Assembly: GCA_951802425.1 (NCBI GenBank)
Contig: OX637801.1
Span: 682,001 to 746,000 of the forward strand
DNA length: 64,000 nt
Direction of reading: 5' to 3'
From: Clavaria fumosa
Taxonomy: Eukaryota > Basidiomycota > Agaricomycetes > Agaricales > Clavariaceae
The notes under the pieces are model-generated. The model had not been told where the DNA came from and made no database searches. It saw nothing but the letters and a program-made list of their open reading frames with translations. A program made the position numbers and the translations under genes. This document shows positions 1 through 64,000 of this stretch, piece after piece (the stretch's first letter is position 1; the number at the start of each line of letters is the position of its first letter).

Positions 1-3000
1 AAAAAACAAATCTAAACATTAAAATATCTCACTTACCCCTCACAACCGACCTTTAAAATACACTACCCAAAAACATCTATCATTACCAAAAAAACAAATA
101 CCAACACCCTCCAAAAAAACAAATCTAAACATTAAAATATCTCACTTACCCCTCACAACCGACCTTTAAAATACACTACCCAAAAACATCTATCATTACC
201 AAAAAAACAAATACCAACACCCTCCAAAAAAACAAATCTAAACATTAAAATATCTCACTTACCCCTCACAACCGACCTTTAAAATACACTACCCAAAAAC
301 ATCTATCATTACCAAAAAAACAAATACCAACACCCTCCAAAAAAACAAATCTAAACATTAAAATATCTCACTTACCCCTCACAACCGACCTTTAAAATAC
401 ACTACCCAAAAACATCTATCATTACCAAAAAAACAAATACCAACACCCTCCAAAAAAACAAATCTAAACATTAAAATATCTCACTTACCCCTCACAACCG
501 ACCTTTAAAATACACTACCCAAAAACATCTATCATTACCAAAAAAACAAATACCAACACCCTCCAAAAAAACAAATCTAAACATTAAAATATCTCACTTA
601 CCCCTCACAACCGACCTTTAAAATACACTACCCAAAAACATCTATCATTACCAAAAAAACAAATACCAACACCCTCCAAAAAAACAAATCTAAACATTAA
701 AATATCTCACTTACCCCTCACAACCGACCTTTAAAATACACTACCCAAAAACATCTATCATTACCAAAAAAACAAATACCAACACCCTCCAAAAAAACAA
801 ATCTAAACATTAAAATATCTCACTTACCCCTCACAACCGACCTTTAAAATACACTACCCAAAAACATCTATCATTACCAAAAAAACAAATACCAACACCC
901 TCCAAAAAAACAAATCTAAACATTAAAATATCTCACTTACCCCTCACAACCGACCTTTAAAATACACTACCCAAAAACATCTATCATTACCAAAAAAACA
1001 AATACCAACACCCTCCAAAAAAACAAATCTAAACATTAAAATATCTCACTTACCCCTCACAACCGACCTTTAAAATACACTACCCAAAAACATCTATCAT
1101 TACCAAAAAAACAAATACCAACACCCTCCAAAAAAACAAATCTAAACATTAAAATATCTCACTTACCCCTCACAACCGACCTTTAAAATACACTACCCAA
1201 AAACATCTATCATTACCAAAAAAACAAATACCAACACCCTCCAAAAAAACAAATCTAAACATTAAAATATCTCACTTACCCCTCACAACCGACCTTTAAA
1301 ATACACTACCCAAAAACATCTATCATTACCAAAAAAACAAATACCAACACCCTCCAAAAAAACAAATCTAAACATTAAAATATCTCACTTACCCCTCACA
1401 ACCGACCTTTAAAATACACTACCCAAAAACATCTATCATTACCAAAAAAACAAATACCAACACCCTCCAAAAAAACAAATCTAAACATTAAAATATCTCA
1501 CTTACCCCTCACAACCGACCTTTAAAATACACTACCCAAAAACATCTATCATTACCAAAAAAACAAATACCAACACCCTCCAAAAAAACAAATCTAAACA
1601 TTAAAATATCTCACTTACCCCTCACAACCGACCTTTAAAATACACTACCCAAAAACATCTATCATTACCAAAAAAACAAATACCAACACCCTCCAAAAAA
1701 ACAAATCTAAACATTAAAATATCTCACTTACCCCTCACAACCGACCTTTAAAATACACTACCCAAAAACATCTATCATTACCAAAAAAACAAATACCAAC
1801 ACCCTCCAAAAAAACAAATCTAAACATTAAAATATCTCACTTACCCCTCACAACCGACCTTTAAAATACACTACCCAAAAACATCTATCATTACCAAAAA
1901 AACAAATACCAACACCCTCCAAAAAAACAAATCTAAACATTAAAATATCTCACTTACCCCTCACAACCGACCTTTAAAATACACTACCCAAAAACATCTA
2001 TCATTACCAAAAAAACAAATACCAACACCCTCCAAAAAAACAAATCTAAACATTAAAATATCTCACTTACCCCTCACAACCGACCTTTAAAATACACTAC
2101 CCAAAAACATCTATCATTACCAAAAAAACAAATACCAACACCCTCCAAAAAAACAAATCTAAACATTAAAATATCTCACTTACCCCTCACAACCGACCTT
2201 TAAAATACACTACCCAAAAACATCTATCATTACCAAAAAAACAAATACCAACACCCTCCAAAAAAACAAATCTAAACATTAAAATATCTCACTTACCCCT
2301 CACAACCGACCTTTAAAATACACTACCCAAAAACATCTATCATTACCAAAAAAACAAATACCAACACCCTCCAAAAAAACAAATCTAAACATTAAAATAT
2401 CTCACTTACCCCTCACAACCGACCTTTAAAATACACTACCCAAAAACATCTATCATTACCAAAAAAACAAATACCAACACCCTCCAAAAAAACAAATCTA
2501 AACATTAAAATATCTCACTTACCCCTCACAACCGACCTTTAAAATACACTACCCAAAAACATCTATCATTACCAAAAAAACAAATACCAACACCCTCCAA
2601 AAAAACAAATCTAAACATTAAAATATCTCACTTACCCCTCACAACCGACCTTTAAAATACACTACCCAAAAACATCTATCATTACCAAAAAAACAAATAC
2701 CAACACCCTCCAAAAAAACAAATCTAAACATTAAAATATCTCACTTACCCCTCACAACCGACCTTTAAAATACACTACCCAAAAACATCTATCATTACCA
2801 AAAAAACAAATACCAACACCCTCCAAAAAAACAAATCTAAACATTAAAATATCTCACTTACCCCTCACAACCGACCTTTAAAATACACTACCCAAAAACA
2901 TCTATCATTACCAAAAAAACAAATACCAACACCCTCCAAAAAAACAAATCTAAACATTAAAATATCTCACTTACCCCTCACAACCGACCTTTAAAATACA

Positions 3001-3770
3001 CTACCCAAAAACATCTATCATTACCAAAAAAACAAATACCAACACCCTCCAAAAAAACAAATCTAAACATTAAAATATCTCACTTACCCCTCACAACCGA
3101 CCTTTAAAATACACTACCCAAAAACATCTATCATTACCAAAAAAACAAATACCAACACCCTCCAAAAAAACAAATCTAAACATTAAAATATCTCACTTAC
3201 CCCTCACAACCGACCTTTAAAATACACTACCCAAAAACATCTATCATTACCAAAAAAACAAATACCAACACCCTCCAAAAAAACAAATCTAAACATTAAA
3301 ATATCTCACTTACCCCTCACAACCGACCTTTAAAATACACTACCCAAAAACATCTATCATTACCAAAAAAACAAATACCAACACCCTCCAAAAAAACAAA
3401 TCTAAACATTAAAATATCTCACTTACCCCTCACAACCGACCTTTAAAATACACTACCCAAAAACATCTATCATTACCAAAAAAACAAATACCAACACCCT
3501 CCAAAAAAACAAATCTAAACATTAAAATATCTCACTTACCCCTCACAACCGACCTTTAAAATACACTACCCAAAAACATCTATCATTACCAAAAAAACAA
3601 ATACCAACACCCTCCAAAAAAACAAATCTAAACATTAAAATATCTCACTTACCCCTCACAACCGACCTTTAAAATACACTACCCAAAAACATCTATCATT
3701 ACCAAAAAAACAAATACCAACACCCTCCAAAAAAACAAATCTAAACATTAAAATATCTCACTTACCCCTC
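1..3770. repeat. 113-bp tandem satellite array
   Basis: A unit of exactly 113 bp repeats head to tail about 33.4 times, for example the same phase at positions 8, 121 and 1138. The copies look identical by eye. The array starts in mid-unit at base 1, so it continues outside the window, and stops abruptly inside a unit near 3770. The unit is A/C-rich with only one G on the plus strand, an extreme strand bias. No ORF of note crosses it. It could be subtelomeric or pericentromeric; the sequence alone does not decide. Confidence 0.97.
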
Positions 3771-3798
3771 TGAAATAGCAACCCACCTTAAGAAACGC

Positions 3799-5565
3799 AA
3801 TTTTGTTTCCACATTTCATCAGTCTTTCTTGTCTCGGTGGCTAACATTATTATGCCTTCCTGTCTCCAATACCCATGGTGGGCCTTCTTCTTCCATTCTA
3901 TCTAGCATCCATTCAAGCTCTCCTCTATCTGAGGTGCTCCCTGCTGCCCCTCTGGCACTATTAGATAGTCACCCATATACCAGCATACCATTGCCCTTAT
4001 ATTATTGTCTGTTCTCCTGTCTCTGCCCAAGTGACTTGATTCAGCAATTGTGTCTCCCCCATATGTTGATAGCTGTGGGCCACACACTATGAAACACATG
4101 CATTCAAGCTTTGACACTGACTCAACTCACAACTGAACTGACTTTATAACATGTGGGCATCCATGACACCTACTTTGACATACACCTCCAGTCAACTTTG
4201 TGCATCATGTGAGCATGGGAGTCCTGGATACCCACATTGAGATACACATCCAGCCAACTTACTTTGTACATTGTGAGAGGTGTGGGTGTCCTGGCCATTT
4301 ACACGGCATGGCTCACCTGTAACATGTCCAAGCCTGCATCACATTGGATCTTGGTAGGTATGTAGGACCTAGGTTTTGGCATGCTGGGAGTGAGCAGCAC
4401 AGGTGGCATAAGTAGGATGGAGGGTGGACAGTCTGAGTGGGGTGAATGGGTGGCACAAGCAAGGTGAGTAAAGCAGGAAGCAAGCCAAGTGGTGTAGCAC
4501 CAATGAGGTGAGTGGGCAGGCAGCACAAGCAGGGTGGATGGTGCAATTGTGGTGAGCAGCATGGGTAACACCAGTGGGACAAGTTTGGTGGACAAGTGCA
4601 TGTGCCTATTATCAGTCAATGATATATCTGCTTGAGTAATGTATGTGTTTGCTGTGCTCATGCTTGTCATCCTGGCACTGCTCATGCTCATCAGTCATTG
4701 CTTAATGACAAGCAAACACATACATTACTCAAGCAGATATATCATTGACTGATAATAGGCACATGCACTTGTCCACCAAACTTGTCCCACTGGTGTTACC
4801 CATGCTGCTCACCACAATTGCACCATCCACCCTGCTTGTGCTGCCTGCCCACTCACCTCATTGGTGCTACACCACTTGGCTTGCTTCCTGCTTTACTCAC
4901 CTTGCTTGTGCCACCCATTCACCCCACTCAGACTGTCCACCCTCCATCCTACTTATGCCACCTGTGCTGCTCACTCCCAGCATGCCAAAACCTAGGTCCT
5001 ACATACCTACCAAGATCCAATGTGATGCAGGCTTGGACATGTTACAGGTGAGCCATGCCGTGTAAATGGCCAGGACACCCACACCTCTCACAATGTACAA
5101 AGTAAGTTGGCTGGATGTGTATCTCAATGTGGGTATCCAGGACTCCCATGCTCACATGATGCACAAAGTTGACTGGAGGTGTATGTCAAAGTAGGTGTCA
5201 TGGATGCCCACATGTTATAAAGTCAGTTCAGTTGTGAGTTGAGTCAGTGTCAAAGCTTGAATGCATGTGTTTCATAGTGTGTGGCCCACAGCTATCAACA
5301 TATGGGGGAGACACAATTGCTGAATCAAGTCACTTGGGCAGAGACAGGAGAACAGACAATAATATAAGGGCAATGGTATGCTGGTATATGGGTGACTATC
5401 TAATAGTGCCAGAGGGGCAGCAGGGAGCACCTCAGATAGAGGAGAGCTTGAATGGATGCTAGATAGAATGGAAGAAGAAGGCCCACCATGGGTATTGGAG
5501 ACAGGAAGGCATAATAATGTTAGCCACCTAGACAAGAAAGACTGATGAAATGTGGAAACAAAATT
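3799..5565. repeat. Large palindrome 1 (arms about 870 bp)
   Basis: The left arm (3799-about 4670) is the near-perfect reverse complement of the right arm (about 4705-5565); the mirror axis is at 4682, and paired positions sum to 9364. A 34-bp spacer (4671-4704) separates them. The arms are TG/CA-rich, nearly free of CpG, and contain degenerate short repeats. ORFs in the arms are mirror images of each other and are not judged to be genes. A second copy lies at 35790-37499 with the spacer in the opposite orientation. Confidence 0.93.
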
Positions 5566-6549
5566 CTCTGTCCCTGTCCCCAGTCATCTCAGACCTTCAG
5601 AGTCTACAGTCAGCAAGTCACTCAACTCAATGTAAGTCCCTGTCTATCATGCTCACCTTGCTTGTACTGCACTAGTCACCCTGCTTGTGCCATCTCATGC
5701 CACTCTCAATGCTTGCACCATCCACCCCACCCTCCTTACTTGCACTGCCTACCCTGCTCAACCCACTTGTGCCATACACCCTGCCCATCCCACTTGCACT
5801 GCCCACTGCTAACCATGACTGCCACTCACCTGCTCACCCTGCTTGCACTACCCATCTCACTCAACCTAATTGCACTGCCTGCCCCACTCACCTGCTTGCC
5901 CTGCTTCCACTGCTTTGTTGACTGACAATATGTGCATGCCATTGGCTGACTATTTGCACTTATCATTGGTCAACAATATGGGCATGTTGTTGATTGAGGA
6001 TTGAGTTTCCTTGGTCAATGATATAAACTGAACTAACACTGCCAGTAGTTCTATGACATCAATGCACAGAAAGAAACAAGTACCTGTTTGCCCACCTTCC
6101 ATCCTGATCCCAAGCTGCAAACCTTATGGGATTAGTGAATGCAACAGTACACACACACTGAGTTGAGAAGAGACAGAATTATTATACAAGCAGGACATCA
6201 CATATTATGAGATGAGCAAAGGAGAGGTGCACACACCACTTATCAACAATGCAGACCTGCATGCCCCAGGCATGCATGCAACTGAGCCATGCAGGGCCTA
6301 TGCCAATGACAATATGTGCATCAAGATTGCCAAGTCACAAGCAGCAAACCAAGAGACCAGTGTAGATATGTCATGGCCCCATCAATGAGGGATACCTTCA
6401 CTGCTGTCACCACTGTCAGATTGTTCCTTGACACCAACCAAATATGTTATCTATCCTCTTGACAGCTATGAATGTCTCCACTCTTATAGCACCACCATCA
6501 GTTTGTTCCCCAGCATCAGAATTCTTATATTCATTGACCACTGTGTCAT
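5566..6549. other. Gene-free spacer with degenerate G-poor repeats
   Basis: Positions about 5635-5925 hold degenerate direct repeats of roughly 20-25 bp built on CACCCTGCTTGTGCC-like words, giving a C/T/A-rich plus strand. From about 5930 to 6549 I see AT-moderate sequence without a coding signal, repeat or RNA gene. The same stretch recurs at 37534-38520. Confidence 0.6.
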
Positions 6550-6860
6550 TACCCAGGGGCATTGCAATTCCTATCTGCATCACATGTGAGAACATGGTGC
6601 CTAAGGCAGTTGCAAATGCCATCTTTCAAACTTCTTCAGGTTCCACATGCACTTGCTTGTACACATCTGACAGATATGTACATGGCTCTAGCCATGTCTT
6701 GTCTGATCTGGTCCTGGTCAGGCAACAGGGTGATATCCCATAAGGTGTTTGCATTCTGTTTCTGACAGTCTACAACTGTCCACAGAAGCAGATTCTGGCT
6801 CATTTTTGGGATACAAAGCATAGGATCTGCTTGCATGATGCTGCCCCTGGCTTCTAGCAA
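6550..6860 (-). pseudogene. Gypsy-1 reverse transcriptase fragment, inverted
   Basis: The minus strand encodes a broken version of the Gypsy-1 RT palm: pieces matching LCIPKSSWN, TVVDCRKRNAN, PLPDQDQIRQD and TALGTMFSHVMQIG in the intact element at 26362-27498. The reading frame is disrupted after the QIRQDMARA motif. It abuts the plus-strand gag pseudogene that starts near 6884, so the element was rearranged before the block was duplicated. A twin lies at 38518-38827. Confidence 0.8.
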
Positions 6861-6883
6861 CCATTGAGAGCTAACAAGTTGAA

Positions 6884-7890
6884 TGGGCCCATTCAGATGG
6901 ATGGAACCACCCCAGAAGGAGTGGGAGATTAATCAGGAAGTATCCCCAAGTTCTACCAACTACCAAAGTGATGTGTTACATTGCTATCTTGTGATGATAT
7001 GAGATAAAACCTTGCTATTGCCCAAGGCAATAGCTGAGATTAAGGGGATCAAGATTGAGCCCCCTGAGCTCTATGACAGACAAGATGATCTTGTTGTCTG
7101 GGAAAGGTGGCTCAATGGCCTCTTTAACTACTTCTACTTTTATAGAGTAGTCTGACTGCAGTTGGAGAACCAATGTGTCATGTTAGCAGGTTCACGACTG
7201 AGCAGAATAGCTGCTACTTGGTATACCCAAGAAGTAACAGGACTGTCCTGTGCTCCTCAAAGGTCCACCTTCGAGGAATTGATAACTGCTATGTTTAAGT
7301 GGTTCCTGACTGAGGTAATGGCCCAAAAGGCAGTGGATGCCTTCTACCAGGTAAAGTTCACAAAGGTGAAGGGTGCCTTGGGATTCTGGAACGAACTGGC
7401 CCAGGCAGCTGAGCAAATGCTCACCCCACCTGATGCTGGTATGATGAAGAGGCAGTTCCTTAATGGACTGCGTAACAAGATGGTGGAGGCCATCTTCAAA
7501 ACTCATGCAATTAGCATCAAGGATATTATCAACACTAGTCACCAAGTGGAAGTGACCCTCCACTACCTCCGGCAGCAGAGGGCAGTGCCTTCATCAGGGA
7601 ACCCAGTGGGTACCAAAGGAAACCCGCCCACAGGTGGAATACCTGTGGGGCAGCAGTTTGTGAGACTGTGGCCATATCGGCCACACACAGACCACAGGCC
7701 AGGGGAACCTCTTACCCTGTGGATTGACTGTGTGCAGGATGAATGCACCCCAGCCGGAGGGAGTAAACCCCAGCTAGAACTGCCCAAGGCTGAGCCACAA
7801 ATTGGAGAGGAGCGGAAAGCTCCTTTAATATATTATACATGCAGGAAAGCAGGGCATTACATGAGTGCATGTCTGCAGTCACAGTGAAAG
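6884..7890 (+). pseudogene. Gypsy-1 family gag remnant (left copy)
   Basis: The translation matches the C-terminal two thirds of the Gypsy-1 gag (IAATWYTQEVTGLS, FEELITAMFK, FLTEVMAQKAVDAFYQVKF, PPTGGIPVGQQFVRL). Stops at about 6931 and 7152 interrupt the frame; the second is a CGA to TGA change, since the right copy keeps CGA. The CCHC knuckle has lost its first cysteine (now Tyr), leaving C-R-K-A-G-H-Y-M-S-A-C. CpG is strongly depleted relative to the intact element. The remnant lacks an LTR on its 5' side and is not functional. Confidence 0.88.
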
Positions 7891-8563
7891 CCAGAGGCTT
7901 TTAGGGGAAATGTAAGGAACTATGCCTTACAGGAGGATCCAGGCAAGGCAGAGCCCAATAAACCGCAGGAGATACCTGTGGTTGAAAGCAAGGAGCCAGA
8001 GGATGAAAACCTACTGGAGGAAGTTGTGGAAGATGACTATGCTGGTTGTGGGGACCAGTACAATTCTGACAAGCTCAAGGAAGAGATGGAAAGCAACCAG
8101 GTTGCTGGAATCTGTGAAGTGGAGGAAGACAATGTCCTCTACATGACAGAAGTGTGCATTGGACATGTGGATGACAGGCTGTTCTGGGCGCATGTCTGGA
8201 AAGAACAGACAGGATTGCATCTGGTAGTAACAAAGGAGGCAAGACAATGCCTCACAGCCTACATCATGTGAACGGTATGAAAGCGTACACACTTTTTGAT
8301 TTGGGAAGCACCCCAGACTTGATGAGCCTGGACTTCGCACAGGTGACAAAGGTAACAACCTTCCAACTGGATAACCCAGTTCCAATCCAACTCGGCTGCA
8401 TTGGCAACTAATTGATGATCACACACAGATGCCGCATAGCAGTGGAATTGGGAGGAATACTGGTGGAAGACCAGTATTTTGATATAGCGAACATTGATCA
8501 CTATGACATTATAGTTTCAACAGCATTCATGTACAAACACCATGTGATATTGGATGTGCACTG
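7891..8563 (+). pseudogene. Gypsy-1 family aspartic protease remnant
   Basis: Reading frames here match the protease of the intact element (27793-28239): VEEDNVLYMTEVCIGHVDDR, TKEARQCLTAYI, DNPVPIQLGCIG, VEDQYFDIANI. The catalytic Asp-Ser-Gly triplet has become Asp-Leu-Gly, consistent with a TCG to TTG change at a CpG. The frame is broken near 8270 and 8410. The GGGGACCAG junction near 8055 is uninterrupted, whereas the intact element has a solo LTR there. Confidence 0.85.
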
Positions 8564-8759
8564 ATGTGCAATCCATATCTGCGAAGGAAAAGGAAAAACC
8601 CTTCAGGCTATGTTGCCCAAGTGAGGAAACAGAAGTGTTACGCCTCCATGTATTGGGAAAGAGTGTGCCAAGGAAGGAAGCTCCAAAGAGCTGACTACAC
8701 TTGGGCCCCTGTGACAAGGGTGAGCCCTGGAAGGGGGAGAGGCTAATGCCTCTGTAAAA

Positions 8760-9861
8760 TTGAAAGATGATGCCTACCTCGAGGGCAGGCATGAGTACTG
8801 GTTTAACCAGTATGCTGAACTCTTTGGGGGAGTCCCCCCCAGACCGCCTCCATTTCGGGCACTAAACCACCATATACCCTTGATAGACAAAAAGAAAGTC
8901 TATAACTATTACTTGCCTTGGTGTGCCGAGGCATTCAAGGAACAATTCCTTGAGAAAGTGAACCGTTACATTACTAACAGTTGGTGGGAAGCAGGAGCAG
9001 CATCACAGGCAGCTCCTATGCTGTGTATACTGAAAAGCAGCTGGAACCCGCTGCTACAGACAGTTGTAGACTGCCAGAAACAGAATGCAAACACTGTACA
9101 GGATATTACCTCATTGCCTGATCAAGATCAGATCAGAGAGGACATGGCTAGAGCCACATATAGGTCAAAGATTGACCTATCAGATGCATACGAACAAGTA
9201 TGCGTAGAGCCTGAGGAGGTGTGGAAGATGGCATTTGTGACTGTCTTGGGCACCATGTTCTCACAGGTGATGCAGATAGGGGAATGTAATGCCCCTGCTA
9301 CCTTTCAGTGCCTGATGATGCACATATTTTGTCATCAGCTGGGGAAGTATGTGCATGTGTACTTAGACAATGTATTCATCTTCTCCAAGACCTTGGAGGA
9401 CCACGAGCATCACTTAGGGATGGTCTTTGAGACCCTCAAAGGCATGAGCCTTTTCTTGAGCAAGAAATAGTGCTCATTATATGCAAAGAGCATAGATTGC
9501 TTAGGGCACATAATAGATGCCTGGTGAATCCACATTGCAGTGGATAAAATGGAAAACACCAACAAGCATTAACAAGGTACAGAGGTTCCTTGGGTTAGTA
9601 CAGTACATTGGACAGTTCCTGCCCAATCTGTCTGCATATACTGGCCCGTTAGCCAGTCTGTATAGTGAAATGCAAATGTTTCACTGGAGGCCGCTCCATG
9701 ATAGATGCATGGAGATGATCAAGGCATTGGCACATAAAACACCAATATTATGCCTGGTAGACACAGCAGTACAGGAGCCAATATGGCTTGTGTGCAAAAC
9801 CTCAGTATTGGGTGTAGGGGCTATGTATGGCCAGGGAAGACATGAGAAACCTGCCGCCCAG
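8760..9861 (+). pseudogene. Gypsy-1 family reverse transcriptase/RNase H remnant
   Basis: The segment 8760-9470 encodes an RT palm and fingers like the intact element (NHHIPLIDKKKVYNYYLP, SKIDLSDAYEQV). The catalytic Tyr-Leu-Asp-Asp is now Tyr-Leu-Asp-Asn. A TAG stop near 9468 and a further break near 9522 separate the thumb/connection part, 9517-9861 (VQRFLGLVQYIGQF, VCKTSVLGVGAMYGQG). Homology in this orientation ends at 9861, where an inverted segment begins. Confidence 0.88.
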
Positions 9862-11041
9862 ATGGAAAGCTGTGGACATCCACAGCTTAACACTGAGTAA
9901 TTGGTGAGTTTCCTGCCAAAAGGCAGATGTGAATCTAGGATCATGGTTGGACACAATCGATCCTGGCAACCCATGTAGTCTCACTACATGTGTTAGAAAG
10001 AGCCACGCTAGCTCTGCTGCCATTACCAACATGGTGACTGGTACTAGGTGTACCAGTGAGGTGAGGTAGCAAATCACCACCCAGAGGTAGTCCACCTCTT
10101 TTGACATAGGAAATGGACCTACAAAGTCCATTCCTATTGATTCCCAGGGCCGCCTGGGAATTGGGAGGGTATGTAGAAGCCCTTGCAGCTTCTGAGGGGA
10201 AGTCTTGCTTGTTTGGCACATGTCACATGACGTTAGACACTGATGGCCACCAATAATAGCAGTGGACATAGTCCATCGTTATCTGCAACCCTGTGTGTCC
10301 TAGGACTGCATGGGCCTCCTGGATCACTATTCCAGGGATGCTTTTCCCTTCATGAAGGGTATGAGGCACACAGAGCACCTCATCTCCCTTTCTGTTCTCC
10401 ACAAAGATCAGGTCATCCCTGATCTTGAAACTGGTTTAATTCCCTGGTTTTTCCTGTATTATTTTAAACAGGTGATCCTGTTTGTAGCCATCACAGATGC
10501 TTTGCAGCACCCTGTCATTCCCCCCTTCCACACAGGGCCTTAACGGCACAAGTGTCTTGTCCCATACATCCCTGTCTGCTTGGGGCTCAGGCAGCAGCTG
10601 CTCCTGCTCAGTCTCCTGCTCCGCAGCAGGTGCGTGTACTTGTAGTGCGTGCACCTCCTCCAGGCATCTGTGGGGCAGCTTGTCCCCTTCAGGGTCAAGG
10701 TAAATATCTGCCTTCACATACTCATGATCTGGATGAATCTCATCTGTCGCATCACTCATATGGTAACATGAAAGGCAATCCACAACTTTGTTGTGCTTGC
10801 CTTTAATGTAAGTAATGGAGTAGTCAAACCTCTCCATATATTCCATCCACCCGGCCTGCCAGCCAGACAAGTGCATTTGGTTCTTGAAGAACCCCAGTGC
10901 TTCATGGTCCATGACCACATTGATCTGTCTGCCAAGGAGTTTATCCTCCCATTTCTGCAGTGATCCAACAATTGCTCAGGCCTCCCAGTCCCAAGTTTTA
11001 TAACTAAACTGGGCCAGGCTAAATCTTTTAGACATAAACCC
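9862..11041 (-). pseudogene. Inverted RNase H-integrase segment of the decayed Gypsy-1
   Basis: The minus strand reads, right to left, the RNase H end (DHEALGFFKNQMHLSGWQAGWMEYMERFDYSITYIKG split over overlapping frames), then the integrase zinc region and core (PRRPWESIGMDFVGPFPM, VSNHDPRFTSAFW). The flanks at 8760-9861 and 11042-11766 read on the plus strand, so this about 1.18-kb piece was inverted inside the element. Both junctions carry CAGATGGA-like words. Several frameshifts and stops are present. Confidence 0.85.
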
Positions 11042-11766
11042 TGCTGCAGACAGATGGAGTGATGGAGCAGTCAATCTGATCTGTGGTCCAGCCAGACCAG
11101 ACAGATTGGGCGTAGCGAATCCCAATGGTCAAGTTTGCCATTAACAATAAGCATGTCTATGGGGTTCACCCTATTTGAATCAACTTATGGGTATATGCCC
11201 CAGATGATGGCAGAGTTGCTGGACAACCTCCAGGCTGTGCCCAGAGGAGTAAGGATGTTCGCAGAGAAGGCTGCACTCAACCTTTCAATAGCACATGACA
11301 TGATCATAGAAAGTTGCATCCACCAGATGTTTTATGCTAATCAGCATAGATAGGAAGAGCACCCATTTATAGAGGGAGAATTAGTTTATTGGGCCTTACC
11401 CAATATGGTCATGTAGACCAGAATCATCCACATATGAGCTGGAGCTCCCTGACTCACTAAAGTCAAGGAGAATCCACCTGACATTCCATGTCAGCTGGCT
11501 ACAGCGACATGAGCCAAACAACAACATGTTGTTTCTGCACTGTGAAGTGAAAGTCTTTTATGACTTTGGAATGGATCCAAAGGAGGAATGGCTGGTCGAT
11601 GCCATTATTGGCCATAGGTGGGAAGGATGCCACCTAGAATGTGAGGTCCAATGGAACCTTGGGGATACAACTTGGGAGCTGTATATGGGAGTCAAAGAGC
11701 TAGCAGCTCTAGACTACCTTGAATTGCAAGGGGTGGAATCATGGAGGGCACTGCCTCGGCACCCTT
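11042..11766 (+). pseudogene. Gypsy-1 family integrase C-terminus and chromodomain remnant
   Basis: Plus-strand frames continue the integrase: TDWA-like sequence, MSMGFTLFESTYGYMPQMMAELLDNL (11135 on), then LFLHCEVKVFYDFGMDPKEEWLVDAIIGHRWEGCHLECEVQWN, the chromodomain-like C-terminus (11526-11766). Stops near 11353 break it. It corresponds to the last third of pol in the intact minus-strand element. Confidence 0.85.
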
Positions 11767-11923
11767 GAGCAGAGTGCAGACAGAGCACCCATGCAGAGTG
11801 GTAAACATGATTGAGCCAGACCACAGGGTCATTAGCCACAGTGATTGAGTCACATGGTGGCTCAGGTACAAAAACTTAAGAGGGTCCACCCTCGTTTTCT
11901 TATTTCTCCATCAACCATAACCA

Positions 11924-13140
11924 TGGATGATCCAATGGGGAGACCCCATCTCCTCATGCTATCCCTGCTGCTGTCCCTGGCCTTGCACCAGGAAACTCAT
12001 TGCTGACGAGCATCATCAGAATGGCTGGGTTGTCCCAGCTGTTATTGTCACAAGGGGAGGAGGCCCTCCCCTGGGTCCAAGACCACAAAATTCATGCGAT
12101 CACTCACAGATCCTGGTGCCCTCAGTGCATCAGGTTCCATTGTCACATCTTTGAGTTGCTGTTGCACTTGGATGAAGTGTTTCAGCAAACACTTAAGGAA
12201 GTGCAGGAAAGTGCTAAGCACAAACTCGGGCTGGGGCTCGAGGTGATGCAGTGCAAGCTGGAAGACTTGTGCAAGGATAATGAGAAGGGCAGTGCCCTTT
12301 GTGTTCATCAGCAAAAGCTTGAAAAAGCTTATGATAATTTGGACAAGGTTGAAGAAGACCTTAGAGGGGCACAGGAGAAGATTCTCTCCTTGACAGAAAA
12401 GTTGGCAAGCACCAATGAGGAACTTGCTGCACTGTGAACCACAGCAAAGGGAAAGGGACCTGAAAGGGACCCCTTGGAGTGGGACCCAAAATGGGCCTGC
12501 ACCACTGTCTTGTATGTGGACATAGCACTGCCTACAGGGGACATTGACGTCCCCATGAGTTTTGAAGAGGGATATCCCCCTCTTCCACCTGCTGGTGTCA
12601 GTCAGCAGAATCCTGATGCCTCACTGAGGCATAAATGAACTTTCTCAGAGATGGTTCTCACACCTCTGACAAGGGGTTATCCCTTTAATGCCCCTCAACC
12701 AGACAGAGCTCCAGATGGCTACCCTTGGCCATCTGGGGTGTCCATGAAACCTGGTGCATGGGTTGTCAAGTTGAAGACAGTTGAGGAGGTGATTGCCCTC
12801 AACCAATAGGTGCATCATGGAGTGCCTGACGGCAGTTATGATATGACTGCCATGATGAAGATGCGATGGGCTGTCAAGGAGGCCCAGAAGAATGCCACAG
12901 CAGCTACGCCACCTATGCCAGTTGAGGACTGGCTGGTGAGGAACTGGAGAGTTCCTGCCAGGGTCAAGAAATCAACAGACCAGGTAGCCTGCCATCTGCA
13001 AGGGCAGATGTTGTGAGAGAGTGGAGGGATGGGCAACCCATCCCTGAGGACAGGACCCTCAGAAGTCACAGGAGGGGGAGTACCCTCCTATCCATTGTAC
13101 CAGACATTGCTGCTGGCAATGATGAGAGTAGTTGTGCCTC
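11924..13140 (+). pseudogene. Accessory ORF3 remnant, N-terminal half
   Basis: This matches the third gene of the intact Gypsy-1 (22150-24305 minus): a MDDPMG start at about 11922, then GLSQLLLSQGEEALPWVQDHKIHAITHRSWCPQCI running without a shift into LHLDEVFQQTLKEVQ and the coiled coil (12000-12437). Further pieces follow (EEVIALNQ, MTAMMKMRWAVKEAQKNATA, QGQML). It ends at 13140 where palindrome 2 starts. Here the join before the coiled coil is open, whereas the younger copy has a 1-base deletion, so the ancestral ORF was continuous. Confidence 0.8.
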
Positions 13141-13526
13141 CCATGATGGCAATGAGGGCAGTTGCAATGATTGACTCAGAGTGTGACAATGGCATTGAAC
13201 AAGGGAGTGAAGGGAGCAACTTCCTTTCTAGGCAACCCATAAAAACCCAACAACAAAATCAAGAATACCCAGTCACCTAGTACCATAGTCCTTACAAGAG
13301 CCTCTTAACTACCATATCTACACTTCCAAACCACCTACCCATACTAGAGCAGAGCAGAGAACAGCAAAATAAAGCCAAAAACCGAATGTTAACCAATGCC
13401 AGCAGTCACCAGACCGAAGATGCAGGGAGCAGCAGGACTACATGAACACAACCCCCCCATACTGACCACCAGGACACACCCTGCCAGTCAAAAATCATGA
13501 ATGACAACACCACCTGAGCCAGGGCC

Positions 13527-13737
13527 ATCCCTCAAAAGAACTGGACTCAATGGTATATTGAGTAGGTAGTTCTATATAGAGGGATCTGCCCTCTCTGTAC
13601 AGTTGTGACATCGTATATATAGATGAGTGGCCCTCCAGGGGCTGCTGATGTAAGCATAGCCAAGCGGCTATGCCTATTGAACTAAATATGGTATGTAGAT
13701 TATGTAATAGGAAATATAGAAGGCCTGGGGCCTTACA
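13527..13737 (-). repeat. Gypsy-1 LTR remnant, left arm of palindrome 2
   Basis: It aligns with the 21626-21853 LTR from CTCAAAAGAACTGGACTCAA to the GCCTTACA end, lacking about 17 bp at its outer edge. A purine-rich tract (minus strand) next to 13738 corresponds to the polypurine tract. Confidence 0.85.
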
Positions 13738-13738
13738 C

Positions 13739-14909
13739 CCTCCCACACTGGAGAGGCCCCTAACCAGAGACGATGCACAGGCAGTGCAGGATGACAAGCA
13801 GGATCGTAAAATAATATTAAAGGGGCGCATCCCCTTGGGCAGAGTTGTCACCATGTCACCAGGCACAATCCCCTCCTGGGGCCTTTGCCTGGTGCTGATG
13901 GGTCCAGCCTGGTGGTCTGCGTGACCTGCCCCCAGTTGGACAGTGTGTCACAAGTGGCACACCCTGGTGGGGGTGCCCCAAGTGCCACTGTCTCGTCCTG
14001 TGCGGTAGGCAATTTTTTAAAAAAAGGCTTGGATGCCTAGTCCAAGCCCTGCGAATAGTCGCATGGTGGCCTGCCCTCATCATCACTCCAGTTGGGCAAT
14101 GACACAACAGGCCTCTTCGCAGCCTTAGTGGCTGATGACTTAGCTGCTTTCTTTTTTTGTTTTGAGAGGGCCCTGCACCCTCTGTTTGGGATATTGTTAA
14201 ACCTCCAATAGGCAGCCCTAGGGGGTTTCGGACAGTGGATGTACTTCCACTGTCTTCCAGGGGCAGGTTGCCCCTCCATTTGTCCCCTGTCATCTCCCCC
14301 ACCCAGAGGCAGCACAGATGTGTGCTGTGCCCTATGCACTCTAGCAGTGCATACATTTGGGGGGGTATGGGAGGCTTCTCCCATTCAGCCAGCACTAGCT
14401 GGATGTCATCATCCAAGGGGGCATTCCCCTTTCACATGTACTTGTGTGGGTACATGAGTACAAATTCATCTCAGAGCTTCTTCAACAGACACTCTGGCAT
14501 CAGCAAATTCCTTGATCGTCTGTGCAACTGTCAGTGTTACTTTTGTGGTCCAGAGTCTGGACCATCACACAGGGAGGACTCTCCCTTTGATGGCCTGCGC
14601 ATATGCCCCCTTTGAGACAAAGAGGGCCATGGCCATGGCCAGGAACAGGCATTGCATCTGGGCCTGGGATGGCATGCATGCCATTATGGTGTGCCAGATG
14701 GCCACCTTGCATGCAAAAGACAGGGGTGAGTCCCCATCTTTATCAATGCCAAGGATGGCCACTCTGCCCATCCTTATTTCCTCAACATAGCAGTGCAGGT
14801 CTGACACTGTGCCTCTGTCACCTTTTGGATTCATAGGGGGAATTTCCCCCTTCTCTCCTACAAAGGAGAGCCACAACTCTTGGGGGAGCAACAGCTCCAA
14901 GAAGTACAT
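13739..14909 (-). pseudogene. Accessory ORF3 remnant, C-terminal half
   Basis: The minus strand encodes LLPQELWLSFVGEKGEIPPMNPKGDRG (about 14890 down), then DDDIQLVLAEWEKPPIPPQMYALLECIG and the lysine-rich tail, as in the intact ORF3. Frameshifts and stops interrupt it near 14560 and 14140. It lies head-on to the N-terminal half at 11924-13140, so the 3' end of this decayed element was duplicated in inverted orientation. Confidence 0.82.
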
Positions 14910-15112
14910 CCACTGTCCGAAACCCCCTAGGGCTGCCTATTGGAGGTTTAACAATATCCCAAACAGAGGGTGCAGGGCCCTCTCAAAACAAAAAAAGAAA
15001 GCAGCTAAGTCATCAGCCACTAAGGCTGCGAAGAGGCCTGTTGTGTCATTGCCCAACTGGAGTGATGATGAGGGCAGGCCACCATGCGACTATTCGCAGG
15101 GCTTGGACTAGG
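14902..15112 (+). pseudogene. Accessory ORF3 remnant, last codons, right arm
   Basis: The plus strand repeats the ORF3 end (STSTVRNPLGL-like region, GLTISQTEGAGPS, CDYSQGLD) in the orientation expected for the decayed plus-strand Gypsy-1. It is followed by the LTR remnant at 15411-15621, so this arm is probably the original 3' end and the left arm the inverted duplicate. Confidence 0.75.
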
Positions 15113-15410
15113 CATCCAAGCCTTTTTTTAAAAAATTGCCTACCCCACAGGACGAGACAGTGGCACTTGGGGCACCCCCACCAGGGTGTGCCACTTGTGA
15201 CACACTGTCCAACTGGGGGCAGGTCACGCAGACCACCAGGCTGGACCCATCAGCACCAGGCAAAGGCCCCAGGAGGGGATTGTGCCTGGTGACATGGTGA
15301 CAACTCTGCCCAAGGGGATGCGCCCCTTTAATATTATTTTACGATCCTGCTTGTCATCCTGCACTGCCTGTGCATCGTCTCTGGTTAGGGGCCTCTCCAG
15401 TGTGGGAGGG

Positions 15411-15621
15411 TGTAAGGCCCCAGGCCTTCTATATTTCCTATTACATAATCTACATACCATATTTAGTTCAATAGGCATAGCCGCTTGGCTATGCTTACAT
15501 CAGCAGCCCCTGGAGGGCCACTCATCTATATATACGATGTCACAACTGTACAGAGAGGGCAGATCCCTCTATATAGAACTACCTACTCAATATACCATTG
15601 AGTCCAGTTCTTTTGAGGGAT
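15411..15621 (+). repeat. Gypsy-1 LTR remnant, right arm of palindrome 2
   Basis: Mirror image of 13527-13737, starting TGTAAGGCC and ending in the GAACTGGACTCAA-type sequence read on the minus strand. It is the 3' LTR of the decayed plus-strand Gypsy-1. Confidence 0.82.
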
Positions 15622-16007
15622 GGCCCTGGCTCAGGTGGTGTTGTCATTCATGATTTTTGACTGGCAGGGTGTGTCCTGGTGGTCAGTATGGGGGGGTTGT
15701 GTTCATGTAGTCCTGCTGCTCCCTGCATCTTCGGTCTGGTGACTGCTGGCATTGGTTAACATTCGGTTTTTGGCTTTATTTTGCTGTTCTCTGCTCTGCT
15801 CTAGTATGGGTAGGTGGTTTGGAAGTGTAGATATGGTAGTTAAGAGGCTCTTGTAAGGACTATGGTACTAGGTGACTGGGTATTCTTGATTTTGTTGTTG
15901 GGTTTTTATGGGTTGCCTAGAAAGGAAGTTGCTCCCTTCACTCCCTTGTTCAATGCCATTGTCACACTCTGAGTCAATCATTGCAACTGCCCTCATTGCC
16001 ATCATGG

Positions 16008-16743
16008 TTGGTCATATTGAGGCCATGGTCCCAGCTCCTGCCAGCACCCCAGCAGGCCAGTTGAATGTGGCTGACCCTGCATCTGTGAACAATGGGCCAG
16101 CATCTCCAATGGAATTGGTGATCTCACCTCTGCCATTGGGAAATGATGCAGTGTCTATCACCCTAGCTGTGTCCTGGGCAGAGTCACAACTGTGGTATCA
16201 CTGCTTACCTCAATTTGTGCTTCACAAATAGTGTCCCAGTGCAAGACTGCCTGCCAGCTTCTGAGTCCCTCTGCCAATTTGGCACCTCGCTTGCAGGCCA
16301 GTACTCAGGGTCAGTGGCATGCAACATCCTGGCTGGTGTGAGAGCCTAGCACATCTTCTCCAATGTCCCTTGGAAGGGGGGTGTGCATCTCCAGCAAGCC
16401 CTGCATGGTGGTGAAAACCTGCAGCCTGTGACCTCAATCATGCCCATGTGAGGGCCAGTGTCTTGTGACAACTCATGCCCACTGGACCCATCCTGATTAC
16501 TGTGCATGTCCCTGAATGGAGTATAAGCAGAGTCACAATACCTGCCTTCACTACCATTATCACCCTGCTGAAGATCAGCCTTGACATGAGATCCCAGAAC
16601 CAACTGAGGCCACTCTGAGTGTGTCTGGACCTCTGGACCATGACGAAGAGTGAGCCTTTGGTCACTGATGATGATGATAAACTAAATGACCTTCTGACAC
16701 CTCAAGCTGATCATGAACTAACTCTGGTGCATCTCTATCAGAC
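16008..16743. other. No recognisable gene
   Basis: The stretch has short overlapping ORFs on both strands, for example 15908-16231 (+) and 16438-16665 (-), but none resembles a known family. The text is TG/CA-rich as in the neighbouring decayed repeats, so it is probably old transposon sequence. Confidence 0.5.
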
Positions 16744-17026
16744 TGGGTCTCACAAAACTTAAAGGTAAGGTCATGACAACAATACTAAGATGAGGGGAAA
16801 AGAGTACAAAAAAGGAAAAGTGAAAGTATATATACTGATTGCTTCGGCACTTGCTGGCATTCCCATGCTTGGACCCTTGGATCATGTGACATGCCAAGGC
16901 ACAGGTCAGGTGACTTTGGGGATTATGTAATCTGACCCTCAGCCACAGGTCATGTGACCTTCCAACAAGCCTCCCCAGTTTCTCTACAACTCCTCTTTGG
17001 GATGGCTTAGGTAAGTGATCCTAACA
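16744..17026 (-). repeat. LTR of Gypsy-3, 3' copy
   Basis: A 283-bp direct repeat with 19221-19503 and 41972-42251. Read on the minus strand it begins TGTTAGGAT and ends near GAGACCCA. A purine tract, AAGAGGGGGGTGA on the minus strand, sits directly upstream at 17027-17039 and looks like a polypurine tract, which makes this the 3' LTR of a minus-strand element. The exact 5' edge on the plus strand is uncertain. Confidence 0.75.
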
Positions 17027-17225
17027 TCACCCCCCTCTTAAGGCTGGGTGTCCTGACCAGCTAGCTTGGCATTGTCAGGGTGGGAGAGGAAGAAGTCCCA
17101 GAGAAGCAATGTTACATTAGTGAGGTTCAGGGCTCCCAAGTGTTTTCCTCCACTGGGTATCCCAACCACTTCACCAAGTACTTAACCCATGCCCCACCTT
17201 CTTGACATCAAGGATCACCTCCACA

Positions 17226-17514
17226 TAGGGTGTGACATGGGTACGGGTACAGGTAGGGTACAGGTAGGTATTCTGCTACCCGTGCGCTTTGAAAAAAGCC
17301 CTAGAACATCCAAAACAGACAGGAATTGGTTGAGATATGCTTATAACAATCTGAAACCACTGTTTCAAGCATACCTCACTCAATTCTTGTCCATTTTCAA
17401 TGTTCTAGGGCTCATTTTGATGGGTAAACCCGCTGGGTACAGGTACGGGTACATTCCGGGTGCGGGTACGGGACAGCATTGAGATACCCGCAGGTTTACC
17501 CATGTCACACCCTA
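17226..17514. mobile_element. hAT-type MITE 1 (289 bp)
   Basis: It starts TAGGGTGTGACATGGGTA and ends with the inverted match TACCCATGTCACACCCTA. Both sides carry the 8-bp target duplication CCTCCACA (17218-17225 and 17515-17522), the size expected for hAT elements. Subterminal GGGTAC repeats occur in both orientations. No transposase is encoded, so it is non-autonomous. It interrupts the end of the Gypsy-3 integrase remnant. Confidence 0.92.
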
Positions 17515-17522
17515 CCTCCACA

Positions 17523-18460
17523 TCATACTCCAGGTGGTCATTGTCAATTGTAGGGGGTGGAGGGGGAGGCAGGTTCTGAGAAGGGAAGGAAGGGGGATGG
17601 TATGGAATCAACAGCAACTTGTTGAAGACCTGATGGATGTGCCACACCCAGGGGAGTCTGAGCCAATACCCTGCTGGTCCCACCTTCTCCTCAATTGTGA
17701 AGGGTCCTGCTCACTGATGGTCAAGCTTCTTGGAGGGCCAGTCCATTTTCAGGTTCCAGGTATCCAGCCAAACCAGGTCTTCTGTAGAGTACTCATGGCT
17801 CAGACACTTTCCAACATCATAGGTCCTCTTCATTGCTGCCACTGCTTTCTCCATTGCTTCCTTGGCTGCTCTTTGGGACTCTGTGAGCTTAGCCATCCAC
17901 TCATCTGCAGCAGGGTTTACCTCCAAGGGTAGGCAGAGTCCCCCATTCCATGGGTGCTGGCCATATTCAAGCCAGCACTTTCCATCCTCCATAAGTCTCT
18001 GGCATTGGGGAGACACCATAGATCCACTCCACCAACCTCCTACTCAGGTTCAATTCCAGCCAATGGACTAGGATTCCTGAGTCCTTCTCTTCACTCATCT
18101 CTGCCTGTCAGAACAGCATCTCAAATTTCCCAAAGAACTCTGGTGCCATCATGCCTGTTTCAACCCTGCAACATCTACAAGGGCAGTCACACAGTCATTT
18201 GGGTTATCAAATGCCTGCTTCATCTCATCCATAAATTCTGCCCAGGTTCTGGCCTCACCATTACCCAGGATCTCTTCCACCTTCATATTTGCTCATTCCA
18301 CAGCAAATCCTTCTCCAGCAATTTTGCTCAGAGCAAAGAGGACCTTCACCAGGTCTGTAGTATAGGTAGTCAGGTTTGCCATAAACAGGAGGTGAAGGGA
18401 TTAGAGGAAAATACAAAAGTTCCTTTTCACCCATTGAAGGGGGCAACAGCTAGGTCAGCA
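17523..18460 (-). pseudogene. Gypsy-3 remnant: gag and integrase C-terminal fragments
   Basis: At 17711-18019 the minus strand encodes an integrase tail typical of Ty3/Gypsy chromoviruses (LTESQRAAKEAMEKAVAAMKRTYD, LVWLDTWNLKMDWPSKKL). It continues at 17525-17683 with YWLRLPWVWHIHQVFNKLLLIPYHPP and a proline-rich tail. Upstream, about 18060-18330, are gag-like words (AEFMDEMKQAFDNPNDCVTAL) with stops. RT and RNase H are absent, so the element is internally deleted between gag and integrase. LTRs flank it at 16744 and 19221. Confidence 0.72.
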
Positions 18461-18472
18461 TCAATCTATGGC

Positions 18473-18927
18473 TAGTGAATTGCATGGGTATTGGTACCTG
18501 CATGGGTTTTCTTCACGGGTATGGGTAGGTGCAGGTACGGGTAATGGATTCTGGACCCTTCCAAAACCCATACCCTTCATAGGGGTACACGGGTAGCCAG
18601 TCAGCGTGGATCCTATTGTCGCATGTCCAGATTTGGCTGTCAGCTCAGTCAACTTGGGCATTGATTTGCATTGGTATGTGGAGTAAGTTAGGTCTAGTGA
18701 AGGACAATGATGTTATGGGTGTCACAGTACTGGCTGAAGTTGAAGGAGATGAGGAGGAGATGGCAGATGGGTGGGACACCATTGTATTTGTGCATAGCAT
18801 AGTCAGAAGTACAGACCCGTACCTGTACCCAGCAGTTTAGTGGACCCATACCCATGGGTAAGGGTACTGTCAGGTGCGGGTACGGGTACAGTCAAATTTA
18901 CCCGTGGGTTACCCATGCCATTCACTA
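18473..18927. mobile_element. hAT-type MITE 2 (455 bp)
   Basis: The ends are TAGTGAATTGCATGGGTA and the inverted TACCCATGCCATTCACTA (one mismatch). The 8-bp duplication TCTATGGC flanks it (18465-18472 and 18928-18935). Like MITE 1 it has subterminal GGGTAC arrays, but the outermost terminal bases differ, so it may be mobilised by a different hAT transposase. No coding capacity. Confidence 0.92.
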
Positions 18928-19220
18928 TCTATGGCACTGTAAAATAAAGTTCCAGGCCTTGAGTGAGTGGTGGGTGGTGTTGCTGGGCACTTGGTATCAC
19001 TCAGAGAGGGTCACAGTCATCCTCCAGGTTGGGTCATGTGTATCTACACACAGTAAAAATTTCATGTGGTTCTGTTACACACCACAGGCAAGGAAAAGGA
19101 GAAGAGGATGATAGGGGCTGAGCTGTGACAATGTGTCACAGTTTGAAATTAAGGGTCTAGGCTAGCTGGGTTAGGACACAGGGCTAGGGCAGATGGGCAT
19201 ATCTTAGTATTATATCAGAC

Positions 19221-19503
19221 TGGGTCTCACACAACTTAAGGGTAAGGTCATGATGACAATACTAAGATAAGGGGAAAAGAGTACAAAAAAGGAAAAGGTG
19301 AAGTACTTATAGTGAATGCTTCAGCACTTGCTGGTGTTCTCATGCTTGGACCCTTGGATCATGTGACATGCCAAGGTGCAGGTCAGGTGACTTTGGGGAT
19401 TAAGTAATCTGACTCTCAGCCACAGGTCATGTGGCCTTCCAACAAGCCTCCCCAGTTTCTCCACAACTCCTCTTTGGGATGGCTTAGGTAAGCCATCCTA
19501 ACA
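19221..19503 (-). repeat. LTR of Gypsy-3, 5' copy
   Basis: Direct repeat of 16744-17026. On the minus strand it begins TGTTAGGATGGC at 19503. It would be the 5' LTR of the truncated minus-strand Gypsy-3. The same LTR occurs alone in the right duplication copy at 41972-42251. Confidence 0.75.
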
Positions 19504-19774
19504 CCAGCAGCTAACAACAATGATGATGCACCAGCAGCTAACAACAATGATGGCACACCAGCGCCTCCAATACTATGTATGATATGCCATGGCACAATCC
19601 CTTCATTTGGCACATTATGCCACATGAATACATTAGTCTTATTCACATTACCAGTATTACTCATGGTCACAAGCATCACCATGTGACCCACCTCATGACA
19701 TGACAACATCAACATTCATATATGCAGCTATCAGTCAGCTGCATATGTTCTTCTAATAACTACTTCACAGCTAC

Positions 19775-20501
19775 TGTCATGCCTGTGCCAACCAGAGTAT
19801 TCTCCAGCCTTCTCCGGCCTTCTCTGGCAGTCTCCGGACCCCTGATCACAACTCTGGGCTCTCGGACTTATGTCCAGAGCGCCGGACTTTACTTGCGCGA
19901 CGTAGCACAGGATCAGGAAGTGTGCCTGAAGGGCCACCAACTGATGTCCGCACTAGTTGCTGTTGCCTCGGGCAACCAGGAACTGGTCCTGCCCTGGACC
20001 CGTCGCCTGGACAATTTGATGGACTCCCAGAAACATCTGTACAATCATAGTTAGTAGTTTAATGTTTGTCCTGATCAGATTCCGTCTCCGTCTCGTAGTC
20101 CCATTGTTAAGTTTATTTCCTGACTCCCGGACATTACTCCGTAGCTATGAACAGATTCCGTAGTCATACCAGAGTTATCTCCGTTGCTAGCATCGCCCCG
20201 GACTTTTGTATAAGTACTCATAGATTACAGCCTTGTCTAGCCAGTCTGAATATCAACCCCGCCTACTCGCTGTCTACTCCGCATTGCCTGAAACCCGTCT
20301 CCCGCCTTCTCCCGAAATCCGAGACACTGATCCGCAGAGGGCATTGTTTCAATACATTCGCCAAGTCTTGTCCGAACCCAAGTCCAACTCCATCCAAACT
20401 CTGGTTTGCTCTGCTGCACCCGGACCTTGTTATTCTCACCTGGACTTTATTGTTCCTGCCCAGACTTTACTCCGCCCAACCCCCGCGACATAGATGTAAC
20501 A
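19775..20501. mobile_element. Solo LTR (727 bp) with 5-bp target duplication
   Basis: The sequence begins TGTCATGCC and ends GATGTAACA, flanked by GCTAC on both sides (19770-19774 and 20502-20506). The right duplication copy has the uninterrupted site, one GCTAC followed by TATATTTCAAATTT, near 42490. CpG and TCCGG words are frequent, unlike the surroundings, so the insertion is recent. There is no internal coding sequence, so it is a solo LTR or LTR-bounded non-autonomous element. Confidence 0.92.
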
Positions 20502-20506
20502 GCTAC

Positions 20507-21314
20507 TATATTTCAAATTTTGCTGGAAGACCCCAGGAACCCTAAATGAATTTTTGTGGTGAAAAAAAAGTTTTGAGGAAATGCACCAAATGAGAGTACA
20601 CATCATCAAAGACATAGTGAGGACTAAAAGGGGGGACTTTTTTTTTGGGGAATATTTTATGTGGGGTCCTTGTCGGGGTGTTGTTTAGGTTTGTAGGAAG
20701 GCAACTGTAGTCCTGGATGTGGCAGAGTAATTGAAACAAAGTCAGGGTGTATTATTCATGCACTATACTCAATCTTTCAATGTGATCCCATTTGATTTAG
20801 GTGCCACCACAAGTACAAACTTGTGTGAGGATGTGAGAACTGGATTCTGACTATATGCTGGAATTGTTGCTTTGTGGGTGATGGGAGGGGGGAGAGAGGG
20901 ATGGAATATGATAGGTATGGGATGGCCCAGTATAGCATTGCATTTGTTTTGGAATCCTATGGTTGGTTTTGATAAACGGGAGAATTTTGACTGGGTTGGT
21001 CAGCAGCTTTGGCATGCATTGGGAAATGAGTTTTGGGAAAATGTAAACCATGGAAATTGAGGATTAGAGGGGTAGATATAGGCACACAAGATTCCAAAAG
21101 ACTAGCTTGAGTGGTTAGCTTGCAGTGAAAGAAAGCGCAGATACTCCATCTGCACAAGGACTATGCTGTTAGTTTTGGGAAAATGTAAACCATGGAAATT
21201 GAGGATTAGAGGGGTAGATATAGGCACACAAGATTTCAAAAGACTAGCTTGAGTGGTTAGCTTGCAGTGAAAGAAAGCGCAGATACTCCATCTGCACAAG
21301 GACTATGCTATTAG
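20507..21314. other. Gene-free spacer with a 142-bp tandem duplication
   Basis: No coding signal. Positions 21031-21172 and 21173-21314 are two tandem copies of a 142-bp unit that is single in the right copy (about 42820-42954). The second unit ends where the Gypsy-2 remnant begins. Confidence 0.85.
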
Positions 21315-21620
21315 TCCTGCGATGGACCCATCAAATAGCCTAAGTTGTATAGGGCGGGTTAGTGTTGAACGGAATTTCAAAGGTGTAAAGTCGGGCAAAA
21401 CGAAACATTCGGTAGCTCCACAATCTACAAGTGTGGGTACAGGGGTATTGCTAATTTGCAGAATAACAACGGAAATCAAAAAGGCAGCAGAAGAAATAGA
21501 TGACAGAACCGTGTATAAGGGGAGTTCATCCATGGTACAGGTATCAGTATTGGTATCTATGGCAATATCGCAACTCAAGAATCTCCCTACATGCCTTGAG
21601 ATGCTGGAGCATTTCCCAAC
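21315..21620 (-). pseudogene. Gypsy-2 protease remnant (left copy)
   Basis: The minus strand encodes MSCDIAIDTNTDTCTMDELP, then NTPVPTLVDCGATECFVLPDF, a retropepsin-like core in which the usual Asp-Ser-Gly is Asp-Cys-Gly. It is cut at 21315, and RT is missing in this copy. Gypsy-1 inserted 5 bp beyond 21620; the gag part of the same remnant resumes at 31524. Confidence 0.82.
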
Positions 21621-21625
21621 TTGTC

Positions 21626-21853
21626 TGTAATACTTTCTATCCCCTCAAAAGAACTGGACTCAACTGTATATTGAGTATGGTAGTTCTATGAAGAGGGATC
21701 TACCCTCTCTGTACAGTCGTGACACGATATATATATAGGCGAGCGGCCCTCTAGGGGCTGCTGAGGTAAGCATAGCCTAAGCGGCTATGCTAGTAGACTA
21801 TTATGGTATGTATATTATGTAATAAAAGAATAGAAAAGGCCTATAGCCTTACA
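21626..21853 (-). repeat. Gypsy-1 3' LTR (228 bp)
   Basis: On the minus strand it runs from TGTAAGGC to TATTACA. A polypurine tract, GGAGGGGAGGG on the minus strand, lies immediately upstream (21854-21864), which identifies this as the 3' LTR. Confidence 0.95.
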
Positions 21854-22149
21854 CCCTCCCCTCCAGAGAGGCCCCAACCAGAGGCAACGCGTGGGCGGCG
21901 CGGGACGATGAGCAGAAGTAGAATAATGTTACAAAGGGCGCATCCCCTTGGGCAAGGTTACCGCCATGTCACAGGGCACGATCCCCTCCTGGGGCCTTCG
22001 CCTGGTGCTGACGGGTCCTACCCGGTGGTCTGCGTGACCTGCCCCCAGTTGGACAGCGTGTCACGAGCGGCACACCCCGGTGGGGGGTGCCCCAAGTGCC
22101 GCTGTCTCGTCCTGCGGGGTAGGCATATGTTTTAAAAGAGCTCGGATGC

Positions 22150-24305
22150 TTAGTCCGAGCCCTGCTCGTAGTCGCACGGTGGCTCGCCCTCGTCGTCGCT
22201 CCAGTCGGGCGACGACACAACAGGCCTCTTCGCGGCCTTAGCGGCTGATGACTTAGCCGCTTTCTTTTGTTTTTGAGAGGGCCCCGCACCCTCTGTCTGG
22301 GATATTGTTAAACCCCCAATAGGTAGCCCTAGGGGGTTCCTAACGGTGGACGTGCTTCCACCATCTTCAAGGGGTGCATCGCCCCTCCGTTCGTCTCCTG
22401 CCTTCTCGCTTAATCGAAGATGGCACGGACGCGCCCCGCGCCCTATGCACTCTAGCAGTGCATATGTCTGGGGCGGTATGGGAGGCTTCTCCCGTTCACC
22501 CAGCGCTAGCTGGATATCATCATCCAAGGGGGCATTCCCCTTTCGCACGTACTCGCGTGGGCACACGAGTACAAATTCGTCCCAGAGCTCCATTTCCCCA
22601 ACGGAGACTCCGGCGTCTACAAACGCCTCAGTCGTCTGCACGATGGTTGGCGTTATCTTTGTGTTCCAGTGCCTGGAACATTGTGCAGGGAGGACTCTCC
22701 CTTTAATGGCCTGCGCGTACGCCCCCTTTGACACAAAGAGGGCTACAGCCATAGCTAGAAACGGGCGCCGCATTCGGGCCCGGGACGGTGCGCACACCAT
22801 TATGGTACGCCAAATGGCCACATTGCGTGCAAAGGACAGGGGTGAGTCCCTGTCCTTATCAATACCAAGGACGGCCACTCTGCCCATCCTTATGTCGGCG
22901 GCCCAACAGCGCAGGTCTGACACTGCGCCTCTGTCGCCTTTCGGGTTCATAGGGGGAATTTCTCCCTTCTCCCCTACAAAGGAGAGCCACAGCTCTTGGG
23001 GGAGCAACGGCTCCCCGGTCTCTACAAACTCCCTAATGGGAGGCGCAACCACTCTTGCCGCTGTCAGCGGCAATGTCTGGTATGATGGATAGGAGGGTGC
23101 TCCCCCTCCTGCGACTTCCAAGGGTCCTGCCCTCAGGGATGGGTCGCCCATCCCTCCGCTCTCTCGCAACATCTGCCCCTGCAGATGGCGTGCCACCCGG
23201 TCTGCCAATTTCTCGACGCCGGCAGGAACTCTCCAGTTCCTCAACAGCCAGTCCTCAACTGGCGTAGGCAGCTTTCCCGCTGTCGCGTTCTTCTGGGTCT
23301 CCTTAATGGCCCATCGCATCTTCATTACGGCAGTCATATCATAACTGCCGTCAGGTGCTCCATGATGCGCCTGCTGGTTGAGGGCTATCACCTCCTCAAC
23401 TGTCTTCAACTCGACAGCCCACGCACCGGGCTTGATGGACATCCCCGATGGCCAGGGATAGCCATCCGGAGCCCTGTCCAGGCGGGGGGCATTAAAGGGA
23501 TAACCCTTTGTCGGAGGCGCAAGCACTGTCTCCGCAAACGTTCGTTTATGCCTCAGTGAGGCATCGGGGTTCTGCTGGCTAACACCAGCAGGTGGAAGAG
23601 GGGGATACCCCTCCTCAATGTTCATGGGGACGTCCACGTCCCCCATAGGCGGCGCTATGTCCGCGTATGAGACAGCAGTGCGGGCCCTTTTAGGGTCCCA
23701 CTCCAAAGGATCCCTGTCAGGTCCCTTCCCTTTCGCTGCCGTTCGCACCGTGGCGAGCTCCTCGTTGGCGCTTGCCAACTTTTCTGTCAAGGAGAGAACC
23801 TTCTCCTTCGCCTTTCTAAGGTCGGCCTCGACCTTATCCAGGCTATCGTAAGCTTTTTCAAGCTTTTGCCGGTGCCCGGCGCAAAGGGCATTGCCCCTCT
23901 CATACTCTTCATGCAAGTCATCCAACTTGCGCTGTATCATTCCGAGCTCCGGCTCGAGCTCATGCCTAGCGCTTTCCTGCGCTTCCTTCAGCGTTTGTTG
24001 AAATGCTTCATCCGAGTGCAGCAGCGACTCGAAGATTGAAGACGGAATCCGATACACTGAGTGCACCGTGATCCGTGGGTGATCGCATGGATCATGCGAT
24101 CCTGGACCCAGGGGAGAGTTTCCTCCCCTTGCGACAACGACAGCTGGGACAACCCAGCCGTTCCGACGATGCTCGTCAGCAGCGAGTTCCCTGGCGCGAG
24201 GCCAGGGACGGCGGCAGTAGCGGTGGTAGCGGTAGAGGTGGCAGCGGTAGCAGCGGCGGAGCGGGTAGCACGAGGAGATGGGGTTTCCCCCATCGGATCA
24301 TCCAT
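22150..24305 (-). pseudogene. Gypsy-1 accessory ORF3, about 718 residues, one frameshift
   Basis: A third long gene lies between the pol stop and the 3' LTR in the same orientation as gag-pol. It starts MDDPMGETPSPRATRS with an Ala/Thr-rich segment, then GLSQLSLSQGEETLPWVQD. A coiled coil follows (SDEAFQQTLKEAQESARHEL to LTEKLASANEEL), then Pro-rich linkers, a central region with PVEDWLLRNWRVPAG and LLPQELWLSFVGEKG, and a basic tail (KQKKAAKSSAAKAAKR). The 638-residue frame from 24066 is open to the stop. The first about 95 residues are in another frame; the decayed copy at 11924-13140 is continuous here, so this copy probably lost one base near 24025. No catalytic motif or family was recognised. 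Possible roles are packaging, chromatin or RNA binding, but none is shown. Confidence 0.8.
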
Positions 24306-24438
24306 TGTAACAAATGGTTGATGAAGAAAAAGAGAAAAAGAGGGCAGGCCCTCTTAAGGTTTTGTACCTTACGGTGGAGCCACCACATGACTTAATCACT
24401 GTGGCTAATGACCCAGTGGTCTGGCTCGATCGCGTTTA

Positions 24439-27400
24439 CTACTCCGCGTGGGCGCTCCATCCGCGCTCTGCTCGAGGGCGCCTAGGTAGCGCCCTCCACG
24501 AGTCTACACCTTGTAGTTCAAGGTAATGGTCTAGAGCAGCCAGCTCTTTGACCCCCATGTACGGCTCCCAGGTCGTATCCCCGAGGTTCCATCGAACCTC
24601 GCATTCCAGGTGGCGGCCTTCCCACCTATGGCCAATAATGGCGTCTACTAGCCATTCCTCCTTTGGATCCACACCAAAGTCATAAAAGACTTTCACTTCA
24701 CGACGCAGAAACAACACGTCGTCGTTTGGTTCATGTCGCCGCAACCGGCTGACATGGAACGTCGGATGGATTCTCCTCGACTTTAGCAAGTCAGGGAGCT
24801 CCAGCTCGTACGTAGACGATTCTGGTCTACACGACCGTATTGGGTATGGCCCAATAAACTTCGGCATGAGCTTTCTAGCTCGTTTTTTAGGGAGATTCAA
24901 GTTCTCTGTTGAGAGGTAGACTAATTCTCCCTCTCTAAACGGGTGCTCTGCCCATCTATGCTGGTTAGCATAAAACGTCTGGTGGATGCGACTTTCTATA
25001 ATCGCGTCGTGCACCATTGCAAGGTTGAGCGTGGCTTTCTCCGTGAACATCCGTACCCCTCTGGGCACCGCCCGGAGGTCATCTGGCAACTCTGCCATCA
25101 TCTGGGGCATGTACCCATAGGTGAGCTCAAACGGGGCAAACCCCGTCGACGCACTTATTGATGCGTTAATGGCGAACTCGACCATTGGGATTCGCTCCGC
25201 CCAGTCTGTCTGGTCCGGTTGGACCACAGATCGGAGGATCTGAGACACAGATCGGATCGACCGTTCCGTTGCTCCATCTGTCTGTGGATGGAAAGCTGTG
25301 GACATCTGCAGCTTGACACCGAGTAGTCGGTGTGTTTCCTGCCAAAAGGCAGACGTAAATCTCGGATCATGATCAGACACAATCGATCCTGGCAACCCAT
25401 GCAGTCTCACTACATGGGTTAGGAAGAGCCAGGCTAGCTCTGTGGCCGTTACCGAAACGGTAACTGGTACTAGGTGTACCAGTGAAGTGAGGTGGCAGAT
25501 CACCACCCAGAGGTAGTCTGCCTCTTTCGACATAGGAAATGGACCTACGAAGTCCATTCCTATTGATTCCCAGGGCCGCCTGGGGATCGGGAGGGTGTGT
25601 AGAAGCCCTTGTGGCTTCTGAGGGGAAGTCTTGCTCGTCTGGCACGACGAGCAAAACTTATCGATGTCTTTAGACACCGATGGCCACCAGTAGTAACGGC
25701 GGACGTAATCCATCGTTTCCCGCGACCCCATGTGTCCTAGGACCGCATGGGCTTCCTGGATTATTCTCCCAGGGATGCTTTTCCCTTCATGAAGGGTACG
25801 AGGCACGCAGAGCACCTCATCTCCCTTTTTATTCTCAGCGAAGATCAGGTCATCCCTGATCTTAAAACCGGTGTAGTTTCCCGGTTTCTCCAGAATTATT
25901 TTGAACAGGCGATCCTGTTCATAGCCGTCATGGATGCTTTGCAGCATCCTGCTATCCCCCCCTTCCACACGGGGCCTTAAGGGCACGAGCGTCTCGTCCC
26001 TCACCTCCCCGTCCGCTTGGGGCACAGGCGGCGGTTGCTCCTGCTCGGTCTCCTGGTCCGCGGCAGGTGCGCGTACTCGTAGTGCGCGCACCTCCTCCAG
26101 GCATCCGCAGGGCAACTCATCCCCTTCAGGATCAAGGCGAACGTCTGCCTTCACGTACTTGTGATCCAGATGAATCTCATCTGTCGCGTCACTCATATGG
26201 TAACGCGAAAGGCCATCCACAACTTTGTTGCTCTCGCCTTTAATGTAAGTGATGGAGTAGTCAAACCTCTCCATATATTCCATCCACCTGGCCTGCCGGC
26301 CAGACAAGCGTGTTTGGTTCCTAAAGAACCCCAGTGCTTTGTGGTCTGTGACCACATTGATTCATCTACCGAGGAGTTTATCCTCCCATTTCTGTAGTGA
26401 TTCGACAATCGCTAAGGCCTCCCAGTCCCAGGTTTTGTAACTAAACTGGGCTGGGCTGAACCTTTTAGACATAAACCCTGCCGGACAGCAGGTTTCCCTT
26501 GTCTTTCCCTGGCCATACATGGCCCCTACGCCCGACACTGACGCGTCGCACATGAGCCAGATTGGTTCCTGTACTGCCACGTCTACCGGGTGTAATATTG
26601 GCATTTTACACACCAATGCCTTAATCATCTCCATGCACTTGTCATGGAGTGGTCTCCAGTGAAACGTTCGCGTTTCACTACACAGACTAGCCAAAGGGCC
26701 AGTGTAAGTGGACAGATCGGGCATGAACTGTCCGATGTACTGTACTAATCCGAGGAACCTCTGCACCTCGTTAACACTTGTCGGCGTTTTCCAGTTACGG
26801 ATTTTATCCACTTTATCCATGGTGATGTGGATTCCTCGGGCATCTATAATATGCCCAAAGCAATCTATGCTCTTCGCGTATAATGAGCACTTCTTCTTGC
26901 TCAAGAAAAGGCTCGCGCCTTTGAGGGTCTCAAAGACCGTCTTTAAGTGACGCTCATGGTTCTCCAAGGTCTTGGAGAAGACGAATACATCGTCTAAGTA
27001 CACATGCACGTACTTTCCCAATTGATGACAAAATATGTGCGTCATCAGGCGCTGGAAGGTAGCAGGGGCATTACAATCCCCTATCTGCATCACCTGTGAG
27101 AACATGGTGCCCAAGACGGTCGCGAACGCCGTCTTCCACACATCCTCAGGCTCTACGCGTACTTGCTCGTACGCATCTGATAGGTCAATCTTTGACCTAT
27201 ACACGGCTCTAGCCACGTCCTGCCTGATCTGGTCCTGATCAGGCAACGGGGTAATATCCCGTACTGTGTTCGCATTCCGTTTCCGACAGTCTACGACTGT
27301 CCGTAGCAGCGGGTTCCAGCTGCTTTTTGGTATGCATAACATAGGAGCTGCTTGCGATGCCGCTCCTGCCTCCCACCAACCATTAGTAATATAACAGTTC

Positions 27401-27630
27401 ACTTTCTCAAGGAATTGTTCCTTAAATGCCTCAGCACACCGAGGCAGGTAATAATTATAGACTTGCTTTTCGTCTATTAAGGGTATGCGGTGGTTCACCG
27501 CCCGAAACGCCGGCGGCCTGGGGGGAACTCCCCCAAAGAGCTCAGTGTACTGGTTAAACCAGTACTCACGCCTGCCTTCGAGGTAGGCGTCGTCTATCTT
27601 TACAGAGGCGTCAGCCTCTCCCCCCTTCCA
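24439..27630 (-). pseudogene. pol: Gypsy-1 pol: RT, RNase H, integrase, chromodomain
   Basis: Reading from about 27630 downward: RT (NHRIPLIDEKQVYNYYLP, SKIDLSDAYEQV, catalytic YLDD in VHVYLDDVFVFSK), connection and RNase H (CDASVSGVGAMYGQ, FSYKTWDWEALAI, DHKALGFFRNQTRL, GESNKVVDGLSR). Then integrase with the H-H-C-C zinc motif (EAHAVLGHMGS, FCSSCQTSK) and D-D-E residues (GMDFVGPF, SDHDPRF, DGATERSIRSV), and a chromodomain-like C-terminus (EEWLVDAIIGHRWEGRHLECEVRW). One in-frame TGA at 26362-26364 falls in RNase H; the decayed copy has CAG there, and a CGA to TGA CpG change is the likely route. Otherwise the frame is open and all catalytic residues are kept. Confidence 0.93.
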
Positions 27631-27792
27631 GGGCTCACCCGCATCCCGGGGGCCTGAGTGTAGTCAGCTCTTTCAAGCTTCCTTCCTCGGCGCATTCTTA
27701 GCCGTTATACGGACGCGTAATGCTTCCGTCTCCTCACTGGGCGACATCGCCTGAAGGGTTTTCCCCTTCCCTTCACCAATCCGGATTGCCCG

Positions 27793-28322
27793 TCAGTGCA
27801 CATCCAGTATCACACAGCGGTCATACATGAACGCCGTTCCGACTATGATATCATAGCGATCGATGTTCGCTATATCAAAATACTGGTCCTCCACCAGTAT
27901 TCCTCCCAAATCTACCGCTATGCGGCATCCGCGTGTGATCGTCGATCGGCTGCCAATACAGCCGAGTTGGATAGGAACTGGATTATCCAGTTGGAAGGTT
28001 GGTACCTTCGTCACCCGGACAAAGTCCGGGCTCATCAGGTCCGGGGTACTTCCAGAATCAAAAAGCGTATACGCTTTTACACCGTTCATGGTGATGTAGG
28101 CCACGAGGCATTGCCTAGCCTCCCTTGTCACTACCGGGCATGATCCCGTCCGCTCCTTCCGGACGTGTGCCCGAAACGGCCTGTCGTCGACATGGCCGAG
28201 GCGTACTTCTGCCGTGTAGAGGACCTCGTCCTCTTCCAATTCCCAGATTCCAGCAACCTGGTCGCTTTCTGCCTCCTCCTCGAGCTCTTCAAGGATGAAG
28301 AGCTCGTCTGAATCGTACTGGT
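27793..28322 (-). CDS. Gypsy-1 aspartic protease
   Basis: The frame encodes VLYTAEVRLGHVDDRPFRAHV, then AYTLFDSGSTPDLMSPDFV with the catalytic Asp-Ser-Gly, and FDIANIDRYDIIVGTAFM near the C-terminus, a retropepsin fold signature. A TGA follows ILDVH; the decayed copy has a stop at the same place, so the protease end may be genuine or reached by recoding. Upstream the frame should join gag, but the solo LTR at 28329-29246 separates them. The protease would process Gag-Pol. Confidence 0.8.
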
Positions 28323-28328
28323 CCCCGC

Positions 28329-29246
28329 TGTAAGGACCATATGCGATCTAAACACGGAAACATGACAGATACCGACTATCCGGATGTTTTGCGATCCAAA
28401 GAAATTACGTGCGATACGAACCGATAACGATCCGACACCGTCCGATAACCACCGATAGTATCCGATACATGTCCGATGTCGGACACTTCGGTCTTCAATC
28501 CCCCGTGACGATCACAGCCCACCGCTCTCACACACCGCCCACGCCTCTCTATTTCACCTCTCCAGCACGGTCAGCGCTCGACATACACACTATTCCATTC
28601 CCATTCCTTTATTTCATATACCATGCTGTAAATTTCATATTATGGTCCCTTTCAACCATTCAATCGTTTAAACGTTTCAAACCCTTTGCAGTACCTTGTC
28701 CATTGTTCTTAGTACCCCTTTGCTGTACCAGCCCCACTTTCCTTCAGTTTATGAGCGGTCCGGACATTTGCTAGTTATCGGACATTTCATTCCTCCGAGC
28801 TACTCATTTCCCTTGTGATATAACTCCTTCATGTAACCCTTCACGCGACATGGCGCTGTTCCATGTGTTTTCCGGACATTTCCGTACATTCCAATTTGCT
28901 GTACTTACAGAACTGTACTTAAGTACACTCCGGACCTCTCTGAAATACAGCTTTCTGAACCCCTTCTCTCTGTTAGAAACCTCACCTAAGCTCACCCGTC
29001 GTCGCAACCTTCGATCCGCTGGCCTCCGTCGTTGCCGGCCCTTCGTCTTATCGCACCATCCTTATCGGATTTTATCGGACACATAGCAGAATATCCCGGA
29101 CACCGTATATTTCTATTTCTCACATATTTTGAATTCATACTCCACATCCTCAAGGGTGTTTGGTGAATCTCTAACGCCTTACAGGAACCCCTGAAAGACT
29201 TGACTGTAATCAAGCAGTTGCAGCAAGAACCGTAATACGCACTACA
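28329..29246. mobile_element. Solo LTR (918 bp) inserted between gag and protease of Gypsy-1
   Basis: The decayed relatives read straight across this point (GGTTGTGGGGACCAG at 8050-8064), while the intact element has 918 extra bases beginning TGTAAGGACC and ending CGCACTACA. The flanks share CCGC (28325-28328 and 29247-29250), suggesting a 4-bp duplication. The insert is CpG-rich with repeated CCGATA words and has no long ORF. It supplies the false end (VVRITVLAATA) to the gag frame. It is the youngest layer of the nest. Confidence 0.88.
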
Positions 29247-29250
29247 CCGC

Positions 29251-31258
29251 GACCAGCGTAGTCGTCTTCCGTGACTTCCTCCGGTAGGGCTTCACCCTCC
29301 GGCTCCACGCTTTCAACCGCAGGTGTTTCCGGCGGTTCCTCAGGCTCCGACTTGCCTGGCTCCTCTTGTAAGGCATAGTTCCTTACATTTCCCCTAAAAG
29401 CCTCTGGCTTTCGCTGTGACTGAGGGCACACATTCGCGTAGTGCCCTGCTTTCCCGCACATATAGCATGTTAGAGGAGCTTTCCGCTTCTCTCCGCCTCG
29501 TACCCCAATCTTGGGCACCGCCTTAGGCGGTTCTAGCCTGGGTTTGCTTCCTCCGGTTTGGACGCGCTCGTCCCACGCGCGATCGATCCGCGGGGGAACA
29601 GGTTCCCCTGGCCTCCGGTCTGTGTGCGGCCGATACAGCCGCAGTCTCACAAACCTCTGCCCCACAGGCACTCTGCCTGTAGGCGGGTTTCCTTTGGGAC
29701 CTGCCTGGTTCCCTACCGAAGGCACTGCCCTCCGCTGCTGGAGGTAGTGGAGGGTCGCTTCCACTTGGCGACTAGCGTCGATAATATCCTCAACCGAGGA
29801 TAACTCGACACTAATCACTCGAGTTTTGAAGATGGCCTCCACCATCTCGTTAGGCAGTCCGTTAAGGAACTGCCTTTTCATCATACTGGCGTCAGGCGGG
29901 GTGAGCATTCTCTCTGCCGCCTGGGCCAATTCGTTCCAGAATCCCAAGGCGCCCTTCGCCTTTGTAAACTTCACCTAATAGAAGGCATCCACTGCCTTCT
30001 GGGCCATTACCTCAGTCAGGAACTGCTTAAACATAGCGGTTATCAATTCCTCGAAGGTCCACCTTCGAGGAGCATGGGATAGACCTGTTACTTCTTGGGT
30101 ATACCAAGTAGCGGCTATTCCGCTTAAGCGTGACCCCGCTAGCATAACGCGTTGGTGCTCCAACTGCGGGCCGACTACTCTATAGAAGTAGAAGTAATTA
30201 AGGAGGCCATCAAGCCACCTTTCCCAGACGACGAGGTCGTCTCGTCTGTCATAAAGCTCAGGGGGGTCAATCTTAATCCCCCTAATCTCAGCTATTGCCT
30301 CAGGCAATAGCGAGGTTTTATCTTGTATCATCACAAGGTAGCGATGTAATACATCGCTCTGGTAGTTTGTAGAACTCGGGGACACCTCCCGAGTAATCTC
30401 CTGCTCCTTCTGGGGTGGTTCCATCCATCCGAATGGGCCCATCCGGCCCATTGGCTCTCGCTGACCCAGCTGTGGGTAGCGCGACATAAGCCGCGGCTCC
30501 AGCCCCGCTGTTTCTCGAGGGCTGCCACCCTCCATTCCTGGTTCGCCAGGGGTTTGAGAACCGTCCGCGCAGTTCTCCCTTCGCCACCCTTCCTCGCGGT
30601 TGGCTGGCGCCTGACTCGGCGGGGCAGGCCCCCCTTCGGGTTCCAACGAATCACGGCGTTGCCGCCGTAAGGGAGCCGCTAGTGCGGTTCCCTGCTCATC
30701 TAGCGAGTCCAACACCCGCCTAATGTGGGTAGCCTCCTCACTTAGCCGTTGCCGAATAGTGGCTTGGCGATTTTTCATCGCCCTTACAAGAGCCTCAAAC
30801 TCTTCATCCTGGCGGGAAAGTTCCGCCTGAATGTCCGAGAGTCTCTCGGCTACAGCGTTAGCTCGTGCTATCGCTGTGGGCTCATTTCCACTATTGGAGG
30901 GAGCCCGCGAGCTTGACCGCTCTCGCGGCCACCTCTCACGGGTTTCTAAGGGCTCTCTGCCCTTTCCTTTTGAAGGTCCGGCCTTCTCGAACGATGGCGC
31001 CTCGCCAGTGACTTGGCACATTGTGGCGCCCTCCTCATGGTGATTGCCACGTGTCAACAGCGTTTCGGACCTAACGCTGTCATCAGGGGCCGGTGACGCC
31101 ACGTCAGCCCTTAGCGGGGGTTCACCGCTGGGCTCGACAGAGGGTCCTATTCCCTCTGGCTGCGTGACGCCTGTGTCGCACAGAGGTCCTACCAAGGGAG
31201 GAGTTTCTCCTCCCTTCCTGTTGTGCTTCTTCTGTGCGGCTATACGGGTGTAACCCAT
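29251..31258 (-). pseudogene. gag: Gypsy-1 gag with one stop codon
   Basis: The frame starts at MGYTRIAAQKKHNRKGG; an earlier ATG at 31333 lies within the LTR. It has a charged N-terminal half with a helical stretch (AVAERLSDIQAELSRQDEEFEAL), then the capsid-like Gag core (ELYDRRDDLVVWERWLDGL, AATWYTQEVTGLS, FEELITAMFKQFLTEVMAQKAV). After a TAG at 29975-29977, where relatives have CAG, the frame continues with FTKAKGALGFWNELAQAAE and a CCHC knuckle, CYMCGKAGHYANVC, near 29427-29471. Gag packages the retrotransposon RNA. One C to T change accounts for the stop. Confidence 0.9.
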
Positions 31259-31296
31259 TTCTAGCCACACTCGTTGTGTTGAAGGTTCAAAAAAGT

Positions 31297-31523
31297 TGTA
31301 ATACTTTCTATCCCTCAAAAGAACTGGACTCAACTGTATATTGAGTATGGTAGTTCTATGTAGAGGGATCTACCCTCTCTGTACAGTTGCGACGTGATAT
31401 ATATATAGGCGAGCGGCCCTCTAGGGGCTGCTGAGGTAAGCATAGCCTAAGCGGCTATGCTAGTAGACTATTATGATATGTATATTATGTAATAAAAGAA
31501 TAGAAAAGGCCTATAGCCTTACA
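31297..31523 (-). repeat. Gypsy-1 5' LTR (227 bp)
   Basis: Partner of 21626-21853. The sequence just inside it on the minus strand begins ACTTTTTTGAACC and shows no TGG-type tRNA primer-binding site, so the priming mechanism is unclear. Confidence 0.93.
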
Positions 31524-32572
31524 TTGTCGCTGGCCAAGGGCTCAGCTGCAGTCATGGTAAATGTGAGGGTGGCACGGGCAGCAGACTTGCAGTTAGCGGG
31601 GATCAACGGGCATGTATTCGAGAAATGCCCTTGACCCATGCAATATAAGCAAAGTCCAGCAGCCCGGTGGAGAGTGGTCTGCAAGGTGTGGATTTCTCCA
31701 TCTTTCCCTCCTTCGGCTTCGTTACAGGGGTTGAGGCAGGTTTGGCTGGAGCGGATGTCATGATGGGGTTGGTTACTGGAGTGGGCGCAGGGTGGTTTGA
31801 GGATTGGTTGTTGGCGGGTTTCGCGTTGCGGTCTTTCATCAGGTTTGACAAATTTCCGCACGACGAGTCGCCAGGTCGCTTTCTGTATTGGACGGATGTC
31901 AGAAAGCGGCCTTGTTCTTCCTCGCATTGCCAGTACCGCTGCTCAAAGGCCAAAGCTTGTTGACGGAGTCCGGTGAACTCCTGCTCTCGACTCGTGTATT
32001 GAAACTGGTCTTTGATGCAGTTGGCGAGCCCCTGGTAAAAGGCCTTGGCGAGCATGGTGTCATTGTATCCAGTGTAGGGTGTGTGCGAATTGAAGGTGAT
32101 GATGTATTCTGTGATGCGGGAATTGTTGGGCATCTTCAAATTATGCAGCACGCTCTTCGAAGTCATATGTGGGGGGGGGGTTTCTGAATACCAGAAATAA
32201 TTCCATCGTGAAGTTATCCCAATTGTCCAACATTGTGGGGGGCGGTTGCTGGACAAGGTATGGCATCCACCAGGTATTCGCTTGATCTCGGAGATACGAT
32301 GTGGCGAATAGAACACGATCCCGATCAGTAGCGAATTTCCGTGGCTTCCCCAGAAACCATGTAATGCACTGCAAGATGAACATTGTTAGCCATGCTGGGT
32401 CCTTACCCGTGAAGACATCGGGCTCCTTGAGCTTGGGGCTGTCATCTCCAGGTGCCAGGTAGTAGATGTAGTATGGCAGACTGGCGGGCGGATTTCCGAT
32501 GGGTACCACAGGAGGTACCACCTGTGGAATTCCTTGCGGAATCCCCGGAATCTCGAAAGGTCGTGGCAGCAA
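31524..32572 (-). pseudogene. Gypsy-2 gag remnant (left copy)
   Basis: The minus strand encodes MLPRPFEIPGIPQGIPQ, LKEPDVFTGKDPAWLTMFILQCITWFLG split into two frames near 32160, and ITFNSHTPYTGYNDTMLAKAFYQGLANCIKDQF. The zinc knuckle CLYCMGQGHFSNTC is read in a different frame (31511-31927) from the capsid part. A one-base difference in the G run at 32170-32179 breaks the frame relative to the right copy (45073-46041). Confidence 0.87.
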
Positions 32573-32896
32573 CTGTGGCGGGAGGCTCGGGGTTGGCAGC
32601 AGCAGACATTGTGACCCTCATGCTGAGGATGGTGGGTTGACACTGGGTATCAGAAAAGGAAGCACTGGTAGCACTCCAGAGTAGTTAGTTGTGAGTAGGG
32701 ATAGTGGGGGTAGTACTGGTGTAAGTGTATATCTCAACACAAGAGCAGGGACTGAGGGTCGAGGTAGTGGAGTAGGGCTTGGAGGCATTGTGGGTGGAGC
32801 AGGAGAATACAGGGTTACTGGGACCAAGGGGTTGGAGCTCCCCGAGGAAACCAAACCTTGTCCGAGCATCATCCCTAACAAAGCGGACACAGAGGC

Positions 32897-33047
32897 TGGG
32901 GTCTGGGGACCCGAAGGTTGTTGGTCGGGTGTGTATGGATGGCGAGGGGTCTGGGGACCCGAAGGTTGTTGGTCGGGTGTGTATGGATGGCAAGGGGTCT
33001 GGGGACCCAAAGGTTGTTGGTCGGGTGTGTATGGATGGCGAGGGGGC
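32897..33047. repeat. 48-bp tandem repeat, three units
   Basis: Three near-identical 48-bp units encode a 16-residue repeat, HPYTPDQQPSGPQTPR-like, on the minus strand in the region upstream of Gypsy-2 gag. The right duplication copy has only part of one unit and a deletion from there. Confidence 0.9.
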
Positions 33048-34335
33048 CTGAGGTGGCACTGTTTCATCCCGATGAGACCTCAAGCACATCCTTGGCAGGT
33101 TGGGTTGGGGTGTCTTTGGCACAGCATACGACATACTGTCAAGAGTAGGTCAATTCCACCAAAATACAAGTGTAAACGACAGTGAGGGAGGGTGTAGCAG
33201 TAATTCTGATGGTGAGAGGGAATTCTGCATGCAAGCTGCATTGGCAGGAAGAGGCGCAGATACAACAGGAGGAGGTGGGAGGTAGCAGAACAACATAAGG
33301 GGGGGTTTTGACCTGGAGACCACATGAGAGGGTGGCCACTATGTGATGCCCAGTCCAGTACCTGAGGCAGCTCTCGACAGCGATCCTTGTGCATAAGCGG
33401 GTAATTGAGTTTATGTTGTATGCTGTAGTAACTACTACAACCTTGGGGTTTATATAGTAAGTGGTATCTAAAATAGGATAGCGTAGGAGAAAATCTGCAA
33501 AGAAGAAGTTATAAAACAAAGACCAAGGAATTGCCCAGAAACATGTTTCAGCCACAGTATCCAAATCCCCAAATCTAATATTGTTAAGGGACCTTCATTA
33601 ACTCATCTGGTGACCACCCTGCAAGTCCTAAACTGACTCCACTTGTTTCCCAAGTTTCCTGATGTCAGCTGAACAATGGCGAAGCATGCGGAGTATGTTG
33701 GAATTTTGACCCACGCATGCGGGTGGCAGAATTACATCGGGAGTAGTCGTGGTGTGTGCGGGTGTGTCGGGCGGCCCATAGTGGGGTGTGTTGGGTTGTG
33801 ACACCTGCCTGATATGTAAACCTACCAAATTCTCCTTAATTTAGAGTCCTTAAATGGTATGTTAGGATTACTAGTTAAGGAGCTATGTTGAATCTTTCCA
33901 AATGTAGTAGATATGCAAATTTGAGTATAAATAGCTGACAGAACCTCACGTTGCAGGCATCATTACATACCCACTTATCGATTACACCATCCCCCAAGAG
34001 GATTAAGCCTATGTCTAGCCCAGCAAGGAGCTAAGGACAAATTTAGTTAAACTAAGGACTAAATCTAGTTGAACTAAATCTAGTAATTGCTGACTAAGGA
34101 CTTAGTCTGGTCAAGTGATCTGGGTACCCAAGGGTACCCAGGCTTTGATCGAGCCGCCCTATGCCGACTCCCTCGGCGCAGTAGGTATTGAGCAAGTTAC
34201 AGATATCTTGGTATAGGGTACAAGCTGTTCTACTGTACAATGGCTAAGCCCATGGGATGTTGTGACTTAGGTTACTAACTAATAATAATATCTGCCCAAA
34301 GCAATGCCTTGCTAGCAGTGTTGGTTTCAATACTG
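33048..34335. other. Gypsy-2 5' region and spacer
   Basis: Short ORFs on the minus strand (33139-33564, 33628-33828) may be leader or degenerate coding sequence upstream of gag. From 33785 the stretch starting TGTGACACCTGCC is shared with 46617 onward and may belong to the 5' LTR of Gypsy-2, but the borders were not established. It includes short CTAAATCTAGTT repeats near 34040-34090. Confidence 0.45.
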
Positions 34336-34708
34336 TTAGCAGGAAGGTATGGAACTGGAGGGTCTACTAGTCCTGTAGGCCAACTGCATAAGGAATTGAG
34401 GACCTGTCTGAGTCATCCTGATTCTCAGTGACTCATTTCTGACTGCACCCAGTACCAGATCCATAACAGATGTGCAATGGGGTTCAGGTGGTAGGTATGC
34501 ATAAGGTGTGTTAGGGAAGGGCATTGCAAGTACAGCCTGGTGGTTGTGAGTGTCATGTAAGAGCAGGGAAGGTCGGAGAGGCTTCTGGAAGGGGACTGCA
34601 GGTTCCAGAAGTGTGTAAAGGGGCTCGCAAGGTTGTAGAAGGCTGTTGGGAGGTTCATAAGTGTCAGTAGAGTCTGCTTGGGTAAGGGAAAATGAATGGG
34701 TCCTGATA
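34336..34708 (-). repeat. Decayed LTR of the TGTCAGGACCC family
   Basis: On the minus strand from about 34708 the text (CAGGACCCATTCATTTTCCC, then TGAACCTCCCAACAGCCTTCTACAACC) matches the better preserved copy at 40883 onward on the plus strand and the twin at 47444-47819. It is CpG-depleted. Confidence 0.7.
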
Positions 34709-34827
34709 GGCCACTCACATATATATACTGTGTCACAACTGTACAGAGGGGTGGATCCCTCTACATAGAACTACTAGCTCAATATACCATTGAGTCCAGT
34801 TCATTTGAGGGATAGAAAGTATTACAC
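34709..34827 (-). repeat. Truncated Gypsy-1 LTR fragment
   Basis: Read on the minus strand from 34827 it begins TGTAATACTTTCTATCCCTC and follows the first half of the Gypsy-1 LTR, ending near the TATATATAT stretch. It is fused directly to the neighbouring LTR remnant. The twin is at 47820-47937. Confidence 0.8.
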
Positions 34828-35789
34828 CTGTGAAGGACAAGGGACCATCACAGTCATGAGAAAAGAAGCCTGAACCCCACTCTCAGTCACCTTCACCCCT
34901 CACCTTCACCTTCATGAACACTCTTACTCACCCTCACCCACCCCATTTACTCTGTCACTCTCACAATCATCTTCACTCTCACCCTGGCTCACACTTCTGC
35001 TTCATCTGCACACCCACTCTACCCTTTACATTAAATCATGTAAATTCATATAAATATTACTGAAGATACTGCTCATAGGTATGCATCTACTCACAAAGTC
35101 TGATGAAAATATATGAAGTGTTTGCTGAGATATAGCCAATGTGCCATGCTCATTTAATATCAAGAATAATGGGGATCTTTGGAACAGATGGAAAGTGGGA
35201 TGTGGTTTCCATACAAAAGATGATGCCAAAAATGGGAACTAGGCATATGAATATTTTGGTGATTATTGGAAATTATTTCACAGAAGTTGGCCAATGCAGC
35301 ATTGGCCAAGTGTTGTGGGTAAGGGTCAGCAGAAAGTGGAGCATTGGCCACTTGGTAGTGAATGGTATGGGGGGTTAGAGGGGGTATAGGGAAAGGGTGT
35401 GGGTGCTTTACATAAGTGTTTTAGTGTCCAGGTCCAAAGATCCCAGGAAAATGAGTTTTTTGGGCATTTTCAGGGGATCTTTGAAAGTAGAAGCTTAGGG
35501 GATCAGGTAAGTGGCCATAAACCATTGATATACTATAGAGAATGTCTCCTCAAAGTTTCATAGGCCTCCCATGCCTACGTATTGTACAATATGCTATTCT
35601 TTGTAATGATACACTAGGAAGAGGCCAAAATGAAAACCAGGGGATCTTTTGAAGTAGCAAGTGGGGTGAGACATGATCCATACAAAAGTTGTATTGTTTT
35701 ACCTATAGAACATGTCTACAAAGTTCCTATAACACATTTTGCAGTTTTTTATTATGTGGCCAAACTTGCATTGGCCATTTGTTTTACAG
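34828..35789. other. Gene-free junction between the two duplication copies
   Basis: Positions 34900-35010 are a C/T-rich CACCCTCACC-type simple stretch. From 34996 the sequence is unique to this junction and contains loosely repeated words (GGGGATCTTTG at about 35170, 35467 and 35642; CATTGGCC). No gene was recognised. Confidence 0.55.
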
Positions 35790-37499
35790 CTAGGTGGCTA
35801 ACATTATTATGCCTTCCTGTCTCCACTACCCATGGTGGGCCTTCTTCTTCCATTCTATCTAGCATCCATTCAAGCTCTCCTCTATCTGAGGTGCTCCCTG
35901 CTGCCCCTCTGGCACTATTAGATAGTCACCCATATACCAGCATACCATTGCCCTTATATTATTGTCTGCTCTCCTGTCTCTGCCCAAGTGACTTGATTCA
36001 GCAAATGTGTCTCCCCCATATGTTGATAGCTGTGGGCCACACACTATGAAACACATGCATTCAAGCTTTGACACTGACTCAACTCACAACTGAACTGACT
36101 TTATAACATGTGGGCATCCATGACACCTACTTTGACATACACCTCCAGTCAACTTTGTGCATCATGTGAGCATGGGAGTCCTGGATACCCACATTGAGAT
36201 ACACATCCAGCCAACTTACTTTGTACATTGTGAGAGGTGTGGGTGTCCTGGCCATTTACACAGCATGGCTCACCTGTAACATGTCCAAGCCTGCATCACA
36301 TTGGATCTTGGTAGGTATGTAGGACCTAGGTTTTGGCATGCTGGGAGTGAGCAGCACAGGTGGCATAAGTAGGATGGAGGGTGGACAGTCTGAGTGGGGT
36401 GAATGGGTGGCACAAGCAAGGTGAGTAAAGCAGGAAGCAAGCCAAGTGGTGTAGCACCAATGAGGTGAGTGGGCAGGCAGCACAAGCAGGGTGGATGGTG
36501 CAATTGGGGTGAGCAGCATGGGTGACACCAGTGGGACAAGTTTGGTGGACAAGTGCATGTGCATATTATCAGTCAATGATATATCTGCTTGAGTAATGTA
36601 TGTGTTTGCTGTGCTCATGCTTGTCATTAAGCAATGACTGATGAGCATGAGCAGTGCCAGGATGACAAGCATGAGCACAGCAAACACATACATTACTCAA
36701 GCAGATATATCATTGACTGATAATATGCACATGCACTTGTCCACCAAACTTGTCCCACTGGTGTCACCCATGCTGCTCACCCCAATTGCACCATCCACCC
36801 TGCTTGTGCTGCCTGCCCACTCACCTCATTGGTGCTACACCACTTGGCTTGCTTCCTGCTTTACTCACCTTGCTTGTGCCACCCATTCACCCCACTCAGA
36901 CTGTCCACCCTCCATCCTACTTATGCCACCTGTGCTGCTCACTCCCAGCATGCCAAAACCTAGGTCCTACATACCTACCAAGATCCAATGTGATGCAGGC
37001 TTGGACATGTTACAGGTGAGCCATGCTGTGTAAATGGCCAGGACACCCACACCTCTCACAATGTACAAAGTAAGTTGGCTGGATGTGTATCTCAATGTGG
37101 GTATCCAGGACTCCCATGCTCACATGATGCACAAAGTTGACTGGAGGTGTATGTCAAAGTAGGTGTCATGGATGCCCACATGTTATAAAGTCAGTTCAGT
37201 TGTGAGTTGAGTCAGTGTCAAAGCTTGAATGCATGTGTTTCATAGTGTGTGGCCCACAGCTATCAACATATGGGGGAGACACATTTGCTGAATCAAGTCA
37301 CTTGGGCAGAGACAGGAGAGCAGACAATAATATAAGGGCAATGGTATGCTGGTATATGGGTGACTATCTAATAGTGCCAGAGGGGCAGCAGGGAGCACCT
37401 CAGATAGAGGAGAGCTTGAATGGATGCTAGATAGAATGGAAGAAGAAGGCCCACCATGGGTAGTGGAGACAGGAAGGCATAATAATGTTAGCCACCTAG
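35790..37499. repeat. Palindrome 1, second copy, spacer inverted
   Basis: Arms 35790-about 36627 and about 36662-37499 are mirror images (positions sum to 73289). The 34-bp spacer between the inner GTCAT and ATGAC is the exact reverse complement of the spacer in the first copy (4671-4704), while both outer flanks keep the same order. Confidence 0.93.
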
Positions 37500-38517
37500 A
37501 CAAGAAAGACTGATGAAATGTGGAAACAAAATTCCCTGTCCCTGTCCCCAGTCATCTCAGACCTTCAGAGTCTACAGTCAGCAAGTCACTCAACTCAATG
37601 TAAGTCCCTGTCTATCATGCTCACCTTGCTTGTACTGCACTAGTCACCCTGCTTGTGCCATCCCATGCCACTCTCAATGCTTGCACCATCCACCCCACCC
37701 TCCTTACTTGCACTGCCTACCCTGCTCAACCCACTTGTGCTATACACCCTGCCCATCCCACTTGCACTGCCCACTGCTAACCATGACTGCCACTCACCTG
37801 CTCACCCTGCTTGCACTACTCATCTCACTCAACCTAATTGCACTGCCTGCCCCACTCACCTGCTTGCCCTGCTTCCACTGCTTTGTTGACTGACAATATG
37901 TGCATGCCATTGGCTGACTACTTGCACTTATCATTGGTCAACAATATGGGCATGTTGTTGATTGAGGATTGAGTTTCCTTGGTCAATGATATAAACTGAA
38001 CTAACACTGCCAGTAGTTCTATGACATCAATGCACAGAAAAAAACAAGTACCTGTTTGCCCACCTTCCATCCTGATCCCAAGCTGCAAACCTTATGGGAT
38101 TAGTGAATGCAACAGTACACAAACACTGAGTTGAGAAGAGACAGAATTATTATACAAGCAGGACATCACATATTATGAGATGAGCAAAGGAGAGGTGCAC
38201 ACACCACTTATCAACAATGCAGACCTGCATGCCCCAGGCATGCATGCAACTGAGCCATGCAGGGCCTATGCCAATGACAATATGTGCATCGAGATTGCCA
38301 AGTCACAAGCAGCAAACCAAGAGACCAGTGTAGATATGTCATGGCCCCATCAATGAGGGATACCTTCACTGCTGTCACCACTGTCAGATTGTTCCTTGAC
38401 ACCAACCAAACATGTTATCTATCCTCTTGACAGCTATGAATGTCTCCACTCTTATAGCACCACCATCAGTTTGTTCCCCAGCATCAGAATTCTTATATTC
38501 ATTGACCACTGTGTCAT

Positions 38518-38827
38518 TACCCAGGGGCATTGCAATTCCTATCTGCATCACATGTGAGAACATGGTGCCTAAGGCAGTTGCAAATGCCATCTTTCAAACT
38601 TCTTCAGGTTCCACATGCACTTGCTTGTACACATCTGACAGATATGTACATGCTCTAGCCATGTCTTGTCTGATCTGGTCCTGGTCAGGCAACAGGGTGA
38701 TATCCCATAAGGTGTTCGCATTCTGTTTCTGACAGTCTACAACTGTCCACAGAAGCAGATTCTGGCTCATTTTTGGGATACAAAGCATAGGATCTGCTTG
38801 CATGATGCTGCCCCTGGCTTCTAGCAA
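38518..38827 (-). pseudogene. Gypsy-1 RT fragment, inverted (right copy)
   Basis: Twin of 6550-6860 with the same rearranged junction to gag. A small deletion near 38650 (ATGTACATGGCTCTAG reduced to ATGTACATGCTCTAG) changes the frame relative to the left copy. Confidence 0.78.
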
Positions 38828-38849
38828 CCATTGAGAGCCAACAAGTTGA

Positions 38850-39982
38850 ATGGGCCCATTCAGATGGATGGAACCACCCCAGAAGGAGTGGGAGATTAAT
38901 CAGGAAGTATCCCCAAGTTCTACCAACTACCAAAGTGATGTGTTACATTGCTATCTTGTGATGATATGAGATAAAACCTTGCTATTGCCCAAGGCAATAG
39001 CTGAGATTAAGGGGATCAAGATTGAGCCCCCTGAGCTCTATGACAGACAAGATGATCTTGTTGTCTGGGAAGGGTGGCTCAATGGCCTCTTTAACTACTT
39101 CTACATTTATAGAGTAGTCCGACTGCAGTTGGAGAACCAATGTGTCATGTTAGCAGGTTCACAACTGAGCAGAATAGCTGCTACTTGGTATACCCAAGAA
39201 GTAACAGGACTGTCCTGTGCTCCTCGAAGGTCCACCTTCGAGGAATTGATAACTGCTATGTTTAAGCAGTTCCTGACTGAGGTAATGGCCCAAAAGGCAG
39301 TGGATGCCTTCTACCAGGTAAAGTTCACAAAGGTGAAGGGTGCCTTGGGATTCTGGAATGAATTGGCCCAGGCAGCTGAGCAAATGCTCACCCCACCTGA
39401 TGCTGGTACGATGAAGAGGCAGTTCCTTAATGGACTGCCTAACAAGATGGTGGAGGCCATCTTCAAAACTCGTGCAATTAGCATCGAGGATATTATCGAC
39501 GCTAGTCACCAAGTGGAAGCGACCCTCCACTACCTCCGGCAGCAGAGGGCAGTGCCTTCGTCAGGGAACCCAGTGGGTACCAAAGGAAACCCACCCACAG
39601 GTAGAATACCTGTGGGGCAGCAGTTTGTGAGACTGTGGCCATATCAGCCACACACAGACCACAGGCCAGGGGAACCTTTTCCCCTGTGGATTGACTGTGT
39701 GCAGGATGAATGCACCCCAGCCAGAGGGAGTAAACCCCAGCTAGAACTGCCCAAGGCAGGGCCACAAATTGGAGAGGAGTGGAAAGCTCCTTTAATATAT
39801 TATACATGCAGGAAAGCAGGGCATTACATGAGTGCATGTCTGCAGTCACAGTGAAAGCCAGAGGCTTTTAGGGGAAATGTAAGGAACTATGCCTTACAGG
39901 AGGATCCAGGCAAGGCAGGGCCCAATAAACCACAGGAGATACCTGTGGTTGAAAGTGAGGAGCCAGAGGACGAAAACCTACT
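38850..39982 (+). pseudogene. Gypsy-1 family gag remnant (right copy)
   Basis: Better preserved than the left twin: an open frame of 291 residues (38979-39854) covers PELYDRQDDLVVWEGWLNGLFNYF, AATWYTQEVTGLS and the damaged knuckle TCRKAGHYMSAC. It keeps CGA at about 39120 where the left copy has TGA. It is truncated at 39982 where unrelated sequence begins. Confidence 0.87.
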
Positions 39983-40002
39983 ACTGAGGCACAAGGTATG
40001 AG

Positions 40003-40895
40003 CTATTGGAGATCCAGAACTGGAGATAGTGTTTCCAGTCCGGACCTGAAGGGAGCAGCACAGGTGTGACAGTGCTCCAGATAGTTGTGGGAGATCTTCA
40101 TTCCCAGGAAGAAGATCTCACTCATCTTGAACTCACACTTGCTGAGTCTGAGACACAGCCCATTCTCCCTGAACTTCCTCAAGACCTGATCCATCCAATA
40201 CTGGTGCATAGCCAAATCCTCTGCAAACACTATAACATCATCAACATAGGCCCAGACATGCCCTCCTGCAATCTCTTCCCTCAACACATGGTTCATGAAG
40301 CACTGGAAGGTTGCAGGTGCATTCTGTAGCCCAAACCACATAACTGTTGGTTCAAAGAGTCCATGAGGTGTTAGGAAAGCACAGTGGTGTTGATGTTCTG
40401 GCCAGACCTGCATTGATGGGAAACCTCCCTTCGCATCAATCTTGGGATAGATAGTTGCCCCCTTTAACACATCCACAGTGTCTCAGATGAGGGGGAGGGT
40501 GTACTTGTCTTTGATTTGATGCAAGTTCAGCTGGAGTAGTTGATAATGGGCTGCAGCTTGTCCTTCTCGCATTTGAAGAAGAGGGGGCTCACATACAGGG
40601 ACTTCCAAGGTCAGATTTGTCCAGAGGCCAGCTGCTCATCCACCCAGTGATTCACCACCATCTCTCCTTGCATTAGTGAGTATAGCTTAGAGGAGAGGTG
40701 CCCAGGGTCCAGTTTAAACTCAATTTTAATATCTAAGTCTGGGCGGGAGCAGGGAAGCTCATCCCCCTTTGCTTCACTAAAAACCAAAGGGTAGTGGCTG
40801 GGCCAATCAGGGATAGGGCCAGGGTTGGGAAAATGGGTGTCTGGAATACTTGCAGATGTGAGGGTACTTGTTTTCAGGGGTGTGTCAGGACCCAT
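40003..40895 (-). pseudogene. Reverse transcriptase fragment of another Gypsy family
   Basis: The minus strand carries an RT start (40611-40895: FSEAKGDELPCSRPDLDIKIEF, a typical entry to the RT fingers) and, in a different frame, the palm at 40003-40476 (YPKIDAKGGF, MWFGLQNAPATFQCFMN, AYVDDVIVF with the catalytic YVDD). The LPP-type proline-rich fingers between 40480 and 40610 are damaged. It is distinct from Gypsy-1 and Gypsy-2 in sequence; no LTR or integrase accompanies it. Confidence 0.82.
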
Positions 40896-41700
40896 TCATT
40901 TTTCCTTTGCCCAAGCCGACTTTACCGACACCTACGAACCTCCTGATTGCCCTCTATAACTTTGTGAGCCCCTCTACACACTTCCGGAACCCACTGTCCC
41001 CTTCTGGGAGCCCCTCTGACCTCTCCCGCATTCACACGACACTCACGACCACCATACCATACTCGCAATGCCTCTCTCTGCCTCACCCCACATGTATACT
41101 TCGTCCGAACCCACCATATCAATGCACAACACACAGTTCTGCAATCTCTTCATCTGGCACATGACCTGCCATGTGACACCACCAGTGCTACCAGCATCAC
41201 TGACATTACCATGACATCACTGGTGCTACTACCATTACCAGTGCCACTCACATTACTTGTGTTACCAATGTTACCCATGTGACTTCCCACCTAAAGTCAC
41301 CTGCACCACTAGCATCACCCACATGATCACTCGCATGACCTTGTGACCTTAACAACCAAACATGCCACTGACAGTCAGTCATATATACCTTCAAATTATG
41401 CTCCCCTACTTGCCCTCAGTAATCTATAACTGCGATACTTATGATCTGAAGATACCCCCATAGTTATAGTTACACATATGCTTATCTAGCTAGGTCATGA
41501 CCCATGACTGGTCACATTTGTGACCTTACTTATGTCTTCCCTACCCCTTGCAACCTTAGTAGAGCACACGCATGGTCATTTCACAACTAGGTCTACCCTG
41601 TACTACTATAGTCTTGTTGCTTGGTGACCTCTGCACTTTTCATTTTCTATTATACTTCCTGTACGTGCACATATAAAGTCTCACATGTACTTATGGTACT
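40883..41700 (+). repeat. LTR (partial) of the TGTCAGGACCC family
   Basis: It begins TGTCAGGACCCATTC and parallels the decayed copies at 34336-34708 and 47444-47819, which are inverted relative to it. It retains CpGs in its first 250 bp. The 3' edge was not located; it may be truncated at the join with block beta near 41705. No target duplication was found. Confidence 0.6.
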
Positions 41701-42955
41701 CTAGACTTGATTGAGTGGTGGGCAGTGTTGCTGGGCACTTGGTATCACCCAGAGAGGGTCACAGTAGTCATCTTCCAGGTTGGGTCATGTGTATCTACAC
41801 ACAGTAAAAAATTCATGTGGTTCTGTTACACACCACAGGCAAGGAAAAGGAAAAGAGGATGATAGGGGCTGAGCTGTGACAATGTGTCACAGTTTGAAAT
41901 TAAGGGTCCAGGCTAGCTGGGTTAGGACACAGGGCTTGGGCAGATGGGCAGATCTTAGTATTATATAAGACTGGGCTCACACAACTTAAGGGAGGTCATG
42001 ATGACAATACTAAGATAAGGGGAAAAGAGTACAAAAAAGGAAAAGGTGAAGTACTTATAGCAAATGCCTCAGCACTTGCTGGTGTTCTCATGCTTGGATC
42101 CTTGGATCATGTGACATGCCAAGGTGCAGGTCAGGTGACTTTGGGGATTAAGTAATCTGACTCTCAGCCACAGGTCATGTGGCCTTCCAACAAGCCTCCC
42201 CAGTTTCTCCACAACTCCTCTTTGGGATGGCTTAGGTAAGCAATCCTAACACCAGCAGCTAACCACAATGATGGCACACCAGCAGCCTCCAATACTATGT
42301 ATGATATGCCATGGCACAATCCCTTCATCTGGCACATTATGCCACATGAATACATTAGTCTTATTCACATTACCAGTATTACCCATGGTCACAAGCATCA
42401 CCATGTGACCCACCTCATGACATGACAACATCAACATTCATATATGCAGCTATCAGTCAGCTGCATATGTTCTTCTAATAACTACTTCACAGCTACTATA
42501 TTTCAAATTTTGCTGGAAGACCCCAGGAACCCTAAATTATTCATGCACTATACTCAATCTTTCAATGTGATCCCTTTTGATTAGGTGCCACCACAAGTAC
42601 AAACTTGTGTGAGGATGTGAGAACTGGATTCTGACTATATGCTGGAATTGTTGCTTTGTGGGTGATGGGAGGGGAGAGAGAGGGATGGAATATGATAGGT
42701 ATGGGATGGCCCAGTATAGCATTCCATTTGTTTTGGAATCCTATGGTTGGTTTTGATAAATGGGAGAATTTTGACTGGTTTGGTCAGCAGCTCTGCCATG
42801 CATTGGGAAATAGGTTTGGGGAAAATGTAAACCATGGAAATTGAGGATTAGAGGGGTAGATATAGGCACACAAAATTTCAAAAGACTAGCTTGAGTGGTT
42901 AGCTTGCAGTGAAAGAAAGCGCAGATGCTCCATCTGCACAAGGACTATGCTATTA

Positions 42956-43363
42956 GTAGATCCAACCAGGCCCCAAGGTGATCCAACCATGCCCTGGGTC
43001 AATCCAACCTAACCACAGGGTGATCCAACCATGCCCTGGGTCAATCCAACCATGCCTCAGGGTGATCCAACCAGGCCCTGGGTTAATCCAACCATGCCCC
43101 AAGTAGATCCAACCATGCTCTGAGTAGATCCAACCATGCCTCAGGGTGAACCAACCAGGCCCCAAGTAGATCCAACCAGGCCCTGGGTTAATCCAACCAT
43201 GCCCCAAGTAGATCCAACCATGCCCCAAGTAGATCCAACCAGGCCCTGGGTTAATCCAACCATGCCCTAGGTCAATCCAACCATGCTCTGAGTAGATCCA
43301 ACCATGCCTCAGGGTGAACCAACCAGGCCCCAAGTAGATCCAACCAGGCCCGACCCTCATGCA
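42956..43363. repeat. 21-bp minisatellite, about 19 units
   Basis: Units of about 21 bp built on GATCCAACCATGCCCCAAGTA run for about 408 bp. On the minus strand they form a continuous frame of 7-residue repeats (HGWIYLG-like). They replace the Gypsy-2 RT thumb and everything downstream: the RT frame runs into the array just after YLDDILIYSDNTMVHEG. Confidence 0.93.
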
Positions 43364-44495
43364 CCATCGTGTTGTCGGAATAAATTAAAATATCATCAAG
43401 ATAGACAACCACGAAGGAGTTGACCATGTTGGCGAAGATGTCGTTCATGAACCGCTGGAACATTGCCAGAGCATTGGTTAGCCCAAATGGCATCACCAAG
43501 TACTCAAAGGCACTGTATTGGGTGCGGAAGGCAGTTTTCCACTTGTCGCCGTCCTTGATGCGGATGTTGTTGTATCCGGCATGGAGGTTGATTTTTGAGT
43601 AGATCCATGCACCCCATAAGCAGTCGAGCATATTGTTTATTAGTGGGATTGGGTAGCGGTTTTTGATCATCACCCTGTTTAAACCTCGGTAGTCAACACA
43701 AAGACAGAGTGAACTGTCCTTCTTTTTTGCAAATACAATGGGGGCTCCCATGGGGGATTCAGAAGGGTGGATAAATCCCTTCTGGAGCATGTCATCAATA
43801 TAGTCATGCAAAACCTTTAATTCCAGCTCAGACATGTTATACAGCAGACCCCAAGGGGCTTTGGTGTCTGGTTCAAGTTGTATCGCATGATTGTAAGTTC
43901 GGTGGGGTGGAAGGGTGCAGGCCTCTTCCTTGGAGAAGACATTGGTAAAGTCTGCGTATTGAGGTGGTAGGTTTGCCCTTGCTTCTGGGGGTTCAGAATT
44001 GATTAGTGCAGCATTAGCTTGGAGTGAGTTTTCAGGTGCAGGGAAAAAATGATAAACAGCATGCAGAATTATATCCTCACCCACTAGATGGTTGGTGAAG
44101 TGGGCGGGATCCAAAATTCGAATTTCGATAGGTGCTGGTTTGGGCAACAGGGCAGCAGAATTTTCCTGTGACCCTGTTCTGTGTAAATTCGTGTTGGGTA
44201 AAGTTTTATCAGCAGCAACAACAGTGGGAAAAGGTGGCAAAGGCTCCTCGGGTAGGTTTGCCCAGTCCCATGTGGTGGAGTTCAAAGTTCCCGACATAGC
44301 AGAATTGCTATCAGGCGCGGTGGGGTTCAACTCTGACAGTGGATTTCCAGTGGTCCCCGTGGGTAGTCCTGGGCTCAGTGTTGACCAGTCCTTAGGAGCG
44401 AGCTCCTTCAGGACCCTGAGTTCATCAGTGGTTGGGTCATGAGACCCTGCAGGCCTTGCTGCATCGGTGGCCACAGTGGGCAAGGGCTTCATCAT
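43364..44495 (-). pseudogene. Gypsy-2 reverse transcriptase, truncated
   Basis: A frame of 407 residues from 44495 contains the RT of a Ty3/Gypsy element: PPHRTYNHAIQLEPDTKAPWG, HPSESPMGAPIVFAKKKDSSL, CVDYRGLN, YPIPLINNML, FEYLVMPFGLTNA, VVVYLDDILIYS. All polymerase motifs including YLDD are intact. After the palm it is cut and continues into the minisatellite, so RNase H and integrase are missing. Confidence 0.9.
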
Positions 44496-44540
44496 CAGCG
44501 GTCAGGTATTGGAATTGCGGAATTGTATCGAGAGGGTTGG

Positions 44541-44951
44541 TCAATCGATGTCTGGGTTGTGTTTCCAAAGCCATGACAGTCCGAGTATGACCTTCACATC
44601 TGAATGGAGTTGGGTAACATAGAAATGTTCAGTGTGCATTGTGCTGTCCTCAAAGCAGAATTGTTGGTCGGTCACTTGGGTGATCAGTCCTGCGATGGAC
44701 CCATCAAATAGCCTAAGTTGTATAGGGCGGGTTAGTGTTGAATGGAATTTCAAAGGTGTAAAGTTGGGCAAAACGAAACATTCGGTAGCTCCACAATCTA
44801 CAAGTGTGGGTACAGGGGTATTGCTAATTTGCAGAATAACAATGGAAATCAAAAAGGCAGCAGAAGAAATAGATGACAGAACCATGTATAAGGGGAGTTC
44901 ATCCATGGTACAGGTATCAGTATTGGTATCTATGGCAATATCGCAACTCAA
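44541..44951 (-). pseudogene. Gypsy-2 protease
   Basis: Encodes VPTLVDCGATECFVLPNFTPLKF, an Asp-Cys-Gly-Ala variant of the retropepsin active site, then VILGLSWLWKHNPDID. It lies between gag and RT as expected and is in a separate frame from RT. The intact empty site of Gypsy-1 (AACTTGTCGCTGG) lies just upstream at about 44991-45003. Confidence 0.8.
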
Positions 44952-44959
44952 GAATCTCC

Positions 44960-46041
44960 CTACATGCCTTGAGATGCTGGAGCATTTCCCAACTTGTCGC
45001 TGGCCAAGGGCTCAGCTGCGGTCATGGTAAATGTGAGGGTGGCACGGGCAGCAGACTTGCAGTTAGCGGGGATCAACAGGCATGTATTTGAGAAATGCCC
45101 TTGACCCATGCAATATAAGCAAAGTCCAGCGGCCCGGTGGAGAATGGTCTGCAAGGTGTGGATTTCTCCATCTTTCCCTCCTTCGGCTTCGTTACAGGGG
45201 TTGAGGCAGGTTTGGCCAGAGCGGATGTCATGATGGGGTTGGTTACTGGAGTGGGCGCAGGGCGGTTTGAGGATTGGTTGTTGACGCGTTTCGCATTGCG
45301 GTCTTTCATCGGGTTTGACAAATTTCCGCACGATGAGTCGCCGGGTCGCTTTCTGTATTGGACGGATGTCGGAAAGCGGCCTTGTTCTTCCTCACATTGC
45401 CAGTACCGCTGCTCGAAGGCCAAAGCTTGTTGACAGAGTCCAGTGAACTCCTGCTCTCGACTCGTGTATTGAAACTGGTCTTTGATGCAGTTGGTGAGCC
45501 CCTGGTAAAAGGCCTTGGCGAGCACGGTGTCATTGTATCCAGTGTAGGGTGCGTGCGAATTGAAGGTGACAATGTATTCTGTGATGCGGGAATTGTTGGG
45601 CATCTTCAAATTATGCAACACGCTCTTCGAAGTCATATGTGGGGGGGGGTTTCTGAATACCAGAAATAATTCCATGGTGAAGTTATCCCAATTGTCCAAC
45701 ATTGTGGGGGGCGGTTGCTGGACAAGGTATGGCATCCACCAGGTATTCGCTTGATCTCGGAGATACGACGTGGTGAATAGAACATGATCCCGATCAGTAG
45801 CGAATTTCCGTGGCTTCCCCAGAAACCATGTAATGCACTGCAAGATGAACATTGTTAGCCATGCTGGGTCCTTACCTGTGAAGACATCGGGCTCCTTGAG
45901 TTTGGGGCCGTCGTCTCCAGGTGCCAGGTAGTAGATGTAGTATGGCAGACCGGTGGGCGGATTTCTGATGGGTACCACAGGAGGTACCGCCAGTGGAATT
46001 CCTTGTGGAATCCCTGGAATCTCGAAAGGTCGTGGCAGCAA
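44960..46041 (-). pseudogene. Gypsy-2 gag
   Basis: The 322-residue frame (46041-45073) is a capsid-type Gag (EPDVFTGKDPAWLTMFILQCITWFLG, RDQANTWW, FNSHAPYTGYNDTVLAKAFYQGL, QFQYTSREQEFTGL). The knuckle CLYCMGQGHFSNTC is in a shifted frame (44960-45331). The same shift exists in the left copy, so it is older than the duplication or is a frameshift site. Full-length sense sequence otherwise. Confidence 0.88.
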
Positions 46042-48102
46042 CTGTGGCGGGAGGCTTGGGGTTGGCAGCAGCAGACATCGTGACCCTCATGCTGAGGATG
46101 GTGGGTTGACACTGGGTATCGGAAAAGGAAGCACTGGTAGCACTCCAGAGTAGTTAGTTGTGAGTAGGGATAGTGGGGGTAGTACTGGTGTAAGTGTATT
46201 TCTCAACACAAGAGCAGGGACTGAGGGTCGAGGTAGTGGAGTAGGGCTTGGAGGCATTGTGGGTGGAGCGGGAGGATACAGGGTTACTGGGACCAAGGGG
46301 TTGGAGCTCCCTGAGGAAACCAAACCTGGTCCGAGCATCATCCCTAACGAAGCGGACACAGAGGCCGGGGTCTGGGGACCTGAAGGTTGTTGGTTGGGTG
46401 ACCACCCTGCAAGTCCTAAACTGACTCCACTTGTTTCCCAAGTTTCCTGATGTCAGCTGAACAATGGCGAAGCATGCGGAGTATGTTGGAATTTCGACCC
46501 ACGCATGGTATTGCTGATTGTCGATTTGGGACAGCAGTCGGGCGGCGGAATTACATCGGGAGTAGTCGTGGTGTGTGCAGGTGTGTCGGGCGGCCCATAG
46601 TGGGGTGTGTTGGGTTGTGACACCTGCCTGATATGTAAACCTACCAAATTCTCCTTAATTTAGAGTCCTTAAATGGTATGTTAGGATTACTAGTTAAGGA
46701 GCTATGTTGAATCTTTCCAAATGTAGTAGATATGCAAATTTGAGTATAAATAGCTGACAGAACCTCACGTTGCAGGCATCATTACATACCCACTTATCGA
46801 TTACACCATCCCCCAAGAGGATTAAGCCTATGTCTAGCCCAGCAAGGAGCTAAGGACAAATTTAGTTAAACTAAGGACTAAATCTAGTTGAACTAAATCT
46901 AGTAATTGCTGACTAAGGACTTAGTCTGGTCAAGTGATCTGGGTACCCAAGGGTACCCAGGCTTTGATTGAGCCGCCCTATGCCGACTCCCTCGGCGCGG
47001 TAAGTATTGAGCAAGTTACAGATATCTTGGTATAGGGTACAAGCTGTTCTACTGTACAATGTACCAGTGTATTCATCAGAGTAAGTAGTGAATAGCTAGC
47101 CAAGTACTGAGAATTAGGTGGAGGTTTATAGAGGTAGAATGGTCTACAAGACCAGGGGAATCCCATGGACTCTGTAGCTTGTTTTTCCTGTGTCTGGTTA
47201 GCTGCATATTTACTGATCTATTTTGACCTATTTTGACCTATCTACATTGATTTGGCTTAAGCGTACAATACCTATGGAGTGGTCAGTCATTGAGCCATAG
47301 TATCAACCTGTGGAGTGATACCAGGTTGAGGCAGACTATGGGGGTCAATGGCTAAGCCCATGGGATGTTGTGACTTAGGTTACTAACTAATAATAATATC
47401 TGCCCAAAGCAATGCCTTGCTAGCAGTGTTGGTTTCAATACTGTTAGCAGGAAGGTATGGAACTGGAGGGTCTACTAGTCCTGTAGGCCAACTGCATAAG
47501 GAATTGAGGACCTGTCTGAGTCATCCTGATTCTCAGTGACTCATTTCTGACTGCACCCAGTACCAGATCCATAACAGATGTGCAATGGGGTTCAGGTGGT
47601 AGGTATGCATAAGGTGTGTTAGGGAAGGGCATTGCAAGTACAGCCTGGTGGTTGTGAGTGTCATGTAAGAGCAGGGAAGGTCGGAGAGGCTTCTGGAAGG
47701 GGACTGCAGGTTCCAGAAGTGTGTAAAGGGGCTCGCAAGGTTGTAGAAGGCTGTTGGGAGGTTCATAAGTGTCAGTAGAGTCTGCTTGGGTAAGGGAAAA
47801 TGAATGGGTCCTGACAGGCCACTCACATATATATACTGTGTCACAACTGTACAGAGGGGTGGATCCCTCTACATAGAACTACTAGCTCAATATACCATTG
47901 AGTCCAGTTCATTTGAGGGATAGAAAGTATTACACCTGTGAAGGACAAGGGACCATCACAGTCATAAGAAAAGAAGCCTGAACCCCACTCTCAGTCACCT
48001 TCACCCCTCACCTTCACCTTCATGAACACTCTTACTCACCCTCACCCACCCCATTTACTCTGTCACTCTCACAATCATCTTCACTCTCACCCTGGCTCAC
48101 AC
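46042..48102. other. Gypsy-2 5' region, LTR debris and spacer
   Basis: It parallels 32573-34995. Notable parts are a deletion at about 46398 relative to the left copy, an extra 289 bp (47062-47350) bounded by CAATG on both sides, a decayed TGTCAGGACCC-family LTR (47444-47819, minus), a truncated Gypsy-1 LTR (47820-47937, minus) and a CACCCTCACC-rich tract (47990-48090). No gene is seen. Confidence 0.6.
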
Positions 48103-48662
48103 TGTCAGGATCCGTTATGTAAGCCGCCGTCACTGAATCCACAACATGCTAGGGACTAGTTACGAGGGCCGAGTATGGGACCACATGACCCTCCGCGACC
48201 TTTGGAGTCACCTGCGACCATGTGCCGACACCTATGAGCTCCCGATAAGCGCCGCCACGTGCCCACGCCCACGTTCCTCGACCTTTTCCCACGCTTTGCA
48301 ATTTGTGATGGAGGTGGATCAGCAATAATCCCTCTGACAGCTCCCATCAAGTAATCTACCCTAATCGGGACTAATCCAGGCCCCTCCACGGCCAGCCAAG
48401 CCCATGCTAAGCATTGGTCTTGTCATTTTCCCCTTATCCGTCCCTTGCCGCTACCTTCTGTATTTGGTATCCCCTTTTCCCTATACTGCCTCCCCTATTC
48501 CGCGTGACTCAGTGCGCATAGCCTCATTCCCCTTTTTATGACTCATCCCCTACACAGCCCCCTTTCCCCAGTATATATAGTACCTTTGTAATGTGTGTAG
48601 TTCCCTACATTGAAATCGAGCTTCTTTCCCCTTCTTGCTTCTGTGAGGGACTCGGACTGACA
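48103..48662 (+). repeat. Putative LTR (560 bp) of a further element
   Basis: It starts TGTCAGGATCC exactly where block beta ends and has a TATATATAG box near 48575; CGGACTGACA at 48662 is a plausible end. CpGs are abundant, so it is young. A matching second LTR and a target duplication are not visible in the window, so the end is a proposal. Confidence 0.6.
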
Positions 48663-48681
48663 CAATTTCAACGTCCACCCC

Positions 48682-49275
48682 TTGCTACCTCAACCCTGTC
48701 AACCCCCGGTTGGCCTAGCTTTCTCCCTACCCCCTGCCCGTCGTGTGCAACAGAATGACAAGAGAGTCATCCTGGCATACCCAACGCGTAACGAAGACAT
48801 AATGGACGAGTGGCTCATCACGGTCCTAGATTTTGGTGAGGACGAATATTGGGCCCGATACTTTGACACCCGCGTAAGAACAGAGTTCTACCCGGACACC
48901 CCGATGGAATCCGACGTATCGGAGATGGAAGCTGCGGTACTGAGACCGTGAGAGCTACGCCCTTTCGAACTGTGGATTATTGAGGAGGAGAGACGACTTG
49001 CCCCCTATTTCGCAAGGTTGTACACACAGGAACAGAGTCGACGAGAAGAGAGATTGAGAGAGGCACTGAGAGCTGCCCTACCAGATTCCGCGACCTCAGG
49101 CATGAGATCGCCCGTACACAGCACTATTGACATTAACCTCGACGACCTTGAGGACTACGTGAACAGCGACAATGACGAGTCGATGAACGAACCCATGCAC
49201 ATTTCCGTGGCAATCCAAACAGAGCTTAGCCTCACACCCCCTTCAGCACACCCACCCCCTATCCAAAAGGCCTAG
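48682..49275 (+). pseudogene. Gag-like ORF of the 48103 element
   Basis: Two frames in the same phase, 48682-48951 and 48952-49275, are separated by one TGA at 48949-48951, again consistent with CGA to TGA. The protein is acidic and charged (MDEWLITVLDFGEDEYWARYFDTR, FELWIIEEERRLAPYFARLYTQEQSRREERLREAL), and its position after an LTR suggests Gag, but no knuckle or capsid motif was recognised. No pol follows; the element is truncated or non-autonomous. Confidence 0.55.
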
Positions 49276-50455
49276 CCGATTTTGACTGATGCCCTTTTTA
49301 TGGGCCCAGCCGATCGTCGGCCGAGATATAGCTTTATAGGCTTGGCCGATCAACTTGATATACCAAAATCCTGCCAGGCATACAGGGATCCCATGGTAAT
49401 GATGATACCCTTTCAAAAGGGCTGGCCGATACCCATTTTAGGAACCAGTGTAGAGGGTCTGAAGCACCCTATTCAAACATTTCTCTCACTTACATGACAA
49501 ATTAGATCAAAAAGCTGGGGATAAAGCATATGCACAAGATTAGGAAGCAAAGATCAGATGTGCTATTTGATAGATATGTAAATTACAAGGTCATCTGCAT
49601 CATTTGAGACTCCTTATCATCTGAGACTCCTCCATGACAACTTAACATAGTTGGGTGAGATGAAAACAAATATGCCTTCCAATAGGTCTTCAAAGGGTAG
49701 AAGCAAATGTACCAATCGAATATGCAATGGAGCCATTATAAACTAGAGTGAAATGTGGTTGTCAACTGAGTCAGGATATTCTTTGGAAAAGGATGGGCCT
49801 TAATATCCTTTCTGAAGAGTATTCAAATCCACTTTGAATACGTGTTCTAAAGGAGAATGTATTGTTATTGTTCAAATATTCTTGCAATGTAGAAGTTGTG
49901 CATGTGAGTCTGTTATCACACCTTGTGATTATATCATTCTGTGGCTGTGCCCGGAATCCCGGGTGTGACAGTCACACTGTGACCAACTCTGCATAAGAGT
50001 ATTCAAATCCACTTTGAATATGTGTTCTAAAGAAGAGGAGAATGTATTAGAATTGTTCAGGATGAGCCTTTGTACATAAAAATGATCCATTGTGGTCTAG
50101 AATTAAATTGAGGAAGTGATGCAAAGCAGTATATAATCTGATATTCCTTATAAAGAGACAAACCATTATAAAAGGACCCACATATGTGGTTCAATGGGGC
50201 ACACTCCACCTTCAACAATCTAGTGGGAATAATGAAGGAGGATATTATTATCAGATATTGCTTATAAAGGTATGAATCTTCTGAACAACATGATGCATCT
50301 AATAACAAGACTCAAATATGCTTTCTGATAGGCACAGGTTCTTCAATGATAGGCACCACAAAAGGACAGATTGCAAAGAATTATTAGGACCTAGTGAGAC
50401 ATCATGCAGATTGATATGCACTACAAATGACTTTCACCAGTGTCAAGGATGATTT
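49276..50455. other. Gene-free stretch with GGCCGAT-type words and dispersed repeats
   Basis: Four GGCC(T/A)NGCCGAT-like words lie at about 49269, 49306, 49339 and 49421. A dispersed repeat with CCCGGGTGTGACAGTCACACTGTGACC occurs at 49941-49984, and its trailing GAGTATTCAAATCCACTTTGAATA word occurs twice (49843 and 49997). No coding region was recognised. Confidence 0.6.
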
Positions 50456-52566
50456 TCAGTGCTTCACCCTTGGTCGCAGTACCCACTTCTTGGCATCCAT
50501 GGAAGCCCTCTCTCTAGCCCTGGTCCTATATTGCTTAGACCTCTCCTCCTCCTCTTCATCATGGTATACCCTTTTCCTCTTGGGCAGGCTGGGCCCTGCC
50601 TCCTTGTGGATCTGAACTGCCATATGAGCAACAAGGCCATGAACATCTCTATGCACACCCACATCATCCCACATCCCTTGTTCTCCTGTCCAAAATTCCA
50701 TTATCTGTATTGTATTTATGCTGGACTGGAAAATTCTCACCTGGATGTTGCCTGTCATGGTCACCTTCTAACCCATTCCCCTCAATACCATCACCCCTTC
50801 GCATATCCACCTGCTTGCTCAGACAGGATTCTTCTGCATCACTATCAGGGGGAACAGAAGCCTCAACCCTATCATCATTATCCCCATCATAGATGCACCC
50901 TGAATCACTGTCTGACTCATCTGAGCCAATGTCCTCACTATGTGCATTTCAAATGTGCATTGATGATGATGATGATGATGATGATAATGATGATATGAGA
51001 ACACTCACTCAGTACTGATATGGACAGGCTGGACCTCTCGTTCTTTCCCCTTCTTGAGGGAGAGCCTCTTCACCTCTTTGTCAGATGACAATGATGGCTC
51101 TTGTTCAGGTTGCTGGTGATAGTTGACTAGATGCCTTGATGGCTTCCCTCTCTGGTGCTGTGGGAGAACATATTGAAACCGTAATATTTTCTGGCCCAAA
51201 GTCTGTCGGTGATGCAGGAAATCACAGAGCCTTCTGACATCGACATATTGCATTTTTGAAGGCTCGCGAATTTGCATTCCCTCTGGAAGGTATTCATGAG
51301 GAATAAACTTGTGTGGAGCATCAGCTATCAGTTGCCAAGGGAAAGCAACCTTCTTGTTTTTTGTTGTATTGCCTACATGTTGGAAGTAACTTGTCAGACT
51401 TGGACTATTGAGCAAGACAGACTCACGATAAGTGATAGTAAAAAATGACCACAAAATTTCTTTGAGTTGTGCGAGTGGTAGGTTGAGTTCCAAAGGAAGA
51501 ATGGGCCATCCCTCATGATCTGTTAGCAAATCCCATGGCACACTAATATCTCTTCCTTTCCTTGATAGCATCTCCTCTTCATCAACAAAAGGCTTCCTTT
51601 GTAACTCATCTGAAATCCTGTCAGTACTTCCCCAACCTTGGCTTCACATCATTTTCTCACCATTCCATGTCTCAGCCAAATATTTATCCCACTCCTCCCA
51701 CACCTCACAACCAACTTTGTGAAATTGTACCTTGAACCCACTAGTCACAGGTCCAGGGGTCTGAATCCTGGAGCATGTATACAGAGAATTAATCTGATGG
51801 ACCAGTGGGCATGCAATTGAGACTCACTTTGCCTTCTTTATATTCCCTTTCTCATCTTGCCAGCCAGTCAACATAAATAATTCAACACCCATCTGCTCCT
51901 TTGCAAAACGGGCAAACTTCAGGGCCTCATGCATAAATTTGCGAGAAGCCAATCTCCAAGCAACATTTCAGCCATTCTACTGGTTGAGAAAGGTAAATTA
52001 AAATACTCACTCTCTCTGCACAGGAACTGGGACAGGCTCCCTATTCCATTTCTCTACCAACCCCATGTATTTCTGATGCTCCTCTTGTGTTAGCTCTTGA
52101 CAAATCTCAGTCCTAGCACGACGATATGAGCTGAGGAACTGGACTGATCCCCTCTCAGCATTTGACAACTCCTGGGCCCTGGCATTGATGATCCCCTTCT
52201 TGCACTGCTCCACAACACGCTGGAGGGTCCACCTCTGTCGTTTGCTGAACTGAAGGCCTTGGTTGCCATCATCTTCTGAACCAGAAGACTCCTCCCCTCC
52301 ACTGACAGCCCTGCGGTTATTGTGGAGCCAATTGCGAATTTTCTATGAACAGACAAAAATCAAATCAACTCAGGAGACACATAAAATGCATAAGTTACGG
52401 TGCTAAGATCCTCTGGGACACATTTGTTGTCCTGCTCAGCTGAATCCTTGATTTTCGCTTTGATTTGCTTGACAATTTCGAGGCGGTCTTTTGAGTTTGC
52501 CTGTCTGTAGGCTACAAGACTTTCTGTGAGTATTTTGGTATACTCTGGGGTCGTCCACCTTGTCAT
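50456..52566 (-). CDS. Unrecognised acidic multi-exon gene next to the KDZ locus
   Basis: ATG at 52566 (MTRWTTPEYTKIL). Exons can be joined in frame through GT-AG introns: 52399-52566, 52011-52342, 51828-51953, then segments within 51770-51650 and 51610-51005, and an acidic end (EDIGSDESDSDSG) reaching a stop at 50456. Conserved-looking parts are SRKFMHEALKFARFAKEQMGVELFMLTGWQDEKGNIKKAK, QTPGPVTSGFKVQFHKVGCEVWEEW and EMLSRKGRDISVPWDLLTDHEGWPILPL. A basic patch (KGKEREV, LPKRKRVYHDEEEEE) suggests a nuclear protein. An ATC/GAT microsatellite (50959-50992) falls in the last predicted intron. The gene is divergent from the Ulp1-like gene, about 1 kb away. I recognise no domain; it is open and apparently intact. 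The last exons are the least certain. Confidence 0.65.
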
Positions 52567-52647
52567 TTTCTTTGCTAGCCTAACTGATAAAGCAGTGGCG
52601 TTGTTGGGAAGCAAGAAGTGGTGTGTCACGTGAGTCACTTGTCACGC

Positions 52648-53370
52648 GTTGTGACTGTGACTTGCTGAGGCTGTGCCCGGGACCCCGGGTGTGACAGTTA
52701 CACTGTGACCGTAACTCTCCATAACAATATGCAAAATGTCCTTTGAATATGTGAGCCTTGTGTATTTTTTTAATGTACGAAATTCCACAGCAGTCACATC
52801 TTACAGCCAGAGTGATGACGAAGGTTCGGCTAACGGTCTATCTGAAAGAGGACTAGTACGTTTAGTTTAAACTCCTATTGGTTACGTGCTTGCCAGTGCA
52901 GTGGCCTCAGGGCCCTGAGGATTTTTCGTACCGCCGTATCTGGAGCTTCACATCTTGGTTACGTGCTTGCCAGCGCAGCGGCCTCAGGGCCCTGAGGATT
53001 TTTCATACCGCCGTATCTGGAGCTTCACGTCTCTCGCGTGAACTCCAGGTATGTGCTATCCTTGTGATCTTTATTACACTACTGAATACACTACGTCTCT
53101 CGCGTGAACTCCAGTCCTCTCGATCCGAAGCCTTCTCTGCATTATATATATATGATATTGCTTCTGAAGTGAAGCAATGGCACATTTTGATGCAAAATAA
53201 CATAGCTTTGCTCATGTGAATTGTGTGTTGGGAGATGTGACTGTGACTTGTTGTGGCTATGCCCGGGATTACGCGTGTGACTCACACTGTGACCATAGCT
53301 TGGCATCAGAATATCCAAATGCTCTTTGAATATGTGTGTTCTGGGTAAGAGGAGAATGTATTGCTATTAT
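52648..53370. repeat. Intergenic region with duplicated modules
   Basis: Two copies of a CCCGGG...TGTGACAG/TCACACTGTGACC repeat lie at about 52648-52770 and 53235-53370, related to 49941 onward. Between them a 79-bp unit is tandemly duplicated (52879-52957 and 52958-53036), each with the palindrome CCTCAGGGCCCTGAGG, and ACGTCTCTCGCGTGAACTCCAG occurs twice (53027 and 53092). The region separates two divergent genes, so it may hold promoter or transposon-end sequence. Confidence 0.75.
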
Positions 53371-53626
53371 TGCAGAAACTAGGAAAAGCTGACTAACGTC
53401 AGCAGAACCTTTGCTTGAATATCTTTGCATAAATTTGTGATACAACTATGGCTCACAATTGTGGTACCAGACAATGTCAGATAGTCATGCTGGTCCACAG
53501 GGGTTGTGAACAACGCTGTATTTTCCAAAAGATTACCCACTCATAAAGTTAGTGTGGCTGTGCTGATGCTGTGATAACAGATGTCACATAGTGTGACTGT
53601 CGCATACACTTTTGTCGATATCCACC

Positions 53627-55378
53627 ATGTCTGCCCCAATCATCCTTCCTTGTGCTGCTGTCCGTGTGGGTGGAAACACCAGCAACCCCAAATCCTTGGT
53701 TGCCTCGTTTCAAGTCCAGGGTGCCATGTAAGTACTTTTGTTCTTGTCCATTCAATCTCCTCACTGAGTTGTGAAAGGGCCGCAATGACTTTGACAGGCA
53801 TGGGGTTTCCCCAAGTACAAGTTCGCTTAGAAAGGGATTCATCAGCTTGTAAAGTGAGTCTCCCCAAACTGCAGGATAGGCGTTACTAATGACATTAGAT
53901 GAGTCACCCTGATAAGAAAGGGCATCATGTGGTCATGGTCCTCCATGTCAATCTGGTTCGACCTTTGAAACCCCAATTAGCACAGTTTTGGGGCAAGACT
54001 AAAGGTATGTACTTTTGAAAGCTTGCTCCATGTCTGTCTGAGAGGATCTAGGACGGGTACTGTTTCCAAAACTATTTCTCCTTTTTGACCAAGAATCAAG
54101 TCTCTGGAGTCAACAAACATACGAAGCGTTTGTTCAATCTGTCAAGCCTAACTTTCCGGGAGACACATGGCAATATCTTAGGTATGTGGCTTGTTTTGAA
54201 AGCTAAATTTCAACATTAATGATTGGCAATATCATAAGACCTGAGGAATCCGAAGCTGCATGGGTATCTGGTGGGACAACATCAGGGTAGATCAATAACC
54301 TCATGTAATCAATATATTTGACATATTTTTCTCATTGTAGTGTTGGGAGCACACATATGCTTCTAGGTCCAGTTCAATTGAAAGATATTGAACTTGACCA
54401 ACTCAAGGCTGGTCAATGGATAGGGGGAGATATTGTCAACTTTGCACTTCAGTACGTCAACCAATGTTCAATTGTTAACAATGCTCAAGGTGGACAGAGA
54501 GACATACAAAGCATTGGAAACAGGGGCATCTGGAATATGGCTCGCAAATACATATTTCCTTCCAGTACTGAGGTAATTTCACCCCTTAATGATGTGGGTG
54601 AAAGCTGATCATTTATTAGAAGAAAGGATGGCACCAGAGATATTATCGCATGGCTTCCAGAATCTGCACACAAATGCAGATACTGGATTATTCCTGGGTT
54701 CAGTGAGGAACTGTATGTGGCTGATATCTTGTTGGAATTTATGGGGATGCTATACCTATTACAGGAAGCATTGGTTTACCATAATTGTGGCAAACCCAGG
54801 CCATTGCTTTCTAGTCGATCAGCCAGATGGTAACTGGGGATGGTGAGTGTACCATTTCTTGCAATATTTTTGGTACTAACATCTTTACAGTACCATTGTC
54901 ATACTTGACAGCTTTTTTCGTGACAGGGTGCATTCCAAAGATGCAAAGGCAATCCAAGACCTCTTCCGAGAGCTTGGGCATCAACAGGGCCTAAAGTACA
55001 CCAAGGACCCAAAGGTTATCCAACCAAAGGTTTGTGGCAAATTGTGCAAAAAAGGGTGCTTCATATATTTTCATATGTTCTTGCTTAGGTTCCAAAACAG
55101 AAAAACGGAGATGATTGTGGCATATATGCGATCCATTTTGCAAGGCTGTGGTTGCATGAAGGTGACAGATTAATGGATGTGGTGCTGGTAATTGGATATT
55201 TCTTTTCTTCTTCTAATGTCATTTCAACATCCCTTAGAACCCCTTGATGTCTCAACAAGACATTGAACAAGCATGGAAGTGCTGGAGGATTGGTGGGCTT
55301 CGGACAAGGCTACAAGAAGAGATCCTCACCGTTGCAGAGAAGAGTTGGTTTGAGCATGAAAAACAAAGGATAGTCTGA
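53627..55378 (+). CDS. Ulp1-like C48 cysteine protease, KDZ-associated
   Basis: ATG at 53627 (MSAPIILPCAAVRVGG). In-frame exons join through short introns, for example donor GTAAGTAC at about 53726, GTGAGTCTCC near 53852 and GTATGTGG near 54180. The C-terminal half is a Ulp1/SENP-type protease: HWFTIIVANPG (catalytic His, about 54767), TIVILDSFF (Asp), then VPKQKNGDDCGIYAIHFARLW with the oxyanion Gln and catalytic Cys (about 55100). Stop at 55378. Such proteases cleave SUMO-like conjugates and are common companions of KDZ transposases in fungi. It lies 211 bp upstream of the KDZ gene on the same strand. The exon around 54590-54760 is tentative; two splice choices are possible. Confidence 0.82.
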
Positions 55379-55474
55379 TTGCCATTTACAGGCCTTTCTT
55401 CTTGTAATTCTACTGCCACTGGAATTTTATTGTATCTTGTATTTGTATTACTCTAACACTTTGCAACATAGAAG

Positions 55475-55570
55475 TTGCATATGTGAGTTTTTCAGTCAGC
55501 CCAATCACATGACACAACACTTTGCATATGTGAGTTTTTCAGTCAGCCCAATCACATGACACAACACTTT
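55475..55570. repeat. 47-bp tandem duplication upstream of the KDZ start
   Basis: The unit CATATGTGAGTTTTTCAGTCAGCCC... ending in CACAACACTTTG occurs twice in tandem, ending 20 bp before the transposase ATG at 55590. It may sit in the promoter or 5' leader. Confidence 0.85.
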
Positions 55571-55589
55571 GTCCACTGCAACCTCCGCC

Positions 55590-58500
55590 ATGCCAATCAC
55601 TAAACGAAAAGAACATGCCCAGGAGGTTGAATTTGTTTCAATTTACAATAAACGACTGCGGAAATCCTTTTTGAAGTCTCGAAATGTCTACAAACAACCT
55701 GCTCAACCATACAACGTTCTACATAGCAAGCTTTGGTCTGGGACCTGCTCCAATGATTCCCTACTCCCCCAAACACCCCATAGCGAGGCCAAACAGACTC
55801 TGCCCTTTACATTTAATGCAGATGGTGACCCTGAGTGCATACTGGATTCTGATGCCCAAAGGATTTCACATAAGAAAAAGCAAGGAAAGGTGAGGACTCC
55901 AAGTTGTTCTCTGTATGCTGAAGTATCTGAAAATGTACACATTCAGACTCAGAATGAATTCCTTGAGGATTGGCTTCCTTTAAGAACAGCTTACCTGAGG
56001 GAAATCTTGGAATTAGAAGCTCCACCCCCTTCCAAAATTTGTCAGGTCTGCAATCAGAACAACTTCAAGTTTCGATGCCGTGATTGTTTCTATCGGCCTG
56101 CAACTTGCTCCTCATGCTGCGCCAAATCTCACATCAATATCCCATTCCATTCCATTGACGTTTGGAATGGAGTTTGTTTCCTGCCATCTGATCTCCTACA
56201 TGTTGGACTGGCGATTCACTTAGGGCATCAAGGCTCACCGTGTCCAGAATTCAAAGAGGAAGGGTACAGGGAGAAGGATCAATGGGAGCAAGATACCAGA
56301 AATGAACCTAATTTGGATAGGCCAGGTGCAAGTCTGCTTCTAGTTGTACACTCAAATGGAGTGTGCCGACGGAGCATCTATTACTGCCAATGCTCAAATG
56401 CTCCTTCCCACCATATACAGCTGCTTCAACACCGTCTGTTTCCTGCCAGCTATACGAAACCTCAAACAGTGTTCACATTTGAAGTCCTTGGTCACTTCCA
56501 TATTGAGGCTATGGAGTGTAAAACCTCAGCAGGCGCCTTTTACTCCAAACTAAAGAGATTTACCTCTAATGCTTTCCCAGACACTGTACCAGTTAGTATC
56601 CTCCTCTCCTTTTCCCTCCATTTGTATTGACAAGCTGCTGGCATTAGGATCGATACCGTGAACTAATGAGAGTATCTCGTCAATGGCGAGACTTGACAAA
56701 TAGAAAACGATTTGGTTTTGGGCACGACTTGGATAGGAAAACAGGAAATGGGGACCTAGCACTGTTTTGTCCTGCTTGCCCTCAACCTGGCATTAATCTT
56801 CCTAACAACTGGCAAAGTCAACCAGATCAGTAAGTCTTGTTTTCATTGAATGCATGTGAACCCTGATAAAGAAATGCCAGATGGCTTTTCCGCAGATCCC
56901 TGGTTGTTGATGGAAATTTCTCAGCAGAACACTTGAAAATGCGAAGAGCAGAGAAAGATGTTAGGTTAGCAAATGGAGAGGCATATATTGTAGAGGAGGT
57001 GAATTATCAACATCACCTCTCTGAGGGCTTAGAGATTCGAGATGTAGGTGTCTAACTTGGACTGGTCACCTGAGATTCACTCCTACAACAGAAATCAAAA
57101 TGCTCAAATCACAGGGCTATAAGCCAGTCAAATGCTCACTCAAGTCACCTGGAAGCCACGGGAATAGGGGCATGTGCCTGCTCACGGCATGGGTGTTTCG
57201 TGCCACATTCTGTGGTTGATTTCCAGAAGGGCGAGCGGTGAGCTGAAAATGTCTGTATATTTTAATTTGGTTGCAAATACTTGTTGCTTTTTCTTCCAGT
57301 CACATCAACATTGACTATGCAATTTGCCAAGCTATCAAATATAGGACAGAAGGGATGACAGAGACTTTAGTCATCTATGATATCTGTTGTCAGTGGATTC
57401 GCAATTTCGACAAGAGGGTCCAGGGGAGCCAGTATCTGTCTGTGCACCCTTCAACAACAATCATACCTGCAGTGGGTAAATTTCACTTGGGGGCACACAT
57501 TCGTTCCTGTTTCCCACTGTTCTCCTTGAACTTTGTTCATGGTGCTGGCCAACAAGATGGAGAGATTTTGGAGACTCTGTGGTCAAACCTGAACAAGGTC
57601 TCCAGCAGCATACGGGCCATGAGCAAGGCACATCGGCACGAAATATTAGACGACTACATGCGAGATTCAAACTGGAAGAAAACAGTGGGTATTGGTGGGT
57701 ATCAAAATTTTCTAAGCGAATTTGGGATAACTGAATATGCAATCTAGTGAAGGCCCTCCTGGCGAAGTACAATGCTGCAACAGAAGGTCTTCGACAAACC
57801 AAGATTGCATTCAATGATTTGAATGAAGGGATTGGATCAGAAGCAAGAGAAGAATGGATGAATTTAGAGCAGATTGCTCTGCAAAATCGAGGGGAAGCCC
57901 TCAAAATATACGATATACAACTGGAAAAGAGTGAGTTGATATTCCTCACTTCATCACTAGAGACAGAAATCTGAAAATTTCAATATGAAGCACCAACTCT
58001 TGCAGATATCAGGCTAACTCTCTCAGCTAGGGAAAAAGAAACTGGAGTACCTTCGGGGATTACATCATTCCTGACTCAAGGCATGGATCTGGAACATATT
58101 CAGTAAGTGACATCCAAGATGCTAAGCCTACACACATGCCAATGAGCCTCCAGATGTTCAATTGACCTAACCCGGAAGAGGAGACTCACAGCAGCTCAGA
58201 AGCAAAGCATTATTGATAAACAGAATGCACTTCAATCCAAAATTGAAAATTTCAACCAACGAGTCTATACTGTTCTGGGAGATTTCGAGTGGGATGACCA
58301 ACACCAGGAGACCATGCCAGAAGACACTGGACCTAGAGAAGAAACACAGGATGATCCTCAAGATGGTGACGTGGAAGACCTGGACATGGACGAGCAGAAT
58401 TTCATACAGAACAGGCTTTGGATGCCTTCTACGTTTGGCCACGACTTCTGCTTGAAAAATGGGTGGGAAAAATTTGTGGATCAAGAAATACAGCTGCGGG

Positions 58501-59192
58501 TGGTACAAGCAGAGGAGTCACTTGAAGGGCTCAGACTGGCAATCGGACACAAGTCGTTGCTTTACAAGATACGAATTCGAAAATCCAAAACCCAGGCAAG
58601 CAAGACCAGGAGCCGCTCAGAACTCCTCCAAGTGAATGACAAGATCAAGGAGTATACTGGGAGGTACAAGTGTGCTAGGTCTGCCTTGATAAGCCTGGGA
58701 GCACCTGCACATGTACTTGAGAAGTTTCAAGTTCTCCAAGACACGGACTTGAAAGTTAACACAGATGTGGCAGAGGAAAAAACCGGATTGGGCAGCGAAA
58801 TGATGCATTACCCTGGTTCTGGAGGATTGGGACTGGGGGGAATGCCGGGAACCCTTTGATGAATGAAAGTGAGTTCTTCGATATGTTAGCTTCCTCATAT
58901 GTTTCTATGCTGACTGAAATAAGTATTGAGGGTGAACTGGCTGAGAGCAAAGGCTCGATATGACAGGTGGGAAGAAGAGATGTTATTGGTGAGACACGAA
59001 ATGACATGGGCATTGGCATGGTATTCACACCAACAAAGGGAATGGGAGAGGAGGAGAGTCTGGGCAGAAACACAGTGCTTGCATGGTCACAGAAGCTATG
59101 CTGAGAAGCAGGCTATGGTATGGAAGTGGATGAAGGAGGCTGCATCTACTGCCTGGGGTGATATTTTGAGTCTACCACAAGTCAAATCTTAG
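55590..59192 (+). CDS. KDZ-family transposase with CxC-type cysteine cluster
   Basis: ATG at 55590 (MPITKRKEHAQEVEF). The N-terminal part holds the CxC2-like cysteine cluster (CQVCNQNNFKFRCRDCFYRPATCSSCCAKSH, then LLVVHSNGVCRRSIYYCQCSN). The transposase core follows with a plausible DDE set: VVDGNFSAEHLKMRR (Asp), LVIYDICCQW (Asp) and GQQDGEILETLWSNLN (Glu), plus a CCHC-like insert (CSNHRAIS...CACSRHGCFVPHS). The C-terminus ends VNWLRAKARYDRWEEEMLLVRHEM, typical of the family. At least eight GT-AG introns (for example 55889-55948, 56614-56673, 56833-56895) keep the frame. Near 58780, around a run of six A, the frame must shift by one base to reach the C-terminal exon, so the last about 110 residues may be lost or an unnoticed splice exists. 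It mobilises the element; terminal inverted repeats were not located. Confidence 0.9.
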
Positions 59193-59303
59193 CTAGCCAC
59201 ATCAATTGTGGGGATACAAAGCACTGGAATTTCACCCAGACAGAAGCTCTTTTCCTGGAGTTCAGCAACAGTGATGAAGTGACCAGTTTCTATATAAATG
59301 TAC

Positions 59304-60479
59304 CTAGGTCAACAATTGCATGTACGTATTTTGAGTTGGGTAAGTTGGTCGTGGTATCTGTAGACGGTCATGAACAGAATCTTTCATGAAATGAGCAATG
59401 CACAATCGTTCGCCACCCTCCCAATCCATCACTTCATGCAGAAAAACTTTACCCGCAAATACAAGGACAGTTCCAGGATTGTAGGCAAATTGACCACCAA
59501 GTTCCTGGAGTGTCATGTATGCCTGCTTGTGAGTTCCAGCACTAACCAAAAGATCGTAGTGAGCCAGGCAGCCTCCCTTGTCGCGATGTGCAGGAGTCTT
59601 CCTGTTCACGATGACTTCCATTGCCGTAAAGATTGAGGGCCAAAGCTGCACATTCTTGTATGTTTTTGCCATTGCCACCCCAGATTGCACTTGGTCAATG
59701 GCTGAGCTCCCAAAGTCATATTGTTCTGGTGCGACCAAGGCCATAATTGAATTGCACAGCTTCTCTGCATGTGCGATTCCTCGAATGAAGGAGGAACCAT
59801 ATGCAGTCTGCAAGCTGGTCGAAGCATGCAGTTTATCACTGAGCTGTTGACATTGAGACAGTAAAACAAGGTAGTTATGTGACAGCATTACCTGTTGCTG
59901 GCCTTGCATAAACCAGCCAGGAGAGAAGGACTTGATTCCGGCACCAAAACGACCTCCGCCTTCAGGTTCGACAAATCCCGTAGTACGCCCAGCATTACTT
60001 GGCAAGTCTCTGTCCAGATGCTTGCTAATGTGCTCACACCCTCTGTTGTACTGCTCCTGTAAATTGGTTAGAAAATATGGTTCAAATTTGATTGCCTTAT
60101 CTCACCACTCTAGCACTAGAAAGAATTCCAGGCAGAGCCCACAGCAAGATACGACCGTGCTTATCAATTATTGTGCAGGGTTCCTCTTGAACACCGAGGT
60201 CTTGAGGCTGCTTGAAATACTTGCTGAATTTCACCAAGGCTGCATCGAAATTATTGCTGCGTTTGGCTATGAGATTGATATGTTTCACACTGTCTGCAAA
60301 CCGATCTATGTCCCATTCCGTTTGAACTGAATGGTCAAAGTGTTCAGCTGATTGTTGCAAGTCATTTAAGCTAATGCACTTGGGTTGAAGAGGGCATAGG
60401 CCACAGTTAGAACTACACGTTGTAGTTCTTCTTGAGTCACAGGTTGGTCGTCAGCATTACTCTCGTTGCTGGAATCCAT
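59304..60479 (-). CDS. TET/JBP-family 2-oxoglutarate/Fe(II) dioxygenase
   Basis: The protein, about 350 residues, contains NRKTPAHRDKGG with the His-x-Asp iron ligands (codons near 59579-59587). Then TLQELGGQFAYNPGTVLVFAGKVFLHEV gives the distal His, and GGERLCIAHFMKDSVHDRL contains the 2-oxoglutarate-binding Arg. This arrangement is the TET/JBP signature; the family oxidises 5-methylcytosine or thymine in DNA. Exons: start MDSSNESNADDQ at 60479, a proposed 32-base intron near 60375, exon ending about 60098, a 49-base intron (GTGAGATAAG to TTTACAG), and another intron at about 59838-59889 that happens to be open in frame. The 32-base intron is unusually short and is the weakest join. The gene converges on the KDZ gene, ends 112 bp from it and appears intact. 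Confidence 0.88.
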
Positions 60480-60867
60480 GGCAACTCTCAATTCCTCAAG
60501 TTCGCCCCAAATTTTCAACCTTCCTTCAATTTTAGCTGGCTTAACAGGATTAAAAATTGATGACTTGCCTTGTCTTGAGTGGCTTTTGCATTTTATGAGT
60601 TACGTGCTTGCGTATCGTAGTGCGTAAGAGGCTCCACATGGTGCCTTTCAAAGTAGATGGCCTTGGGTGGGCATTAGACATCAACTCAGCTCAGTTAGAC
60701 GATACATACGCATCACAAGGAGCATAATTGGTCCTCTTGTTTGAGCCAGATAAGTCAGTCTCTTGATGCTTCCTTTTGGCCATTGGATGAGCTGAATTCG
60801 CAAATCTATGTTAGGGGGTTTGACAGTCAACAAGGTCACATGACTCCTTTTTTTTCTATTCTTCTTT
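60480..60867. other. Intergenic region upstream of the TET/JBP gene
   Basis: No coding signal was recognised. A TTACGTGCTTGCG word near 60600 recalls the duplicated module at 52880-53036. Presumably it includes the promoter of the minus-strand dioxygenase. Confidence 0.5.
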
Positions 60868-61325
60868 TGAATCAGCATTTATATACTGCAACATTGGCAA
60901 AGACAAAGATGCGGTTGTACGTATGGTGCATATTTATGAGATAAAGGATGAATTGGGGACAGAGGTATGTGGCATGGGTTTGTAGGTTATATTGCCGTCA
61001 TTTAGTGTGGGTCAGGCGGGTTTGTTGGGTATGATGCAGTATCGAAGAGGTTAAGGCTGGGTAGTTCTAGTGGGATAGGGGGTTTGAGCGGCTCTCCGGT
61101 TGAGGTGAATACTCCGGAGATTCGTAAGAATTTCGCGATGGCGAGTAGTCCTTTGGTACCGCTGAGCGGGATTGGCGGAGAGTGGTCGCGATGCACTTCC
61201 GATAGTATGTGTCGGTGTTCGTCGTATGCTCGGCAATTATGGAATATATGGTCTATGTATCTCGTCGCTGGAGTTGTTGGGATCGTGTCTCCGCAGAGGC
61301 ATTCGGGCTCGTGAGGTATTTTCAT
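60868..61325 (-). pseudogene. LINE 3' fragment: end of ORF2 plus 3' UTR
   Basis: The minus strand encodes PHEPECLCGDTIPTTPATRYIDHIFHNCRAYDEHRHIL, the C-terminal C-x-C...H...C motif found after the RT/RNase H of many fungal non-LTR retrotransposons. It ends with a stop at 61002 and is followed by about 134 bp of 3' UTR. It is 5'-truncated, as is usual for LINE copies. Confidence 0.75.
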
Positions 61326-61671
61326 ATATTGTGATGCTCTCTTATGACAGGCACACAGTACAGCATTGATGGCAGAGGATAGTCATTTAGAGAAGTTCAA
61401 TCAGAGTAGCTGGTAACAAGGCAATGTGAGAGCCAGTGTCATCTAGGCCTTTATGTTGGCCCTGATATATGCCTCATTAATTGATGAATGGGCCATTGAG
61501 CAATGTATTAGCCACAGTTATGTAGGCCTATATGTTCATTACTACAAATTTACAATTCGGCCAACATGCAGTCTTCGCAGGTAATACATTTTTCAGGCTG
61601 GGCCTACACATTTGCCCAATGATGTCTCTTGATCGGCCCTCATGTATGCCTCATTAATTGATGATTGGGCT
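61326..61671. other. Spacer between LINE copies
   Basis: A direct repeat of about 42 bp (GGCCCTGATATATGCCTCATTAATTGATGAATGGGCC-like) occurs at 61457-61498 and 61635-61676. No gene is seen. Confidence 0.7.
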
Positions 61672-61829
61672 GTTGAATCAGCATTTATATACTGCAACAT
61701 TGGCAAAGACAAAGACACGGTTGTATGTATGGTACGTATTTATGAGATAAAGGATGAATTGGGGACAGAGGTATGTGGCATGGGTTTGTAGGTTATATTG
61801 CCATCATTTAGTGTGGGTCAGGCGGTTAG
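61672..61829 (-). mobile_element. Second LINE copy, 3' UTR only
   Basis: About 150 bp repeats 60868-61018 with a few differences (AGATGCGG against AGACACGG), then diverges after GTCAGGCGG. It is a more severely 5'-truncated insertion of the same LINE family, in the same orientation. Confidence 0.75.
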
Positions 61830-61876
61830 GTCAGATATCCATGTTCCTTCATACGTGAAGGAACAGATGCTTTACA

Positions 61877-63454
61877 CTACTGTTGATTTATAATTAGCCA
61901 GCGCCCTCCAAAAATTTCGCCTCCCAGCCAAACTTTCTCCTCAGGTGCATTGAAGATAAGTTTGTTGGTGCACTGCGGATTTCGACAAGCAAATATTCTC
62001 GCCCCAGCATTACCAGTAGATGAGACCCAGGAGCGGATGCAGCCACAAGCCTTGCACTGCACTGGGAGCTGATTTCCCCAAGGGCGAAGCTCAGGGTGAA
62101 CCCACATATAACGAGCACCACGTATTTGTCCCTCTCTTGCCTGGAGATGGACGATGTCGGTGTGGCGACAAATTGCTGATGTCGCAGGTAGGAGCCTCCG
62201 GAGACAGTCCTCCAGAGGGAATCCCTCCACCAGAACTTGCTGGGCATAGCCAACTACAAACCCTGCCGTAAGGCAAGGTTGCAGCTCAGCGGCTGTGAAT
62301 GCGATGACATCCGAAATCAAAAGGCTGGAAATTTTGATTAATTAGCAAATTGAGAGTGCTAGTTATTGTCTTACCGCTTGGTTGCCTCTGCTAGCTCTGA
62401 ATAACTATGGAAGTTCTTGACTAATGTTCCACAGGACATCATCCACAATGTGACCTCTGCCCCTTTGAGGAATGTCAAGTGGGCAGGTGGGAGGAGGACG
62501 TCGAGAAACTAAGGCTTCAAATTAGCTGGAGGCAGATGCATTGTAAACAAACTCACGGGTTTGACCTGGGTGCATAACCCAGGTGAAAGAAAGAGGTCGC
62601 CAGTGTCATCATGAGAATGATTCGTAATAAAAATTATGACACGGGGATGTTTATTTCTGTGAAAATGGTTAGTACAATATGATATGAAACAGAAAGCTCA
62701 TACTGAATCTTATGCACCAAGCTCTTCATGTACTCTGCGTGCAAATTGATAAGGATGTCATTGGCAAGATCGAACACAACCTCTTCATACTGCAACGCCT
62801 CATCTCCAAGATACGACCGCATATAGTCGGCGAGAAGTCTTGCCGGCGTTCCAGCATGATCCATTCCTTTGAGGAGAAAGTGCAAGACAAGTAGTCCCTT
62901 GTTGCTGACACGAGAATTTGCAGTCATTTGAAAATTGCCTACTACCTTGAGAGGTTGTGCAAACGCTGGTCGCAATCTTGCCGTGTCGGGCTTCCCGTCG
63001 ATGATGTCGAGGCCCTTTGTCAAATAGAACCCCTACAATGCAAAGATAAGAGAACGAAACAGAATAAGTAAATCAATGCTCACATAATATGGGCTGAGGG
63101 TGGGTCCTTTGAAAGACCGAGCATGGCAGGTGAGACACATGAACTTGAGGTGTTCGGTGTCGATCGAAGTTGGGACAGTGAGGCATTTTGTGCATAGCGC
63201 CCGAGCACAGTAATCACAGACAAAAAGAAAACCACCATTAAGGCACATGTAGCAGAACTGTGGAAAAAGTTTATTGTTTTGTACCAGTGCTCAGAGCAAA
63301 GGCGAATACTCACATTTTCACCCTCACTAGCAAATTCTGGTCTAACCAGCGCTGTAGAAGTAGCTGTCGTTCTTGTGGATACAGCTGACCCTGGGACAAT
63401 GCGGAGAGCGCGACCGCCGGTACTTCTCTGTGCTGTTTGTTTGTTTCGAGCCAT
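61877..63454 (-). CDS. Histone H3-tail mimic fused to PHD/ADD-like finger and possible caspase-like domain
   Basis: Six exons read on the minus strand join in frame to 441 residues: 63314-63454, 63084-63257, 62704-63032, 62557-62656, 62375-62508 and 61877-62324. All five introns are GT-AG, 47-56 bases. Residues 2-18 are ARNKQTAQRSTGGRALR, position by position the H3 tail with Lys4, Gln5, Thr6, Ser10, Thr11, Gly12, Gly13 and Arg17 kept, but Lys9 and Lys14 replaced by Arg and Arg8 by Gln. Residues 49-91 form an all-Cys PHD/ADD pattern (C49-x2-C-x8-C-x2-C-x4-C-x2-C-x15-C-x2-C91). Residues 218-275 contain RVIIFITNHSHDDTGDLF and VTLWMMSCG, reminiscent of a caspase/CHAT His-Cys dyad (H228 or H230, C274). 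A zinc ribbon (C383, C386, C406, C411) ends the protein. The H3 match and the exon structure are direct observations; the protease call is tentative. No close known family could be named. Confidence 0.85.
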
Positions 63455-64000
63455 TGCGAGGGGGATAAGCACTAAGAGAGAGTGAGGGTCATGCATATAT
63501 AATGTTTTCCAGATCACCTTGACTACAACAATACAAGACTACATCTCTTGAATAGGGGAGGTTCAGTCGACAGTGGTACCACACAACGATTAGACAGAGG
63601 GGAGAACAAGGTGTGAAGCAATAAGTTCAGACAAGAAGGAAGTTTCTATAACTACCAGGGTAGGCAAGTACAATGATTGGACAAAGGGGGAACAAGACAT
63701 GTTCAGACCAGGAAAGACTACTGTATGTGTAGTTACAAAGGCACAACAAGAATATATCCAAGGCTGGGACAAAGCATCAAGAGAGCGTGATGAGTGTTGA
63801 GAAGGGCTAATGCTCAAACGTTCTCTCGTTTACTTGTGTCTATAATAATTCTCATTCACTTGTTTATAGTTGTCCCTTTGTGTCTACCTGCTCTCCTCTC
63901 CTTGTATTTACCTACTGGTGCCGTCGTGCCCTCTTGGCATTCGTGCTATGGCCCTGTAGCGGATACTTGCGGAGACAAGACCTTGTGCATGCCTGCCACT
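63455..64000. other. Upstream region of the H3-mimic gene; nothing else recognised
   Basis: This should contain the promoter of the minus-strand gene. No clear TATA box, repeat or other gene was identified. Similar words recur (GACAGAGGGGAGAACAAG near 63592 and GGACAAAGGGGGAACAAG near 63677, each near a TCAGAC word), suggesting a degenerate direct repeat of about 85 bp. Confidence 0.5.

Follow-up and report, generated by a model that had tools for sequence, protein, structure and literature searches.

Gene structure and host element

The window analyzed here, a stretch of 64,000 nucleotides of the Clavaria fumosa genome, carries on its minus strand a gene of six exons that opens with an ATG at position 63454 and encodes a protein of 441 residues starting with MARNKQTAQRSTGGRALR. 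After the Met, 12 of 17 residues are those of histone H3 residues 1-17, without a gap, confirming the H3-tail imitation, colinear from residue 1, that the initial annotation described. Likewise, splicing out five GT-AG introns (56, 51, 47, 48, and 50 nt) leaves exactly the 441 residues that it had given for the protein. The exon opened by the ATG reads MARNKQTAQRSTGGRALRIVPG... and belongs to the following set of features.

63398..63454, minus strand: H3-tail mimic, codons 1-19 (MARNKQTAQRSTGGRALRI, 57 bases), read down from 63454; its 23-nt start is identical at 18 genome sites
63314..63454, minus strand: exon 1, the tail and a poorly conserved linker (pN 0.52 in the linker versus 0.10 in the tail)
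63084..63257, minus strand: exon 2, including a PHD-like zinc finger, C49..H92 (about 63123-63254), from the splicing model and profile matches
62704..63032, minus strand: exon 3, beginning of the C-terminal domain (no recognized fold), from the splicing model
62557..62656, minus strand: exon 4, with ..IIFITNHSHDD.., from the splicing model
62375..62508, minus strand: exon 5, with ..LWMMSCG.., from the splicing model
61877..62324, minus strand: exon 6, with the CxxC pairs of a possible zinc ribbon and the stop codon (61877-61879), from the ORF list and the splicing model
63494..63496, minus strand: in-frame upstream ATG of the window lineage, an alternative start that is not favored (ORF 63080..63517)
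59304..60005, minus strand: TET/JBP dioxygenase ORF of the same element (Pfam Tet_JBP, E 1.2e-18)
55569..56630, plus strand: transposase part with a CxC2 cysteine cluster (Pfam CxC2, E 2.5e-27)
57271..57747, plus strand: KDZ transposase core (Pfam KDZ, E 9.8e-31)
49235..52809, no strand: left end of the element, starting CACCCCCTTCAG, with the left-hand arm of a long inverted repeat; six copies agree from 49235 into the element and diverge outside it

In the window copy nothing forces the start at 63454, given a further in-frame ATG 14 codons upstream (63496-63494). It is forced in eight other lineages of the family (B, E, G, H, I, J, K, and N), each with an upstream in-frame stop and no ATG between. 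The earlier placement of the tail at the very N-terminus, behind a removable Met, is supported; as is generally known, an initiator Met before Ala or Pro is cleaved, leaving a free N-terminus as in H3. We estimated a chance expectation of about 2e-5 for such N-termini, using assumed amino-acid frequencies and an estimated number of ATGs (about 1.5 million), and the 18 genome sites of the 23-nt start compare with none for the reversed pattern. Chance or a start-codon artifact as the source of the tail is ruled out by the pattern counts, the chance estimate, and the upstream stops in the eight other lineages. An oddity of one copy is ruled out too, given 18 copies of the window lineage (A) and a tail in 11 lineages. 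Behind the tail there is no histone fold: the four loci that a full-length H3 query matched in the genome all lie outside the family.

The mimic gene is an accessory gene of multicopy KDZ-type DNA transposons, a context that the initial annotation had not included. The aligned part of the left inverted-repeat arm of the window copy (49904-52809) is 98.8-99.8% identical to its mirror at 71459-74454, beyond the window, and the left end reads CACCCC in six copies. From the left end at 49235 and a similarity to another copy that extends to at least 73987, the element is longer than 24.7 kb. The 18 A copies have long flanks in common, and five of them retain an unbroken 441-codon frame. The same three genes (CxC2/KDZ transposase, TET/JBP, and mimic) recur in a lineage B copy on contig C5. 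Across the genome, at least 62 of 109 family loci have a KDZ match at most 10 kb away (150 of the 185 KDZ matches being those listed), compared to a mean of 6.6 and a maximum of 13 for random placement; the other 47 lie more than 10 kb from any KDZ match among the matches listed. Similarly, 53 of the 109 are within 10 kb of a TET match (random mean 3.4, maximum 10), and 46 of 64 TET matches have a family locus at most 10 kb away. Random placement was drawn 200 times, with the size of contig C12 assumed. Further, when 16 A copies (of L009-L026) are compared, 271 of the 346 C>T/G>A changes fall at CpG, which holds 13% of C. This excess is likely a footprint of methyl-CpG deamination and would reflect methylation pressure from the host.

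Several additional features of the region were recorded. Downstream of the mimic gene, most A copies have a 153-bp direct repeat (60867-61019 and 61673-61825, 96% identical). The same ORFs occupy both arms of the inverted repeat (window 50459-51571 and L068:2265-3377). Beyond the window, at about 69,961-70,257 (L027:5507-5803), the same element carries an ORF with ..SMPHIDDVGLAVVSTVMSGSKWWVV.. that by eye resembles a JmjC-type dioxygenase and has no Pfam match. Ty3/gypsy-like ORFs (reverse transcriptase, integrase, and gag-like), also recognized by eye, lie at 24439-31333 and 43272-46041 of the window.

The element resembles the TET+ Kyakuja transposons, KDZ elements of Agaricomycetes, in its KDZ transposase with a CxC cluster, its TET/JBP gene, and a left end starting 5'-CA. 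Kyakuja is also characterized by 5'-CA..TG-3' ends and a 7-bp target duplication, of which the left end (CACCCC) was observed. The element differs in its inverted-repeat arms of about 3 kb and in the H3-mimic gene; no TIRs are reported for Kyakuja (PMC12730594). Because of the inverted arms, we file the element as KDZ type, not as Kyakuja. The available portion of that paper (Kojima, 2025) describes TET transposons as carrying no other protein that would modify DNA further and names no H3-like or PHD gene, and the accessible text of a paper on KDZ elements of a yeast leaves PHD unmentioned (PMC12810828). No publication describing an H3 tail within a KDZ transposon turned up in the literature searched, though the founding KDZ/TET paper (2014) may already mention the gene. 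Searches of a protein database returned no homologue from outside the genome at E 0.001 (one sequence) or 0.01 (five-sequence alignment), among the best 7994 candidates each, nor did viral or prokaryote contigs contain one. As the last two collections are viral and prokaryotic, and the protein database may include few fungi, such negatives are no evidence of absence.

The tail across the family

Protein searches of this one genome (48.8 Mb, 17 contigs) with the window protein and lineage E, merged by hand, gave a census of at least 109 family loci, with lineage F additional. We read the N-termini of 13 lineages. The expectation that homologues keep the tail holds for 11 of them and fails in lineages C (six loci read) and D (four loci read, and a fifth, L046, without an N-terminal match). 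The tails read as follows.

Lineage A: ARNKQTAQRSTGGRALR
Lineage A' (decayed): AQNKQMAKRSTGGRALR
Lineage B: ARTKQTPKKSTGGRALR
Lineage F (decayed): ARSKQTAKRSTGGQAVR
Lineage E: ARTKQTAKTSTGSPSVR
Lineage H: ARTKQNPKKTTSGHSIR
Lineage J: ARTTQTPKKTTDSRSVR
Lineage K: ARTKQSAKRSSGAPAMR
Lineage N: PRTKQSPSRSTGAPCVR
Lineage I: PRTKQSASRSTGAPCVR
Lineage G: PRMKQSASRSTGAPCVR

Since A and A', H and J, and N, I, and G are close relatives, there are about seven distinct tail-bearing lineages. After the Met, their consensus is A/P-R-T-K-Q-S/T-A/P..., with Ala (8/11) or Pro (3/11) at position 1. Among the 11 tails, Q5 and R17 are invariant, R2, K4, and T11 are each kept in 10, S10 and G12 in nine, and T3 in seven (it is Asn in the window copy). 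Position 13 is A or S in six tails, and position 15 matches H3 in five. R8, K14, and P16 of H3 appear in none, and no tail has a Lys at position 18; other lysines are present at position 8 (7/11) and position 9 (3/11). The selective changes proposed from the window copy thus stand in part: K4 is retained and K14 is always lost, but the loss of K9 seen in that copy is not general, as the position holds Lys in three lineages, Arg in seven, and Thr in one.

A strict version of the consensus, M[AP]RxKQ[ST], has 65 matches in the genome compared to two for the reversed pattern, and 57 of the 65 open a family locus, defined as lying at most 2.5 kb upstream on the same strand (0.3% of the genome falls in stretches of this kind). 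The eight other matches comprise two true H3 genes, lineage F, and five without a detected family locus. These five are at C4:1084463, C7:474928, C7:3352013, C10:194932, and C10:909692; the reversed control predicts two. The strict tail is thus present in 57 of the 109 detected loci, a count that the known tails of A', H, I, and J escape and in which most other loci are unread. Thirteen pairs of family loci lie at most 10 kb apart, each joining a second gene to one of C or D type (a type assigned in some cases from identity alone); one gene carries the strict tail in eight of these pairs, and both genes in none. Three D elements (C7:1331300-1338700, C8:2324350-2331600, and C9:2153600-2160900) contain tail-to-tail paralogs, a tail-less D gene and a tail-bearing E gene, with a TET match between. 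Not every family protein needs the tail, as the existence of multicopy tail-less lineages shows. As judged from these sequences, H3-tail mimicry is nonetheless a well-supported trait of the family.

The comparison of lineages A and B, a single sequence pair with 18 tail codons, gave 14 of 18 identical residues in the tail, with a pN of 0.10 and a pS of 0.64 (nine synonymous changes on 14.2 sites), 5 of 24 in the linker (pN 0.52), 29 of 48 in the PHD (pN 0.20), and 218 of 344 in residues 97-441 (pN 0.24), synonymous sites being saturated outside the tail. With the lowest pN in the tail and a high one in the linker, the tail forms an island of constraint beside a free linker. Such constraint has to be weighed against a historical origin, in which the first exon of an H3 gene was captured and has been retained merely for its generic basic character, nuclear import being one conceivable use. 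Both host H3 genes that we read (L072 and L073) have an intron inside codon 13, so that H3 exon 1 encodes little beyond the best-imitated part and exon capture is possible; six of the 11 lineages leave the H3 sequence directly after position 12. A generic basic tail does not account for the exact non-basic residues that are held (Q5, S10, T11, and G12), the number of synonymous changes that separate A from B rules out mere recency, and matches to H3 continue past the exon boundary at positions 15 (5/11) and 17 (11/11). We regard a mere remnant as very improbable.

The finger behind the tail

Beyond the linker, the family proteins carry a zinc finger that the initial annotation had not noted and that resembles PHD fingers of the H3-reading type. 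A profile built from five family sequences matched the fingers of CHD4 (E 3.2e-9), PHF21A (2.8e-6), PHF12 (4.8e-5), AIRE (2.4e-4), and ATRX (3.3e-3); it also met rabphilin and FYVE fingers (about 1e-3), which are zinc fingers that do not read H3, and its matches to H3 were not significant alone (E from 0.05). When restricted to the fingers of five tail-bearing lineages, the profile matched CHD4 at 3.1e-9 and ATRX at 1.9e-8. Single sequences led to the same PHD group: the window copy alone had 34 PDB matches at E ≤0.1, including SP140 (1.4e-4), CHD4 (1.8e-4), PHF21A, and AIRE, the lineage E finger had 11 at this threshold, and the first 93 residues of B had 158 at a cut-off of 10. Against the PHD-H3 complex 2kft, these 93 residues of B matched the AIRE chain (2kft_A, E 7e-4) and the H3 peptide (2kft_B, E 0.11), the latter not significant alone. 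The gathering score of the Pfam PHD family was not reached (15.2 bits versus 24 for lineage B, and no match for lineage A).

The family shares with the PHD/ADD fingers of CHD4, PHF21A, AIRE, and ATRX the zinc-ligand spacing and a GGxLxxCDxC strand (profile E 3e-9 to 1e-4). A CxxC-x8-C spacing with GG is kept in the tail-bearing fingers of A, B, E, H, I, J, and G. Those of K and N start CxxC-xNGG, as far as they were read, F lacks one Cys, and C and D have a spacing of x9 without GG. The fifth zinc ligand of the family finger is a Cys, as in the ADD type; in most PHD fingers it is a His. Most of the matched PHD fingers are readers of H3 unmodified at K4, and PHD fingers of this class require a free H3 N-terminus. 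Collectively, the profile matches and ligand spacing suggest a PHD-like finger that would belong with the readers of the unmodified H3 N-terminus. We know of no H3 tail in the same chain as the fingers of CHD4, PHF21A, AIRE, or ATRX.

The fingers of the tail-less lineages are less recognizable. The C finger alone had no PDB match at E ≤0.1 and the D finger alone had one, a FYVE finger. A combined C and D profile gave five matches, the TAF3 PHD finger (0.007) and weaker ones that included a FYVE and a LIM protein; because of the TAF3 match, these fingers are not wholly unlike PHD fingers. It may just be that lineages C and D are in decay; their weaker likeness to PHD fingers would then follow as well.

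The type of finger also bears on whether the tail serves as a substrate. H3 enzymes, for example a K4 methyltransferase, could modify the tail, and the modified tail would then recruit K4me readers to the transposon. Lys4 and Gln5, the core of K4-enzyme substrates, are indeed kept in 10 and 11 of the 11 lineages, respectively. However, R2, T11, and R17 are as strongly kept as K4, and the finger is nearer to K4me0 than to K4me3 readers, going by the generally known reader classes. A role as a substrate mimic seems improbable to us.

The C-terminal domain had no recognized fold in searches of Pfam and PDB sequences or by hhalign. Its His/Cys pattern (..TNHSHDD.. and ..MMSCG..) had led to the guess of a CHAT/caspase-like protease. 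This candidate was not supported and was dropped: no CHAT/caspase match was found in Pfam and no such match in the PDB, and hhalign against five CHAT domains of the same genome gave a probability of 0.2%. Lineages A, B, and E keep the pattern; C has lost the two aligned residues and D the aligned Cys. Single-exon structure models of exons 6 and 2 were too weak to use (mean pLDDT of 34.5 and 60).

Possible roles of the tail and its putative reader

With a PHD-like finger behind it, the tail may be a ligand for the reader in its own protein as well as for those of the host. We give about an even chance to the explanation that the transposon has united an H3 tail and a matching PHD-like reader in one protein, in which the tail is the ligand of the protein's own finger and perhaps also a decoy for host readers, working beside the TET enzyme against silencing. 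We infer the following mechanism. Removal of the Met would expose the H3-like N-terminus, followed by the variable linker, the PHD-like finger, and the C-terminal domain. In cis, the tail could mask its own finger until it is displaced by a partner or by genuine H3 tails; in trans, the proteins could assemble head to tail on the chromatin of the element. The finger may bring the protein, along with the TET/transposase machinery of the element, to chromatin with unmodified H3K4, where the recruited machinery would counter the methylation-based silencing of the host. In addition, the tail, being exposed, could titrate H3 readers of the host.

A precedent for inhibition in cis is BAZ2B, whose histone-mimicking linker lowers H3 binding by its own PHD finger, according to the available part of the report (PMC5663869). 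There, as in the transposon protein, an H3-like stretch and a PHD finger share one chain, and the inhibition is intramolecular; the BAZ2B mimic is an internal, Lys-rich linker, whereas that of the family is N-terminal and colinear with the H3 tail (PMC5663869, same part). The same order of parts as in the family is found in an engineered fusion of H3, a linker, and the BRD1 PHD finger (2l43), which is man-made and was matched weakly by the profile (E 0.091). Short imitations of the H3 N-terminus of the ART/VRT type, made for a PHD finger, are described for PAF15 and DPPA3/Stella in the accessible text of PMC11187062, and PAF15 and UHRF1 are treated in that of PMC9943068. Compared to these, the imitation in the family is longer, extending over as many as 17 residues of a transposon protein, and is followed by that protein's own PHD-like finger.

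The strongest rival, which we consider possible though less likely than not, is that the tail acts purely in trans, as a free H3-like N-terminus that occupies the PHD or other H3 readers of host silencing or methylation maintenance, beside the TET enzyme of the element. As a corollary, a tail without K14 (and K18), the H3 lysines generally known to be ubiquitylated for DNMT1 recruitment, could not carry the ubiquitin marks that recruit this enzyme, and K14 is in fact absent from all 11 lineages and a Lys never found at position 18. In the portions available to us, DPPA3 (through VRT) and PAF15 (through 1-VRT-3) bind the site of the UHRF1 PHD finger for H3 1-ART-3, and mouse DPPA3 competes with H3 (PMC11187062); mammals also have a TET-controlled, DPPA3-driven pathway of demethylation (PMC7686362, likewise in part). 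The element, with its TET gene inside, pairs an H3 mimic with TET as the DPPA3-type systems do, and the host genome has one SRA match as well as DNMT-like matches. Yet none of the seven host PHD matches lies near the SRA match, so that a UHRF1-like PHD target was not seen in the genome by an exon-wise search, which could miss one; other tail lysines are present (K8 in 7/11 lineages, K9 in 3/11); and an H3-type finger of its own would be superfluous in a pure decoy. The main reason to prefer a tail that is bound by the protein's own finger is that, in the lineages read, the tail and a recognizable finger are present or absent together, for which general decay of C and D is the alternative account.

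Histone mimicry was previously known from single host proteins and viruses. More broadly, a large class of fungal DNA transposons may have evolved ligand and reader in one protein, pairing a counterfeit H3 tail with the PHD finger cognate to it; the pair would act as a switch responding to chromatin state or as a self-assembling scaffold and, with TET, would resist silencing by the host. We consider this broader proposal plausible, at somewhat less than an even chance. If true, mobile elements counterfeit the very substrate of the silencing machinery. The family would then provide a set of naturally occurring H3-tail variants (K4 retained, R8 and K14 absent from every lineage read) from which to learn which positions matter to readers, and it would add a second anti-silencing candidate to the transposons that carry TET.
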